64,000 nucleotides of DNA from Chrysoperla carnea. Lineage: Eukaryota; Arthropoda; Insecta; Neuroptera; Chrysopidae. The notes under the pieces were generated by a model, which was not told the origin of the DNA, made no database searches, and saw only the letters and a program-made list of their open reading frames with translations. Shown here piece after piece: positions 1 to 64,000 of the stretch (the stretch's first letter is position 1; each line of letters starts with the position of its first letter). The stretch lies in the NCBI RefSeq assembly GCF_905475395.1, contig NC_058337.1, forward strand, positions 139,197,172 through 139,261,171, given 5' to 3'. The position numbers were made by a program, and so were the translations under genes.

Positions 1-151
1 AAAACAGTGTTGTATTATAAATATTTAAAAATAAAAATACATAGATTTTATAAAATGATTTTTTATTCAGAAATTTCTGATGTATAACAATAAAATATAT
101 ATATATATATATATATATCTTGCAGTAACAAAATTCAATATAGGAATGATT

Positions 152-490
152 TTAAAATAATGCTTGACTTTCTTCTTCGATGTCAACACAATCTTCGTTA
201 ACGTCGTCTTCGAATAGGCGCAGCGTTAATTGGTGACTTCTTCCAATTTTCCCCTCCACCCTCAAGTACCCCGCTTTATTCTTAAATAATTGAAGCGTGT
301 TATCGGTCATTGAAGCGAAATGACGTGGTAGAAACACTGCCTTCTCTCTAACCTCACCACCCCAGCTCACCTCCAGTGTCACCTTTATGGATGCTCCAAG
401 TTTCGTCATTAATCGCTCCAATTTTAAAATTGTTAGTTTTTCTTTAATTGGCAAATTCTTCATTTTTTTACACACGGTCGTAGTAAACAA
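152..490 (-). CDS. small Polinton protein, 112 aa, function unknown
   Basis: A compact basic-to-acidic protein related to those at 2,922-3,302 and 13,729-14,091. The shared signatures are a KxxILKxER stretch near the start, a FLPxxFAxxTDN core and GYLRVExKIGRSHQL followed by LRLFEDD, with an acidic tail. The core resembles short proteins common in insect Polintons. A nucleic-acid-binding role is only a guess. It is more diverged than the other two copies, so it is probably a separate paralogue rather than a recent duplicate. Confidence 0.5.
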   Translation of the reverse strand: MFTTTVCKKMKNLPIKEKLTILKLERLMTKLGASIKVTLEVSWGGEVREKAVFLPRHFASMTDNTLQLFKNKAGYLRVEGKIGRSHQLTLRLFEDDVNEDCVDIEEESQALF

Positions 491-1524
491 CTGTCTAAAA
501 ATTTTTTTTCTTGTTTGTTCATTTTCAACTTTTATTTTTTACTATAGTTATAATATTAACTAATAAGTATTTGTTATAAAACTGATGTTTCCTGCAATGT
601 AAAGCACCTTTTTATATCCGATTACCACCACTCCAAAAATCCCCCACCAGCAGAAATTATTATCTAATCTCATAACACGTGTAAAATTATTTTAAGAAAC
701 AGGATGATGATATCATATTTTTTAAGGTTAGATGTTATCTATTTCGACATATTCTTGAGAATTGCTGACTCCCATAATAATATTCAAACGAATTATTTTT
801 TCTTGGAATTCAGACTTGTTCATACTTGCAAATTATTATCTAACACGTATAAAATTATTTTAAGGTCAAATGCGATTCAAACAAGTTTTAACATGTATTT
901 TTATCATGTAAATTTCAAGTGTCAAATTACAATATTTTTCAAGGTTAGATGTTATCTATTTCAACATATTCTTGAGAATTGCTGACTCATAATATTCTTT
1001 TCTTGGAATTCAGACTTGCAAATTATTATCTAACACGTTCAAGTGTCATATTACATTGCTTAATCATAAAAAAATATTAACATCCGGTCACGTGTAAAAT
1101 TATTTTAAGTCGATTAAAATAAGTTTGAACTTGTAACAGGATGATGATATCATATTTTTCAAGGTTAGATGTTATCTATTTCAACATAAAAAAAAATAAA
1201 CATCCGGTCACGTGTCTTGAATTTTATCATGTATATTTAAAGTGTCAAATTACAATATTTTTCAAGGTTAGATGATATCTATATTTATATTCTTAAGAAT
1301 TCTCTTTCTCCTGTCCCGTTAGATTTGGATATGAACCAGATATGAACTGAGAAATCAGAGTATTAAAGCAGATATAAAAACAATTTTATTAAAAAAATTG
1401 AAAAAATCAGAGTATTAAAGCAGTTATCAAATCAATTTTGTTAAAAAACTTATAAAATCGGAGTAGTTTTTAACAAAAACTTATAAAATCGGAGTAGTTA
1501 CCAGAAATATTCACCATTCACGAG
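491..1524. repeat. AT-rich Polinton subterminal-type repeats
   Basis: There is no convincing gene here. The stretch holds degenerate copies of the modules found near Polinton ends: CAAGGTTAGATG, TTCAACATATTCTTGA, CCGGTCACGTG and GATGATATCATA. From about 1,300 to 1,500 a short unit with AAAATCGGAGTAG is repeated just before the chromodomain fragment. Confidence 0.7.
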
Positions 1525-1743
1525 GTGAAACTTACAAACCCAAGAACATATTTATTGAAGGATTACAACAACAAAGATATAAAGGGTGGTTTCTATGCTG
1601 AAGAATTACAAAAAGTTCACGACCCAAACATTTATTTAGTGGAAAAGGTCTTAGCTAAACATGGATCTAACGTTAAAGTCACGTGGTTAGGGTTCGACTC
1701 TTTACATGATTCATATATTGATAAAAAAAGTCTCCTTTTATAG
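1525..1743 (+). pseudogene. Polinton integrase C-terminal chromodomain fragment
   Basis: The 72 residues match the end of the full integrase at 31,282-32,205: a linker with GGFYAEELQKVHDPN followed by a chromodomain-like stretch with VEKVLAKHG, VKVTWLGF and SYIDKKSLL. The catalytic core is absent. In retroelement and Polinton integrases this domain is thought to bind chromatin and bias target choice. It is a remnant; a near-identical copy sits at 12,308-12,526. Confidence 0.8.
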
Positions 1744-2146
1744 TGGAAAGTTTTTGTGAACATACTTGTAACAAAAAAATTTTGCCATAGTGGACCGCTT
1801 TTGTGAACATATTTGTGTTTTAAAAAATGTATTTTTTAATATGAATATATATTAGACTAGGTTCATGAAATTTTATTGAAGCAATTTTTAACTAACACAA
1901 AACAATATAAAAATATTGTTGTAATACAAATGTTTTTTGATTCATGTTTATTACTCAAAATTACTTGATGGTGCGAATATAATTATCACAAACAAGGTGT
2001 ATTTATAACCTGAAAATAAGGTGGTGAGGTCATTTCATAGATAAAACAAAACAATGATTAATTAAATTATAGGTGTTTTTTATTGTAAATACAAACACAT
2101 TTTAAAAAAAAACTTATCATAGACAATTATATTCATGTTTTTATTT
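1744..2146. other. AT-rich spacer
   Basis: No gene is visible. It includes a repeated phrase around GTGAACATACTTGTAACA and a long AT-rich run. The same spacer, nearly identical, follows the chromodomain fragment at 12,527-12,931. Confidence 0.5.
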
Positions 2147-2819
2147 CTATATACAATCATGATCATCACTATTTCTTCCACAATCACATCTGTCTATTTC
2201 ATTACAATTTGTAGCACATATCCATGGCTCGAACCATTTCGGTATATTTCCACCATCCATTTGTTGGTATAGCATTCTACAGAGAATTTTAGGATCTATT
2301 TGTTCACACCATAAAAACATTCTCTCATCATGTCTAGCACTATCACCAATCCATTGTTTTCGGCGAATATCGTATGTACCCCAATTTTTTCTCAAGTTAC
2401 TTCCATGAGTAAGATCATCACAACATTCATTTAGTAATATTTCAAACTGATTGAAATCTCTTTTAAAGTAGTTGAACTTTTTCGCATAATTTACAAATAA
2501 GATTGCATCCAAACAATTTCTTACTATAAATGCAGCAATATGAAAGCAATCATCAACTTCTAAATAAGAATACCGTAATGTGTCGATTAACTTTGTAGGT
2601 ATACTCCAACGACATGCCTCCATAAGTTGATAAAATTCCATCTATAAAAATATTTGGCTACAATTTTCTAAACAGATCTTATCAAACAATACTCACATTA
2701 AAATATTCTGGGTAAATCATCTCCGAATTTTGAAACAGATCAATATGATTTTGTAGCGACATTGTACCCCATAATTGTAATGAATTAAAATAAACACCAT
2801 TTTTTACAAAAATATCCAT
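2147..2819 (-). CDS. two-exon Polinton accessory gene, function unknown
   Basis: The main exon (2,147-2,641) encodes 164 residues rich in Cys, Trp and His. Its end has several Cys residues (CATNCNEIDRCDCG), suggesting a zinc site. Upstream on the minus strand lies a 41-codon exon (2,697-2,819), separated by a 55-bp intron with GTGAGT and TATAG borders, in phase. Small GT-AG introns are used elsewhere in these elements. I do not recognise the family. A near-identical copy is at 12,932-13,604. Pol-3 has no counterpart, so this is accessory to one Polinton lineage. Confidence 0.55.
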
Positions 2820-2921
2820 AATTTATTTAGTATTATTTTTTTTTTAAATATCAAAAACATAAACTTTACAATTTTTTTATAACAATAACAATAAAATATA
2901 TATATCTTGCAGTAATAAAAT

Positions 2922-3302
2922 TCAATATAGGAATGATTTGTTAAAATTTTGATGTTCTTGAACATAGTCATCATCATCACTATCACCATCGTCTTCGAAT
3001 AGGCGCAGTCTCAGTTGGTGACTTCTTCCAATTTTCTCCTCCACCCTCAAATACCCCGGTTTTGTGTTAAATAATTTAATCATGTTGTCCGTCAACACTG
3101 CAAACCTAGATGGTAGAAAAACTCCCTCGTTTTCTGTACCATCTAGGCTTATATCCAGTAAAACTTTTATTGATGGCCCATGTATCGTTAGAATCCGCTC
3201 CATTTTTAGTATTTTTAATTTTTTTTTCAGTGGCAAGTAGTCCATTTTTATGCATGGTCGCACTAAACAACTATCTAATAATTTTAATTCTGCTCTATTC
3301 AT
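2922..3302 (-). CDS. small Polinton protein, 126 aa, function unknown
   Basis: Paralogue of the 112-residue protein at 152-490 and near-identical to 13,729-14,091. It has a basic N-terminal half (PLKKKLKILKMER), the FLPSRFAVLTDN core, a GYLRVEEKIGRSHQL block and a run of aspartates near the end. The basic-core-acidic layout would suit a nucleic-acid-binding protein, but this is inference. It sits between the two-exon gene and the subterminal repeats, which makes it the outermost gene on this side of Pol-1. Confidence 0.55.
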   Translation of the reverse strand: MNRAELKLLDSCLVRPCIKMDYLPLKKKLKILKMERILTIHGPSIKVLLDISLDGTENEGVFLPSRFAVLTDNMIKLFNTKPGYLRVEEKIGRSHQLRLRLFEDDGDSDDDDYVQEHQNFNKSFLY

Positions 3303-4486
3303 TTTGATTAATATTATGAATATTTAATGAAAACTGATATTACCGTAATGTCGAGCGCCTTTTTTATATGATTACCACCACTCCAAAAATCCCCCCCCCC
3401 CACCAGCAGAAATTATTATCTAATCTCATAACACGTGTAAAATTATTTTAAGATCTAATGCGATTCAAACAAGTTTAAACATGTTCAAACAAGTTTGAAC
3501 ATGTATTTTTATTCAAACAAGTTTGAACTTGTAACAGGATGATGATATCATATTTTTCAAGGTCAAATCTATTTCAACATATTCTTGAGAATAGCTGACA
3601 CGTGTAAAATTATTTTAAGATCAAAGTCCATTCAAACAAGTTTGAACATGTATTTTTATTATGTAAATTTCAAGTGTCATATTATATTGCTGATTCAATA
3701 AAAAAAATATTAACATCCGGTCACGTATCTTGAATTTTATCATGTCTACTTAAAGTGTCAAATTACAATATTTTTCAAGGTTAGATGATATCTATTTCAA
3801 CATATTCTTGAAAATTGCAGACTCATAATATTCTTTTCTTGGAATTCAGATTTGCAAATTATTATCTAACACGTTCAAGTGTCATATTACATTGCTTAAT
3901 CATAAAAAAAAAAATTAACATTCGGTCACGTGTTTTGACACATGTAAAATTATTTCAAACAAGTTTGAACTTGTAACAAGATGATGATATCATATTTTTC
4001 AAGGTCAAATTAACATATTCTTGAAAATTGCTGACACGTGTAAAATTATTTTAAGATCAAAGTCCATTCAAACAAGTTTGAACATGTATTTTTATTATGT
4101 AAATTTCAAGTGTCATATTACATTGCTTAATCATAAAAAAAAATTAGCATCCGGTCACGTGTTTTGACACATGTAAAATTATTTCAAACAAGTTTGAACT
4201 TGTTACAAGATGATGATATCATATTTTTCAAGGTCAAATTAACATATTCTTGAAAATTGCTGACACGTGTAAAATTATTTTAAGATCAAAGTCCATTCAA
4301 ACAAGTTTGAACATGTATTTTTATTATGTAAATTTCAAGTGTCATATTACATTGCTTAATCATAAAAAAATATTAACATCCGGTCACGTGTAAAATTATT
4401 TCAAACAAGTTTGAACTTGTTACAAGATGATGATATCATATTTTTCAAGGTCAAATTAACATATTCTTGAAAATTGCTGACTAATG
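3303..4486. repeat. Polinton subterminal repeat array
   Basis: AT-rich modules of roughly 150-190 bp repeat several times without a gene. Each module carries near-palindromic pieces: TTCAAACAAGTTTGAA-like, ACACGTGT, GATGATATCATA and CCGGTCACGTG. The same modules flank the genes in every Polinton here, in mirror orientation at the two ends. Confidence 0.85.
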
Positions 4487-5121
4487 TCAACGTCCCGCCC
4501 CCCGTTCACTCTCCGCCACTATTGGTCAAAGCCAATGACGTCATCAATGCTTAGGCAGCCGTTATTCTCCTCCACCACACCTCCCGACGCCATCTTAATT
4601 TACTATTGGCCAATGCCGATGTTTCCAACATTCACCTAGGTTTGCCCTTACGTCCCGCCCCCTGTTCACTCTCCGCCACTATTGGTTAAAGCCCCGTTTA
4701 GCCATTCCTCACCACACCTCCCAACGCCATCTTGATTTTTACAGCGCTACTATTGGTCAAAGCCAATGACGTCCCCCCTCCAACTTCGCATTCAACCGAG
4801 GTTTGCCCTTTTTGGAAGAGTGTACCATCCAACTGGGCTGAAAGTGGGCTCGATTATCTAACGTCCAATTCCCGCCCCTTTAACCCCCACTTCCAAAACC
4901 ACGCCCACCACTTTAAGCTCCACTTCCGCCAAGAAACACACTAACGCTCTGTCAGCCACGCCCCACCACACCTCCCAACGCCATCTTGATTTACTATTGG
5001 TCAATGACGTCATCTATCCCCTCCAACTTCGCATTCACCTAGGTTTGCCCTTTTTTGAAAAGTGTACCATCCGGGGTTACTTGAGGTCAAACTGTGCTGA
5101 AACATACATGACTCTTCTACT
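4487..5121. repeat. Pol-1 right terminal inverted repeat, GC-rich part
   Basis: A GC-rich stretch without genes between the AT-rich subterminal repeats and the end of the element. It contains several ATTGGTCAA/CCAAT boxes, TGACGTCA (for example 4,536-4,543), CGCCATCTTGATT phrases and CGTCCCGCCCC blocks. The final bases TGACTCTTCTACT are the reverse complement of the left ends at 53,269 and 58,037. Confidence 0.85.
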
Positions 5122-5900
5122 TCTAACCTTGAAAAATATGATATCATCATCCTGTTACAAGTTCAAACTTGTTTTAATCGACTTAAAATAATTTTACACG
5201 TGACCGGATGTTAATATTTTTTTATGATTAAGCAATGTAATATGACACTTGAACGTGTTAGATAATAATTTGCAAATCTGAATTCCAAGAAAAGAATATT
5301 ATGAGTCAGCAATTCTCAAGAATATGTTGAAATAGATAACATCTAACCTTGAAAAATATTGTAATTTGACACTTGAAATTTACATAATAAAAATACATGT
5401 TCAAACTTGTTTGAATGGACTTTGATCTGAAAATAATTTTACACGTGTCAGCAATTTTCAAGAATATGTTGAAATAGATTTGACCTTGAAAAATATGATA
5501 TCATCATTTTGTTACAAGTTCAAACTTGTTTGAAATAATTTTACATGTGTCAAAACACGTGACCGGATGTTAATATTTTTTTTTTATTGAGTCAGCGATG
5601 TAATATGACACTTGAAATTTACATAATAAAAATACATGTTCAAACTTGTTTGAATGGACTTTGATCTTAAAATAATTTTACACGTGTCAGCAATTTTCAA
5701 GAATATGTTGAAATAAATTTGATCTTGAAAAATATGATATCATCATCCTGTTACAAGTTCAAACTTGTTTGAATAAAAATACATGTTTAAACTTGTTTGA
5801 ACTTCTTCAAACTTGTTTGAACTTGTTCAAACTTGTCTGAATTCCAAGAAAAAATAATTAGTTTGAATTATGATTATAAAAATATCAAATTACAACTTTT
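5122..5900. repeat. subterminal repeats, left palindrome arm
   Basis: The same AT-rich modules as at 3,303-4,486 but in the opposite orientation, with CCGGATGTTAATATT, ACACGTGT and GATATC pieces. No gene is present. Confidence 0.8.
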
Positions 5901-5914
5901 TTAGTGGGGGGGAT

Positions 5915-6000
5915 AATGCTATAAAAAGTGATGTCCGTAGCTGTTGAAGTATCTCTTTTGAAATTCACCTTTGCTTCAGTTAGTTTTTTCTGTATATATT
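5915..6000 (+). promoter_or_regulatory. putative Polinton left-end promoter
   Basis: A TATA-like CTATAAAAAGTG is followed by a block conserved in all left ends here (GCTGTTGAAGTATCTC, then TTGCTTCAGTTAG). The same block precedes PolB in Pol-3 and Pol-5, yet here it lies upstream of the 166-aa gene. A TCAGT-type initiator lies about 55 bp after the TATA-like box, so the true start is uncertain. Confidence 0.45.
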
Positions 6001-6098
6001 TTTTACATTATTTTTATTTTTATTATTATTATTATTATTTTGTTCTGCAGTGTCCCTCCGGAACCAATTGCAAATAGAAATTTAAAACAAAATATATT

Positions 6099-6599
6099 AT
6101 GACTTGTTTTGTAGATGTACAAGGATTTAAAAATCAAAAAAACAAATTTATTATTAAAGAATTTGCTATGGTTTCTACAAATTATGTTGAACATTTTATT
6201 TTCAAATCACCGGAACCATTGTCAAGTTTAACTTTAAATATTCAAAAACAAGTACGGTTTCTAAGTCAATTTTATCATGGAATAAGTTGGATAGATGGAC
6301 ACTGCGCATACAGTGAACGTAAACAGTTGATAAGAAACGTTTTAAAAAATTTTGATGTGATCATCGTAAAAGGATTAGAAAAACTAAAATGGGTTGAAGA
6401 ATATACTGATGGTGAAATATACAACTTTGAAGATATTAAATGTTATGAAACATTGAAGCAATTAAAAAATAATTACTCAAGTCGAAGATGTACAAATCAC
6501 AAATATTCCAATACTATGTGTGCTTTAGAAAATGCTGAAAATATGTATAAAAAATTTAACGAAAAAAACATTTGTATATCATTATTACCATTTATTTAA
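6099..6599 (+). CDS. Polinton protein, 166 aa, paralogue of Pol-3 162-aa protein
   Basis: It starts with a VDVQGFKNQ motif and has FIIKEFA, YHGISWIDG and Cys/Tyr-rich later parts. The protein at 34,786-35,274 in Pol-3 shares the order VDVQGFK, FIVKEL, NYHGLYWNQG and a following VIxxKGxEK stretch. The acidic start and spacing are reminiscent of an RNase H-like fold, but no catalytic set can be assigned by eye. The gene is intact in both palindrome arms. A likely splice acceptor (TTCTGCAG) lies about 50 bp upstream of the start codon. Confidence 0.55.
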   Translation: MTCFVDVQGFKNQKNKFIIKEFAMVSTNYVEHFIFKSPEPLSSLTLNIQKQVRFLSQFYHGISWIDGHCAYSERKQLIRNVLKNFDVIIVKGLEKLKWVEEYTDGEIYNFEDIKCYETLKQLKNNYSSRRCTNHKYSNTMCALENAENMYKKFNEKNICISLLPFI

Positions 6600-6667
6600 A
6601 ATAAATATTTTTTACATAAAATTTGTATATTTTAATAAAGTTTTTGAAATTTTAATAATTAATTGTT

Positions 6668-6916
6668 TCATTTATATTTCCTTTTATTGAATTCATTTTG
6701 ACTTTTTTTTTTTCGAGCTTCATTCGGACTAAGAATTTCACTAGTATCACTAAATGGAAAATAGCCAACCCCTTCCACTAATTTTAAAGTCTCTTCTAGT
6801 AATTGATATTTCGGTTGGTATTTACTGTACACATAAATGTTTTCAAAGCGTAAACCGTTTTCATCATAAATTAAATTCAACATAACATTGGTTTTACCAC
6901 AACCACTAGGGGCCAC
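6668..6916 (-). pseudogene. Polinton packaging ATPase fragment
   Basis: The 82 residues match the first third of the Pol-3 ATPase (38,624-39,346), including the Walker A motif PSGCGKTN and the following VMLNLIYDENGL stretch. The rest of the gene is missing and the 21-bp minisatellite begins directly at its upstream side. It is a fossil fragment; the mirror copy is at 10,173-10,421. Confidence 0.85.
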
Positions 6917-6917
6917 A

Positions 6918-7470
6918 TATTATTGTTTAATACTGGTTTTGACCTGTTTAATACTGGTTTTGACCTGTTTAATACTGGTCTGTATCTGTTTAATACTGGT
7001 CTGTATCTGTTTAATACTGGTTTTGACCTGTTTAATACTGGTCTGTATCAGTTTAATACTGGTTTTGACCTGTTTAATACTGGTCTGTATCTGTTTAATA
7101 CAGGTTTTGACCTGTTTAATACTGGTCTGTATCTGTTTAATACTGGTTTTAACCTGTTTAAAACTGGTCTGTATCTGTGTAATACTGGTTTTGACCTGTT
7201 TAATACTGGTCTGTATCTGTTTAATACTGATCTGTATCTGTTTAATACTGGTTTTGACCTGTTTAATACTGGTCTGTATCTGTTTAATACCGGTTTTAAC
7301 CTGTTTAATACTGGTTTTGACCTGTTTAATACTGGTCTGCATCTGTTTAATACTGGTCTGTATCTGTTTAATACTGGTCTGTATCTGTTTAATACTGGTC
7401 TGTATCTGTTTAATACTGGTTTTGACCTGTTTAATACTGGTCTGTATCTGTTTAATACTGGTTTCTAAAC
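6918..7470. repeat. 21-bp minisatellite (left arm)
   Basis: About 26 tandem units alternate between TTTAATACTGGTTTTGACCTG and a TTTAATACTGGTCTGTATCTG form. A 21-bp unit keeps several reading frames open, so this array gives long artificial-looking reading frames on both strands. On the minus strand the units read as heptads such as IKQVKTS and IKQIQTS. Confidence 0.95.
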
Positions 7471-7987
7471 AGGTCTGTATCTAAACAGGTCTCTTTCTAA
7501 ACAGGTCTGTATCTAAACAGGTCTCTTTCTAAACAGGTCTGTTTCTAAACAGGTCTGTTTCTAAACAGGTCTGTATCTAAACAGGTCTCTTTCTAAACAG
7601 GTCTCTTTCTAAACAGGTCTGTATCTAATCAGGTCTGTTTCTAAACAGGTCTGTTTCTAAACAGGTCTGTATCTAAACAGGTCTCTTTCTAAACAGGTCT
7701 CTTTCTAAACAGGTCTGGTTCTAAACAGGTCTGTTTCTAAACAGGTCTCTTTCTAAACAGGTCTGTTTCTAAACAGGTCTCTTTCTAAACAGGTCTGTAT
7801 CTAAACAGGTCTCTTTCTAAACAGGTCTGTTTCTAAACAGGTCTGTATCTAAACAGGTCTGTTTCTAAACAGGTCTGTATCTAAACAGGTCTCTTTCTAA
7901 ACAGGTCTCTTTCTAAACAGGTCTGTTTCTAAACAGGTCTCTTTCTAAACAGGTCTGTTTCTAAACAGGTCTCTTTCTAAACAGGTC
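7465..7987. repeat. 16-bp minisatellite (left arm)
   Basis: About 32 tandem units of the type CTAAACAGGTCTGTTT, with variants CTGTAT and CTCTTT. It follows the 21-bp array directly and shares the AACAGGTC core, so the two arrays probably evolved from each other. Confidence 0.95.
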
Positions 7988-8990
7988 AAAACCAGTATTA
8001 AACAGTTTTTTTCAACCTAGTATTGAAAACTTATGAAAAAAAAAATTGATTCCAATAGTGATCGTAATATATTAATTGATAAATTAAGAAGGCTACTTTC
8101 TACAAACATCGGAAGAGAAATACTATCTATAATCCATTACTTGAGGAAAACAAATATAATTAAATAACAAGTTTATAATAATTTTATCAAAAATTAAAAA
8201 GCCGGAGTAAAATTGGTGAAAGCCGGAGTAAAATTCGCGAAAGTCGGAGTAAAATCGGTGAAAGCCGGAGTAAAACCGGAGTAAAATCGGCGAAAGTCGG
8301 AGCAAAATCGGTGAAAACTGGAGTAAAACCGGAGTAAAATCGGCGAAAGTCGGAGTAAAATCGGTGAAAACCGGAGTAAAATTCGCGAAAGTCGGAGCAA
8401 AATCGGAATAAAATTGATAAAATGAATACATGTATGTAGATCTAATGAATTTTACTCCGGTTTTCACCGATTTTACTCCGACTTTCGCCGATTTTACTCT
8501 GGTTTTACTCCGGTTTTCACTGATTTTACTCCGACTTTCGCCTATGTTACTCCGGTTTTACTCCGGTTTTCACCGATTTTACTCCGACTTTCGCGAATTT
8601 TACTCCGGTTTTCACCGATTTTACTCCGACTTTCGCCGATTTTACTCCGGTTTTACTCCGGTTTTCACCGATTTTGCTCCGACTTTCGCCGATTTTACTC
8701 CGGTTTTACTCCGGCTTTCACCGATTTTGCTCCGACTTTCGCCGATTTTACTCCGGTTTTACTCCGGCTTTCACCAATTTTACTCCGGCTTTTTAATTTT
8801 TGATAAAGTTATTATAAACTTGTTATTTAATTATATTTGTTTTCCTCAAGTAATGGATTATAGAGAGTATTTCTCTTCCGATGTTTGTAGAATGTAGCCT
8901 TCTTAATTTATCAATTAATATATTACGATCACTATTGGAATCAATTTTTTTTTTCATAAGTTTTCAATACTAGGTTGAAAAAAACTGTTT
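7988..8990. repeat. palindrome centre with 21-24-bp repeat array
   Basis: Two mirrored unique flanks (about 8,005-8,200 and 8,795-8,990) enclose oppositely oriented arrays of the unit GGAGTAAAATCGGTGAAA and variants. The right array is longer (about 8,450-8,790) than the left (about 8,200-8,405). The non-repeated spacer around 8,410-8,450 contains TACATGTATGTAGATC. No gene is credible; open frames here come from the repeats. Confidence 0.85.
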
Positions 8991-9545
8991 AATACTGGTT
9001 TTGACCTGTTTAGAAAGAGACCTGTTTAGAAACAGACCTGTTTAGAAAGAGACCTGTTTAGAAACAGACCTGTTTAGAAAGAGACCTGTTTAGAAAGAGA
9101 CCTGTTTAGATACAGACCTGTTTAGAAACAGACCTGTTTAGATACAGACCTGTTTAGAAACAGACCTGTTTAGAAAGAGACCTGTTTAGATACAGACCTG
9201 TTTAGAAAGAGACCTGTTTAGAAACAGACCTGTTTAGAAAGAGACCTGTTTAGAAACAGACCTGTTTAGAAACAGACCTGTTTAGAAAGAGACCTGTTTA
9301 GAAAGAGACCTGTTTAGATACAGACCTGTTTAGAAACAGACCTGTTTAGAAACAGACCTGTTTAGAAACAGACCTGTTTAGATACAGACCTGTTTAGAAA
9401 GAGACCTGTTTAGAAAGAGACCTGTTTAGATACAGACCTGTTTAGAAACAGACCTGTATAGAACAGACCTGTTTAGAAAGAGACCTGTTTAGATACAGAC
9501 CTGTTTAGAAAGAGACCTGCTTAGATACAGACCTGTTTAGAAACC
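8991..9545. repeat. 16-bp minisatellite (right arm)
   Basis: Mirror of 7,465-7,987, here written as GACCTGTTTAGAAACA with the same unit variants. Unit order resembles the left arm read backwards, with small differences. Confidence 0.95.
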
Positions 9546-10169
9546 AGTATTAAACAGATACAGACCAGTATTAAACAGGTCAAAACCAGTATTAAACATA
9601 TACAGACCAGTATTAAACAGATACAGACCAGTATTAAACAGATACAGACCAGTATTAAACAGATGCAGACCAGTATTAAACAGGTCAAAACCAGTAGTAA
9701 ACAGGTTAAAACCAGTATTAAACAGATACAGACCAGTATTAAACAGGTCAAAACCAGTATTAAACAGATACAGATCAGTATTAAACAGATACAGACCAGT
9801 ATTAAACAGGTCAAAACCAGTATTAAACAGATACAGACCAGTTTTAAACAGGTTAAAACCAGTATTAAACAGATACAGACCAGTATTAAACAGGTCAAAA
9901 CCAGTATTAAACAGATACAGACCAGTTTTAAACAGGTTAAAACCAGTATTAAACAGATACAGACCAGTATTAAACAGGTCAAAACCTGTATTAAACAGAT
10001 ACAGACCAGTATTAAACAGGTCAAAACCAGTATTAAACTGATACAGACCAGTATTAAACAGGTCAAAACCAGTATTAAACAGATACAGACCAGTATTAAA
10101 CAGATACAGACCAGTATTAAACAGGTCAAAACCAGTATTAAACAGGTCAAAACCAGTATTAAACAATAA
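9546..10169. repeat. 21-bp minisatellite (right arm)
   Basis: Mirror of 6,918-7,470 but about 84 bp longer, equal to four units. On the plus strand the units read as IKQVKTS/IKQIQTS heptads without stops. Confidence 0.95.
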
Positions 10170-10172
10170 TAT

Positions 10173-10421
10173 GTGGCCCCTAGTGGTTGTGGTAAAACCA
10201 ATGTTATGTTGAATTTAATTTATGATGAAAACGGTTTACGCTTTGAAAACATTTATGTGTACAGTAAATACCAACCGAAATATCAATTACTAGAAGAGAC
10301 TTTAAAATTAGTGGAAGGGGTTTGCTATTTTCCATTTAGTGATACTAGTGAAATTCTTAGTCCGAATGAAGCTCGAAAAAAAAAAAGTCAAAATGAATTC
10401 AATAAAAGGAAATATAAATGA
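10173..10421 (+). pseudogene. Polinton packaging ATPase fragment (mirror copy)
   Basis: Same fragment as 6,668-6,916 with a few substitutions, containing the Walker A motif PSGCGKTN. It is the right-arm half of the palindrome and a fossil. Confidence 0.85.
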
Positions 10422-10489
10422 AACAATTAATTATTAAAATTTCAAAAACTTTATTAAAATATACAAATTTTATGTAAAAAATATTTATT

Positions 10490-10990
10490 TTAAATAAATG
10501 GTAATAATGATATACAAATGTTTTTTTCGTTAAATTTTTTATACATATTTTCAGCATTTTCTAAAGCACACATAGTATTGGAATATTTGTGATTTGTACA
10601 TCTTCGACTTGAGTAATTATTTTTTAATTGCTTCAATGTTTCATAACATTTAATATCTTCAAAGTTGTATATTTCTCCATCAGTATATTCTTCAACCCAT
10701 TTTAGTTTTTCTAATCCTTTTACGATGATCACATCAAAATTTTTTAAAACGTTTCTTATCAACTGTTTACGTTCACTGTATGCGCAGAGTCCATCTATCC
10801 AACTTATTCCATGATAAAATTGACTTAGAAACCGTACTTGTTTTTGAATATTTAAAGTTAAACTTGACAATGGTTCCGGTGATTTGAAAATAAAATGTTC
10901 AACATAATTTGTAGAAACCATAGCAAATTCTTTAATAATAAATTTGTTTTTTTGATTTTTAAATCCTTGTACATCTACAAAACAAGTCAT
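10490..10990 (-). CDS. Polinton protein, 166 aa (mirror copy)
   Basis: Right-arm copy of the 6,099-6,599 gene, differing by at least one residue (GLCAY where the left arm has GHCAY). Both copies remain open over their full length, which suggests the palindrome is young or the gene is still under constraint. The function is unknown; see the left copy for motifs. Confidence 0.55.
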   Translation of the reverse strand: MTCFVDVQGFKNQKNKFIIKEFAMVSTNYVEHFIFKSPEPLSSLTLNIQKQVRFLSQFYHGISWIDGLCAYSERKQLIRNVLKNFDVIIVKGLEKLKWVEEYTDGEIYNFEDIKCYETLKQLKNNYSSRRCTNHKYSNTMCALENAENMYKKFNEKNICISLLPFI

Positions 10991-11084
10991 AATATATTTT
11001 GTTTTAAATTTCTATTTGCAATTGGTTCCGGAGGGACACTGCAGAACAAAATAATAATAATAATAATAAAAATAAAAATAATGT

Positions 11085-11185
11085 AAAAAATATATACAGA
11101 AAAAACTAACTGAAGCAAAGGTGAATTTCAAAAGAGATTCTTCAACAGCTACGGACATCACTTTTTATAGCATTATCCCCCCCAC
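11085..11185 (-). promoter_or_regulatory. putative Polinton left-end promoter (mirror copy)
   Basis: The reverse complement of the block at 5,915-6,000, with CACTTTTTATAGCATTATC and the GCTTCAGTTAG piece in mirror order. It faces the 166-aa gene of the right arm. Confidence 0.4.
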
Positions 11186-11189
11186 TAAA

Positions 11190-12307
11190 AAAGTTGTAAT
11201 TTGATATTTTTATAATCATAATTCAAACTAATTATTTTTTCTTGGAATTCAGACAAGTTTAAACAAGTTCAAACAAGTTTAAACATGTATTTTTATTCAA
11301 ACAAGTTTGAACTTGTAACAGTATGATGATATCATATTTTTCAAGGTCAAATCTATTTCAACATATTCTTGAAAATTGCTGACACGTGTAAAATTATTTT
11401 AAGATCAAAGTCCATTCAAACAAGTTTGAACATGTATTTTTATTATGTAAATTTCAAGTGTCATATTACATCGCTGACTCAATAAAAAAAAAATATTAAC
11501 ATCCGGTCACGTGTTTTGACACATGTAAAATTATTTCAAACAAGTTTGAACTTGTAACAAGATGATGATATCATATTTTTCAAGGTCAAATCTATTTCAA
11601 CATATTCTTGAAAATTGCTGACACGTGTAAAATTATTTTCAGATCAAAGTCCATTCAAACAAGTTTGAACATGTATTTTTATTATGTAAATTTCAAGTGT
11701 CAAATTACAATATTTTTCAAGGTTAGATGTTATCTATTTCAACATATTCTTGAAAATTGCTGACTCATAATATTCTTTTCTTGGAATTCAGATTTGCAAA
11801 TTATTATCTAACACGTTCAAGTGTCATATTACATTGCTTAATCATAAAAAAATATTAACATCCGGTCACGTGTAAAATTATTTTAAGTCGATTAAAACAA
11901 GTTTGAACTTGTAACAGGATGATGATATCATATTTTTCAAGGTTAGAAGTTATCTATTTCAACATAAAAAAAAAAAATAATTATCCGGTCACGTGTCTTG
12001 AATTTTATCATGTATATTTAAAGTGTCAAATTACAATATTTTTCAAGGTTAGATGTTATCTATTTCAACATATTCTTGAGAATTCTCTTTCTCCTGTCCC
12101 GTTAGATTTGGATATGAACCAGATATGAACTGAGAAATCAGAGTATTAAAGCAGATATAAAAACAATTTTATTAAAAAAATTGAAAAAATCAGAGTATTG
12201 AAGCAGTTATCAAATCAATTTTGTTAAAAAACTTATAAAATCGGAGTAGTTTTTAACAAAAACTTATAAAATCGGAGTAGTTACCAGAAATATTCACCAT
12301 TCACGAG
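11190..12307. repeat. subterminal repeats, right arm and beyond
   Basis: AT-rich modules as at the other Polinton ends, without a gene. The palindrome match ends near 11,947; from about 11,915 the sequence instead follows the Pol-1 block in direct orientation. Confidence 0.8.
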
Positions 12308-12526
12308 GTGAAACTTACAAACCCAAGAACATATTTATTGAAGGATTACAACAACGAAGATATAAAGGGTGGTTTCTATGCTGAAGAATTACAAAAAGTT
12401 CACGATCCAAACATTTATTTAGTGGAAAAGGTCTTAGCTAAACATGGATCTAACGTTAAAGTCAGGTGGTTAGGGTTCGACTCTTTACATGATTCATATA
12501 TTGATAAAAAAAGTCTCCTTTTATAG
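12308..12526 (+). pseudogene. Polinton integrase chromodomain fragment (second copy)
   Basis: Near-identical to 1,525-1,743, with the HDPNIYLVEKVLAKHG and VKVRWLGF stretches. The catalytic core is absent, so it is a fossil fragment. Confidence 0.8.
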
Positions 12527-12931
12527 TGGAAAGTTTTTGTGAACATACTTGTAACAAAACAATTTTGCCATAGTGGACCGCTTTTGTGAACATATTTGTG
12601 TTTTAAAAAATGTATTTTTTAATATGAATATATATTAGACTAGGTTCATGAAATTTTATTGAAGCAATTTTTAACTAACACAAAACAATATAAAAATATT
12701 GTTGTAATACAAATGTTTTTTGATTCATGTTTATTACTCAAAATTACTTGATGGTGCGAATATAATTATCACAAACAAGGTGTATTTATAACCTGAAAAT
12801 AAGGTGGTGAGGTCATTTCATAGATAAAACACAAAAATGATTAATTAAATTATAGGTGTTTTTTATTGTAAATACAAACACATTTTTAAAAAAAAACCTT
12901 ATCATAGACAATTATATTCATGTTTTTATTT

Positions 12932-13604
12932 CTATATACAATCATGATCATCACTATTTCTTCCACAATCACATCTGTCTATTTCATTACAATTTGTAGC
13001 ACATATCCATGGCTCGAACCATTTCGGTATATTTCCACCATCCATTTGTTGGTATAGCATTCTACAGAGAATTTTAGGATCTATTTGTTCATACCATAAA
13101 AACATTCTCTCATCATGTCTAGCACTATCACCAATCCATTGTTTTCGGCGGATATCGTATGTACCCCAATTTTTTCTCAAGTTACTTCCATGAGTAAGAT
13201 CATCACAACATTCATTAAGTAATATTTCAAACTGATTGAAATCTCTTTTAAAGTAGTTGAACTTTTTCGCATAATTTACAAAAAAGATTGCATCCAAACA
13301 ATTTCTTACTATAAATGCAGCAATATGAAAGCAATCATCAACTTCTAAATAAGAATACCGTAATGTGTCGATTAACTTTGTAGGTATACTCCAACGACAT
13401 GCCTCCATAAGTTGATAAAATTCCATCTATAAAAATATTTGGCTACAATTTTCTAAACAGATCTTATCAAACAATACTCACATTAAAATATTCTGGGTAA
13501 ATCATCTCCGAATTTTGAAACAGATCAATATGATTTTGTAGCGACATTGTACCCCATAATTGTAATGAATTAAAATAAACACCATTTTTTACAAAAATAT
13601 CCAT
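12932..13604 (-). CDS. two-exon Polinton accessory gene (second copy)
   Basis: Second copy of the gene at 2,147-2,819, with the same short intron borders (exons 12,932-13,426 and 13,482-13,604). Only a few residues differ, for example LWYEQ for LWCEQ. Reading frames and splice borders are kept in both copies. Function unknown. Confidence 0.55.
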
Positions 13605-13728
13605 AATTTATTTAGTATTATTTTTTTTTTTTTAAATATCAAAAACATAAACTTTACAATTTTTTTATAACAATAACAATAAAATATATATATCTTGCAG
13701 TAATAAAATTCAATATAGGAATGATTTG

Positions 13729-14091
13729 TTAAAAATTATGATGTTCTTGAACATAGTCATCATCATCATCATCACCATCGTCTTCGAATAGGCGCAGTCT
13801 CAGTTGGTGACTTCTTCCAATTTTCTCCTCCACCCTCAAATACCCCGGTTTTGTGTTAAATAATTTAATCATGTTGTCCGTCAACACTGCAAACCTAGAT
13901 GGTAGAAAAACCCCCTCGTTTTCTGTACCATCTAGGCTTATATCCAGTAAAACTTTTATTGATGGCCCATGTATCGTTAGAATCCGCTCCATTTTTAGTA
14001 TTTTTAATTTTTTTTTCAGTGGCAAGTCGTCCATTTTTATGCATGGTCGCACTAAACAACTATCTAATAATTTTAATTCTGCTCTATTCAT
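13729..14091 (-). CDS. small Polinton protein, 120 aa (second copy)
   Basis: Near-identical to 2,922-3,302, with the FLPSRFAVLTDN core, the KIGRSHQL block and a longer run of aspartates close to the C-terminus. The aspartate run length varies between copies, as expected for a simple GAT repeat. Function unknown. Confidence 0.55.
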   Translation of the reverse strand: MNRAELKLLDSCLVRPCIKMDDLPLKKKLKILKMERILTIHGPSIKVLLDISLDGTENEGVFLPSRFAVLTDNMIKLFNTKPGYLRVEEKIGRSHQLRLRLFEDDGDDDDDDYVQEHHNF

Positions 14092-14502
14092 TTTGATTAA
14101 TATTATGAATATTTAATGAAAACTGATATTACCGTAATGTCGAGCGCCTTTTTTATATGATTTCCACCACTCCAAAAATCCCCCCCACCAGCAGAAATTA
14201 TTATCTAATCTCATAACACGTGTAAAATTATTTTAAGATCTAATGCGATTCAAACAAGTTTAAACATGTTCAAACAAGTTTGAACATGTATTTTTATTCA
14301 AACAAGTTTGAACTTGTAGCAGGATGATGATATCATATTTTTCAAGGTCAAATCTATTTCAACATATTCTTGAGAATAGCTGACACGTGTAAAATTATTT
14401 TAAGATCAAAGTCCATTCAAACAAGTTTGAACATGTATTTTTATTATGTAAATTTCAAGTGTCATATTACATCGCTGACTCAATAAAAAAAAAAAAAAAA
14501 AA
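14092..14502. repeat. subterminal repeats next to PolB
   Basis: AT-rich subterminal modules, ending in a run of about 18 A at 14,487-14,504. They join directly to PolB coding sequence, an order not seen in the intact Pol-3, so this is a rearrangement junction. Confidence 0.7.
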
Positions 14503-16384
14503 GTCCGATTCATTGATTCCTTTAAGTTTCTCTCTGAAAAATTAGATAATCTGGCTTCCTATTTAGATAATGATAAAAAAACTATTTTACATAGAGAGGT
14601 AAGTCATAAAAAATATAAATAAATAAATACTTTATACAGAGCCGTATCTTTTTTTATTTGCAGGTCAGTGATGATGAACAATTTCAATTGTTAACAAGAA
14701 AAGGTGTATTTCCTTATGAATACATGTCTAGTTGGGAACGTCTTGATGAGGTAAGCTTACCCACAAAAGAGGCGTTCTACAGTGCATTAACAGATGAGCA
14801 CATAACGGATCAGGATTATAATCATGCTATACAAGTATGGAATAATGGAATACATTTGGTTTACATACACTAGGTGAATACTCTGACCTGTATATGAAAA
14901 CTGATGTGTTTCTACTTGCGGACATTTTTGAAAATTTCCGTAAAACTTGTTTGCATAAATATGGCCTTGATCCAGCTCACTCTTATACACTAGCTGGCTA
15001 CACATGGGAAGCCATGTTGAAATACACCGATAAGAAACTGGAATTGTTCACTGATGTAGATAAGTTTCTGTTTATCGAGAGAGGAATCAGAGGTGGTGTG
15101 AGTCATTGCTCTAATCGCTATGCAAAAGCTAATAATAAGTTCATGACAGAGGGGTATAATCCAAATGAAACACAACATTATTTGAGGTATTACGATGTGG
15201 TGAATGAATATGGAGCAGCAATGTCTACATCTTTACCCACTGGAAATTTCGAGTGGGTTGACACACCAGACGTCATGGAAATTGCAGACGATTCACCAGT
15301 CGGTTTCATTTTAGAAGTGGATCTGGAAATACCCCAAAATCTGCATGATTACTTTAGCGATCTACCACCATGTCCGGAGATAGCAAAACCACCAGGATCA
15401 AAACAAAAATACCTGCTTACAACTCTGTACAACAAGACCAGATATATCGTGCACTATAGAATTTTAAAATTATATATACAACTTGGTGTGAAAGTAACAA
15501 AATACCATCGTGTGTTACAGTTTGATCAATCTCCATGGTTGAAATCATACATTGATTTCAATACCGAAATGCGTAAGAACGCAACGAATGATTTTGAAAA
15601 ATCATTGTTCAAATTGATGATCAATGCAATATTCGGTAAAACCATGGAGAATATTAGAAAACACCGGGTTGTTTACATACGAAAAAATTGGGATGGAAAG
15701 CATGGAGTAAAAAAATTGATTGCTAAGCCCAATTTTCATAGTATGACAGTGCTCGATAATGACGTCAGTATTGTAGAGTTGAAAAAGACTGAAATATTTT
15801 TAAACAAACCAATCTATGTAGGCTTCACTATTTTGGATGTATCGAAGACGTATGTGTATGATTTTCATTATAATTACATGTACCCTCGATACGGTCGTGA
15901 AAATGTTAAGCTTTTATACACAGATACCGACAGTTTAGTTTATGATATATCAAATATTTCCGTCTATGACGTCATGAGGCAGGATATTGATCGCTTTGAT
16001 ACTGCTGACTTCGCACCTGATAACATCTATAAAATACCGCTTCGTAATAAGAAAGTAAAAGGTTTAATGTCTGATGAAAACAACGGTGAAGTAATGTTGG
16101 AATTTGTTGGATTGCGAAGTAAGATGTATACAGTTCGGGTGCAAAACAAGACAGAGACGAAAAAATCAAAAGGTCTCAAGAAGTCAGCAATTCGAAAGCT
16201 TACTTTTGATGATTATAAAAAATGTTTGATAGAGAATTGGAAATCATATAATCATCAACAAAGCATTCGATCGAAGCGCCACAAAATTCATACCATCAAA
16301 CAGCAGAAAGTGGGCTTATCACCATTTGACCAAAAACGATACATTACTCACAATTCATGTGAAACAAAACCATGGGGCCACTAA
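14503..16384 (+). pseudogene. Polinton DNA polymerase B, diverged copy
   Basis: C-terminal part of a protein-primed family B polymerase. It contains a DSFKFLSEKLDNLASYL stretch, a short GT-AG intron, the YEYMSSW region, an Exo III-like MKTDVFLLADIFE, a Dx2xxYG-type motif (DVVNEYGAAM), the [14 protein letters not shown] palm motif and [12 protein letters not shown], the catalytic YxDTDS. Compared with Pol-3 it has a large number of substitutions while motifs are kept. The N-terminal portion is absent. It is a fossil with about one or two breaks beyond the missing part. The stretch from 16,385 to 16,622 is the 3' flank and holds no gene. Confidence 0.85.
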
Positions 16385-16622
16385 AGCATTATTTGTTGAG
16401 TGTTAGTATTTTATATTTTATGTTTTTAATATTTAGCTAATTTTTACTGTTGTTTCAGAAATGTGTCCTGCTGTTGTTGTTGTGATCCTCAAAGTGGTTC
16501 GGTATTGTGATAGGTGGTGTACAAACAATTGATAGAGTAGTGCGCATGAACAATTGATAGAGTAGTGGTGGGGGTGTCAAAAAAACTGATAGTTAGGTTG
16601 AATTATTGTAGAAAACAATTTA

Positions 16623-17066
16623 GTGTTAGTTAAAACATACAAAATGCAAGACTTTGGTAATCATAATAGTGATAACAACTGTATTGTTAATATGATTAAA
16701 GATAATTGTAGTTTAAGTACTATAAACAATGTGTTAACAAAGTATTTTAAAACATTAGTTAATATGGCAATTAAATGTGGTCGACCGGAAACTTTAAACT
16801 ACCTTATTGATAAGGTAGAACAAATGGCCTTAGAAGTGAAATTTTCCCCATCGTCAGACGATGAAGACAAACAAATTTGGAACTGGATTTAAAAAAATAT
16901 CCATTCTGGACAAAATGATAGAATTGTAGGACTATCCATTTTTGAACAATCTTACTACAGTGTATTTACATCAGACGAGTTATCCGACTATGTTCAAGTG
17001 AAAGAAATAATTGAAAATTATCTTATGAAGAAAGATAATGATGATAATGGACACTTTTCAGAATAA
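16623..17066 (+). pseudogene. small acidic Polinton protein, related to Pol-3 146-aa gene
   Basis: It matches the gene at 30,667-31,107: MQDFGNHNSDNN start, a GRPETLNYLIDKVEQM core and an SPSSDDEDKQIWNWI acidic stretch. It always follows PolB on the plus strand. The copy is a fossil with about one break. The function is unknown. Confidence 0.7.
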
Positions 17067-17229
17067 TAATTATAATGTATTTTCGATAATTTATAAATAT
17101 ATATTTTTTAAATATTATTATAATACAACTCTGTTTTTATACTTTTCAGAATAATAATTATAATGTATTTTCGATAATTTATAAATATATATTTTTTAAA
17201 TATTATTATAATACAACTCTGTTTTTATA
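17056..17229. repeat. tandem duplication of about 87 bp
   Basis: The AT-rich piece from CTTTTCAGAATAATAATT to CAACTCTGTTTTTATA occurs twice in direct succession here but once in Pol-3 (around 31,097-31,180). It is a local slip duplication after the acidic-protein gene. From 17,230 to 17,360 there is AT-rich spacer only. Confidence 0.85.
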
Positions 17230-17360
17230 TGTTATAGATAAAATTTTACAATAAAAATAATATTTTTACAATGTGATATTTTTTATTTTTTTTTTATAAA
17301 ACACAAATATGTTCGCAAAAACGGTCCACTATGACAAATTTTTTATTGTTACAAGTATGT

Positions 17361-17575
17361 TCATAAAAACGGTCCATTATAAAATAAGACTTTTTTGTCA
17401 ATATATGAATCGTGTAAAGAGTCGAACACTAACCACCTGACTTTAACGTTGGATCCACGTTTAGCTAAGACCTTTTCCACTAAATAAATGTTTGGATCGT
17501 GAACTTTTTGTAATTCTTCGATATAGAAACCACCCTTTATATCTTCGTTGCTGTTATCCTTCAATAAATATACAG
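17361..17575 (-). pseudogene. Polinton integrase C-terminal fragment
   Basis: Minus-strand remnant matching the end of the Pol-3 integrase: GGFYIEELQKVHDPN, VEKVLAKRG and the VKVRWL chromodomain strand. Position and orientation relative to PolB match Pol-3, but the catalytic core is gone and a minisatellite follows directly. Confidence 0.8.
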
Positions 17576-17975
17576 GTCTCTTTCTAAACAGGTCTGTTTC
17601 TAAACAGGTCTCTTTCTAAACAGGCCTGTTTCTAAACAGGTCTCTTTCTAAACAGGTCTGTATCTAAACAGGTCTGTATCTAAACAGGTCTGTATCTAAA
17701 CAGGTCTGTATCTAAACAGGTCTCTTTCTAAACAGGTCTCTTTCTAAACAGGTCTCTTTCTAAACAGGTCTGTTTCTAAACAGGTCTGTATCTAAACAGG
17801 TCTGTATCTAAACAGGTCTGTATCTAAACAGGTCTGTATCTTAACAGGTCTGTATCTAAACAGGTCTGTATCTAAACAGGTCTGTATCTAAACAGGTCTG
17901 TATCTAAACAGGTCTGTATCTAAACAGGTCTCTTTCTAAACAGGTCTGTATCTAAATAGGTCTGTATCTAAACAG
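17576..17975. repeat. 16-bp minisatellite
   Basis: About 25 units of CTAAACAGGTCTGTAT and variants, the same family as 7,465-7,987. It connects the integrase fragment straight to the terminal repeat, so the interior of the element is absent here. Confidence 0.95.
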
Positions 17976-17989
17976 AACTGGGCCAAAAC

Positions 17990-18691
17990 GTACATGATGT
18001 CAACGTCCCGCCCCCCGTTCACTCCCCACCACTATTGGTCAAGCCCCGTTTATGTCATCCCTCACCCCCACCACACCTCCCAACGCCATCTTGATTTTTA
18101 CAGCGCTACTATTGGTCAATGACGTCATCTATCCCCTCCAACTTCGCATTCAACCGAGGTTTCCAACATTCACCTAGGTTTGCCCTTACGTCCCGCCCCC
18201 TGTTCACTCTCCGCCACTATTGGTTAAAGCCAATGACGTAATCAATGCTTAGGCAGCCATTCCTTCCCCCCACCACACCTCCCAACGCCATCTTGATTTA
18301 CTATTGGTCAATGCCGAGGTTTTCAACATTCACCTAGGTTTGCCCTTTTTGGAAAAGTGTACCATTCTTTTGGGCTGAAAGTGGGCTCGATTATCTCATC
18401 TAACGTCCAATTCCCACCCCCTTTAACCCCCACTTCCAAGAAACACTCCTGTCAACCACGCCCACCACTTTAAGCCCCACTTCCACCAAGAAACACACTA
18501 ACGCTCTGTCAGCCACGCCCCACCACACCTCCCAACGCCATCTTGATTTTTACAGCGCTACTATTGGTCAATGACGTCATCTATCCCCTCCAACTTCGCA
18601 TTCAACCGAGGTTTCCAACATTCACCTAGGTTTGCCCTTTTTGGAAAAGTGTACCATCCATCTGCGCTGAAAGTGACCTGACTATACTACT
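17990..18691. repeat. Pol-2 right terminal inverted repeat, GC-rich part
   Basis: GC-rich terminal repeat with CGTCCCGCCCC, ATTGGTCAA, TGACGTCAT and CGCCATCTTGATT blocks. The end ACTATACTACT is a variant of the usual ACTCTTCTACT. Next to it at 18,692 starts bacterial IS982 sequence, with TAGCAG as candidate target duplication whose partner is not in the window. Confidence 0.8.
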
Positions 18692-19050
18692 TAGCAGGTT
18701 TATTAATTTTCATACAGTATGCAATTGGGGCGGATAAGATATGTACGAAGGCATTCCAAATTGATCTATGTCTTGTATGTTCGATCTCGAAAGAACCCTT
18801 CAGCAGACTAAATACTGTTGCGATAATTGAGCGTTTGCGTAATAATATTTTTTCAAATAATGGCATAAGTTTATTCTTCATTTTCTTCTTTATGCCAGTT
18901 ACTAACTTGAGTCCTTTACTGTATAGATCATCAAAAAGCTCTTGTTTGATATAACCCTTATCGCCAAACAATAATCCCGTGATATGTTTGGTGATTGTCG
19001 AAACCGGTGCTCTATCATCTACATTACTAGGCGTTAGTTTTAGACCTTGA
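18692..19050 (-). pseudogene. IS982-family transposase, 3' part
   Basis: Minus-strand coding continues from PSNVDDRAPV through LFGDKGYIKQELFDDLY, GIKKKMKNKLM and LLRKRSIIATVFSLLK. These fit the IS982 DDE core: the D of GDKGY and the E-side helix with RKRSIIxTVF, where the usual E is replaced by A. The N-terminal part is missing above 19,050, and the Polinton terminus at 18,691 supplies the stop codon. It is not functional. Confidence 0.75.
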
Positions 19051-19683
19051 ATCTAACCTTTTTCGTTAAGGTTTTGACAAAATCATTTTCTTGAGGAGAA
19101 ATTTTTCTCCTAATTTTTGATACTTTTTTCGTAATAACAAAATTTATTCACTCTATTTGAATATATAGTGTATCAAAAACTGTAGCAATTTTTGCTAATA
19201 TTGCTGGTTTATATTCGCCAATATCATTTGGTAATTCAAATTTTTTATTAAATGAGGTATTGGTAATTTTATTACTTCCATCAAAACTTGATTTTATTGT
19301 GATTTCCAACTTGCCTTGTTTATTACTTTTGCGTATCACTGGTGCAAATGGTTTAATCATATGATGATTTCTAATATTTCTCCTATCTGGTATCCCTCTT
19401 AATATAGGCTTTTCTACTATTTCCTCTAGTGAAATTTGTGACATAGATCTATAAACCTCACTTGGAGACAACAAATTGCTATTGATTTTCTTATCCCATG
19501 CCCTTACTTTCTTTAACTTTACTGAAGATTGTGCATGATACAATATGTTGTATGCTAGCATTACAAATAACATATAATCTTCATCTTTATCTGGATCATT
19601 TGTTTGAAATTTATCCATTAATAATTTTGACTTACCAAACTTAAAAAAAAGCTCAATATCAAACCTTTGCTTATAATATTTAT

Positions 19684-20266
19684 GTAGTTAAGTGGGATAG
19701 GGTTAACACCCTCGCCTTTAGGCGAACACTTTAGTATAATCTATCTAATAGGTTACTAGAGGAAGAGATGGAATATAGGAGAGGGTCTCATAGCTTGTAT
19801 GATTTAAAGTATCATATAGTGTTTTGTACAAAGTACAGGTATAGAGTTTTAACTGGGCAAATAGCAAGTAGAGCAAGGGAAGTAATTCAGGAAATATGTG
19901 CAGCTAATTACATAGATATAATTAGTGGCAGCATAAGTCCTGATCATGTTCATATATTAGTATCAGTTCCACCGAGTAACTCAATATCTAAGGTGTTGCA
20001 ATATATTAAAGGAAAGAGTAGTCGTAAATTGCTACAGGAATTTGAACTACTTCGTAAGCGATATTGGGGTCAACATCTTTGGGCTAGAGGGTATTTTGTT
20101 GTTACAGTTGGTAATGTGAATTCAGAAGCAGTACAGAAGTATATAGAGCAACAAGAAGAATATCATTAAAAAGATGATTTTAGAGTATCAGAGTTTTAGC
20201 GTTTACGCTTTTAATCTGCTTTGCAAGCGTAAACCAAACTACCGGCTTTAGACGGTAGTAATTGAT
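19684..20266 (+). mobile_element. IS200/IS605-type element, copy A (583 bp)
   Basis: One of five full-length copies with identical length of 583 bp. The left end begins GTAGTTAAGTGGGATAGGG with a hairpin CTCGCCTTTAGGCGA; the right end carries the hairpin CTACCGGCTTTAGACGGTAG and stops at TAATTGAT. It lies directly 3' of TTTAT, as do all its relatives here, and creates no target duplication, as known for IS200/IS605. Confidence 0.9.
19768..20169 (+). CDS. tnpA: IS200/IS605 TnpA transposase, shortened end
   Basis: Y1 single-strand transposase. The HUH motif is DHVHIL around residue 65, and the catalytic tyrosine is expected in VQKYIEQQ near the end. The protein has 133 residues against 143 in the other copies because the codon after EEYH is a stop (TAA for AAA). 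The core is complete, so activity is not ruled out. It would cut and rejoin single-stranded DNA at the element's hairpin ends. Confidence 0.9.
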   Translation: MEYRRGSHSLYDLKYHIVFCTKYRYRVLTGQIASRAREVIQEICAANYIDIISGSISPDHVHILVSVPPSNSISKVLQYIKGKSSRKLLQEFELLRKRYWGQHLWARGYFVVTVGNVNSEAVQKYIEQQEEYH

Positions 20267-21359
20267 ATCCTTCAGAAACACTAATTTTATCTTTTTGTTG
20301 ACCAGAAACACATAACCATCAATCTCTCTTATATTTCTTAGCTCCCTCTGCATCTAATACCTCAACCTTAATAAAGTTCAGCAGTTTATCAGACTTGATA
20401 TATTTTTTCTTGCCCTTGATCAGGTAATTCTTAAATAACGAAACTTTAATTGATAAATTACCATTTTTTGTAGCTTGAACTATAGTTTCTTCTTCATCTG
20501 CCATCAGTAAATCACCAGAACTATGACATGTTAACTTATTTCCATAAAATCTTTTTCGTCCTTTTATTCTTTGTTCTTCTGTATATTTTGTGTAAATACT
20601 CCAATTAATTCTTTGACGAGTTATTACCACCGTATTTGCTTCAGTATGTAGTGGGTGAATGAAAGACAGTGAACTATAACCTGCATCACCTACTGTTATA
20701 TTGAGCGTATCTTTAGGTATTTGTTGAATAATTTTTATTATTTGCTTACTACCTTTAATATACTTATTTTCATCTGATTTTATTCTATCTATAGATACGG
20801 GTACAGACCATTTAGGCTGCATACCCATACAAACTACACTGTACTCATAACCTGCCACTATTCCATTATTACTATTATTCCTAATATAAGTACGATCTGA
20901 TGCTTTTTTTGCATCTTTTTTGCTATTAGGTGTTACATCTATTTGTAGTAAGTTTCTACCCTCATTAATCAGTTTGCTTATTAAATAATTTTCTATAACT
21001 TCTCGAGTCTTGAAACGTTGTACATCTCTTGTATTTAATGACTCATCACGAGCACAGTGAAAATTCCCTATAGCTCTCTTTACACTTGACCAACTACGCT
21101 GAAAATATTTGTTAGTTGTTAACTCAACAACAGATCTTGCTTTAACACTATCGTTAGTTACTAGTGATAGTATTAATTCTAAAATAACCGCTTGGTTATA
21201 GGGAAAATTTTTTTATCTCTTGTAATATTTCTTGAACCATACACACTAATGACCACTTTTTTATTTGATCACAGTTATAGCATAAATTACAAGTCTTCCT
21301 ATCTTTTTGTCAAAACTTTAGATTTAAGCTATTGACTATACCTGATAATCGAAAACTGC

Positions 21360-21560
21360 GTAGGTCATTAAGCAAGTTCTGCATTCTGATCTCCAAACTC
21401 TGGCAATGGTAAATTTACTGCATTACTATTTAAGATATTTTTAATTTTAGAGTAAGAGTGTATTATATACCGTAATGTAATGCTCTATGACAGGCTTTAT
21501 CTATTAACTCATCATTGTAAACCTTGTAAGCGTCTCGTAAAGGCGGTCTAGACAAAATGT
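21360..21560 (-). pseudogene. possible IS21 IstA C-terminal remnant
   Basis: On the minus strand two adjacent frames read YNDELIDKACHRALHYG and then SYSKIKNILNSNAVNLP ending in FGDQNAELA. This recalls the C-terminus of IS21 IstA, and an IstB fragment of the partner gene occurs at 42,125. One frameshift separates the pieces. The match is from memory of the family only. Confidence 0.4.
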
Positions 21561-21562
21561 GA

Positions 21563-22139
21563 CTATTCCAGTTTAAGATTCCATGGTAATAAATCTACGA
21601 TTTTCTTAGAATTATAATCCTGAATGATCTCAAGTACTTTTTGTAAATATTTCCAAGGATTGATATTATTTAATTTACCGGTTTCAATAATCGAATAGAT
21701 AATAGCGGCAGTATGTCCACCATTATCTGAGCCAGCAAACAACCAGTTTTTTCGTCCTATCGCGATTGAACGCATAGCACGTTCTGCAGCATTGTTATCA
21801 ATTTCAATCTGGCCATTATCTAAAAATTTTAGTAAAGCTTTCTGATTGTTCAAAGCATAAAAAATAGCTTTTGCTGTACTGCTTTTTTTTGGCAGTTGCT
21901 CATATGCTTTCCTGAAGCCTATAAATAATTTCTCAATCAGTGGCCTAGATTCTTTCTGTCGCTCCTTAACTCTTACATCAGGATCTAGACCTCTAATTCG
22001 ATTTTCAATCTTATAAATTTCACCAATATGCTCCAATATGGCAATCGCTATATTTGCTTTATCATTTGAAACTGTTATTTCATAAAATTTACGACGCATA
22101 TGACCCCAGCATGCTGCCACTTCTATTTTATTGCTTGAT
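21563..22139 (-). pseudogene. IS66 transposase TnpC, C-terminal part
   Basis: The 185 residues begin ACWGHMRRKFYEI and include the IS66 signature NNAAERAMRSIAIGRKNW with its catalytic E, then LFAGSDNGGHTAAIIYS and LPWNLKLE near the end. It is the 3' third of one IS66 gene. The middle third is at 24,498-24,810, beyond an inserted IS5-like element, and the N-terminal third is at 40,944-41,644, beyond Pol-3. Confidence 0.9.
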
Positions 22140-22298
22140 TGCTCATCATTACTATGGGATTGTTGAGATATGACGAGTAAAAGGTTATAATGAGATAAAA
22201 AATAAATAAGTAAGGAATGTCAGAGCATCAAATAACAATGGTCAGTTTAGATGAATTAGTTAGCCCCGATCATCAATATCGTAAATTTAAAAGTTTAT

Positions 22299-22881
22299 GT
22301 AGTTAAGTGGGATAGGGTTAACACCCTCGCCTTTAGGCGAACACTTTAGTATAATCTATCTAATAGGTTACTAGAGGAAGAGATGGAATATAGGAGAGGG
22401 TATCATAGCCTGTATGATTTAAAGTATCATATAGTGTTTTGTACAAAGTACAGGTATAGAGTTTTAACTGGGCAAATAGCAAGTAGAGCAAGGGAAGTAA
22501 TTCAGGAAATATGTGCAGCTAATTACATAGATATAATTAGTGGCAGCATAAGTCCTGATCATGTTCATATATTAATATCAGTTCCACCGAGTATCTCAAT
22601 ATCTAATGTGTTACAATATATTAAAGGAAAGAGTAGTCGTAAATTGCTACAGGAATTTGAACTACTTCGTAAGCGATATTGGGGTCAACATCTTTGGGCT
22701 AGAGGGTATTTTGTTGTTACAGTTGGTAATGTGAATTCAGAAGCAGTACAGAAGTATATAGAGCAACAAGAAGAATATCATAAAAAAGATGATTTTAGAA
22801 TGTCAGAGTTTTAGCGTTTACGCTTTTAATCTGCTTTGCAAGCGTAAACCAAACTACCGGCTTTAGACGGTAGTAATTGAT
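22299..22881 (+). mobile_element. IS200/IS605-type element, copy B (583 bp)
   Basis: Same ends and length as copy A, located 3' of TTTAT (22,294-22,298) in the IS5-like transposase gene. Both terminal hairpins are present. Confidence 0.9.
22383..22814 (+). CDS. tnpA: IS200/IS605 TnpA transposase
   Basis: Complete 143-residue Y1 transposase. HUH motif DHVHIL, a PPSISISNVLQYIKGKSS helix region, LWARGYFVVTVGNV and the catalytic tyrosine in VQKYIEQQ. Length fits the family. A purine-rich AGAGGAAGAG precedes the ATG by a few bases and would serve as a bacterial ribosome-binding site. This is one of the best preserved copies in the window. Confidence 0.95.
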   Translation: MEYRRGYHSLYDLKYHIVFCTKYRYRVLTGQIASRAREVIQEICAANYIDIISGSISPDHVHILISVPPSISISNVLQYIKGKSSRKLLQEFELLRKRYWGQHLWARGYFVVTVGNVNSEAVQKYIEQQEEYHKKDDFRMSEF

Positions 22882-23313
22882 GTAAGTTTAAAACAGTTGA
22901 AAGAGAGTTATTAGCGATAGAATCTGAGGCTAATTATAAAGGTTACGGGATATTGCGGTTATTTAAATGTTTACTTTTACAATTGATGTAAGACTTATCT
23001 GACCTGGAATTAGAACGTTATTTAGTTGATAGTAATGCTGGTAAATGGTTTTGTGATTTTGCTCTTACAGAGAAGACGCCAGATTATAGTGTGTTTTGTA
23101 AAATACGTAAAAAAATAGGCACTAACTTACTATCTAAAATATTTGCAAAACTCAGAGAGCAATTACGATTCCAAGGTTATATGAGTGAAGTATTTACATT
23201 TGTAGATGCCTCTCATTTAATCTCAAAAGCTAGCCATTGGGAAGAACGTGATGAATTGAGGAAACAAAAATATGACAGGCTAAATAATGAGACTTTGGCT
23301 AAAGTTGCGAATG

Positions 23314-23896
23314 ATCAATTACTGCCGTCTAAAGCCGGTTGTTTGGTTTACGCTTGCAAAGCAGATTAAAAGCGTAAACGCTAAAACTCTGATATTCTAA
23401 AATCATATTTTTTATGATATTCTTCTTGTTGCTCTATATACTTCTGTACTGCTTCTGAATTCACATTACCAACTATAACAACAAAATACCCTCTAGCCCA
23501 AAGATGTTGACCCTAATATCGCTTACGAAGTAGTTCAAATTCCTGTAGCAATTTACGACTACTCTTTCCTCTAATATATTGTAACACCTTAGATATTGAG
23601 ATACTCGGTGGAACTGATATTAATATATGAACATGATCAGGACTTATGCTGCCACTAATTATATCTATGTAATTAGCTGCACATATTTCCTGAATTACTT
23701 CCCTTGCTCTACTTGCTATTTGCCCAGTTAAAACTCTATACCTGTACTTTGTACAAAACACTATATGATACTTTAAATCATACAGGCTATGATACCCTCT
23801 CCTATATTCCATCTCTTCCTCTAGTAACCTATTTGATAGATTATACTAAAGTGTTCGCCTAAAGACGAGGGTTTTAACCCTATCCCACTTGACTAC
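23314..23896 (-). mobile_element. IS200/IS605-type element, copy C (583 bp)
   Basis: Inverted copy with the same ends. Comparison with 48,288-48,310 shows the undisturbed IS5-like sequence GAATGATAAACAAGC, so the element inserted exactly after TTTAT on the minus strand without duplicating it. Confidence 0.9.
23381..23812 (-). pseudogene. IS200/IS605 TnpA, broken by a stop codon
   Basis: The first 99 codons are open (start at 23,812) and contain the HUH motif DHVHIL. A TAG replaces the Trp codon after LLRKRY, so the tyrosine helix is lost. The rest of the 143-codon frame, including LARGYF-type sequence, is still readable downstream. Confidence 0.9.
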
Positions 23897-24336
23897 ATAA
23901 ACAAGCTAAAATTGGTTGTAAAGGAGGTAGTAAGTTTTGGTATGGTTATAAAAAACATGTTAGCATTGATATCCAATCAGGGATGAATAATAAGGTTGCA
24001 GTTACCCCTGCAAATGTTACTGATAGCAAAGGTTTTAAACATGTTATACCACGCTCCGGTGCTACATATGTAGATAAAGCATATTGTACAAAGCCTGCCG
24101 AAGATGTAGCAACTAGGAAAGGAGTGCATCTTTGTGCTGTAAAGAAAAATAACATGAAAGATAAGAATTTTGATCTTGATAAATATTATACGAAAATTAG
24201 AGCACCTTTTGAAAGAGTATTCTCACAAGATAATAAACGTATCAGATATATTGGTATTGCACAAAATCAATTCTCTGAATTTATGAATGCTATATGTTTT
24301 AATTTGAAACGATTAACCGTTTTAACGGCTAGCTAA

Positions 24337-24497
24337 TATAATATTCGATAACTCCTGTAGATAGGAACAAAATCTACTCTACTTTCTACTAATTTTTTAT
24401 ATACTGACCAAAATTTATCTTAAATTTAAACTCAATTGCTTCTAACAAACATCTTTCTTATAATTTTCTACTTAATTTCTTATCACTCAACGCTCCC
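24337..24497. other. 3' end of IS5-like element
   Basis: Non-coding end of the IS5-like element, with a run of short AT-rich phrases. The same 160-bp stretch recurs at 50,366-50,508. The terminal piece reads GTTGAG inward. Confidence 0.6.
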
Positions 24498-24810
24498 AAT
24501 ATATAATTGGTTGTAACCAGAGTAAGCATCAGCATGCAAAGTGCCTGTAAAATTCTTAAGATGCTCTAAGGACCTTACTCCTTTCCGATCAGGACTATAA
24601 AAATAACACACTGCAATAGGAGCTTTGTTACCATAACTTCTACCATCTAATACATAGGTCCATATTCTACCAATTTTTGTTTTGCCAATGCCAGGAGCTA
24701 ATACTTTTACTGGTGTATCATCACCATGTATTTGCTGACCAGAAAATATAAATTGTTGAATTGCTACTGCTATTGGCTCTAGTAGCTTAGCACCTTGACC
24801 AGCCCAACTT
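24498..24810 (-). pseudogene. IS66 transposase TnpC, middle part
   Basis: Minus-strand residues SWAGQGAKLLEPI, HGDDTPVKVLAPG (catalytic D), RIWTYVLDGRSYG, CYFYSPDRKG and LHADAYSGYNQLY (second catalytic D). The sequence begins exactly at the Pol-3 target duplication CAACTT (24,805-24,810) and continues the frame of the N-terminal piece that ends at 40,944. The lower edge is the IS5-like insertion. Confidence 0.9.
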
Positions 24811-25319
24811 AGTAGAAGAGTCACAGGGATTTCAGCGCAGTTGGATGGTACACTTTTCAAAAAAGGGCAAACCTAGGTGAATGTTGGAAACCTCGGTTGA
24901 ATGCGAAGTTGGAGGGGATAGATGACGTCATTGACCAATAGTAAATCAAGATGGCGTTGGGAGGTGTGGTGGGGCGTGGCTGACAGAGCGTTAGTGTGTT
25001 TCTTGGCGGAAGTGGGGCTTAAAGTGGTGGGCGTGGTTTTGGAAGTGGGGGTTAAAGGGGCGGGAATTGGACGTTAGATGAGATAATCGAGCCCACTTTC
25101 AACCCCAAAGTATGGTACACTTTTCCAAAAAGGGCAAACCTCGGTTGAATGCGAAGTTGGAGGGGGGACGTCATTGGCTTTGACCAATAGTAGCGCTGTA
25201 AAAATCAAGATGGCGTCGGGAGGTGTGGTGGGGGGAAGGAATGGCTGCCTAAGCATTGATGACGTCATTGGCTTTGACCAATAGTGGCGGAGAGTGAACG
25301 GGGGGCGGGACGTTGACAT
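24811..25319. repeat. Pol-3 left terminal inverted repeat, GC-rich part
   Basis: It starts AGTAGAAGAGTCA and mirrors 40,335-40,943. It holds TTGACCAATAG (CCAAT box), TGACGTCA (25,260-25,267 and others), AAGATGGCG phrases and a GGGGGGCGGGACG GC box next to the AT-rich part. There is no gene in it. Confidence 0.9.
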
Positions 25320-26539
25320 TAGTCAGCAATTTTCAAGAATATGTTAATTTGACCTTGAAAAATATTGTAATTTGACACTTTAAATATACATGATAAAATT
25401 CAAGACACGTGACCGGATGTTAATATTTTTTTTTTTTTTTTTAATTAGCAATGTAATATGACACTTGAAATTTACATAATAAAAATACATGTTCAAACTT
25501 GTTTGAATGGACTTTGATCTTAAAATAATTTTACACGTGTCAGCAATTTTCAAGAATATGTTAATTTGACCTTGAAAAATATGATATCATCATCTTGTTA
25601 CAAGTTCAAACTTGTTTGAAATAATTTTACATGTGTCAAAACACGTGACCGGATGTTAATATTTTTTTTTTTATTGAATTAGCAATGTAATATGACACTT
25701 GAAATTTACATAATAAAAATACATGTTCAAACTTGTTTGAATGGACTTTGATCTTAAAATAATTTTACACGTGTCAGCAATTTTCAAGAATATGTTAATT
25801 TGACCTTGAAAAATATGATATCATCATCTTGTTACAAGTTCAAACTTGTTTGAAATAATTTTACATGTGTCAAAACACGTGACCGGATGTTAATATTTTT
25901 TTTTTTATTGAATTAGCAATGTAATATGACACTTGAAATTTACATAATAAAAATACATGTTCAAACTTGTTTGAATGGACTTTGATCTTAAAATAATTTT
26001 ACACGTGTCAGCAATTTTCAAGAATATGTTAATTTGACCTTGAAAAATATGATATCAACATCCTGTTGCAAGTTCAAATTTGTTTGAATAAAAATACATG
26101 TTCAAACTTGTTGGAACTTGTTTAAACTTGTCTGAATTCCAAGAAAAAATAATTAGTTTGAATTACGATTATAAAAATATCAAATTACAACTTTTTTAGT
26201 GGTGGGGATAATGCTATAAAAAGTGATGTACGTAGCTGTTGAAGTATCTCTTTTGAAATTCACCTTTGCTTCAGTTAGTTTTTTCCGCATATATTTTTTA
26301 CGTTATTTTTATTATTATTATTATTATTATTACTTTTTTTTTTTTTTTTTTTTTGGTATATTTATTATTCTAAACTTTGTCTATATATTTTATACAAAAA
26401 AAATATATTACTCAGTTGTAAGTTAACTTTAGTGTTGAACGTTCGGTAACGTATATTTTGCTTAGTATTTGAAAATATAACGGTAAGTGTAAAATTTTTT
26501 AAATATTATTGTGAAACTTAAATATAATTTTTTTGAAAG
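25320..26539. repeat. Pol-3 left subterminal repeats and leader
   Basis: Up to about 26,160 four to five AT-rich modules repeat, each with CCGGATGTTAATATT, ACACGTGT, GATATCATCATC and CAAACTTGTTTGAA. Then comes the promoter block, an ATT microsatellite (26,305-26,335), a T run and the leader of PolB with a GGTAAGT splice-donor-like site near 26,480. Confidence 0.8.
26208..26280 (+). promoter_or_regulatory. putative Pol-3 left promoter
   Basis: TATAAAAAG at 26,215-26,223, then the conserved GCTGTTGAAGTATCTC and CTTTGCTTCAGTTAG. It is kept almost unchanged at 5,915, 54,510 and 59,195. It probably drives the PolB transcription unit. Confidence 0.5.
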
Positions 26540-29500
26540 ATGGACACCTACGAACGAAATGTTATGCAGACGCTAAACGTGGTACCTCAAGGTGGTAGCA
26601 CTGATATGATGAAGAAAGTGGAGAGAGCGTTGAGGCTCATCAAGACGGTGGAGGAAGCTGAGCGATGGATGATACTTAATAAGCAGAACATCCGCTTATT
26701 CAAAAAGATGCTGATGTTAAAGAAAGAAAATCCTCTGCGTCTTGAAGCTAATATTGGACTTTGTAAATCATACCAGCGGCAACTTCACCGACTGCGATTA
26801 GATTTAGTTAAGCAAGGTGGTGGTGTCACCAAAAAACAAAATCGACATCTAATCTGGGAGACAATTGAAACCCACCACCAGGGCAGGGTGAAGACTGGTA
26901 TGATTACCAATTTGGATTATAAAGATCCAAATATATTTTTCAACCGGGCATTTCCAATGTTTAGAAGACACGTTCGGCGTGAGCTAGTGAATCATCCCCT
27001 CAAGGTAAGTAAAATTTAAGATTTATAATTTAAATAGTCTAATGAGATTTTATTTCAGGTGTATATTATGTTCACGGGCAATTTCATTAAGCCCACCACC
27101 AAAGAGGAGGATTTGAAAACTTTTATAACGTCGGCCAAGGAAATGTATCTGACAACGGACATGCAGGAGTGGTACACTGATCATGTCAAAAACTATTTGT
27201 TGAAAAAATTGGAAGAATTCCAGGAACGCGATAGCGGTTGGGCTCTTGACATGATCATAAATATTCGAGTCCACATGAATAAGTACTCTCCGATCACAGC
27301 TGGAACATTTTGTGAACTACCACCAGTCATCAAAAATAAATTGGCTGTGATTAATGTCCAGAATAAAGACCAACATTGCTTTTTATGGTCGATAATGTCA
27401 GCACTTTACCCGGTTGAAAAGGATCCTCAACGTTTAACTAAGTACCCGCACTATAAATATCATTTAAAATATGATGGATTAAAGTTTCCCATGTCTCTAG
27501 ATCAAATTAATAAATTTGAAAAGATGAACCCGCAGCTATCGATTAACGTGTACGGCTACAAAGATACGTTTATACATGGTTTGGAAATTTTCCCTGTACG
27601 CGTTAGTTCGAACACTGCGGGGCAGAAAATTCATCTATTGGCTGTGGAGAATGGGAACAGTCACCACTTTTGCTGGATAAAAAATTTAGCAAAGTTGGCT
27701 CGATCGGGTGTAACAAAATACAAGAATAAAATTTATTTATGTGATCGATGTCTCAACTATTTTGCTACAGAAGGCAAACTCCAACAGCATTCAGTAAATT
27801 GTGGTGAGCAAGAAGCAGTGCGGGTACGAATGCCTGAAACTGATGACGAGCGGTTCGTTGAGTTCAAAGATTTCAACAGCAAGGAACGTGTTGAGTATAT
27901 GGTGTACGCTGACTTTGAGGCACTATTGGTACCACAGGGCCATGAACACATGGAAACGGATCATGAGTCTTATACACAAAATATTCAAAAACATATACCC
28001 TACAGTGTGGGGTATTATGTACATTGTACTCATGATCCTAACCAATCATTCTATAAGGCATACCGTGGTGCTGATTGTGTCAAGTGGTTTGTTCGTGAAC
28101 TGGAACAAGTAGCGTACTCATTAGAGCAAAAAATAAAACACGTTAAACCAATGTGTCCGCTCACCGTCGAACAAGAACTGGATTTTATGTCAGCAGAGAA
28201 GTGTCACATTTGTGGTAAAGATTTCGTATCCAATTCCATACGTGTTCGCGACCATTCACATCGCACAGGTAATGCAATTTATTTATTATTTTTTTAAAAT
28301 TCATCTAATTTTATATTAATCTATTTTAGGTATCTACCGTGGAGCAGCACACCAATTTTGTAATCTGCATTATCAAGATTCAAGGGTGATACCTGTTGTG
28401 ATGCACAACTTAAGTGGATACGATTCGCATTTTATTATTGAAACTCTGCTGACGGAAATCGACGGTCAAGTTGATGTGTTGCCCATCAACAAAGAAAAGT
28501 ACATCAGTTTCACAAAGCACGTCTCGGACATTCAACTAAGATTCATCGATTCCTTCCGATTTCTCGCAGACAAGTTAGAAAATCTGGCCTCATATTTAGA
28601 TAATGATAAAAAATCCATTTTACATAAAGAGGTAAATGATAAAAAAATAACTAATTTTTAATACAGGGTTGTAATTTGTTTTCTATTTTTTTTTATAGGT
28701 CAGTACTGATGAACAATTTCAATTGCTAACGAGAAAAAGTGTATTTCCATATGAATACATGAGTAGCTGGGGACGTCTCCAAGAGACGAAATTACCACCA
28801 AAGGAGGCGTTCTACAGTGTGTTAACAGATGAACACATAACGGATGAGGATTATAACCATGCGATACAGGTATGGAACACATTCAATTTACATACACTAG
28901 GTGATTATTCAGACCTGTATATGAAAACTGATGTGTTACTACTTGCGGATATTTTTGAAAATTTCCGTAACACTTGTATTCATAGCTATAGTCTCGATCC
29001 TAGTCACTATTACACACTTCCTGGCTATACGTGGAGCGCCATGTTGAAATACACCAATATCAAATTGGAATTGTTCACGGATATTGATGACTTGTTGTTT
29101 ATCGAGAAAGGAATCAGAGGCGGTGTAAGTCAATGTTCTAATCGCTATGCTAAGGCGAACAATAAGTACATGGAAGAGGGGTATGATAAAACTCAAGAAG
29201 ATGTCTACCTTATGTATTATGATGTGGTGAACCTATATGGTGCAGCAATGTGTGGATACCTACCAACAGGAAATTTTAAGTGGGTCGACACACCAAACAT
29301 CGAGGATGTTGCAGATGATTCACCAGTCGGGTACATTTTAGAAGTAGACCTTGAAATACCCCAACATCTACATGATAACTTTAGCGATTTACCGCCATGT
29401 CCGGAGACAACGAAACCACCTGGATCAAAACAAAAATATCTTCTGTCAACCCTTTACAATAAGACCAACTATGTCGTGCACTACAGGAATTTAAAACTGT

Positions 29501-30426
29501 ATACACAACTCGGTGTTAAGGTAACAAAATACCACCGTGTGTTACAATTCGATCAATCTGCATGGTTGAAACCATATATTGATTTCAATACCGAGATGCG
29601 CAAGAACGCCTCAAATGAGTTTGAAAAAGCATTATTCAAACTCATGATTAATGCCATCTTCGGTAAAACCATGGAGAATGTGAGGAAACATCGGGTTGTG
29701 TACATACGAAAAAATTGGGATGGAAAACATGGTGTGAAGAAATTAATTGCCAATCCCAATTTTCACAGTATGATGGTGCTCGACAATGACGTCAGTATTG
29801 TTGAAATGAAAAAATCACAGATACGTTTCAACAAACCCATCTACATAGGCTTCACAATTTTAGACATATCGAAAACGTTTGTGTATGACTTCCACTACAA
29901 CTACATGTACCAACGGTACAACCCCACAAATGTCAGGTTATTATACACAGACACCGATAGTCTAATTTATAGCGTGAGAAATACTGACGTCTATGAGGTC
30001 ATGAAACAGGATATTAATCGTTTTGATACGGCTGACTATGCACCCGACAACGTCTATGGTATACCACTACGTAATAAGAAAGTCAAGGGTTTAATGTCCG
30101 ATGAAAATAATGGTGATGTTATGCTAGAATTTGTCGGATTACGTAGCAAAATGTATGCTATTCGGGTGCAAAATAAAAAAGAGACTAAACGATCCAAGGG
30201 TCTCAAGAAGTCAGCTATCCGAAAACTTACTTTTGAGGACTATAAGCGGTGTTTGCTTGAGAACCGTAACTTTTACCGTGTTCAGCAAAGCATCCAATCC
30301 AAGCGACACCGCTTACATACCATCAAACAGCAGAAAGTGGGCTTATCACCATTTGACCAAAAACGATACATTACTCACAATTCATGTGAAACAAAACCAT
30401 GGGGCCACTATAGCATTATTTGTTGA
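26540..30426 (+). CDS. Polinton protein-primed DNA polymerase B
   Basis: Family B polymerase of the protein-primed type that would copy the linear Polinton genome. Four exons (from 26,540, 27,059, 28,330 and 28,699) are separated by GT-AG introns of about 54-68 bp whose phases agree. Exo I is [10 protein letters not shown], Exo [14 protein letters not shown], Exo [18 protein letters not shown]; the palm has [24 protein letters not shown] and [12 protein letters not shown] with the catalytic DTD. A Cys pair (CHICGKDF) precedes Exo II. The first exon is the likely terminal-protein region. It is nearly identical to Pol-5 and appears whole. Confidence 0.92.
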
Positions 30427-30666
30427 GTGTAAGTATTTTATATTTTATGTTTTTAATATTTAGCTTATTTTTGCTGTTGTTTCAGAAATGTGTCCTGCTG
30501 TTGTTGTGATGATCCTCAAAGTGGTTCGGTATTGTGATAGGTGTACAAACAATTGATAGAGTAGTGCGCATGAACAATTGATAGAGTAGTGGTGGGGGTG
30601 TCAAAAAATTGATAGTTAGGTTGAATTATTATAGAAAACAATTTAGTGTTAGTTTAAACATACAAA

Positions 30667-31107
30667 ATGCAAGACTTTGGTAATCATAATAGTGATAACA
30701 ACTGTATTGTTAATATGATTAAAGATAATTGTAGTTTAAGTACTATAAACAATGTGTTTACAAAGTATTTTAAAACATCGGTTAATATGGCAATTAAATG
30801 TGGTCGACCGGAAACTTTAAACTACCTTATTGATAAGGTAGAACAAATGGACTTAGAAGTGAAATTTTCCCCATCGTCAGACGATGAAGACAAACAAATT
30901 TGGAACTGGATTTTAAAAAATATCCACTCTGGACAAAAAGATGGAATTGTAGGACTATCCATTTTTGAACAATCTTACTACAGTGTATTTACATCAGACG
31001 AGTTATCCGACTATGTTCAAGTGAAAGAAATAATTGAAAATTATCTTATGAAGAAAGATAATGATGATGATGATGATGATGATGACAATGGACACTTTTC
31101 AGAATAA
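30667..31107 (+). CDS. small acidic Polinton protein, 146 aa
   Basis: Unknown family with copies after PolB in Pol-2 and Pol-5. The N-terminal half is helical-looking (NVFTKYFKTSVNMAIK, GRPETLNYLIDKVEQM), followed by the acidic SPSSDDEDKQIWNWI stretch, an FEQSYYSVFTSDELSDY segment and a run of eight or more aspartates. The 240 bp between PolB and this gene contain an intron-like GTAAGT to TTTCAG stretch and no other gene. The acidic tail suggests a binding partner for basic proteins or DNA mimicry, but this is inference. Confidence 0.6.
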   Translation: MQDFGNHNSDNNCIVNMIKDNCSLSTINNVFTKYFKTSVNMAIKCGRPETLNYLIDKVEQMDLEVKFSPSSDDEDKQIWNWILKNIHSGQKDGIVGLSIFEQSYYSVFTSDELSDYVQVKEIIENYLMKKDNDDDDDDDDNGHFSE

Positions 31108-31281
31108 TAATTATAATGTATTTTCGATAATTTATAAATATATATTTTTTAAATATTATTACAATACAACTCTGTTTTTATATGTTATAGATAAAATTTT
31201 ACAATAAAAATAATATTTTTACAATGTGATATGTTTTATTTTTTTTTTATAAAACACAAATATGTTCACAAAAACGGTCCA

Positions 31282-32205
31282 CTATAAAAGAAGACTTTTT
31301 TTATCAATATATGAATCGTGTAAAGAGTCGAACCCTAACCACCGGACTTTAACTTTGGATCCATGTTTAGCTAAGACCTTTTCCACTAAATAAATGTTTG
31401 GATCGTGAACTTTTTGTAATTCTTCGGCATAGAAACCACCCTTTATATCTTCGTTGTTGTAGTCCTTCAGTAAATATGTTCTTGGGTTTGTAAGTTTCAC
31501 CTCGCGAATGGTGAATATTTCTGGTGTCCATGATGGATGAAAACCACGAGCAAACGTCGTTCTAAATTTACTTATCCTTACATGATCGCCAACTGTAAAT
31601 TTTTGTTTTGGACCCACCATCTTAATATGATTGTATGAATCTTTTAAAATCCGTTTTTCGTTTCGTGTATTGACTTGTGATGGCTTCATCCTGATTGTCC
31701 GATGGTATGAATTATTGTACTGTTTAATCAATTCCGGTAATACTTTTATCCATTTATAATTACCATACAAACTGAAATGTTTGTACATCATCGATTTCAG
31801 TGTGCGTATAAATCTTTCCACAATACACGCCTTTTTAGTTGAATATACAGAATAATGGTTTATGTTGTACTCTTTCATCAATCTCTTAAATTTTTCATTA
31901 TAAAATTCCGTACCATTATCAGTTTGAAGGTTTTTCGGTGTACGATCTTTTATAATCTGTTCCATGGCATTAGTGACATCCACCGCACTCTTGGACTTTA
32001 GTGGCATAGCCCAGCTATATTTGGAGAAGCAATCGATGACCACCAAAATATACTTAAAGTTGGTATTTTGTCTTGCATACGGGATCATTTCTACCAAATC
32101 AGCTTGAAATAAATCATTGAGTCCCTTAATGATTACACGCCTTCTTGGATAATTACGTCGAGCTGGTTTATGTAGCTCATTCACAACAATTCGTCTTTTA
32201 TCCAT
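31282..32205 (-). CDS. Polinton integrase with chromodomain
   Basis: Retroviral-type DDE integrase, 307 residues. Catalytic residues fit QADLVEM (D), TDNGTEFYN (D) and ACIVERFIRTLKS (E), the usual D-D35E spacing. A C-terminal chromodomain-like part (VEKVLAKHG, VKVRWLGF, SYIDKKSLL) follows a GDHVRISKFR SH3-like linker. It inserts the element with a 6-bp staggered cut, matching the CAACTT duplication seen here. Its start codon overlaps the stop of the fibre-like gene (32,198-32,205). Fragments of the chromodomain are scattered in Pol-1 and Pol-2. Confidence 0.93.
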   Translation of the reverse strand: MDKRRIVVNELHKPARRNYPRRRVIIKGLNDLFQADLVEMIPYARQNTNFKYILVVIDCFSKYSWAMPLKSKSAVDVTNAMEQIIKDRTPKNLQTDNGTEFYNEKFKRLMKEYNINHYSVYSTKKACIVERFIRTLKSMMYKHFSLYGNYKWIKVLPELIKQYNNSYHRTIRMKPSQVNTRNEKRILKDSYNHIKMVGPKQKFTVGDHVRISKFRTTFARGFHPSWTPEIFTIREVKLTNPRTYLLKDYNNEDIKGGFYAEELQKVHDPNIYLVEKVLAKHGSKVKVRWLGFDSLHDSYIDKKSLLL

Positions 32206-32893
32206 CTATTAATTTATATTTTATACCAATGTCAACATATAGTAACATGGAATCGGAGTTTGTATTCATGAAACTTTTAGGAATACCAAACGTTAAATAA
32301 TCGTTTGATTTTAATGTATTAAGTTTATTTTTATCTATAATACTATCGTTTTTGAAGACCTCACAGTATGTTGGTTTAATATCTAAATGATGTATCATCA
32401 CAGAGATTGGGAATCTAAATACATAAACTCTTGTATTATTTTCCAATATATACCATGCAAAATCAGTAGTTGGATCAGGATAAAATTGTGTTGGTTGAGT
32501 ATTACGTATTGATATTCGAAAATAACCATTTAATTTTTTCAGACTCTCGTTAAATATTTCAGTAGTGTTATTGATTTTATCACTAACATGATTGATAAGG
32601 GTGTATAAATCCACAGCATCAGTTGAAAATTCTGGACTTGCTACATTACTTATTTTTTTATTTTTTGCATCAAAGTATGATTCTTTATCATCTAATGACA
32701 AACACTGTCCAAGACTTTCCAAGTTCACAACATCTTGCTTATTTATAGGTTTCCCGACATTCACAATTCGTCTTTGTTTTGCATCGAAGCAATTATTTCC
32801 ACCATTACATCGAAGTATTGATTCATTATGTGATGTATATGAATCTTGATAATTTTTGAGGAGAGAACATCCAAATTTATCTATACCGTTCAT
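32198..32893 (-). CDS. fibre-like protein of Pol-3, 231 aa
   Basis: Two short repeats in the first half, CFDAKQRRIVNVGKPIN and YFDAKNKKISNVASPEF, each followed by a DVVNLESL/DAVDLYTL segment. This I-x-NV-x-x-P...DAVxL pattern is typical of trimeric stalk and tail-fibre proteins of phages and adhesins. The C-terminal half (RISIRNTQPTQFYPDP to YVDIGIKYKLIDG) looks like a beta-rich head. A receptor-binding fibre is therefore plausible, by analogy with the adenovirus fibre. No homology search was possible. It lies in the capsid-side minus-strand block, next to the integrase. Confidence 0.5.
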   Translation of the reverse strand: MNGIDKFGCSLLKNYQDSYTSHNESILRCNGGNNCFDAKQRRIVNVGKPINKQDVVNLESLGQCLSLDDKESYFDAKNKKISNVASPEFSTDAVDLYTLINHVSDKINNTTEIFNESLKKLNGYFRISIRNTQPTQFYPDPTTDFAWYILENNTRVYVFRFPISVMIHHLDIKPTYCEVFKNDSIIDKNKLNTLKSNDYLTFGIPKSFMNTNSDSMLLYVDIGIKYKLIDG

Positions 32894-32959
32894 ACTGAGT
32901 TCTCAATAGGTTATGATGTAATTTTAATAATTACATATAATAAATATAAAATCTTAACA

Positions 32960-33539
32960 GGTCTAATAAGAAACAGCTCGGTTTAATACTGCTCTGTATC
33001 TAAACAGGTCTGTTTAATACTGGTCTGTATCTGTTTAATACTGGTTTTGAGCTGTTTAATACTGATCTGTATCTGTTTAATACTGGTTTTGACCTGTTTA
33101 ATACTGATCTGTATCTGTTTAATACCGGTTTTGACCTGTTTAATACTGGTTTTGTCCTGTTTAATACTGGTCTGTATCTGTTTAATACTGGTTTTGACCT
33201 GTTTAATACTGGTTTTGACCTGTTTAATACTGGTCTGTATCTGTTTAATACTGGTTTTGACCTGTTTAATACTGGTCTGTATCTGTTTAATACTGGTTTT
33301 GACCTGTTTAATACTGCTCTGTATCTGTTTAATACTGGTTTTAACCTGTTTAAAACTGGTCTGTATCTGTTTAATACTGGTTTTGACCTGTTTAATACTG
33401 GCCTGTATCTGTTTAATACTGGTTTTAACCTGTTTAATACTGGTTTTGACCTGTTTAATACTGATCTGTTTAGAAACAGGTCTGTTTAATACTGGTTTGA
33501 CCTGTTTAATACTGGTCTGTTTAGAAACCAATCTGGTTT
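32960..33539. repeat. 21-bp minisatellite inside Pol-3
   Basis: About 26 units of TTTAATACTGGTTTTGACCTG and the CTGTATCTG form, same family as in the palindrome, located between the fibre-like gene and the DUF8207-like gene. Since Pol-3 is otherwise whole, this is probably the native home of the array. Confidence 0.95.
32983..33531 (-). CDS. possible heptad-repeat protein encoded by the minisatellite
   Basis: An ATG-started frame of 182 codons reads almost only IKQVKTS/IKQIQTS heptads. With Ile at a and Val/Ile at d this is an ideal coiled-coil pattern. It lies on the same strand as, and directly upstream of, the fibre-like gene. The frame could be real, for example a shaft-like protein, or a by-product of a 21-bp repeat, which keeps other frames open as well. 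I favour a by-product but cannot decide. Confidence 0.25.
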   Translation of the reverse strand: MVSKQTSIKQVKPVLNRPVSKQISIKQVKTSIKQVKTSIKQIQASIKQVKTSIKQIQTSFKQVKTSIKQIQSSIKQVKTSIKQIQTSIKQVKTSIKQIQTSIKQVKTSIKQVKTSIKQIQTSIKQDKTSIKQVKTGIKQIQISIKQVKTSIKQIQISIKQLKTSIKQIQTSIKQTCLDTEQY

Positions 33540-34514
33540 TCAGTATATTATATTTTCTTCCCTTAACTCTTGTATCAAACTATTGATTTCATTTTGATGG
33601 CTGAAATTTCCCGCGTCACGTGATGCGCATAACAGCCGTAATCTGTCGCAAAGTTCGTCGATTGTATTCCAGTACACATAATCTATGGGATTATTAGTTA
33701 CTCGTGATAATGTTAGACCGCTACCAGAAGCAGGAGCCGATGGGTATAGATGTTTTTTAATGATTTTTTTATACTTTAAACCTCTAGTTCCTTGAATTTG
33801 ACCTCGAGAGTCATAATTACGTCTATTAGCGTTTGATGATGTTACAATTTCTAAATAGTTACGCATGTCTTGCTCTGAATAATGTTTTGGTATCTGTTTT
33901 ACTAAAAGCTCATATAAACCTGATGTCCCGTCGTACCATTTTTCGTTGACTTGTATATTGTTATGCTTAATGTGAACAACTGAATTACCTACATATAATC
34001 TATCAGCAGCATTATCATAACGTAATCCGTAAATATTATCGATAAGCTTATCATCTTTATTCGATAATATAAAATAAATGTATTTACCGGCCATATCTCC
34101 ATAAGTCTTTGTAAAATGCTGAAGTGCATGCTGATTATTCTCTGGTGATTTTATAATCTCCCTAAATACAACATCTGGAGTGTGTAATGCATCATCCTCA
34201 TAGGTGTCTGATAGATTTTGTTTTGTGACTACTGGAGTATCTTCAAATAATTTTCGAGCCTTCATTGGCGTATAATTTAATAGTTCATCTTTATTGTCTT
34301 CTAAGGTATCATCTTCCATCTTGCGTTTTATATTAATTCGAGTAAAATCGTTTTTGTTCTCTTGTTTTTCTACTAGCTTATTCAGCGGATCAGTGATGGG
34401 CTTAAATGTTTTTTCTAATGAAATGGTCGCTCTTTGTTCATCAGCTTTGAGTGCGTTATACTTTTTCTGTATAATATCGCTCAACTTAGCTAGCTGTTTC
34501 GTTGTCTGAAGCAT
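33540..34514 (-). CDS. Polinton DUF8207-like protein, 324 aa
   Basis: A charged N-terminal half (KRKMEDDTLEDNK, KARKLFEDTP) is followed by a conserved domain with GDMAGKYIYF, YGLRYD, YVGNSVVHI, GTSGLYELLVKQIPK, NYDSRGQIQGTRGLKYK, DYVYWNTIDELCDRLRLL and EINSLIQELREENII. This layout is very common in insect Polintons and, as I remember, is catalogued as DUF8207. The function is not known; a virion or core role is possible from its place beside the capsid genes. It appears whole. Confidence 0.75.
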   Translation of the reverse strand: MLQTTKQLAKLSDIIQKKYNALKADEQRATISLEKTFKPITDPLNKLVEKQENKNDFTRINIKRKMEDDTLEDNKDELLNYTPMKARKLFEDTPVVTKQNLSDTYEDDALHTPDVVFREIIKSPENNQHALQHFTKTYGDMAGKYIYFILSNKDDKLIDNIYGLRYDNAADRLYVGNSVVHIKHNNIQVNEKWYDGTSGLYELLVKQIPKHYSEQDMRNYLEIVTSSNANRRNYDSRGQIQGTRGLKYKKIIKKHLYPSAPASGSGLTLSRVTNNPIDYVYWNTIDELCDRLRLLCASRDAGNFSHQNEINSLIQELREENIIY

Positions 34515-34785
34515 GTTATCAAAAGAAAGCTCACAAGTTAAATGACCTATACAGTTGATAAACAGCGCTTAATAACCTAACAAGTATCATCAATCAACCT
34601 ATATAATATGCTCTTTATAAGGAATAATAAATCAACTTGTACTACAGATAAGATAAAAAAAAATTTTATTTAAAAAAAATTACAATTTTAGATTAAAACA
34701 AAATACAAAATATGAATAAAGACAATTATTTTATTTTTTAATATTATTTATTGTTAAAACTTTTTTAATCATTAACACTAATTTA
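34515..34785. other. AT-rich spacer in Pol-3
   Basis: No gene is seen. It contains a TATATAATATG stretch and A/T runs, probably the promoter of the 33,540-34,514 gene and the 3' end of the gene above. Confidence 0.4.
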
Positions 34786-35274
34786 TCAACAACAAGCACC
34801 TCCGTATAAAGATCTATTAAAAAAATAATGTAATAAATACATAATAATATTTGTAGTACAATGTTTATGTTGATAGATGCATAGAGCTTTTGATACACTG
34901 TCATTCTTATGGAGTGGTTTTCCACCATCCAAATTTTCAATGTGGACTGCCCTTGTTGAATTTCGAATTAATTTTTTAATCCAAATTTTCTTTTCTTCAC
35001 CTTTGCAGTATATTACATTATGATTAGCAATATGTGTTAAAATGGTTGATAACTCGCAATAATCGGTGGCTCCTTGATTCCAGTATAAGCCATGGTAATT
35101 ATTTGAGAGCCAAATTGTTTGTTTCTTATCTGAATCACTTAATGTGTTAAATGGAAATGGTGGTTTGAATACATAATGTCCGAAATGGTTCCCATTTGTA
35201 TCCACAAAACTAAGTTCTTTAACGATGAATTCATTGTTTACTTTGAAACCCTGTACGTCCACTATGTACGCCAT
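34786..35274 (-). CDS. Polinton protein, 162 aa, VDVQGFK family
   Basis: It starts AYIVDVQGFKVNNEFIVKELS and has LSNNYHGLYWNQG, VIYCKGEEKKIWIKKLI and a Cys-rich end (GGACC). It is a diverged homologue of the 166-residue proteins in the palindrome. The start codon lies one base after the major capsid stop, so both are likely made from one transcript. The pattern vaguely recalls a nuclease fold, but I cannot name catalytic residues with confidence. Confidence 0.6.
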   Translation of the reverse strand: MAYIVDVQGFKVNNEFIVKELSFVDTNGNHFGHYVFKPPFPFNTLSDSDKKQTIWLSNNYHGLYWNQGATDYCELSTILTHIANHNVIYCKGEEKKIWIKKLIRNSTRAVHIENLDGGKPLHKNDSVSKALCIYQHKHCTTNIIMYLLHYFFNRSLYGGACC

Positions 35275-35275
35275 T

Positions 35276-36478
35276 TTAAACTACTCTATTCACAATATTC
35301 GTAAGTGGATTGTATTTAAATAATTGATCATGGAACACTATACAATACGCACGCGTTTTAGCTGGGAAATTAACACTAGCTTCAAACTCAACGCGCAAGT
35401 CCACTGTTGTAGATTTAAGTGACTCTGGGTGCTTCGAACAGTCAATGACAAATAGAGGTGATTTATTTATAAACGTTTCTTTATCTAGCAATGGTTCTGT
35501 TATAGAGCGTCTATAGTACGATTTTTGAAAATTGCAATACATTTCATACAGTAACGCTGTTTGATTATTTGTGTAATTTAGATTCAAATTCACATATGGG
35601 TAGGCTTCACCATTTAAATAGACTTTCAAATTTGTTATGTTACAATGGTCAAACTGACTGGAATCTTTTAAAATGTTGCGGTCACGATTTGTTTGGAAAC
35701 AGATAACAGCGTAGTTAGGACATTCCACACTAGTTTTAACACTCCATACATGTCTATCAGTTAATGGTAGTTCTGGTATAAGTAGACATTCCATTGATCG
35801 AAACCATAACCTCAAATCATCATTTTGATTGACTAAGTTGTATAATTCGACTCGCATTTTATCAGACACTTTAACGTATGGAACACACCATTCTAATTTG
35901 TTGATTTTAATTTTAGGTTTGCTTGTTGCGACAGTTGAGGTAAAACAATTAATATCATCATTTGCACGAACAATAACGATTTCTTGTTTCATGTTTACGA
36001 GAATTTTAGGATAATCTTCAAAAAAACCCATATACATTTTCAACGGAATACGAACATTGAAGTAACCAGCAGCATTCTTTTTAAAATTTTCACCAAAGCC
36101 AGCATTCTCTAAAGCTTTACTTTGATTTTCGTTTAGGGATAGATAGTTTTTTATAGTGCTAACGATGCCTACGTTATTAATCACGTCAATTACCTTACCA
36201 CCAATTTCATAACGAATTTCATGAAACATAAATGATATAGCATTCGATATGAAGCTGGCTGCATTTGTATCATCATCATCATCATCAGTCACTTGACCTT
36301 CGATATTTAAAACACTTTCACTTGGTAATGTGTACAAGTCTTGTGATTGAATGCAAATTCTACTCTCATCGCTTGATTCAAATTTCGATGAATTATAAGC
36401 TTGGTGGTTGTGATACTCTAGTCCTGTAATAACATTATCGTACTCAGGTACATTGGTCACATCTAGTATTTCTGCCAT
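35276..36478 (-). CDS. Polinton major capsid protein
   Basis: 400 residues with the opening AEILDVTNVPEYDNVITG and blocks such as ISFMFHEIRYEIGGKVID, NVGIVSTIKNYLSLN, KIKINKLEWCVPYVKVSD and SVKTSVECPNYAVICFQT. This matches the widespread F54H12.2-like family of animal Polintons, which I take to be the double jelly-roll capsid protein. It would form the hexon-like shell. It is flanked by penton-like, protease and ATPase genes, as in other virus-like Polintons. It appears whole. A TAC/GAA run lies just upstream of its start. Confidence 0.8.
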   Translation of the reverse strand: MAEILDVTNVPEYDNVITGLEYHNHQAYNSSKFESSDESRICIQSQDLYTLPSESVLNIEGQVTDDDDDDTNAASFISNAISFMFHEIRYEIGGKVIDVINNVGIVSTIKNYLSLNENQSKALENAGFGENFKKNAAGYFNVRIPLKMYMGFFEDYPKILVNMKQEIVIVRANDDINCFTSTVATSKPKIKINKLEWCVPYVKVSDKMRVELYNLVNQNDDLRLWFRSMECLLIPELPLTDRHVWSVKTSVECPNYAVICFQTNRDRNILKDSSQFDHCNITNLKVYLNGEAYPYVNLNLNYTNNQTALLYEMYCNFQKSYYRRSITEPLLDKETFINKSPLFVIDCSKHPESLKSTTVDLRVEFEASVNFPAKTRAYCIVFHDQLFKYNPLTNIVNRVV

Positions 36479-36553
36479 TCTTCTTCTTCTTCTTAATACA
36501 ATTGAATTTTATTCGTATAACTGATTTCTTTATTTTAAACCAGCAACTAAATT

Positions 36554-36733
36554 TTACCCAACAATTGGCCGTTTTAGTTTTAAGCCAATTGATTGAAGAA
36601 ATTTTCTATTTTCGTATGATAACTGTTTGTGATTATTTATTCTATTGTTGCTCGATTGAGGTTGTTTTATGAGACGGTTTGTAGAAACACTGCCTCCAGC
36701 ATAACGTGTAGGATGATTAAATACAAAACCCAT
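36554..36733 (-). CDS. conserved small Polinton protein, 59 aa
   Basis: A short basic protein starting MGFVFNHPTRYAGGS and ending KFLQSIGLKLKRPIVG. The ENRKFLQSIGLKLK end is a phrase I recall from many insect Polintons. Its ATG overlaps the stop of the penton-like gene by one base (TAATG), which suggests coupled translation or a shared transcript. Function unknown; a small capsid-associated protein is a reasonable guess. Confidence 0.6.
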   Translation of the reverse strand: MGFVFNHPTRYAGGSVSTNRLIKQPQSSNNRINNHKQLSYENRKFLQSIGLKLKRPIVG

Positions 36734-37410
36734 TATATCTTTTTCAAGTGTAATCCAATTGTAATGTTTTCACCTCGAAAGTTAACTAATTTACCAGTTT
36801 GGTCCACTAACGTGAGCGTAATGTTGCTTATAGTTTGACAGTTGATTGGTAAATAAATAACATTCATAGAATGTATCACAATTTTATAACCTGGTGGTAG
36901 ATTTGGTGAAAAATGAAACAATGTGTGACTGATTTCATTGTTATGATACGATCCATTTGTAATATTACATTGAACATAAATTGTTTCTACAGGTAAAATA
37001 TTAACTGTATTGTCACTTTCATGTCTTTTATTTGCATCTAGTTTTCGTTTATTAAATCCCAACATGCGACAAACAGAATCTGATGGTTCACAGTTTATTA
37101 TCACGGTACACTTTATTTCACATTTTAATGTATTTGTATTAGCATTTATTTGTAGTGTCACCTCATCGCCTACAGCTTCTTTTAAATAACGTTCAATATC
37201 TTCAACTTCATAAGATCCTGGTGGTATTTCTATAACTTTATCATCGTAATAAAACATGTTATTGTGGCTGCGTATATTAGGTATGGAATTGTACCCTTGT
37301 AAATCTACTAGACCCATTTCATAATTTTCATTTTTATCTAATTCAATTGGTGGAGAATAGTCTGTTGTTAAAAAAGAGCTATTCCCTGTAAATGTAAGCA
37401 TGTATGACAT
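36733..37410 (-). CDS. penton-like minor capsid protein of Pol-3
   Basis: 225 residues. The start MSYMLTFTGNSS, then YSPPIELDKNENYEMGLV, LQGYNSIPNI, IPPGSYEVEDIERYL, RHESDNTVNILPVETIYV, FSPNLPPGYKIVI and the end NFRGENITIGLHLKK. This family is very common in animal Polintons and corresponds to the single jelly-roll minor capsid (penton) protein. It appears whole. It lies between the 59-residue gene and the protease. Confidence 0.7.
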   Translation of the reverse strand: MSYMLTFTGNSSFLTTDYSPPIELDKNENYEMGLVDLQGYNSIPNIRSHNNMFYYDDKVIEIPPGSYEVEDIERYLKEAVGDEVTLQINANTNTLKCEIKCTVIINCEPSDSVCRMLGFNKRKLDANKRHESDNTVNILPVETIYVQCNITNGSYHNNEISHTLFHFSPNLPPGYKIVIHSMNVIYLPINCQTISNITLTLVDQTGKLVNFRGENITIGLHLKKI

Positions 37411-37447
37411 CTTGATTTTGAATGAAGTGAATACAAGATTTGCTGGT

Positions 37448-37806
37448 TTATTTATTTAATAAAAATTGTATACATAGATGTCCACAAATCGGAGTATTAA
37501 ACTGTTGTTGTCTATCAAAATTATATTGAATGTCACATCCGTTAAAATATTTAATGACTTCCACTGGCGGTCTCAAATTTCCAAAACTATCATAATAGAT
37601 GACACTTCGATTGCACTTTTTATATGCCGTCCAGTGTGTACCACTATTTTTGGATACATCATGGTTGATAATTCCTGTTTCATATTTATATGGTCTTTTG
37701 GGTAGGGTGTCACGCATAAAAACACCACGAAAATACGGAATTTTAAATTGTTTAGCATACGCACGTAGCTCCGTATCGTAAAGTGCTCTACGTGGTAGCG
37801 TTTCAA
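37448..37806 (-). CDS. adenain-like cysteine protease of Pol-3
   Basis: Ulp1/adenain family processing protease. The His is in NSGTHWTAYKK, an acidic residue in VIYYDSFGNLRPP, the oxyanion Gln in DRQQQFNTP and the nucleophile Cys in CGHLCIQFLLN. In adenoviruses the homologue matures core and capsid proteins. The region is compact, adjacent to the PLA2-like gene, and is the one place in Pol-3 where the element may not be entirely whole. Confidence 0.85.
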
Positions 37807-38592
37807 TTAGTTTTTTGCTAAATATAACCCCATGCCTTTGTTGTACGGTCTTAAATACAAGCCTTTACCCATTGCTATAGCTTCCATTGTTTTGTTGTGT
37901 CTTTGACTCTCATTAAGTTGATCACGAGCACTTTTATAATTTGTAACGGCTTTAGCAATACCCGACGCTCCACCAGCCAAAGCACCTAAAGCAGAGAGTC
38001 CTGCGAATATTGGAATTAATGGAAGTACACCACCAGACTTTGGAACTGGTATTACACGTGTGGGTGCTTTAATACGTTGACCTCGCACGGCTGCTTTTGC
38101 TATTTTTACAGCTGCTTTTAAGTCCGTTGGTTGTGATTTTTTCAATGCATTTCGTGCCTTTCGCACTGATGCTGTAAAGTTTATAGTTTTCTTTGTCTTT
38201 TTCGTCTTTTTCTTTTTTAATCCCATACCAAGTGAAGTTTTTGTCTTCATGGCGCCTGTAACGAATAAAGCGGATGCTTTTTCACCAATTGTTGAATCAG
38301 ATGCTTTGGCACGTTTCCAAGCGGCTTCAGCTAATTGTTTATCTGCTAGATGACGCTCCTTTAAGTCTTTACTTTTTGAATATGCTATATCATGTACCAT
38401 ACAAGCCTGATCCAATGCGTTTTTTGGTTTATCACCACGCGCTAATCGTTCAGCCAGCTTAGTTCCAGGTCCACAATATTGATAAGTTGGTATGTGTAAC
38501 TCAAACGGTAATTTATTTATAAGTGTGTTAACAATACCTCTTCCTTTGTGTTGTTGCTTCTGATGTGACATACTACTAAATGATTTAAACAA
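37807..38592 (-). CDS. PLA2-domain and basic core protein of Pol-3
   Basis: 261 residues. The first third has a parvovirus-VP1-like phospholipase A2 domain: YCGPGTKLAERL (calcium loop) and DQACMVHDIAYSKSKD (catalytic HD pair). A lysine-rich stretch with KKKKTKKTKK follows, then a hydrophobic Gly/Ala segment (LIPIFAGLSALGALAGGAS) and a YLRPYNKGMGLYL end. In viruses such domains break endosomal membranes; the basic and hydrophobic parts recall adenovirus core and membrane-lytic proteins. Location would be inside the particle. It appears whole. Confidence 0.8.
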   Translation of the reverse strand: MFKSFSSMSHQKQQHKGRGIVNTLINKLPFELHIPTYQYCGPGTKLAERLARGDKPKNALDQACMVHDIAYSKSKDLKERHLADKQLAEAAWKRAKASDSTIGEKASALFVTGAMKTKTSLGMGLKKKKTKKTKKTINFTASVRKARNALKKSQPTDLKAAVKIAKAAVRGQRIKAPTRVIPVPKSGGVLPLIPIFAGLSALGALAGGASGIAKAVTNYKSARDQLNESQRHNKTMEAIAMGKGLYLRPYNKGMGLYLAKN

Positions 38593-38623
38593 TTAAGTTC
38601 ACATATATTTAAATGTTTATAAA

Positions 38624-39346
38624 ATGGGTTGTATTGAAATTTTAGTCTTAGTTACATTAAAAATGCGTTTTCATAAACAACAACCCGCTCTGAGTGTTGA
38701 AAATTTAATACCAGAAAATACAGACACACAAACATATCATGGTCCTCTATTTTCAGATTCACTACGAACAATAATATGTGGCCCTAGTGGTTGTGGTAAA
38801 ACCAATGTTATGTTGAATTTAATTTATGATGAAAACGGTTTACGCTTTGAAAACATTTATGTGTACAGTAAATCTCTTTACCAACCGAAATATCAATTAC
38901 TAGAAGAGACTTTAAAATTAGTGGAAGGGGTTGGATATTTTCCATTTAGTGATACTAGTGAAATTCTTAGTCCGAATGAAGCTCGAGAAAAAAGTCTTTT
39001 CATTTTTGATGATGTGAGCTGTCATTCACAACAGAGAATTAGAGAATACTTTAGTATGGGCCGTCATCGAAAAATTGATTGTTTCTATCTATGTCAGAGC
39101 TACGCACGTGTTCCAAAGCATAACATAAGGGACAATGTTAATTGCTTGGTGTTATTCAAAACGGACGAAATGAATCTAAAACACATATTCTACGATCATG
39201 TTGGCTCTGATATGAATTTTCAAAAATTTCATGATTTATGTCGACATTGTTGGAGTTCACCAAATGGATTTGTTGTAATAATGAAAAATTTCTCTATGAA
39301 TGCAGGTCGTTATAGGAATGGATTTGATGAATTTATTGAACTGTAG
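38624..39346 (+). CDS. Polinton DNA-packaging ATPase
   Basis: FtsK/HerA-type (A32-like) ATPase, 240 residues. Walker A is GPSGCGKTNVM, Walker B is SLFIFDDVS, and a DKxxCQSYARVPK-like sensor stretch (FYLCQSYARVPKHNIRDN) follows. It would pump the genome into the capsid. It is alone on the plus strand at this end, divergent from the PLA2-like gene with about 30 bp between them. Fragments of the same gene border the minisatellites in Pol-2. It appears whole. 39,347-39,480 is an AT-rich 3' flank. Confidence 0.93.
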   Translation: MGCIEILVLVTLKMRFHKQQPALSVENLIPENTDTQTYHGPLFSDSLRTIICGPSGCGKTNVMLNLIYDENGLRFENIYVYSKSLYQPKYQLLEETLKLVEGVGYFPFSDTSEILSPNEAREKSLFIFDDVSCHSQQRIREYFSMGRHRKIDCFYLCQSYARVPKHNIRDNVNCLVLFKTDEMNLKHIFYDHVGSDMNFQKFHDLCRHCWSSPNGFVVIMKNFSMNAGRYRNGFDEFIEL

Positions 39347-39479
39347 TGTCACCAATACTTTGTGTGTTTTTTCAGATTCATAATAATAATTTTTTTCTGT
39401 AAATTTTTTTTAAAATGTAAATTTTAATCATTAATAAAAAAAAAAAATATTTATAAGATTTTTATTAAATAAAACCTTT

Positions 39480-40334
39480 ATTCTAATCTCATAACACGTG
39501 TAAAATTATTTTAAGATCTAATGCGATTCAAACAAGTTTAAACATGTTCAAACAAGTTTGAACATGTATTTTTATTCAAACAAGTTTGAACTTGTAACAG
39601 GATGATGATATCATATTTTTCAAGGTCAAATCTATTTCAACATATTTTTGAGAATAGCTGACACGTGTAAAATTATTTTAAGATCAAAGTCCATTCAAAC
39701 AAGTTTGAACATGTATTTTTATTATGTAAATTTCAAGTGTCATATTACATTGCTTAATCATAAAAAAATATTAATATCCGGTCACGTGTTTTGACACATG
39801 TAAAATTATTTCAAACAAGTTTGAACTTGTTACAAGATGATGATATCATATTTTTCAAGGTCAAACATATTCTTGAAAATTGCTGACACGTGTAAAATTA
39901 TTTTAAGATCAAAGTCCATTCAAACAAGTTTGAACATGTATTTTTATTATGTAAATTTCAAGTGTCATATTACATTGCTTAATCATAAAAAAAAATATTA
40001 ACATCCGGTCACGTGTTTTGACACATGTAAAATTATTTCAAACAAGTTTGAACTTGTAACAAGATGATGATATCATATTTTTCAAGGTCAAATTAACATA
40101 TTCTTGAAAATTGCTGACACGTGTAAAATTATTTTAAGATCAAAGTCCATTCAAACAAGTTTGAACATGTATTTTTATTATGTAAATTTCAAGTGTCATA
40201 TTACATCGCTGACTCAATAAAAAAAAAATATTAACATCCGGTCACGTATCTTGAATTTTATCATGTATATTTAAAGTGTCAAATTACAATATTTTTCAAG
40301 GTCAAATTAACATATTCTTGAAAATTGCTGACTA
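39480..40334. repeat. Pol-3 right subterminal repeats
   Basis: Mirror of 25,320-26,160: AT-rich modules with ACACGTGT, CCGGTCACGTG, GATGATATCATA and CAAACAAGTTTGAA. No gene is present. Confidence 0.85.
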
Positions 40335-40943
40335 ATGTCAACGTCCCGCCCCCCGTTCACTCCCCGTCAAGCACCACTATTGGTCAAAGCCAATGACGTC
40401 ACCTGGTAATTTCCCGTTTATGCTTAGGCAGCCATTCCTCCCCACCAATTCAACCACACCTCCCGACGCCATCTTGATTTTTACAGTGCTACTATTGGTC
40501 AAAGCCAATGACGTCATCAATGCTTAGGCAGCCATTATTCCCCAACACCACACCTCCCGACGCCATCTTGATTTACTATTGGTCAATGCCGAGGTTTCCA
40601 ACATTCACCTAGGTTTGCCCTTTTTGGAAAAGTGTACCATACTTTGGGGTTGAAAGTGGGCTCGATTATCTCATCTAACGTCCAATTCCCGCCCCCCTTT
40701 AACCCCCACTTCCAAAACCACGCCCACCACTTTAAGCCCCACTTCCGCCAAGAAACACACTAACGCTCTGTCAGCCACGCCCCACCACACCTCCCAACGC
40801 CATCTTGATTTACTATTGGTCAATGACGTCATCTATCCCCTCCAACTTCGCATTCAACCGAGGTTTCCAACATTCACCTAGGTTTGCCCTTTTTTGAAAA
40901 GTGTACCATCCAACTGCGCTGAAATCCCTGTGACTCTTCTACT
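40335..40943. repeat. Pol-3 right terminal inverted repeat, GC-rich part
   Basis: Mirror of 24,811-25,319 but somewhat longer, because the CCAAT/TGACGTCA/CGCCATCTTGATT block occurs an extra time. It ends TGACTCTTCTACT, directly followed by the CAACTT duplication. Confidence 0.9.
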
Positions 40944-41644
40944 CAACTTGCCATAGTGGTTCTAGAAAGCTCGATACCTTCTCTTTGATAAATTTGTGAC
41001 TGACGATATAGGGGTAAATGATTGCAATATTTCTGAATTAATATATGTGCTAGTAATCCAGCACCCGCCTTACCTTTATCAATAGTTTTTGATGGACGAT
41101 AAGCTTGTACTATTAGTTCACAATTAGTACAAACACATCGTGGTCTTATATGCCTTATAACCTTAAATGATGACGGAACATATTCTAATGTTTCTGAAAT
41201 ATCATCACTTATTTTACGAAATTTTGTTCCGCCACAAGAAGTACATTGATCATCAACTTCTAATAATATATCTTCTCTTGGTTAATGCTCTAGTAACTTT
41301 TGACGTTTTGGTTGTTGGTTACTACCATGATTATCTAAAGTAACTTGATCATGATTCGATGCAATATGATCGATCTTACTTCTAAAACATGAAATAAGCT
41401 CATTTTCCTCTATTCTTAGCTCAATATTCTGTATTTGTCGCTCTAACTTTTCTGATGATTGACCATATCGTTTAGATTTTAATAACGCCAGTTGTTCCTT
41501 TAAACTATTATTTTCTTCAGTTAATGACCTATTTTCTGCATTAAGAAATTTATTTTTAATTATCAATGATTCTATATCAAGATTTAATGTTGCAACACTT
41601 TGATGCAACTCTTCTATTTCTGATAGTAAATTTTTATTAATCAT
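40944..41644 (-). pseudogene. IS66 transposase TnpC, N-terminal part
   Basis: The protein starts at 41,644 with a leucine-zipper-like coiled coil (NRSLTEENNSLKEQLALLK, then KRYGQSSEKLERQ, the IS66 signature). After one in-frame TAA at 41,284 it continues with a zinc-finger region (CTSCGG, CVCTNC) and AHILIQKYCNHLPLYRQ, up to the Pol-3 target site. Counting one CAACTT only, the frame runs on into 24,810 (TTMA then SWAGQGAK), so Polinton and IS66 met in a real insertion event. Confidence 0.9.
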
Positions 41645-41700
41645 AAATGATATTCCAATATCTCAAATCAAGTACTAACTTTACAGAAGCCATTTTTTAT

Positions 41701-42120
41701 GTAGTTAAGTGGGATAGGGTTAACACCCTCGCCTTTAGGCGAACACTTTAGTATAATCTATCTAATAGGTTACTAGAGGAAGAGATGAAATATAGGAGAG
41801 GGTCTCATAGCCTGTATGATTTAAAGTATCATATAGTGTTTTGTACAAAGTACAGGTATAGAGTTTTAACTGGGCAAATAGCAAGTAGAGCAAGGGAAGT
41901 AATTCAGGAAATATGTGCAGCTATTTACATAGATATAATTAGTGGCAGCATAAGTCCTAATCATGTTCATATATTAGTATCAGTTCCACCAAGTATCTCA
42001 ATATCTAAGGTGTTACAATATATTAAAGGAAAGAGTAGTCGTAAATTGCTACAGGAATTTGAACTACTTCGTAAGCGATATCCAAGCGTAAACCAAACTA
42101 CCGGCTTTAGACTAATTGAT
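41701..42120 (+). mobile_element. IS200/IS605-type element, copy D, internally deleted
   Basis: Both ends are present, 3' of TTTAT (41,696-41,700) and ending TAATTGAT, but about 160 bp are missing inside. The TnpA frame (41,785-42,126) keeps the HUH motif, here NHVHIL instead of DHVHIL, and loses the tyrosine helix. The right hairpin lost its second half (CGGTAG). It is not active. Confidence 0.9.
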
Positions 42121-42124
42121 AATT

Positions 42125-42448
42125 AACATATTGCAAGAGCAGATAATAGCTATCACAAAAAGGTTAAATTACTCTTATCATTTGACTTGAATTCTTGATG
42201 AGTTAGGTTTTAAGCAATTACCCAAACATTCAGTAGATGATTTTTTTAATATTATTGCTAAACGATATGAAAATAAATCTACCATTATCACCACAAACAA
42301 GGATTTTGAAAGATGGAATGAAATATTTGCTGATGAGTTATTAACTCATGCAATTATTGATCGAGTAGTACATCATGCACATATACTAAACATCACAGGT
42401 AAAAGTTATCGTATTAATAACTATAAATCTGGAGGTAATATGACATAA
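42125..42448 (+). pseudogene. IS21 IstB ATPase, C-terminal fragment
   Basis: It reads IARADNSYHKKVKLLLSFDL and, after a small frameshift, ILDELGFKQLP (Walker B), FFNIIAKRYENKSTIITTNK and IDRVVHHAHILNITGKSYR, the typical IstB end. IstB is the DnaA-like helper of IS21 transposition. Copy D of IS200 cuts off the N-terminal half. The 60 bp after it hold two TAGTGGTCCC repeats, probably IS21 terminal repeats. Confidence 0.75.
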
Positions 42449-42511
42449 AAAATTTTACATATAGTGGTCCCTTTTTTACGTAATTTAGTGGTCCCTTTTT
42501 ATTTGACAATG

Positions 42512-42743
42512 ACATGGTAAAGGCAGAAGTATTGACAATATTGTTTTTGAGCGTTTCTTTAGGACGCTGAAATATAATTGTATATTTATTAATGATTATC
42601 AAAATATAGGAGAGCTTAAAGAGGGGATCAATGATTATATCAGTAAATATAATTATCAGATATTCCATTCAAGTATTGGTTATAAAAAACCCATGAATGT
42701 CTATCTCGATAGTATACAATATCATACAAAAATGGCTGCTTAA
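42512..42743 (+). pseudogene. IS3-family transposase OrfB, C-terminal fragment
   Basis: It reads GKGRSIDNIVFERFFRTLKY (with the catalytic E in FERFFR), NIGELKEGINDYISKYN, FHSSIGYKKPMNVYLD and ends HTKMAA. This is the standard end of an IS3 OrfB. The N-terminal part is missing. Confidence 0.8.
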
Positions 42744-43092
42744 TTTTAAACAAAATTACCAAGCAATTGGCTCAAAATTTTGTCTTGATTTCTCAGTCCA
42801 TTATTCAGTCCATTATAGGTTATTAGAGCCTAAAGAAATGTTAAATGGCAGAACAAATATTTTTGGTAAAGAATATAATATTGCCGATAACACTGAATCA
42901 TATAGTACGCTAAGTTTAAATGATGTAGTCGAGTTTTTAGGACTTGAAGATTGTTCTGTTGAATCGGAAACAATCGCTCTACAGCAATGGGCTATTTCTC
43001 AAATTCCTACCACCACAACTATTACTACTGAATTACCGACAACAACGGAAAATTCTTTAACCACGAGTTATTTTGATATATATAATCAATAA
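42697..43092 (+). CDS. unrecognised bacterial-type reading frame, partial
   Basis: The first third overlaps the IS3 fragment in another frame, so the credible part starts near 42,820. It contains KEMLNGRTNIFGKEYNI, SLNDVVEFLGLEDCS and a threonine-rich end (TTTTITTELPTTTEN). I do not recognise it. It may be the C-terminus of a Rickettsia-type protein truncated by IS3 on one side and by the intron fragment on the other. Confidence 0.3.
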   Translation: MSISIVYNIIQKWLLNFKQNYQAIGSKFCLDFSVHYSVHYRLLEPKEMLNGRTNIFGKEYNIADNTESYSTLSLNDVVEFLGLEDCSVESETIALQQWAISQIPTTTTITTELPTTTENSLTTSYFDIYNQ

Positions 43093-43610
43093 AACGGATA
43101 ACTCAGCCCCTTTGCTCCACTGCTTTTCAACAGCTTCATCACTACTACGAGCCAATCCGCCCCTATGTACTGCTTTGGTACTTAGATACTCATGGGTCTT
43201 CCACTTGCATCGCTCCCTTTGCATCAATACACAGGTTCCCACGTTCCACATAAGAGCCTGAACCAAGTTCATGCCACCTCTATGCCGGAGACCACTTGAC
43301 CAGTAAACAGATTCCCGCCAAATTTTTCCTGAGTTAACGACTACCCCTCAGTTTTGATCTCATCTATACGCTTTCGACACTTCAGCAATGGTTTAATCGC
43401 TTCATCTCCTTGATTCTTACCTGATACCTTGCAAGGTACCTTTTCTCTAACGCTCACCACCTTGGCTCTTAACCAACGCAGCTTAGAGTGGTTTGAAGCC
43501 TCTTCCTGTAAAGCGGCTTCGGAAGGCCTACTTCCATCTCTTATATAGTTACGCACAAATTCAATTTGCACTTATGGCTTCATGTAACTTCCTTTGCACT
43601 CGTGGCACAC
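43085..43610 (-). mobile_element. group II intron no. 2, 5' fragment
   Basis: On the minus strand it begins GTGTGCCACGAGTGC, fitting the GUGYG start of group II introns, and contains conserved domain I phrases (GGCGGGAATCTG, GTGGAACGTGGGAACCTG, GGGAGCGATGCAAGTGG, GGCGGATTGGCTCG). It has no reverse transcriptase of its own here, so it is truncated. It sits in the reverse transcriptase gene of intron no. 1, exactly after the YCDD codons. Confidence 0.7.
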
Positions 43611-44370
43611 AGTCATCACAGTAGCGTATTAGCTCCATGTGTCCTTTTGCTTGTGGTTTAATTTCTTTCTTAAACCATAAGTCTAGTACATAATGAAGAT
43701 AGATATTTGCAAGTAATGGACTAATCACTCCTACTTGAGGAGTGCCTACCTCCGTTACTAACTGCTTTCCATCCTCAACTACTCCAGCTTTTAAGAATTT
43801 TCTTACTAACCACAATAAATTACGATCAACAATTTTCTCCTCTAAGCAACGTTGTAGCCAATAGTGATTAACATTATCAAAGAACCCTTTAATATCTACT
43901 TCTACAATATAATTAATCGGCTTAGTCATCACCGCTTTGTCTAATGCTCTTAATGCATCGTGACAGCTTAACTTAGGTCTAAATCCATAAGATACCTCCA
44001 AAAACTCGGCTTCATAAATCTGTTCTAAGATTTTCTTTAGCATAATTTGAACTAACTTATCTTCAACTGATGGTATACCAAGACCACGCTTCTCATTCTT
44101 ACCAGGTTTTGGGATATATACACTCTTTACTGGTTTAGGACGATATTGCTTCAACTTCATCGATTCCACTAATTGACTAAGCCTATCTTCTAGATTAATA
44201 CCGTATGATTCAACTGTCTCACCATCAACCCCACAAGTTTTATTAGCTTTAAGTTCTTGATAGCATTCTGCAAGATTAGTCTCATTCACATGATGTATTA
44301 ATGATGTGAATTTTAGCCTTTTATCTTGCTTCGCTCTTTTAGCTATTTGATTGAGTTTAACCTGCATCAT
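43561..44370 (-). pseudogene. ltrA: group II intron reverse transcriptase/maturase, truncated
   Basis: N-terminal RT0-RT5 part of the intron-encoded protein: KANKTCGVDGETVESYG, PKPVKSVYIPKPGKNEKRGLG, VQIMLKKILEQIYE, SYGFRP, YIVEVDIKGFFDNV (first catalytic D), GTPQVGVISPLLANIYLH and LIRYCDDC (YCDD, a normal variant of YADD). The last fifteen residues come from intron no. 2. The X/maturase and DNA-binding domains are missing. The protein would splice and mobilise the intron; this copy cannot. Confidence 0.85.
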
Positions 44371-44863
44371 TATAATAACCTCAGCGTGTTATCTTGAATG
44401 GTACTCAACCAAACGTTCTATTGCTGACCGCTTCCCCATGTACATAGCTTTCCTATGCTCCGAGTACTATCAGTCAGTCCGACTTCTTCTGTATCATTTG
44501 TCAGTTCTTGCCTGTTTTGACTTGACCCGACATACTCTTGCAAGAACACAGAAGATCTTCCATGTTTACGTAAACTCCATCTCATATCATGCAACAGACT
44601 TCGACCCCGATAGAGTGAGTAATGACTTACCATTGCGTCACCATTCATGCTGCCTTCCGCACTATGAAAAACGTCGACCTCTATAATGTTGTCTATTTCG
44701 GGGCTCAACACCTTCACTTGCGTTGTAGCCTGATATGTCGCTTCTATTGGCTTCATTACATTTTTCACCGCCTGTAATGCAATAGTTGCCTCTATGCTGT
44801 TGGTTAGACTTTGCATAGATCGGATTCTCACCGACTGATTTTTACGCACTTCCCTTGGCGCAC
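43611..44863 (-). mobile_element. group II intron no. 1, 5' half with maturase
   Basis: The minus-strand start is GTGCGCCAAGGGAAG at 44,863, directly after IS5-like transposase sequence (ACAAAAATATGA). About 490 bp of RNA domains precede the reverse transcriptase gene. The 3' half, including domains V and VI, is missing because intron no. 2 and other IS fragments follow. Long open frames in the RNA region (for example 44,418-44,867) are not genes. Confidence 0.7.
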
Positions 44864-45193
44864 TCATATTTTTGTTTCCTCAATTCATCACGTTCTTCCC
44901 AAAGGCTATCTTTTGAGATTAAATGAGAGGCATCTACAAATGTAAATACTTCACTCATATAACCTGGGAATCATAATTGCTCTCTGAGTTTTGCAAATAT
45001 TTTAGATAGTAAGTTAGTGCCTATTTTTTTACGTATTTTACTAAACACACTATAATCTGGCGTCTTCTCTGTAAGAGCAAAATCACAAAACCATTTACCA
45101 GCATTACTATCAACTAAATAACGTTCTAATTCCAGGTCAGATAAGTCTTACATCAATTGTAAAAGTAAACATTTAAATAACCGCAATATCCGA
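44864..45193 (-). pseudogene. IS5-like transposase fragment (minus copy)
   Basis: Minus-strand sequence with ELERYLVDSNAGKWFCDF, TEKTPDYSVFSKIRKK and EVFTFVDASHLIS, matching 22,950-23,290. It is bordered by group II intron no. 1 at 44,863 and by the LINE at 45,194. It carries the same TAA after LLLQLM as copy no. 1. Confidence 0.8.
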
Positions 45194-47932
45194 TCCGATA
45201 TCCGATCCTCAAAGTACCGCGGGGGATGTTGCATACTGACTAAAGTAAACATTGAAGTTAAAGAGTTAATTGACATTCAAAACTTATCAAAAGAATGTGA
45301 TTTTGAGTGTTCAGCAATTGAACTAGTTAAAAGTGATCTTATAGTTATGTGTATTTATAGGTCACCAGCGGGGAATATCGATGAGTTCTTTAATCTGTTC
45401 GAGAATTGTTTAAATTTAATCTTCAATAAAAAAAATGATAAGAAACAATTAATAATTTGTGGAGATTTTAACATAGATATTTTACAATGTAATAGATCTG
45501 TTCGCTGCCTGCAGCAAATTCTTCTATCGTATAATTTACAAATAGTAGTGAAGCAACCGACGCGTATAACAAACACATCGGCAACTTGTATTGATAATTT
45601 TTTTACAAACATAAATCCCGTAAAAGTAAATGTTTTCTCAAACACAATATCGGATCATACTTGTCAAATACTAGGATTCCAAATGAGTCGAAATTTGAAA
45701 AGAAATTTTAAAATAGTTAACAAAAGAGTTTTTTCAAAGGAAAACATTAATAGCTTTTTATGTCTGTTACATAATGTATCGTGGGATTATATTATGGAAA
45801 ATTACGATGCAAACGAAGCATTTGAACTCTTCCTTGAACAATTCAAATACTTTTTTGATATAGCTTTTCCGGTAATTAAGATTAAACAAAATAACAACAA
45901 CGTTGATAATAAAGAATGGATTTCTCACGAAATAAAACAGCTGTCACTTGAGAAAAGACAAGTCTGGAATGAAATCAAAAATTGTAACTTAAATAATTGC
46001 AACTCTGCAAATTTAAAAAATGTGTATAAAAATTTATGCAATACAATGAAAACATTAATCAAAAAAACAAAACAAGAATTTTATAATAATATCATAAATA
46101 CTGCTGACAATAAAACAAAAGTCACTTGGAATATTATTAATAAATCTCTGAACCGCACTAATACTAACAGTTCTAAAATTGATGAATTAGATTATAATGG
46201 TCAAAAAATTACTAATGTTGTTGATTTAGCAAATTGCTTCAATAACTTCTTTTTAAATACGGCGGTAAACTTAAATTTAAGTAAACCAAATTACGAAGAT
46301 ATAAAAATATCTACTACAAGCTCCACACTCTTTTTATACCCCTGTGATGAAATGGAGATATTTCGCACATGTATGAAATTAAAAAATAAAACCTCATTTG
46401 GGTGGGATGGTATACCATCGATTGTCATAAAGAGCTCTACTCATTACATAACTCCAGTATTGACACATTTGATCAACTTATCGTTAAGCCAAGGAATTTT
46501 TCCTTGTAGTTTAAAAAAGGCTGTTGTTCGACCAATTTATAAAAAAGGCGACAAATCAATTCCGTCTAATTACCGGCCAGTCTCCCTACTGCCAATATTC
46601 TCAAAAATCTATGAACATATAATATACGAAAGGTTAATGTTATTCTTTTCCAGTCAAAACGTCTTTGCTTCAGAGCAACATGGCTTTATAAGAGGTAGGT
46701 CAATCGATCAGGCCATATTTAAAGCATTTACAAATGTGTTAGATGCGCTAAATAATAACGAGATAGCCATAGCTATTTTTCTCGATTTAACAAAAGCTTT
46801 TGATAGCATTGAAACAGAGCTATTAACGCATAAACTATATTATTGCGGAATACGAGGAATTCCCTTACAGTTATTAGAATCTTACATGACAAATAGATTA
46901 CAATGTGTAAAAGTAACAACTTGTGTAGAAGATACCATTATTGACAGCTTATCAGATTGGCACGCCACCTCACGAGGCGTTCCCCAGGGCTCAATTCTTG
47001 GGCCTCTCCTGTTCTTACTTTATATAAATGATTTACCGTATAGGTCAAATGAAAATATGATATTGTACGCCGACGATACTTCTATTTTTTATCGCGGCAA
47101 AAATCTAAATAGTCTAGAACAAGATATAAGGAAATCTGTCATAACTCTACAAACATGGTTTGAAAACAACAGCCTACAACTCAATTTTGCAAAAACTAGT
47201 GCTATTTGTTTTAGGAGTTCTCAAATAAACTCTATTTCTTTGCCAAATATCAATCAAAATATTACGATAACTGATGGAACTAAATTCTTAGGGCTAATAT
47301 TAGACAATAAATTAAATGGGAATAAACACATCGAACATTTAAATAAAAAAATAGCTAAACAGACTTATTCTCTTAGAAAGCTACAGAATATGCTTTCCAT
47401 TGAAAAACTGAAACAAGTTTATTTTGCGAACATTCATTCTATTGTGAAATACGGTATTCTTTTTTGGGGACACTCACCGATGATCGGCAGTGTTTTAAAG
47501 CTCCAAAAGAAATGTATACGAATTATGTCAAATGCAGGTTATCTAGACCATTGTAAGCCACTGTTTAAAGAATTACAAATTTTAACAGTGGTGGACGTTT
47601 ACATTCTTGAATGTGCAATTTTTGTAAAAAAGAATCCAACACTCTTTGAGGAATATCAACGTGAACACTATTATTTGACAAGAAATAAAGATAAAATGAC
47701 AATCACTCAAACACGTAAAAAATTTATACTAAATAATACGATCAATAATTGTATAAAAATTTACAATAAAATACCTGATGATTACAAATGTTTACCATTA
47801 AATCATTTTAAACGTAAAATTAAAAAAATGCTGTTGCAAAAAAATTATTATAGTTTAGAGGAATTTGCTATTTGATGCATGATGACTCAATAATTGTGAC
47901 TTATTCTATGTACTATGTACTTTTTTGAATAA

Positions 47933-47965
<33 letters not shown>
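45194..47965 (+). mobile_element. LINE of jockey/CR1-like group, 5'-truncated
   Basis: A non-LTR retrotransposon with endonuclease end, reverse transcriptase and a (TTA)n 3' tail (47,935-47,965). Both sides are IS5-like bacterial sequence: CCGCAATATC to the left, ATCCCGTA to the right, which together restore the IS5-like phrase CAATATCCCGTA. The target duplication is therefore short (ATC at most) and blurred by the tail. Non-LTR insertion needs a eukaryotic nucleus, so the bacterial DNA was already nuclear. Confidence 0.85.
45347..47875 (+). CDS. LINE ORF2: endonuclease end and reverse transcriptase
   Basis: 842 residues from the first ATG, but the frame is open further upstream to about 45,205 (SSKYRGGCCI), so the start is lost by 5' truncation. 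APE-type endonuclease motifs are IICGDFNIDIL and ISDHTCQILGF. RT motifs: VRPIYKKGDKS, NYRPVSLLPIFSKIYE, GFIRGRSIDQAI, IAIFLDLTKAFDSI, SRGVPQGSILGPLLFLLYI and MILYADDTSIF with the catalytic YADD. The remaining 2.5 kb show no stop, which points to a recent insertion. Its clade (jockey versus CR1) is uncertain. Confidence 0.9.
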   Translation: MCIYRSPAGNIDEFFNLFENCLNLIFNKKNDKKQLIICGDFNIDILQCNRSVRCLQQILLSYNLQIVVKQPTRITNTSATCIDNFFTNINPVKVNVFSNTISDHTCQILGFQMSRNLKRNFKIVNKRVFSKENINSFLCLLHNVSWDYIMENYDANEAFELFLEQFKYFFDIAFPVIKIKQNNNNVDNKEWISHEIKQLSLEKRQVWNEIKNCNLNNCNSANLKNVYKNLCNTMKTLIKKTKQEFYNNIINTADNKTKVTWNIINKSLNRTNTNSSKIDELDYNGQKITNVVDLANCFNNFFLNTAVNLNLSKPNYEDIKISTTSSTLFLYPCDEMEIFRTCMKLKNKTSFGWDGIPSIVIKSSTHYITPVLTHLINLSLSQGIFPCSLKKAVVRPIYKKGDKSIPSNYRPVSLLPIFSKIYEHIIYERLMLFFSSQNVFASEQHGFIRGRSIDQAIFKAFTNVLDALNNNEIAIAIFLDLTKAFDSIETELLTHKLYYCGIRGIPLQLLESYMTNRLQCVKVTTCVEDTIIDSLSDWHATSRGVPQGSILGPLLFLLYINDLPYRSNENMILYADDTSIFYRGKNLNSLEQDIRKSVITLQTWFENNSLQLNFAKTSAICFRSSQINSISLPNINQNITITDGTKFLGLILDNKLNGNKHIEHLNKKIAKQTYSLRKLQNMLSIEKLKQVYFANIHSIVKYGILFWGHSPMIGSVLKLQKKCIRIMSNAGYLDHCKPLFKELQILTVVDVYILECAIFVKKNPTLFEEYQREHYYLTRNKDKMTITQTRKKFILNNTINNCIKIYNKIPDDYKCLPLNHFKRKIKKMLLQKNYYSLEEFAI

Positions 47966-48344
47966 CCCGTAAGACTTATCTGACCTGGAATGAGAACGTT
48001 ATTTAGCTGATAGTAATGCTGGTAAATGGTTTTGTGTTTTGCTCTTACAGAGAAGACGCCAGATTATAGTGTGTTTAGTAAAATACGTAAAAAAATAGGC
48101 ACTAACTTACTATCTAAAATATTTGCAAAACTCAGAGAGCAATTACGATTCCAAGGTTATATGAGTGAAGTATTTACATTTGTAGATGCCTCTCATTTAA
48201 TCTCAAAAGCTAGCCATTGGGAAGAACGTGATGAATTGAGGAAACAAAACTATGACAGGCTAAATAATGAGACTTTGGCTAAAGTTGCGAATGATAAACA
48301 AGCTAAAATTGGTTGTAAAGGAGGTAGTAAGTTTTGGTATGGTT

Positions 48345-48927
48345 ATCAATTACTACCGTCTAAAGCCGGTAGTTTGGTTTACGCTTGCAAAGCAGATTAA
48401 AAGCGTAAACGCTAAAACTCTGATATTCTAAAATCATCTTTTTTTTGATATTCTTCTTGTTGCTCTATATACTTCTGTACTGCTTCTGAATTCACATTAC
48501 TAACTGTAACAACAAAATACCCTCTAGCCCAAAGATGTTGACCCCAATATCGCTTACGAAGTAGTTCAAATTCCTGTAGCAATTTACGACTACTCTTTCC
48601 TTTAATATATTGTAACACCTTAGATATTGAGATACTCGGTGGAACTGATACTAATATATGAACATGATCAGGACTTATGCTGCCGCTAATTATATCTATG
48701 TAATTAGCTGCACATATTTCCTGAATTACTTCCCTTGCTCTACTTGCTATTTGCCCAGTTAAAACTCTATACCTGTACTTTGTACAAATCACTATATGAT
48801 ACTTTAAATCATACAGGCTATGAGACCCTCTCCTATATTCCATCTCTTCCTCTAGTAACCTATTAGATAGATTATACTAAAGTGATCGCTTAAAGGCGAG
48901 GGTGTTAACCCTATCCCACTAAACTAC
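48345..48927 (-). mobile_element. IS200/IS605-type element, copy E (583 bp)
   Basis: Full-length inverted copy with both hairpins, 3' of TTTAT on the minus strand. The right hairpin reads CTACCGTCTAAAGCCGGTAG on the plus strand. Confidence 0.9.
48412..48843 (-). CDS. tnpA: IS200/IS605 TnpA transposase (copy E)
   Basis: Complete 143-residue Y1 transposase with DHVHIL and the VQKYIEQQ tyrosine. It differs from copy B at a few residues (HIVICTKY for HIVFCTKY, VTVSNV for VTVGNV). Its intact frame suggests recent spread of the element. Confidence 0.93.
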   Translation of the reverse strand: MEYRRGSHSLYDLKYHIVICTKYRYRVLTGQIASRAREVIQEICAANYIDIISGSISPDHVHILVSVPPSISISKVLQYIKGKSSRKLLQEFELLRKRYWGQHLWARGYFVVTVSNVNSEAVQKYIEQQEEYQKKDDFRISEF

Positions 48928-49032
48928 ATAAAGCATATTGTACAAAGCCTGCCAAAGATGCAGCAACTAGGAAAGGAGTTCATCTTTGTGCTGTAAAGAA
49001 AAATAACATGAAAGATAAGAATTTTGATCTTG

Positions 49033-49615
49033 ATCAATTACTACCGTCTAAAGCCGGTAGTTTGGTTTACGCTTGCAAAGCAGATTAAAAGCGTAAACGC
49101 TAAAACTCTGATATTCTAAAATCATCTTTTTTATGATATTTTTCTTGTTGCTCTATATACTTCTGTACTGCTTCTGAATTCACATTACCAACTGTAACAA
49201 CAAAATACCCTCTAGCCCAAAGATGTTGACCCCAATATCGCTTACGAAGTAGTTCAAATTCCTGTAGCAATTTACGACTACTCTTTCCTTTAATATATTG
49301 TAACACCTTAGATATTGAGATACTCGGTTGAACTGATACTAATATATGAACATGATCAGGACTTATGCTGCCACTAATTATATCTATGTAATTAGCTGCA
49401 CATATTTCCTGAATTACTTCCCTTGCTCTACTTGCTATTTGCCCAGTTAAAACTCTATACCTGTACTTTGTACAAAACACTATATGATACTTTAAATCAT
49501 ACAGGCTATGAGACCCTCTCCTATATTCCATCTCTTCCTCTAGTAACCTATTAGATACATTATACTAAAGTGTTCGCCTAAAGGCGAGGGTGTTAACCCT
49601 ATCCCACTTAACTAC
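49033..49615 (-). mobile_element. IS200/IS605-type element, copy F (583 bp)
   Basis: Full-length inverted copy with both hairpins, 3' of TTTAT on the minus strand, only 105 bp from copy E in the same transposase gene. Confidence 0.9.
49100..49531 (-). CDS. tnpA: IS200/IS605 TnpA transposase (copy F)
   Basis: Complete 143-residue Y1 transposase, HUH motif DHVHIL and VQKYIEQQ tyrosine helix. It has SVQPSIS where other copies read SVPPSIS, close to the active site, so activity may be altered. Confidence 0.93.
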   Translation of the reverse strand: MEYRRGSHSLYDLKYHIVFCTKYRYRVLTGQIASRAREVIQEICAANYIDIISGSISPDHVHILVSVQPSISISKVLQYIKGKSSRKLLQEFELLRKRYWGQHLWARGYFVVTVGNVNSEAVQKYIEQQEKYHKKDDFRISEF

Positions 49616-49702
49616 ATAAATATGATACAAAAATTAGAGCACCTTTTGAAAGAGTATTCTCACAAGATAATAAACGTGTCAGATATATTGGTATTGCACA
49701 AA

Positions 49703-50294
49703 ATCAACCACTTTCATCTGAGAGATAAAAGTTTGATTATAGCGACTAGAAGTCGCATATCAAGCTAAAGCTTATTCGAGTCTTATGTTAGAAATCATGT
49801 CTGATTCATGTGCATCAGTATGCTTATTAATATATTCTTTAATTATATCATCAGTCACATTACCACTAGTAGCACTAAAGTAACCCCGTGCCCACAAATG
49901 TCTACCCAAGTATTTTTGTTTTAATATTGGAAATTCCTCTTGCATCTTCTTTGAAGATCTGACTTTCGCTTTTTGTACAAATTCACAGATTTTTATATGA
50001 GGTGGAATATTAGCAAAAATGTGTATATGATCGCTTGATACTACTCAATTTTCTATTTTAATACCTAATTCTGTTGCTACCTGTGCAATAATTTCTCGAA
50101 CCCTCTTTTTTATATCGTAAGCTAATACCTTATATCGATACTTTGTAATCCACACTATGTGATAGCGATGATAGTAAACTGTATGTGATTTCCTGCTGTA
50201 ATGTGTCATAGTGCTTATGATGCTAACGCATCATCGTGCACATGGCAAGCTAAAGCTTCTCCATCTGGAAGATGGAGGTTTGTACCTCCAGACT
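49703..50294 (-). mobile_element. second IS200/IS605-type element, copy 1 (592 bp)
   Basis: A different family from copies A-F. The intact IS5-like sequence CAAAATCAATTCTCTG (24,260-24,275) shows where it inserted: directly 3' of TTGAT on the minus strand, without duplication. TTGAT is the target known for ISDra2-type elements. Hairpin-forming ends are CTTCTCCATCTGGAAGATGG with GAGGTTTGTACCTC and, at the other end, TCATCTGAGAGATAAAAG with GCGACTAGAAGTCGC. Confidence 0.85.
49772..50209 (-). pseudogene. second-type TnpA with an in-frame TGA
   Basis: Y1 transposase of about 145 codons: HYSRKSHTVYYHRYHIVW start, ITKYRYKVLAYDI, HUH motif SSDHIHIFANIPP, LWARGYFSATSGNVT and the tyrosine in IIKEYINKH. 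A TGA stands at codon 55 (50,045-50,047), just before the HUH motif. The same TGA is present in the other copy at 53,025-53,027. Otherwise the frame is clean. Confidence 0.85.
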
Positions 50295-50365
50295 ATCAAT
50301 TCTCTGAATTTATGAATGCTATATGTTTTAATTTGAAACGATTAACCGTTTTAACGGCTAGCTAA

Positions 50366-50508
50366 TATAATATTCGATAACTCCTGTAGATTGGAACAAA
50401 ATCTACTCTAATTTCTACTAATTTTTTATGTACTGACCAAAATTTATCTTAAATTTAAACTCAATTGCTTCTAAAAAATATCTTTCTTATAATTCTCTAC
50501 TTAATTTC
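50366..50508. other. 3' end of IS5-like element no. 3
   Basis: Non-coding end, near-identical to 24,337-24,497, ending in GTTGAG read inward at the junction with IS3 OrfB. Confidence 0.6.
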
Positions 50509-51124
50509 TTATCTCTCAACGCTTCCTCTATCAGTATGCCAAATAAGACCTTTTGCGGGTTTACGCTGCCATATTGCCATTAATAAAGCATTATTAACCA
50601 AATCAGCCTTCATATAATTACTCATAGACCATCCTATAATTTTTCTAGAAAATAGATCAATAACCGTTGCTAAATATAACCACCCTTCACTAGTTGGAAT
50701 ATAAGTTATATCTCCAACCCAATAACAATTAGCCTCAGGAACTCTAAAATTTCTCTCTAATAAATTCGGAGCAATTTGCTTGTTATGATGAGCGTCAGTA
50801 GTTGCTTTGAATTTACGCTTAGTTTTACATATTAGACTCGCTTTTTTCATTAGTTTTGCAATGCGCCTCCTACTAACAATGATACTTTGTCTAGATAGCT
50901 CCTTTTTAATAGGTCTAGTGCCGTACTTACTTCTACCTTCTTTAAAGATAATTTCAATTTTGTTTGTTAATTCATGATCTTCTCGATCCCTATTACATCC
51001 AGAATTATTTAACCATTCATAATAACCACTACGTGATACTTTCATCAATTTACACATAGTAGAAATAGAAAAATTACCTGCATTTTCCTTAATCCACGCG
51101 TACCTTATCGGGATTCTTTTGCAA
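50509..51124 (-). pseudogene. IS3 OrfB (DDE transposase), C-terminally truncated
   Basis: From about 51,124 the frame reads YAWIKENAGNFSISTMCK, KVSRSGYYEWLN, SKYGTRPIKKEL, RRIAKLMKK (HTH_21-like), then the rve core WVGDITYIPTSEGW (first D), VIDLFSRKIIGWSM and IWHTDRGS (second D). The catalytic E region is missing. OrfB is expected to be made by frameshifting from OrfA, since it has no good start of its own. Confidence 0.85.
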
Positions 51125-51392
51125 AGTACGCGGCAGCCTTTTTTAATAAATCACGTTCCTGTGTGACTTTATATAATTTTTTTTTTAATTTCTTTAATTT
51201 ATCATACAGATGTTCATCATCTCTCATTACTTCCTTGGATTTTGAATATTTATTAATCCAATTATATAAACTAGATTTTGTAATACCTAATTCTCTAGCT
51301 GTTTGGGCAAAAGGTTGCTTTGTCTCAATTGCTAATTTAATAGCAGATTCTTTAAATTCAGCTGGGTATATCTTTGGCTTTATATCTTTCAT
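51105..51392 (-). CDS. IS3 OrfA
   Basis: 95 residues: the helix-turn-helix FAQTARELGITKSSLYNWI binds the IS ends, followed by a lysine/leucine-rich coiled coil (KLKKLKKKLYKVTQERDLL) typical for OrfA. An AAGAAGGA ribosome-binding-site-like sequence lies 7-8 bases upstream of the ATG, as expected for a bacterial gene. The gene is intact. Confidence 0.9.
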   Translation of the reverse strand: MKDIKPKIYPAEFKESAIKLAIETKQPFAQTARELGITKSSLYNWINKYSKSKEVMRDDEHLYDKLKKLKKKLYKVTQERDLLKKAAAYFAKESR

Positions 51393-51453
51393 GCTTATCC
51401 TTCTTGTTAATATTGTCTATTATTAACTGTCCGGAAAACTATAGCCACATCAT

Positions 51454-52489
<1,036 letters not shown>

Positions 52490-52661
52490 TTTAATTCTTA
52501 ATTAAAACAATTAGTTAAATATTTTTAATATTTGTTATGGGAAAAATATAAAAAAATTAAATTTTAGCTGCTTTTCGCCTATATTTCTGAATATTTCATT
52601 ACTTTTAAGAAAAATGTTTTTTTATGGAATAATATAAATACAACATATATAATCAATTACT
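52490..52661. other. 3' flank of mdh
   Basis: AT-rich, no gene visible. A weak TTTAGCTGCTTTTCGCC phrase is all that stands out. No clear terminator hairpin is seen. Confidence 0.4.
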
Positions 52662-52691
52662 AATGTCTAAAGCCGGTAGTTTGGTTTACGC
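52662..52691 (-). repeat. right-end remnant of the 583-bp IS200 element
   Basis: The 30 bp ATCAATTACTAATGTCTAAA onward match the right end of copies A-F (hairpin half plus GGTTTACGCT). It is fused to the second type of IS200 element at 52,692. Confidence 0.75.
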
Positions 52692-53268
52692 TTTCATCTG
52701 AGAGATGAAAGTTTGATTATAGCGACTAGAAGTCGCATATCAAGCTAAAGCTTATTCGAGTCTTATGTTAGAAATCATGTCTGATTCATGTGCATCAGTA
52801 TGCTTATTAATATATTCTTTAATTATATCATCAGTCACATTACCACTAGTAGCACTAAAGTAACCCCGTGCCCACAAATGTCTACCCAAGTATTTTTGTT
52901 TTAATATTGGAAATTCCTCTTGCATCTTCTTTGAAGATCTGACTTTCGCTTTTTGTACAAATTCACAGATTTTTATATGAGGTGGAATATTAGCAAAAAT
53001 GTGTATATGATCGCTTGATACTACTCAATTTTCTATTTTAATACCTAATTCTGTTGCTACCTGTGCAATAATTTCTCGAACCCTCTTTTTTATATCGTAA
53101 GCTAATACCTTATATCGATACTTTGTAATCCACACTATGTGATAGCGATGATAGTAAACTGTATGTGATTTCCTGCTGTAATGTGTCATAGTGCTTATGA
53201 TGCTAACGCATCATCGTGCACATGGCAAGCTAAAGCTTCTCCATCTGGAAGATGGAGGTTTGTACCTC
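52692..53268 (-). mobile_element. second IS200/IS605-type element, copy 2, cut by Pol-4
   Basis: Near-identical to 49,703-50,294. TnpA frame at 52,752-53,189 with the HUH motif DHIHIF and the same in-frame TGA before it (53,025-53,027). The element stops in its end hairpin at GTTTGTACCTC, where the Polinton terminus AGTAGAAGAG begins (53,269). Confidence 0.85.
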
Positions 53269-53818
53269 AGTAGAAGAGTCATGTATGTTCTGGGCCAGTT
53301 TGACCTCAAGTAACCCCGTTTTGATGGTACACTTTTCAAAAAAGGGCAAACCTAGGTGAATGTTGGAAACCTCGGAAGTTGGAGGGGATAGATGACGTCA
53401 TTGACCAATAGTAGCGCTGTAAAAATCAAGATGGCGTTGGGAGGTGTGGTGGGGGTGAGGAATGACATAAACGGGGCTTGACCAATAGTGATGGGCGTGG
53501 TTGACAGGAGTGTGTTTCTTGGAAGTGGGGCTTAAATGGGGCGGGAATTGGACGTTAGATGAGATAATCGAGCCCACTTTCAATAGTAAATCAAGATGGC
53601 GTCGGGAGGTGTGGTGTTGGGGGATAATGGCTGCCTAAGCATTGATGACGTCATTGGCTTTGACCAATAGTAGCGCTGTAAAAATCAAGATGGCATCGGG
53701 AGGTGTGGTTGAATTGGTGGGGAGGAATGGCTGCCTAAGCATAAACGGGGGGATGACGTCATTGGCTTTGACCAATAGTGGCGGAGAGTGAACGGGGGGC
53801 GGGACGTTGACATTAGTC
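53269..53818. repeat. Pol-4 left terminal inverted repeat, GC-rich part
   Basis: GC-rich with TTGACCAATAG, GATGACGTCATTG, AAGATGGCG and GGGGGGCGGGACG. Internal order of the blocks differs from Pol-3, so the repeats of different copies have been reshuffled. Confidence 0.85.
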
Positions 53819-54635
53819 AGCAATTTTCAAGAATATGTTAATTAGACCTTGAAAAATATTGTAATTTGACACTTTAAATATACATGATAAAATTCAAGAT
53901 ACGTGACCGGATGTTAATATTTTTTATGATTAAGCAATGTAATATGACACTTGAAATTTACATAATAAAAATACATGTTCAAACTTGTTTGAATGGACTT
54001 TGATCTTAAAATAATTTCACACGTGTCAGCAATTTGCAATAATATGTTAATTTGACCTTGAAAAATATGATATCATCATCTTGTAACAAGTTCAAACTTG
54101 TTTGAAATAATTTTACATGTGTCAAAACACGTGACCGGATGCTAATATTTTTTTATGATTAAGCAATGTAATATGACACTTGAACGTGTTAGATAATTAT
54201 TTGCAAATCTGAATTCCAAGAAAAGAATATTATGAGTCAGCAATTTTCAAGAATATGTTGAAATAGATATCATCTAACCTTGAAAAATATTGTAATTTGA
54301 CACTTTAAGTATACACGATAAAATTCAAGATACGTGACCGGATGTTAATATTTTTTATGATTAAGCAATGTAATATGACGCTTGAAATTTACATAATAAA
54401 AATACATGTTTAAACTTGTTTGAACTTGTTTAAACTTGTCTGAATTCCAAGAAAAAATAATTAGTTTGAATTACGATTCTAAAAATATCAAATTACAACT
54501 TTTTTAGTGGGGGGGATAATGCTATAAAAAGTGATGTACGTAGCTGTTGAAGTATCTCTTTTGAAATTCACCTTTGCTTCAGTTAGTTTTTCTGCATATA
54601 TTTTTTACATTATTTTTATTATTATTATTATTATT
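53819..54635. repeat. Pol-4 subterminal repeats and promoter block
   Basis: AT-rich modules as in Pol-3, then the conserved CTATAAAAAGTG block at about 54,522 and an (ATT)n run at 54,617-54,638. There is no gene. Confidence 0.8.
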
Positions 54636-54639
54636 ATTG

Positions 54640-56660
54640 TCTCATCTATTTCATAGCAGGGCTGAGCCCGATTTAGTTTACCGCACGGACACAGTCAAGT
54701 GACGGTAAACTGTTTTTTCCTTGTTCTGGTCTGTCATGTGAACCGGAGAATGTGTGTGAGTGTGCGTGTATATTTGTGAGGGTATTTTTGTTCTTGTAGT
54801 GTGTATAAATGTATGTGTGTTTATTGTGTTCAGCGACCTCGCCTTTTGGGTGATGTGTGTGGTGTTGTATTGTGTTGTGCTCGCTTTCGCGTTCGATGAG
54901 CGATTGGGACGTTCTCCGTCGGTTTTGAATAGTGTGCAATTTGGCCATGTGTGAGTCTTGTGAGTCTTACAATGGGTGAAGTGTTTTGTGTGAGGTTTTG
55001 ATTTATTGGTGGTGGTACGTGTATGGGTGTTGTGGTTAATAAAGTTATACTATGTTGTGTTTCTTGTGAAGTGTTTTGTGTTTTGTTTGAGACATCTGAT
55101 GGTCTTGATATTTGATCTTGTGTGAGGCTTGTTAACCGAGCAATGGGTGGTGTGTTATGTGTTTCGTTTCGATAAAGTGGGGGTGGTGCGTGTATGAGTG
55201 CTGTTGTAGTGTAAGTAATGATGTTGTGTTGTGATGAGTTTGTTTCTTGTGTATTGTTTTGTGTTTGGTTTGGAGAATGTGCTGATGTTGCGTGTGTGAG
55301 TGTTGTTGTAGATGTGCTGTGTTGTGTCGGGTATATTTCTTGCGTTATGTTTTGTGTGTGTAACTGTGTGTTGTGTGGGTGCTGGTGTGAAGTTTCCGTG
55401 TTTGGCATGAGTGTGTTTGCATTGGTCGGAGAGTATGTTGTGTTTGTTGTTGTTTGTTGAGCAGTGGTTAATGTTTGTGTTTGGAGAGTGCTGTGTCCCA
55501 TAGAGAGAAACTTTCTCACTATACGGCAAGTATTAATTATAACTGCCTTTTGTAATTGTATGTATGTGTTTTTGTGTAGTTCAAGTGTATGCAGACTGTT
55601 GTGAAGTGTTGTTGGTATGACGCCTATCGAGCTTAGTATCACCGGAACGACAACAACTGTTGTCATTTTCCATTGATTCCTCAGATCGACAGCTAGATCG
55701 GTGTATTTTGTTAGTTTTTCAGTGTGTGTAGACTGAAGGTTGTGTGTGTTGGGTACTGCAATGTCTATGAGGAATGTGGTTTTTGTGTGTTTGTGTATAA
55801 GTGTAATGTCTGGCCTGTTGTAGTGTACCGCCTTGTCTGTGATAATTGTTCTATCCCAATATAATTTGTGCGTGTTGTTTTCGAGAATTGAAGATGGAGT
55901 GTATTTGTAGTATGGTGAGTTGTCTGTTGTGAGTTTGTGTTTTATGGCGAGTTTTTGGTGTATTATTTTTGCTACCTGATCGTGTCTGTGTTTGTAATCT
56001 GTTTGGGTAAGACGTGAGCATGCTGATGTAATGTGTTGTATTGTTTCTGGTTTTTGTCGACATTGCCGACATAGGTCTGTTTGTTGTGCGTTGTCTTGGA
56101 GTATGTGTTTTTTGTAATTCAGTGTATGTATGATTTGATCCTGTATTGCAAACATGAAGCCCTCGGTTTCCGGAAAGATATTACACTTGGTCAACCAGGC
56201 TTGCGAAGCCTCTCGGTCAATACAGTCGTGACTAAGCTCATGAAAATACCTTCCATGTAAAACCTTCGTTTTCCATGTCTGCATGTTTGTGGATGTGTGT
56301 TGTGTTTTGGTTGGTGGAAGAGAGTGTTGTGTTGTGTGCATGTTAAGTGGCGTGTATGACTTGTCTGCGGATGTTATGGCATTGTGTAAGTGTGATGTGT
56401 GTGTTTTAGATTGGAAGTACTCGCGTAGGCTATGGAGCTGGCGATCGTGTAATAGTTGGATATCTGTGAGACCACGTCCTCCTAAAGACCGTGGTAAAAC
56501 CAACCTGGCTGATGATGAGTGTATGTGGTGTATTCAGTGTTTTGTCATGATTGTTCGTGTTTTAATTTGTATGTTTTTAATGTCTGTCTTTGTCCACTTT
56601 ATGATTCCGAAGGAATATGTGAGAAATGGTGTAGCGTATGTGTTGATGGCTCTAACGGTA
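54640..56660 (-). mobile_element. R2-group (restriction-like endonuclease) LINE, 3' part
   Basis: Minus-strand non-LTR element; its 3' tail is the (AAT)n seen as (ATT)n at 54,617-54,638 on the plus strand. Only the part behind the reverse transcriptase is present. Compared with Pol-3, Polinton sequence corresponding to about 26,340-27,920 is missing and the LINE stands in its place. Base use is strikingly GT-rich on the plus strand (AC-rich on the coding strand). Confidence 0.75.
54830..56503 (-). CDS. LINE C-terminal protein with restriction-like endonuclease
   Basis: 557 residues without an N-terminal RT. It opens LPRSLGGRGLTDIQLLHDRQ (post-RT domain), then FPETEGFMFAIQDQII, a zinc knuckle CRQCRQKPETIQHITSAC, RHDQVAKIIHQKLA and the PD-(D/E)xK-like nuclease RPDITLI...TFLIDIAVPNTHN. 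A long Thr/Asn/Gln/His-rich tail of about 230 residues follows, with two related phrases IARLTSLTQDQIS and IVRLTRLTHGQIA. Family membership is clear; the tail is unusual in length. The 5' side is truncated. Confidence 0.8.
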   Translation of the reverse strand: MVLPRSLGGRGLTDIQLLHDRQLHSLREYFQSKTHTSHLHNAITSADKSYTPLNMHTTQHSLPPTKTQHTSTNMQTWKTKVLHGRYFHELSHDCIDREASQAWLTKCNIFPETEGFMFAIQDQIIHTLNYKKHILQDNAQQTDLCRQCRQKPETIQHITSACSRLTQTDYKHRHDQVAKIIHQKLAIKHKLTTDNSPYYKYTPSSILENNTHKLYWDRTIITDKAVHYNRPDITLIHKHTKTTFLIDIAVPNTHNLQSTHTEKLTKYTDLAVDLRNQWKMTTVVVVPVILSSIGVIPTTLHNSLHTLELHKNTYIQLQKAVIINTCRIVRKFLSMGHSTLQTQTLTTAQQTTTNTTYSPTNANTLMPNTETSHQHPHNTQLHTQNITQEIYPTQHSTSTTTLTHATSAHSPNQTQNNTQETNSSQHNIITYTTTALIHAPPPLYRNETHNTPPIARLTSLTQDQISRPSDVSNKTQNTSQETQHSITLLTTTPIHVPPPINQNLTQNTSPIVRLTRLTHGQIAHYSKPTENVPIAHRTRKRAQHNTTPHTSPKRRGR

Positions 56661-58036
56661 TTTCTTTGAGGCGTTATTGGTACCACAACATCATGAAGAC
56701 ATGGAAATGGATCATGGGTCTTATACAAAAAATATTCAAAAACATGTACCCTACAGTGTAGGTTACTATGTTCATTGTACCCATGATCCCAACCAATCGT
56801 TTTATAAGGCATACCGTGGTGCTGATTGTGTCAAGTGGTTTGTTCATGAACTGGAACAAGTAGCGTACTCATTAGAGCAAAAAATAAAACACGTTAAACC
56901 AATGTATCCGCTCACCGTCGAACAAGAACTGGATTTTATGTCAGCAGAGAAGTGTCACATTTGTGGTAAAGATTTCGTATCCAATTCCATACGTGTTCGC
57001 GACCATTCACATCGCACAGGTAATGCAGGTTATTTATTATTTTTTAATTTCATCTAATTTTATATTAATCTATTTTAGGTATCTACCGTGGAGCAGCACA
57101 CCAATTTTGTAATCTGCATTATCAAGATTCAAGGGTGATACCTGTTGTGATGCACAACTTAAGTGGATACGATTCGCATTTTATTATTGAAGCTCTGCTG
57201 ACGGAAATCGACGGTCAAGTTGATGTGTTGCCCATCAACAAAGAAAAGTACATCAGTTTCACAAAGCACGTCTCGGACATTCAATTAAGATTCATTGATT
57301 CCTTCCGATTTCTCGCAGACAAGTTGGAAAATCTGGCCTCATATTTAGATAATGATAAAAAATCCATTTTACATAAAGAGGTAAATGATAAAAAATAATT
57401 AATTTTTAATACAGGGTTGTAATTTGTTTTTTAATTTTTTATAGGTCAGTAATGATGAACAATTTCAATTGCTAACGAGAAAAGGTGTATTTCCATATGA
57501 ATACATGAGTAGCTGGGGACGTCTCCAAGAGACAAAATTACCACCAAAGGAGGCGTTCTACAGTGTCTTAACAGATGAACACATAACGGATGAGGATTAT
57601 AACCATGCGATACAGGTATGGAACACATTCAATTTACATACACTAGGTGATTATTCAGACCTGTATATGAAAACTGATGTGTTACTACTTGCGGATATTT
57701 TTGAAAATTTCCGTAACACTTGTATTCATAGCTATAATCTCGATCCTAGTCACTATTACACACTTCCTGGCTATACGTGGAGCGCCATGTTGAAATACAC
57801 CAATATCAAATTGGAATTGTTCACGGATATTGATGACTTGTTGTTTATCGAGAAAGGAATCAGAGGCGGTGTAAGTCAATGTTCTAATCGCTATGCTAAG
57901 GCAAACAATAAGTACATGGAAGAGGGGTATGATAAAACTCAAGAAGATGTCTACCTTATGTATTATGATGTGGTGAACCTATATGGTGCAGCAATGTGTG
58001 GATACCTACCAACAGGAAATTTTAAGTGGGTCGACA
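56661..58036 (+). pseudogene. Polinton PolB of Pol-4, middle part
   Basis: Near-identical to Pol-3 and Pol-5 from the end of the Exo I exon (after ADFEALL) through the CHICGKDF Cys pair, Exo II ([12 protein letters not shown]), Exo III ([13 protein letters not shown]) to [10 protein letters not shown], with the same short introns. It stops at 58,036, where Pol-5 begins. It is a fossil. Confidence 0.9.
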
Positions 58037-58548
58037 AGTAGAAGAGTCATGTATGTTTCAGCGCAGTTGGATGGTACACTTTTCAAAAAAGGGCAAACCT
58101 AGGTGAATGTTGGAAACCTCGGTTGAATGCGAAGTTGGAGGGGATAGATGACGTCATTGACCAATAGTAAATCAAGATGGCGTTGGGAGGTGTGGTGGGG
58201 CGTGGCTGACAGAGCGTTAGTGTGTTTCTTGGCGGAAGTGGGGCTTAAAGTGGTGGGCGCGGTTTTGGAAGTGGGGGTTAAAAGGGGGCGGGAATTGGAC
58301 GTTAGATAATCGAGCCCACTTTCAACCCCAAAGTATGGTACACTTTTCCAAAAAGGGCAAACCTCGGTTGAATGCGAAGTTGGAGGGGGGACGTCATTGG
58401 CTTTGACCAAAAGTAGCGCTGTAAAAATCAAGATGGCGTCGGGAGGTGTGGTGGGGGAAGGAATGGCTGCCTAAGCATTGATGACGTCATTGGCTTTGAC
58501 CAATAGTGGCGGAGAGTGAACGGGGGCGGGACGTTGACATTAGTCAGC
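58037..58548. repeat. Pol-5 left terminal inverted repeat, GC-rich part
   Basis: Almost identical to 24,811-25,319, with the same CCAAT, TGACGTCA and GC-box order. No gene. Confidence 0.9.
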
Positions 58549-59288
58549 AATTTTCAAGAATATGTTAATTTTACCTTGAAAAATATTGTAATTTGACACT
58601 TTAAATATACATGATAAAATTCAAGACACGTGACCGGATGTTAATATTTTTTTTTTTTATTGAATTAGCAATGTAATATGACACTTGAAATTTACATAAT
58701 AAAAATACATGTTCAAACTTGTTTGAATGGACTTTGATCTTAAAATAATTTTACACGTGTCAGCAATTTTCAAGAATATGTTAATTTGACCTTGAAAAAT
58801 ATGATATCATCATCTTATAACAAGTTCAAACTTGTTTGAAATAATTTTACATGTGTCAAAACACGTGACCGGATGTTAATATTTTTTTTTTTATGATTAA
58901 GCAATGTAATATGACACTTGAAATTTACATAATAAAAATTCATGTTCAAACTTGTTTGAATGGACTTTGATCTTAAAATAATTTTACACGTGTCAGCTAT
59001 TCTCAAGAATATGTTGAAATTGATTTGACCTTGAAAAATATGATATCATCATCCTGCTACAAGTTCAAACTTGTTTGAACATGTTCAAACTTGTTTGAAC
59101 ATGTTTAAACTTGTCTGAATTCCAAGAAAAAATAATTAGTTTGAATTACGATTATAAAAATATCAAATTACAACTTTTTTAGTGGTGGGGATAATGCTAT
59201 AAAAAGTGATGTACGTAGCTGTTGAAGTATCTCTTTTGAAATTCACCTTTGCTTCAGTTAGTTTTTTCCGCATATATTTTTTACGTTA

Positions 59289-59353
<65 letters not shown>

Positions 59354-59547
59354 TTTTGTTTTTGGTATATTTATTATTCTAAACTTAGTCTATATATTTT
59401 ATACAAAAAACAAATATTACTCAGTTGTAAGTTAACTTTAGTGTTGAACGTTCGGTAACGTATATTTTGCTTAGTATTTGAAAATATAACGGTAAGTGTA
59501 AAATTTTTTAAATATTATTGTGAAACTTAAATATAATTTTTTGAAAG
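58549..59547. repeat. Pol-5 subterminal repeats, promoter block and leader
   Basis: AT-rich modules to about 59,120, the CTATAAAAAGTG promoter block near 59,198, an (ATT)n run of about 20 units (59,292-59,354) that is longer than in Pol-3, and the PolB leader with a GGTAAGT site near 59,489. Confidence 0.8.
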
Positions 59548-62500
59548 ATGGACACCTACGAACGAAATGTTATGCAGACGCTAAACGTGGTACCTCAAGG
59601 TGGTAGCACTGATATGATGAAGAAAGTGGAGAGAGCGTTGAGGCTCATCAAGACGGTGGAGGAAGCTGAGCGATGGATGATACTTAATAAGCAGAACATC
59701 CGCTTATTCAAAAAGATGTTGATGTTAAAGAAAGAAAATCCTCTGCGTCTTGAAGCTAATATTGGACTTTGTAAATCATACCAGCGGCAACTTCACCGAC
59801 TGCGATTAGATTTAGTTAAGCAAGGTGGTGGTGTCACCAAAAAACAAAATCGACATCTAATCTGGGAGACAATTGAAACCCACCACCAGGGCAGGGTGAA
59901 GACTGGTATGATTACCAATTTGGATTATAAAGATCCAAATATATTTTTCAACCGGGCATTTCCAATGTTTAGAAGACACGTTCGGCGTGAGCTAGTGAAT
60001 CATCCCCTCAAGGTAAGTAAAATTTAAGATTTATAATTTAAATAGTCTAATGAGATTTTATTTCAGGTGTATATTATGTTCACGGGCAATTTCATTAAGC
60101 CCACCACCAAAGAGGAGGATTTGAAAACTTTTATAACGTCGGCCAAGGAAATGTATCTGACAACGGACATGCAGGAGTGGTACACTGATCATGCCAAAAA
60201 CTATTTGTTGAAAAAATTGGAAGAATTCCAGGAACGCGATAGCGGTTGGGCTCTTGACATGATCATAAATATTCGAGTCCACATGAATAAGTACTCTCCG
60301 ATCACAGCTGGAACATTTTGTGAACTACCACCAGTCATCAAAAATAAATTGGCTGTGATTAATGTCCAGAATAAAGACCAACATTGCTTTTTATGGTCGA
60401 TAATGTCAGCACTTTACCCGGTTGAAAAGGATCCTCAACGTTTAACTAAGTACCCGCACTATAAATATCATTTAAAATATGATGGATTAAAGTTTCCCAT
60501 GTCTCTAGATCAAATTAATAAATTTGAAAAGATGAACCCGCAGCTATCGATTAACGTGTACGGCTACAAAGATACGTTTATACATGGTTTGGAAATTTTC
60601 CCTGTACGCGTTAGTTCGAACACTGCGGGGCAGAAAATTCATCTATTGGCTGTGGAGAATGGGAACAGTCACCACTTTTGCTGGATAAAAAATTTAGCAA
60701 AGTTGAGTCGATCGGGTGTAACAAAACACGTAGGTAAAATTTATTTATGTGATCGATGTCTCAACTATTTTGCTACAGAAGTCAAACTCCAACTCCAACT
60801 CCAGCATTCAGTAAATTGTGGTGAAAAAGAAGCGGTGCGGGTACGAATGCCTGAAACTGATGACGAGCGGTTCGTTGAGTTCAAAGATTTCAACAGCAAG
60901 GAACGTGTTGAGTATATGGTGTACGCTGACTTTGAGGCACTATTGGTACCACAACATCATGAAGACATGGAAATGGATCATAGGTCTTATACAAAAAATA
61001 TTCAAAAACATGTACCCTACAGTGTAGGTTACTATGTTCATTGTACCCATGATCCCAACCAATCGTTTTATAAGGCATACCGTGGTGCTGATTGTGTCAA
61101 GTGGTTTGTTCATGAACTGGAACAAGTAGCGTACTCATTAGAGCAAAAAATAAAACACGTTAAACCAATGTATCCGCTCACCGTCGAACAAGAACTGGAT
61201 TTTATGTCAGCAGAGAAGTGTCACATTTGTGATAAAGATTTCGTATCCAATTCCATACGTGTTCGCGACCATTCACATCGCACAGGTAATGTAATTTATT
61301 TATTATTTTTTAATTTCATCTAATTTTATATTAATCTATTTTAGGTATCTACCGTGGAGCAGCACACCAATTTTGTAATCTGCATTATCAAGATTCAAGG
61401 GTGATACCTGTTGTGATGCACAACTTAAGTGGATACGATTCGCATTTTATTATTGAAGCTCTGCTGACGGAAATCGACGGTCAAGTTGATGTGTTGCCCA
61501 TCAACAAAGAAAAGTACATCAGTTTCACAAAGCACGTCTCGGACATTCAATTAAGATTCATTGATTCCTTCCGATTTCTCGCAGACAAGTTGGAAAATCT
61601 GGCCTCATATTTAGATAATGATAAAAAATCCATTTTACATAAAGAGGTAAATGATAAAAAATAATTAATTTTTAATACAGGGTTGTAATTTGTTTTTTAA
61701 TTTTTTATAGGTCAGTAATGATGAACAATTTCAATTGCTAACGAGAAAAGGTGTATTTCCATATGAATACATGAGTAGCTGGGGACGTCTCCAAGAGACA
61801 AAATTACCACCAAAGGAGGCGTTCTACAGTGTGTTAACAGATGAACACATAACGGATGAGGATTATAACCATGCGATACAGGTATGGAACACATTCAATT
61901 TACATACACTAGGTGATTATTCAGACCTGTATATGAAAACTGATGTGTTACTACTTGCGGATATTTTTGAAAATTTCCGTAACACTTGTATTCATAGCTA
62001 TAATCTCGATCCTAGTCACTATTACACACTTCCTGGCTATACGTGGAGCGCCATGTTGAAATACACCAATATCAAATTGGAATTGTTCACGGATATTGAT
62101 GACTTGTTGTTTATCGAGAAAGGAATCAGAGGCGGTGTAAGTCAATGTTCTAATCGCTATGCTAAGGCAAACAATAAGTACATGGAAGAGGGGTATGATA
62201 AAACTCAAGAAGATGTCTACCTTATGTATTATGATGTGGTGAACCTATATGGTGCAGCAATGTGTGGATACCTACCAACAGGAAATTTTAAGTGGGTCGA
62301 CACACCAAACATCGAGGATGTTGCAGATGATTCACCAGTCGGGTACATTTTAGAAGTAGACCTTGAAATACCCCAACATCTACATGATAACTTTAGCGAT
62401 TTACCGCCATGTCCGGAGACAACGAAACCACCTGGATCAAAACAAAAATATCTTCTGTCAACCCTTTACAATAAGACCAACTATGTCGTGCACTACAGGA

Positions 62501-63438
62501 ATTTAAAACTGTATACACAACTCGGTGTTAAGGTAACAAAATACCACCGTGTGTTAAAATTCGATCAATCTGCATGGTTGAAACCATATATTGATTTCAA
62601 TACCGAGATGCGCAAGAACGCCTCAAATGAGTTTGAAAAAGCATTATTCAAACTCATGATTAATGCTATCTTCGGTAAAACCATGGAGAATGTGAGGAAA
62701 CATCGGGTTGTGTACATACGAAAAAATTGGGATGGAAAACATGGTGTGAAGAAATTAATTGCCAATCCCAATTTTCACAGTATGATGGTGCTCGACAATG
62801 ACGTCAGTATTGTTGAAATAAAAAAATCACAGATACGTTTTAACAAACCCATCTACATAGGCTTCACAATTTTAGACATATCGAAAACGTTTGTGTATGA
62901 CTTCCACTACAACTACATGTACCAACGGTACAACCCCACAAATGTCAGGTTATTATACACAGACACCGATAGTCTAATTTATAGCGTGAAAAATACTGAC
63001 GTCTATGAGGTCATGAAACAGGATATTAATCGTTTTGATACGGCTGACTATGCACCCGACAACATCTATGGTATGCCACTACGTAATAAGAAAGTCAAGG
63101 GTTTAATGTCCGATGAAAATAATGGTGATGTTATGCTAGAATTTGTCGGATTACGTAGCAAAATGTATGCTATTCGGGTGCAAAATAAAAAAGAGACTAA
63201 ACGATCCAAGGGTCTCAAGAAGTCAGCTATCCGAAAACTTACTTTTGAGGACTATAAGCGGTGTTTGCTTGAGAACCGTAACTTTTACCATGTTCAGCAA
63301 AGCATCCAATCCAAGCGACACCGCTTACATACCATCAAACAGCAGAAAGTAGGCTTATCACCATTTGACCAAAAACGATACATTACTCACAATTCATGTG
63401 AAACAAAACCATGGGGCCACTATAGCATTATTTGTTGA
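59548..63438 (+). CDS. Polinton protein-primed DNA polymerase B (Pol-5)
   Basis: Same four-exon layout as Pol-3 (exon starts 59,548, 60,067, 61,345 and 61,711), with all motifs kept: [59 protein letters not shown] and [12 protein letters not shown]. The differences from Pol-3 are few, for example an extra LQ repeat (KLQLQLQHS) and CDKDF for CGKDF in one Cys pair, which changes the glycine only. It appears whole. Confidence 0.92.
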
Positions 63439-63677
63439 GTGTAAGTATTTTATATTTTTTGTTTTTAATATTTAGCTAATTTTTGCTGTTGTTTCAGAAA
63501 TGTGTCCTGCTGTTGTGATGATCCTCAAAGTGGTTCGGTATTGTGATAGGTGTACAAACAATTGATAGAGTAGTGCGCATGAACAATTGATAGAGTAGTG
63601 GTGGGGGTGTAAAAAAAAACTGATAGTTAGGTAGAATTATTGTAGAAAACAATTTAGTGTTAGTTTAAACATACAAA

Positions 63678-64000
63678 ATGCAAGACTTTGGTAATCATAA
63701 TAGTGATAACAACTGTATTGTTAATATGATTAAAGATAATTGTAGTTTAAGTACTTTAAACAATGTGTTAACAAAGTATTTTAAAACATTGGTTAATATG
63801 GCAATTAAATGTGGTCGACCGGAAACTTTAAACTACCTTATTGATAAGGTAGAACAAATGGACTTAGAAGTGAAATTTTCCCCATCATCAGACGATGAAG
63901 ACAAACAAATTTGGAACTGGATTTTAAAAAATATCCACTCTGGACAAACATGGAATTGTAGGACTATCCATTTTTGAACAATCTTACTACAGTGTATTTA
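63678..64000 (+). CDS. small acidic Polinton protein (Pol-5), partial at window end
   Basis: It matches the gene at 30,667-31,107 (MQDFGNHNSDNN, GRPETLNYLIDKVEQM, SPSSDDEDKQIWNWI) and follows PolB in the same way. The window ends inside its region. Function unknown. Confidence 0.65.

Follow-up and report, generated by a model that had tools for sequence, protein, structure and literature searches.

A Polinton inserted in a bacterial IS66 transposase gene within a Rickettsia-derived island of Chrysoperla carnea chromosome 1

The window—the whole stretch of 64,000 nucleotides of chromosome 1 of the green lacewing Chrysoperla carnea that was analysed—contains a Polinton/Maverick of 16,133 bp (24811-40943), situated inside an IS66 transposase gene and bordered by bacterial DNA. 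The features of the window are as follows:

18692-24804: bacterial DNA left of the Polinton, with IS982, IS701-like, IS200 and IS66 fragments
21563-22120, minus strand: C-terminal part of IS66 (DDE profile positions 150-283)
24483-24810, minus strand: continuation of the IS66 DDE domain across the Polinton
24805-24810, plus strand: left copy of the target-site duplication, CAACTT, within the IS66 gene
24811-25060, plus strand: left terminal inverted repeat, outer 250 bp, similarity running to ~26140
26540-27019, plus strand: ORF of 159 aa without a Pfam match
27059-28297, plus strand: probable N-terminal part of DNA polymerase B, with a zinc-finger match below the Pfam cut-off
28723-30426, plus strand: probable DNA polymerase B, C-terminal part, with which Polinton copies were counted
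31282-32205, minus strand: rve (retroviral-type) integrase with a chromodomain-like C-terminus
32198-34514, minus strand: ORFs of 231 and 324 aa with no assigned function and a 21-bp tandem repeat block between them
35276-36478, minus strand: double jelly-roll major capsid protein (PF21738, E 1.7e-94)
36733-37410, minus strand: possible minor capsid protein, guessed from its position, without a Pfam match
37807-38592, minus strand: phospholipase A2-like protein (PF08398, E 7e-15)
38624-39346, plus strand: A32-type packaging ATPase (PF04665, E 3e-9)
40694-40943, minus strand: right terminal inverted repeat, outer 250 bp, similarity running inward to ~39526
40944-40949, plus strand: right copy of the target-site duplication, CAACTT
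40944-41644, minus strand: N-terminal half of the IS66 transposase, with a leucine zipper, a zinc finger and the beginning of the DDE domain, carrying an in-frame stop
40950-44370: bacterial DNA right of the Polinton, with the IS66 N-terminus, IS200 and a group II intron reverse transcriptase
45347-47875, plus strand: host non-LTR retrotransposon (LINE) with bacterial stretches on both sides
51465-52508, plus strand: Rickettsia malate dehydrogenase gene (mdh) with two single-base indels near its start
53269-64000: another Polinton, starting in an IS200-like bacterial element

Concerning the gene content of the Polinton, the integrase (PF00665, E 3.5e-15) has the DDE catalytic residues D36, D96 and E130 and also matches the PFV integrase. 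The two ORFs listed as polymerase parts were assigned by eye from polymerase motifs and are presumably PolB; Pfam and PDB searches of the C-terminal one gave no match to a protein-primed type-B DNA polymerase, and no adenovirus-type cysteine protease was matched by the 231-, 324- and 162-aa ORFs. In the Pfam search of the Polinton ORFs, no bacterial gene family exceeded the cut-off, the only hit related to bacteria being a weak one, below the cut-off, of the 231-aa ORF to a phage T7 tail-fibre domain. PHROGs matches were confined to transposase, terminase and unknown-function families, and ARAGORN found no tRNA in the 64-kb window. The element, for which we assume the label adintovirus, resembles arthropod Polintons/Mavericks (adintovirus-like) in its rve integrase, double jelly-roll capsid protein and A32-type ATPase, as well as in its long terminal inverted repeats starting with AG and its 6-bp target duplication. 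No unusual trait was seen in the element; the unusual part is its target, bacterial DNA in a nucleus.

The motif AGTAGAAGAGTCA starts at 24811 and its reverse complement finishes at 40943; the two terminal repeats show no difference in their outer 250 bp and stay similar inward for ~1.3 kb. The flanking duplication of CAACTT is perfect over its 6 bp. All coordinates of these ends and flanks, as claimed in an earlier note made from the letters of the window, were reproduced, and the rule which that note had cited—that Polinton integrases make 6-bp duplications—holds in the C. carnea genome, where 11 of the 12 pairable Polinton end pairs exhibit a perfect one (the single miss is the pair L021/L022, and seven more ends were left unpaired). 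For mavirus and Mavericks, duplications of 5-6 bp are described (PMC8547959). A chance match was considered and rejected, the computed odds for one given 6-bp flank pair being ~1 in 2,000-4,000 and the other end pairs following the pattern just given. The insertion of the Polinton into the IS66 gene with a perfect 6-bp duplication is confirmed.

The interrupted gene itself tells the same. Its reading frame is continuous through the insertion site when CAACTT is counted once, and the Pfam DDE profile, independent of the frame, aligns to the right-hand piece with its positions 2-43 and to the left-hand one with 45-142, so that the earlier claim of a frame resuming in register is sustained by both. 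It should be noted that this IS66 copy is already a pseudogene, with an in-frame stop and with its C-terminal part (21563-22120) split off by ~2.4 kb of other sequence, in which IS200 genes and other transposase fragments lie. A search for the uninterrupted gene in Rickettsiales genomes had also been proposed; uninterrupted copies were found, all of them in C. carnea and none in the five Rickettsia genomes compared. Four further copies of the IS66 segment (L040-L043), lying in the same island of bacterial DNA described below, are uninterrupted and have a single CAACTT, and they are natural empty sites. When the IS66 DNA was compared with five Rickettsia genomes, no match was obtained, and one Midichloria genome gave a single trivial match of 24 bp; the nearest named IS66 protein is that of a Candidatus Tisiphia symbiont (71%). 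CAACTT as an assembly duplicate was rejected, given the four empty copies and the matched duplications at other Polintons.

The bacterial DNA around the Polinton is part of an island of ~1.14 Mb, with its edges at 138.272 and 139.408 Mb of the 140-Mb chromosome 1. In the searches made, bacterial DNA was restricted to this chromosome: all 41 matches listed for IS200 (40 of 67 candidates scored), all five for the IS66 flank and all 89 for a Rickettsia query of 20 kb, where 40 of 58 candidates were scored, fall between 138.28 and 139.39 Mb. The highest-scoring bacterial 16S match (1191 bits) is in the same interval. The mdh gene of the window shares 94.5% DNA identity with that of Rickettsia sp. 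MEAM1. Since mdh was the only clear find in the island from the 20-kb Rickettsia neighbourhood, the island is described here as a segment, and a whole Rickettsia genome is not claimed. At its left junction, a 165-bp host satellite adjoins a RecG-type helicase gene, which we take to be recG; at the right one, dnaE stops at L062:4139 and is followed by AT-rich non-bacterial DNA, apparently of the host as judged from the absent bacterial match and the host gene beyond—an ephrin gene at 139.70 Mb, 0.3 Mb outside the island. As assembled, the bacterial DNA runs straight into chromosomal DNA of the host on the left and, apparently, also on the right. In MEAM1 the genes found at the island ends are not adjacent, the RecG-type gene being located at ~1.34 Mb and dnaE at ~0.84 Mb.

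The island is decaying and has been entered by host elements of several kinds, a LINE, a BEL/Pao element and many Polintons. Its broken genes are dnaE—which lacks ~310 bp internally, a further single base and its 3' end, and contains an in-frame stop—as well as mdh, IS66 and that for biotin carboxylase, the last interrupted by the BEL/Pao element with 99.6%-identical LTRs (the two flanks of this element match positions 1-143 and 137-209 of the biotin carboxylase profile). The second Polinton of the window, in an IS200 gene, has the target-site duplication CATATT; aligned to an intact IS200 copy, its two flanks share exactly 6 bp. A further Polinton has inserted into it at 58037, with the duplication TCGACA. 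The sequence read covers slightly more than 10% of the island (the window, ~34 kb of further stretches and short loci); there is no N in the window, L048 or L052-L062, and the continuity of the island rests on the published assembly.

These observations bear on three other explanations of the locus. It is very unlikely that contigs of a symbiont and of a host Polinton were falsely joined, with CAACTT arising in the assembly. A Rickettsia of the bellii group has been reported in C. carnea (PMC7762206), so the sample could hold symbiont DNA; however, the genome paper describes a HiFi assembly with a contig N50 of 67.8 Mb, the stretches read are free of N, the break falls exactly at the Polinton ends with a 6-bp duplication like that of the 11 end pairs, the element-free IS66 copies share the same island, and bacterial genes are also cut by LINE and BEL elements. 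That the Polinton integrated into a living Rickettsia inside the cell, the sequence being a bacterial contig, has a practically negligible probability: it would agree with the bacterial genes on either side of the element, but not with a 140-Mb lacewing chromosome in which non-bacterial DNA flanks the island on either side and a host gene follows, nor with the broken dnaE and the several kinds of host elements inside. An arrival of the Rickettsia DNA in the nucleus as Polinton cargo, instead of as its later target, is extremely improbable, since the terminal repeats do not enclose the bacterial gene, whose own sequence was duplicated as the target, no ORF of the window Polinton matches a bacterial gene family above the Pfam cut-off, and the Polinton end motif is absent from the stretches at both island edges; in favour of this cargo, a Curculio preprint has Rickettsia-derived genes embedded within Mavericks (PMC13419823).

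The non-bacterial edges of the island, its broken genes and the LINE and BEL entries therefore indicate that the Polinton hit DNA that was already nuclear; it lies inside a bacterial gene because a piece of a Rickettsia genome already resided in the lacewing chromosome. The earlier note had left two ways open, and the one with bacterial DNA previously transferred to a nucleus is strongly supported by the ~1.14-Mb island with non-bacterial DNA at its edges, host elements inside and a broken dnaE, whereas integration into symbiont DNA, which accounts for none of the island, its edges, the host elements and the gene decay, is not. The history proposed would begin with a large piece of a bellii-group-like Rickettsia genome, with many insertion sequences, integrating near the end of chromosome 1 in the lacewing germ line and turning into decaying nuclear DNA. 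Host mobile elements would then have entered it, one of them being the window Polinton, whose integrase would have joined the element to a 6-bp staggered cut within the IS66 transposase gene, host repair leaving CAACTT on either side. Polintons would have accumulated because the island has nothing to lose, and perhaps also because the chromodomain-like integrase tail recognises it as heterochromatin. The whole history—the Rickettsia segment nuclear first, the Polinton inserting later, and accumulation in the island—is given a probability of roughly 0.93; within it, we infer the heterochromatic state of the island, the chromodomain targeting and the relative dates.

Polintons are crowded in the island. 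Of the 77 places scored by the C-terminal PolB marker (78 match rows, one fragment row dropped), 21 are in the island, which makes up 0.2% of the genome, 24 on the X chromosome and 32 elsewhere; these counts are lower bounds, from 77 scored among 355 candidates, and are biased towards close relatives of the query, itself in the island, where the number may also be inflated by nested insertions and local duplication. Two explanations of the crowding should be weighed. The island could be a neutral sink in which Polintons persist because their insertions do no harm, the integrase having no part in the choice of target, and this is given an even chance. It agrees with the LINE copies of at least 80% identity (10 of the 50 places, seven of 57 rows having been dropped as fragments of listed places), two of which are in the island, two on the X and six elsewhere, with the richness of the X chromosome in Polinton, BEL and LINE alike, and with the comparison of Polintons with BEL plus close LINE copies, where the island-to-X ratio of 21:24 against 4:14 is not significant (P = 0.09). 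On the other hand, Polintons are more frequent in the island than BEL, of which 2 of the 37 places scored are there (P = 0.006; three of 40 rows dropped as fragments of listed places), and they exceed BEL plus all scored LINE relatives in the island relative to the X (21:24 vs 5:27, P = 0.007), the majority of LINE matches in the latter comparison being distant (32-48% identity).

Concerning targeting, 51 of the 54 members of the integrase family reach E <= 0.01 against Pfam Chromo, and a profile of the family also picks up the chromodomains of HP1, Rhino and Polycomb; the window integrase itself is below the Pfam Chromo threshold, with modelled strands at 274-301. The chromodomain-like tail suggests that the integrase may target the island, and it is left at a suggestion because close LINE copies are similarly frequent there. 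A wider idea, rather doubtful at present, is that transferred symbiont DNA might serve as a heterochromatic landing pad for Polinton integrases with chromodomain tails and so become a growing trap for virus-like elements, and that the insert with its 16S might be segregating in populations and explain part of the PCR-positive 'Rickettsia infections' of C. carnea. Green lacewings are used commercially for biocontrol, and a nuclear 16S copy could confound 16S PCR screens of them for Rickettsia. One well-assembled locus makes the attraction of Polintons by foreign DNA testable.

The term 'Rickettsia' is absent from the main text of the C. carnea genome paper, and among the papers listed in a literature search, judged by titles and abstract openings, there was none describing the island. 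Among known systems, the island resembles the nuwt of Drosophila ananassae, a large Wolbachia insert with numerous host retrotransposons inside, for which a heterochromatic location has been proposed in one fly line (PMC4299567); both are large symbiont inserts entered by host mobile elements, but the nuwt is derived from Wolbachia and not Rickettsia, it holds retrotransposons and not Polintons, and its exact chromosomal site could not be found. The f element of Armadillidium vulgare is likewise megabase-scale alphaproteobacterial DNA in an arthropod chromosome, differing in being of Wolbachia origin, in having most genes without nonsense mutations and in its tie to sex determination (PMC5541319). 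A related case is that of Curculio weevils, whose Rickettsia-derived nuclear DNA is reported to be dominated by young Mavericks in a preprint (PMC13419823, bioRxiv July 2026). In both insects, Rickettsia-derived nuclear DNA is associated with Mavericks/Polintons, and C. carnea differs in belonging to another insect order and in having one compact island of ~1.14 Mb. The main text of the preprint is without the terms target site, inverted repeat, nested and Chrysoperla. In C. carnea, unlike in the weevil account—without such junctions in the part seen—duplications and empty sites fix the order of events at base level, so that a base-exact order, bacterial DNA and then Polinton, is now available in a second insect order.

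The earlier note had claimed that a Polinton, flanked by a perfect target duplication, lies inside a bacterial IS66 transposase gene, and this is borne out by the sequence to the exact base, the termini lying at 24811 and 40943 and the copies of CAACTT at 24805-24810 and 40944-40949. The terminal repeats are identical over their outer 250 bp and exhibit, when aligned across 1.33 kb, 22 mismatches as well as length differences. The element codes for an rve integrase, a double jelly-roll capsid protein, an A32-type ATPase and a phospholipase A2-like protein, together with a putative polymerase B assigned via motifs seen by eye, for which searches of Pfam and the PDB gave no match. The interrupted IS66 gene consists of three parts:

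41644 to 40944, minus strand: N-terminus, with leucine-zipper and zinc-finger domains and DDE profile positions 2-43
24810 to 24483, minus strand: continuation beyond the Polinton, DDE profile positions 45-142
22120-21563, minus strand: detached piece, DDE profile positions 150-283

The reading frame is seen to be continuous through the insertion site if a single CAACTT is counted, as was also proposed earlier. The IS66 flanks are present in five copies in the genome, all at 138.28-139.24 Mb of chromosome 1 (C1), the remaining four being unbroken with one CAACTT each. These four copies are natural empty sites, and they establish the order of events, IS66 having been present first and the Polinton second.

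Concerning the other Polintons, a perfect 6-bp duplication was found in 11 of 12 end pairs (the exception being L021/L022), next to which there are seven unpaired ends (L013, L016, L017, L030, L035, L036 and L037); the window ends at 18691 and 53269 are unpaired. The Polinton at C1:139091966-139118080 is bounded by the duplication CATATT, and its flanks both map onto an intact IS200 copy with an overlap of exactly 6 bp. In the window, the end at 18691 abuts the final codons of an IS982 gene, and another Polinton starts at 53269, a few bases within the end of an IS200-like element. Two further Polintons, with the duplications TCTAAC and TCGACA, are nested within Polintons, the left flank of the former matching window Polinton sequence at 98-99%. 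Within region 1-18691 of the window, the former (Polinton A, C1:139183820 to window 5121) lies in Polinton B, the interior of which carries an extensive inverted duplication with its midpoint near 8.4 kb; the latter, from 58037 onward, interrupts the polymerase gene of a different Polinton. Inside Polintons, the positions 6924-7462, 9543-10165 and 33010-33463 are occupied by 21-bp tandem repeats that stay open on either strand and in at least two frames. Outside the island, a segmental duplication is suggested by the ends L036 and L037, which are separated by ~0.37 Mb of C1 and have the same flanking bases at all of the 20 positions shown.

The bacterial DNA forms an island spanning 1,135,975 bp, host elements included. 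All the listed matches of IS200 (41/41; best 40 of 67 candidates) and of a 20-kb Rickettsia query (89/89; best 40 of 58 candidates), as well as the five of the IS66 flank, fall within C1:138.28-139.39 Mb. Among the best 5 of 2049 candidates for 16S, the top match (C1:139382497-139383821, 1191 bits) is accompanied by four weaker ones above the cut-off (316-357 bits) on contigs C3 and C6, which are probably host rRNA. At the left edge, a 165-bp host tandem satellite passes into a RecG-type helicase gene (L053:165), and at the right edge dnaE breaks off (L062:4139), followed by AT-rich non-bacterial DNA; six stretches sampled beyond it (L056-L061) hold eukaryotic elements or no long open reading frame, with an ephrin gene in L061. 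The malate dehydrogenase (mdh) shows 96% protein identity and 94.5% DNA identity to that of the bellii-group Rickettsia sp. MEAM1 of Bemisia tabaci.

Substitutions relative to MEAM1 at codon positions 1/2/3 number 8/8/37 in mdh and 13/7/48 in dnaE, i.e. chiefly at third positions; most of the divergence therefore probably predates the transfer, the genes then being functional in bacteria, and the transfer would be a comparatively young one. Both genes are nevertheless damaged, mdh by two single-base indels close to its start and dnaE by a ~310-bp internal deletion, a one-base deletion, an in-frame stop and loss of the 3' end. A BEL/Pao element (L054:4926 to L055:3834; Pao peptidase, E 3.6e-44; LTRs 99.6% identical) interrupts a Rickettsia biotin carboxylase gene, positions 1-143 and 137-209 of its ATP-binding profile being matched on opposite sides of the element. 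Finally, within one open reading frame (L053:4430-5578), a bacterial fragment of IS200 type is fused with the reverse transcriptase of a host LINE. Such broken genes and such a fusion would hardly be found in a live symbiont.

According to one survey (PMC7762206), a bellii-group Rickettsia occurs in C. carnea, scored through 16S PCR in 64% of individuals from natural populations. The nuclear 16S gene, shortened to 1,325 nt, could be amplified provided that the primers fit, and may thus confound such screens. Against this, many individuals in that survey were Rickettsia-negative and no gltA product was obtained from Sodalis-only controls, so that the insert would be either unamplified or unfixed; titres differed between larvae and adults, which argues for live bacteria.

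Among the matches listed, the 77 scored polymerase places divide into 21 in the island, which makes up 0.2% of the genome, 24 on C6, presumed from its size to be the X chromosome, and 32 elsewhere, i.e. 18.5, 0.62 and 0.06 per Mb, respectively. On C6, 23 of the 24 places lie at 0.9-12.7 Mb, one third of the chromosome. Like searches with a BEL and a LINE protein placed 2/37 and 3/50 of the listed matches in the island and 12/37 and 15/50 on the X, the Polinton excess relative to the X being significant against both pooled (P = 0.007). Polinton matches are, however, close copies (81-100% identity) and LINE matches mostly distant relatives; when the LINE set pooled with BEL was restricted to places at least 80% identical (2/10 in the island), P was 0.09 relative to the X and 0.012 for the whole genome, and 0.006 against BEL alone for the whole genome, again among the matches listed. 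Recent elements thus crowd in the island, whereas a preference of Polintons specifically is only suggested, since all three queries were drawn from the island, the counts are of listed matches and local duplication may contribute.

As for a cause, 51 of 54 aligned members of the integrase family match Pfam Chromo, and the family profile matches the chromodomains of HP1, Rhino and Polycomb; the C-terminus of the family is, judging from these profiles, a probable chromodomain. The integrase of the window Polinton falls short of the Pfam threshold, although strands are modelled at its tail. The integrase may therefore direct Polintons to heterochromatin; that the island is a neutral sink for them is about equally likely.

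Among the papers listed by the literature searches, none describes the C. carnea island, as judged from titles and the starts of abstracts. The kind of phenomenon is already known, since, according to earlier reports, Rickettsia-derived DNA lies overwhelmingly inside young Mavericks in three Curculio weevils (July 2026 preprint, PMC13419823), the Wolbachia inserts of D. ananassae hold numerous host retrotransposons (PMC4299567) and the f element represents a Wolbachia insert of megabase size (PMC5541319). To these, the present case adds a further host order and a Rickettsia island that is compact, and here the order of events is proven to the exact base.
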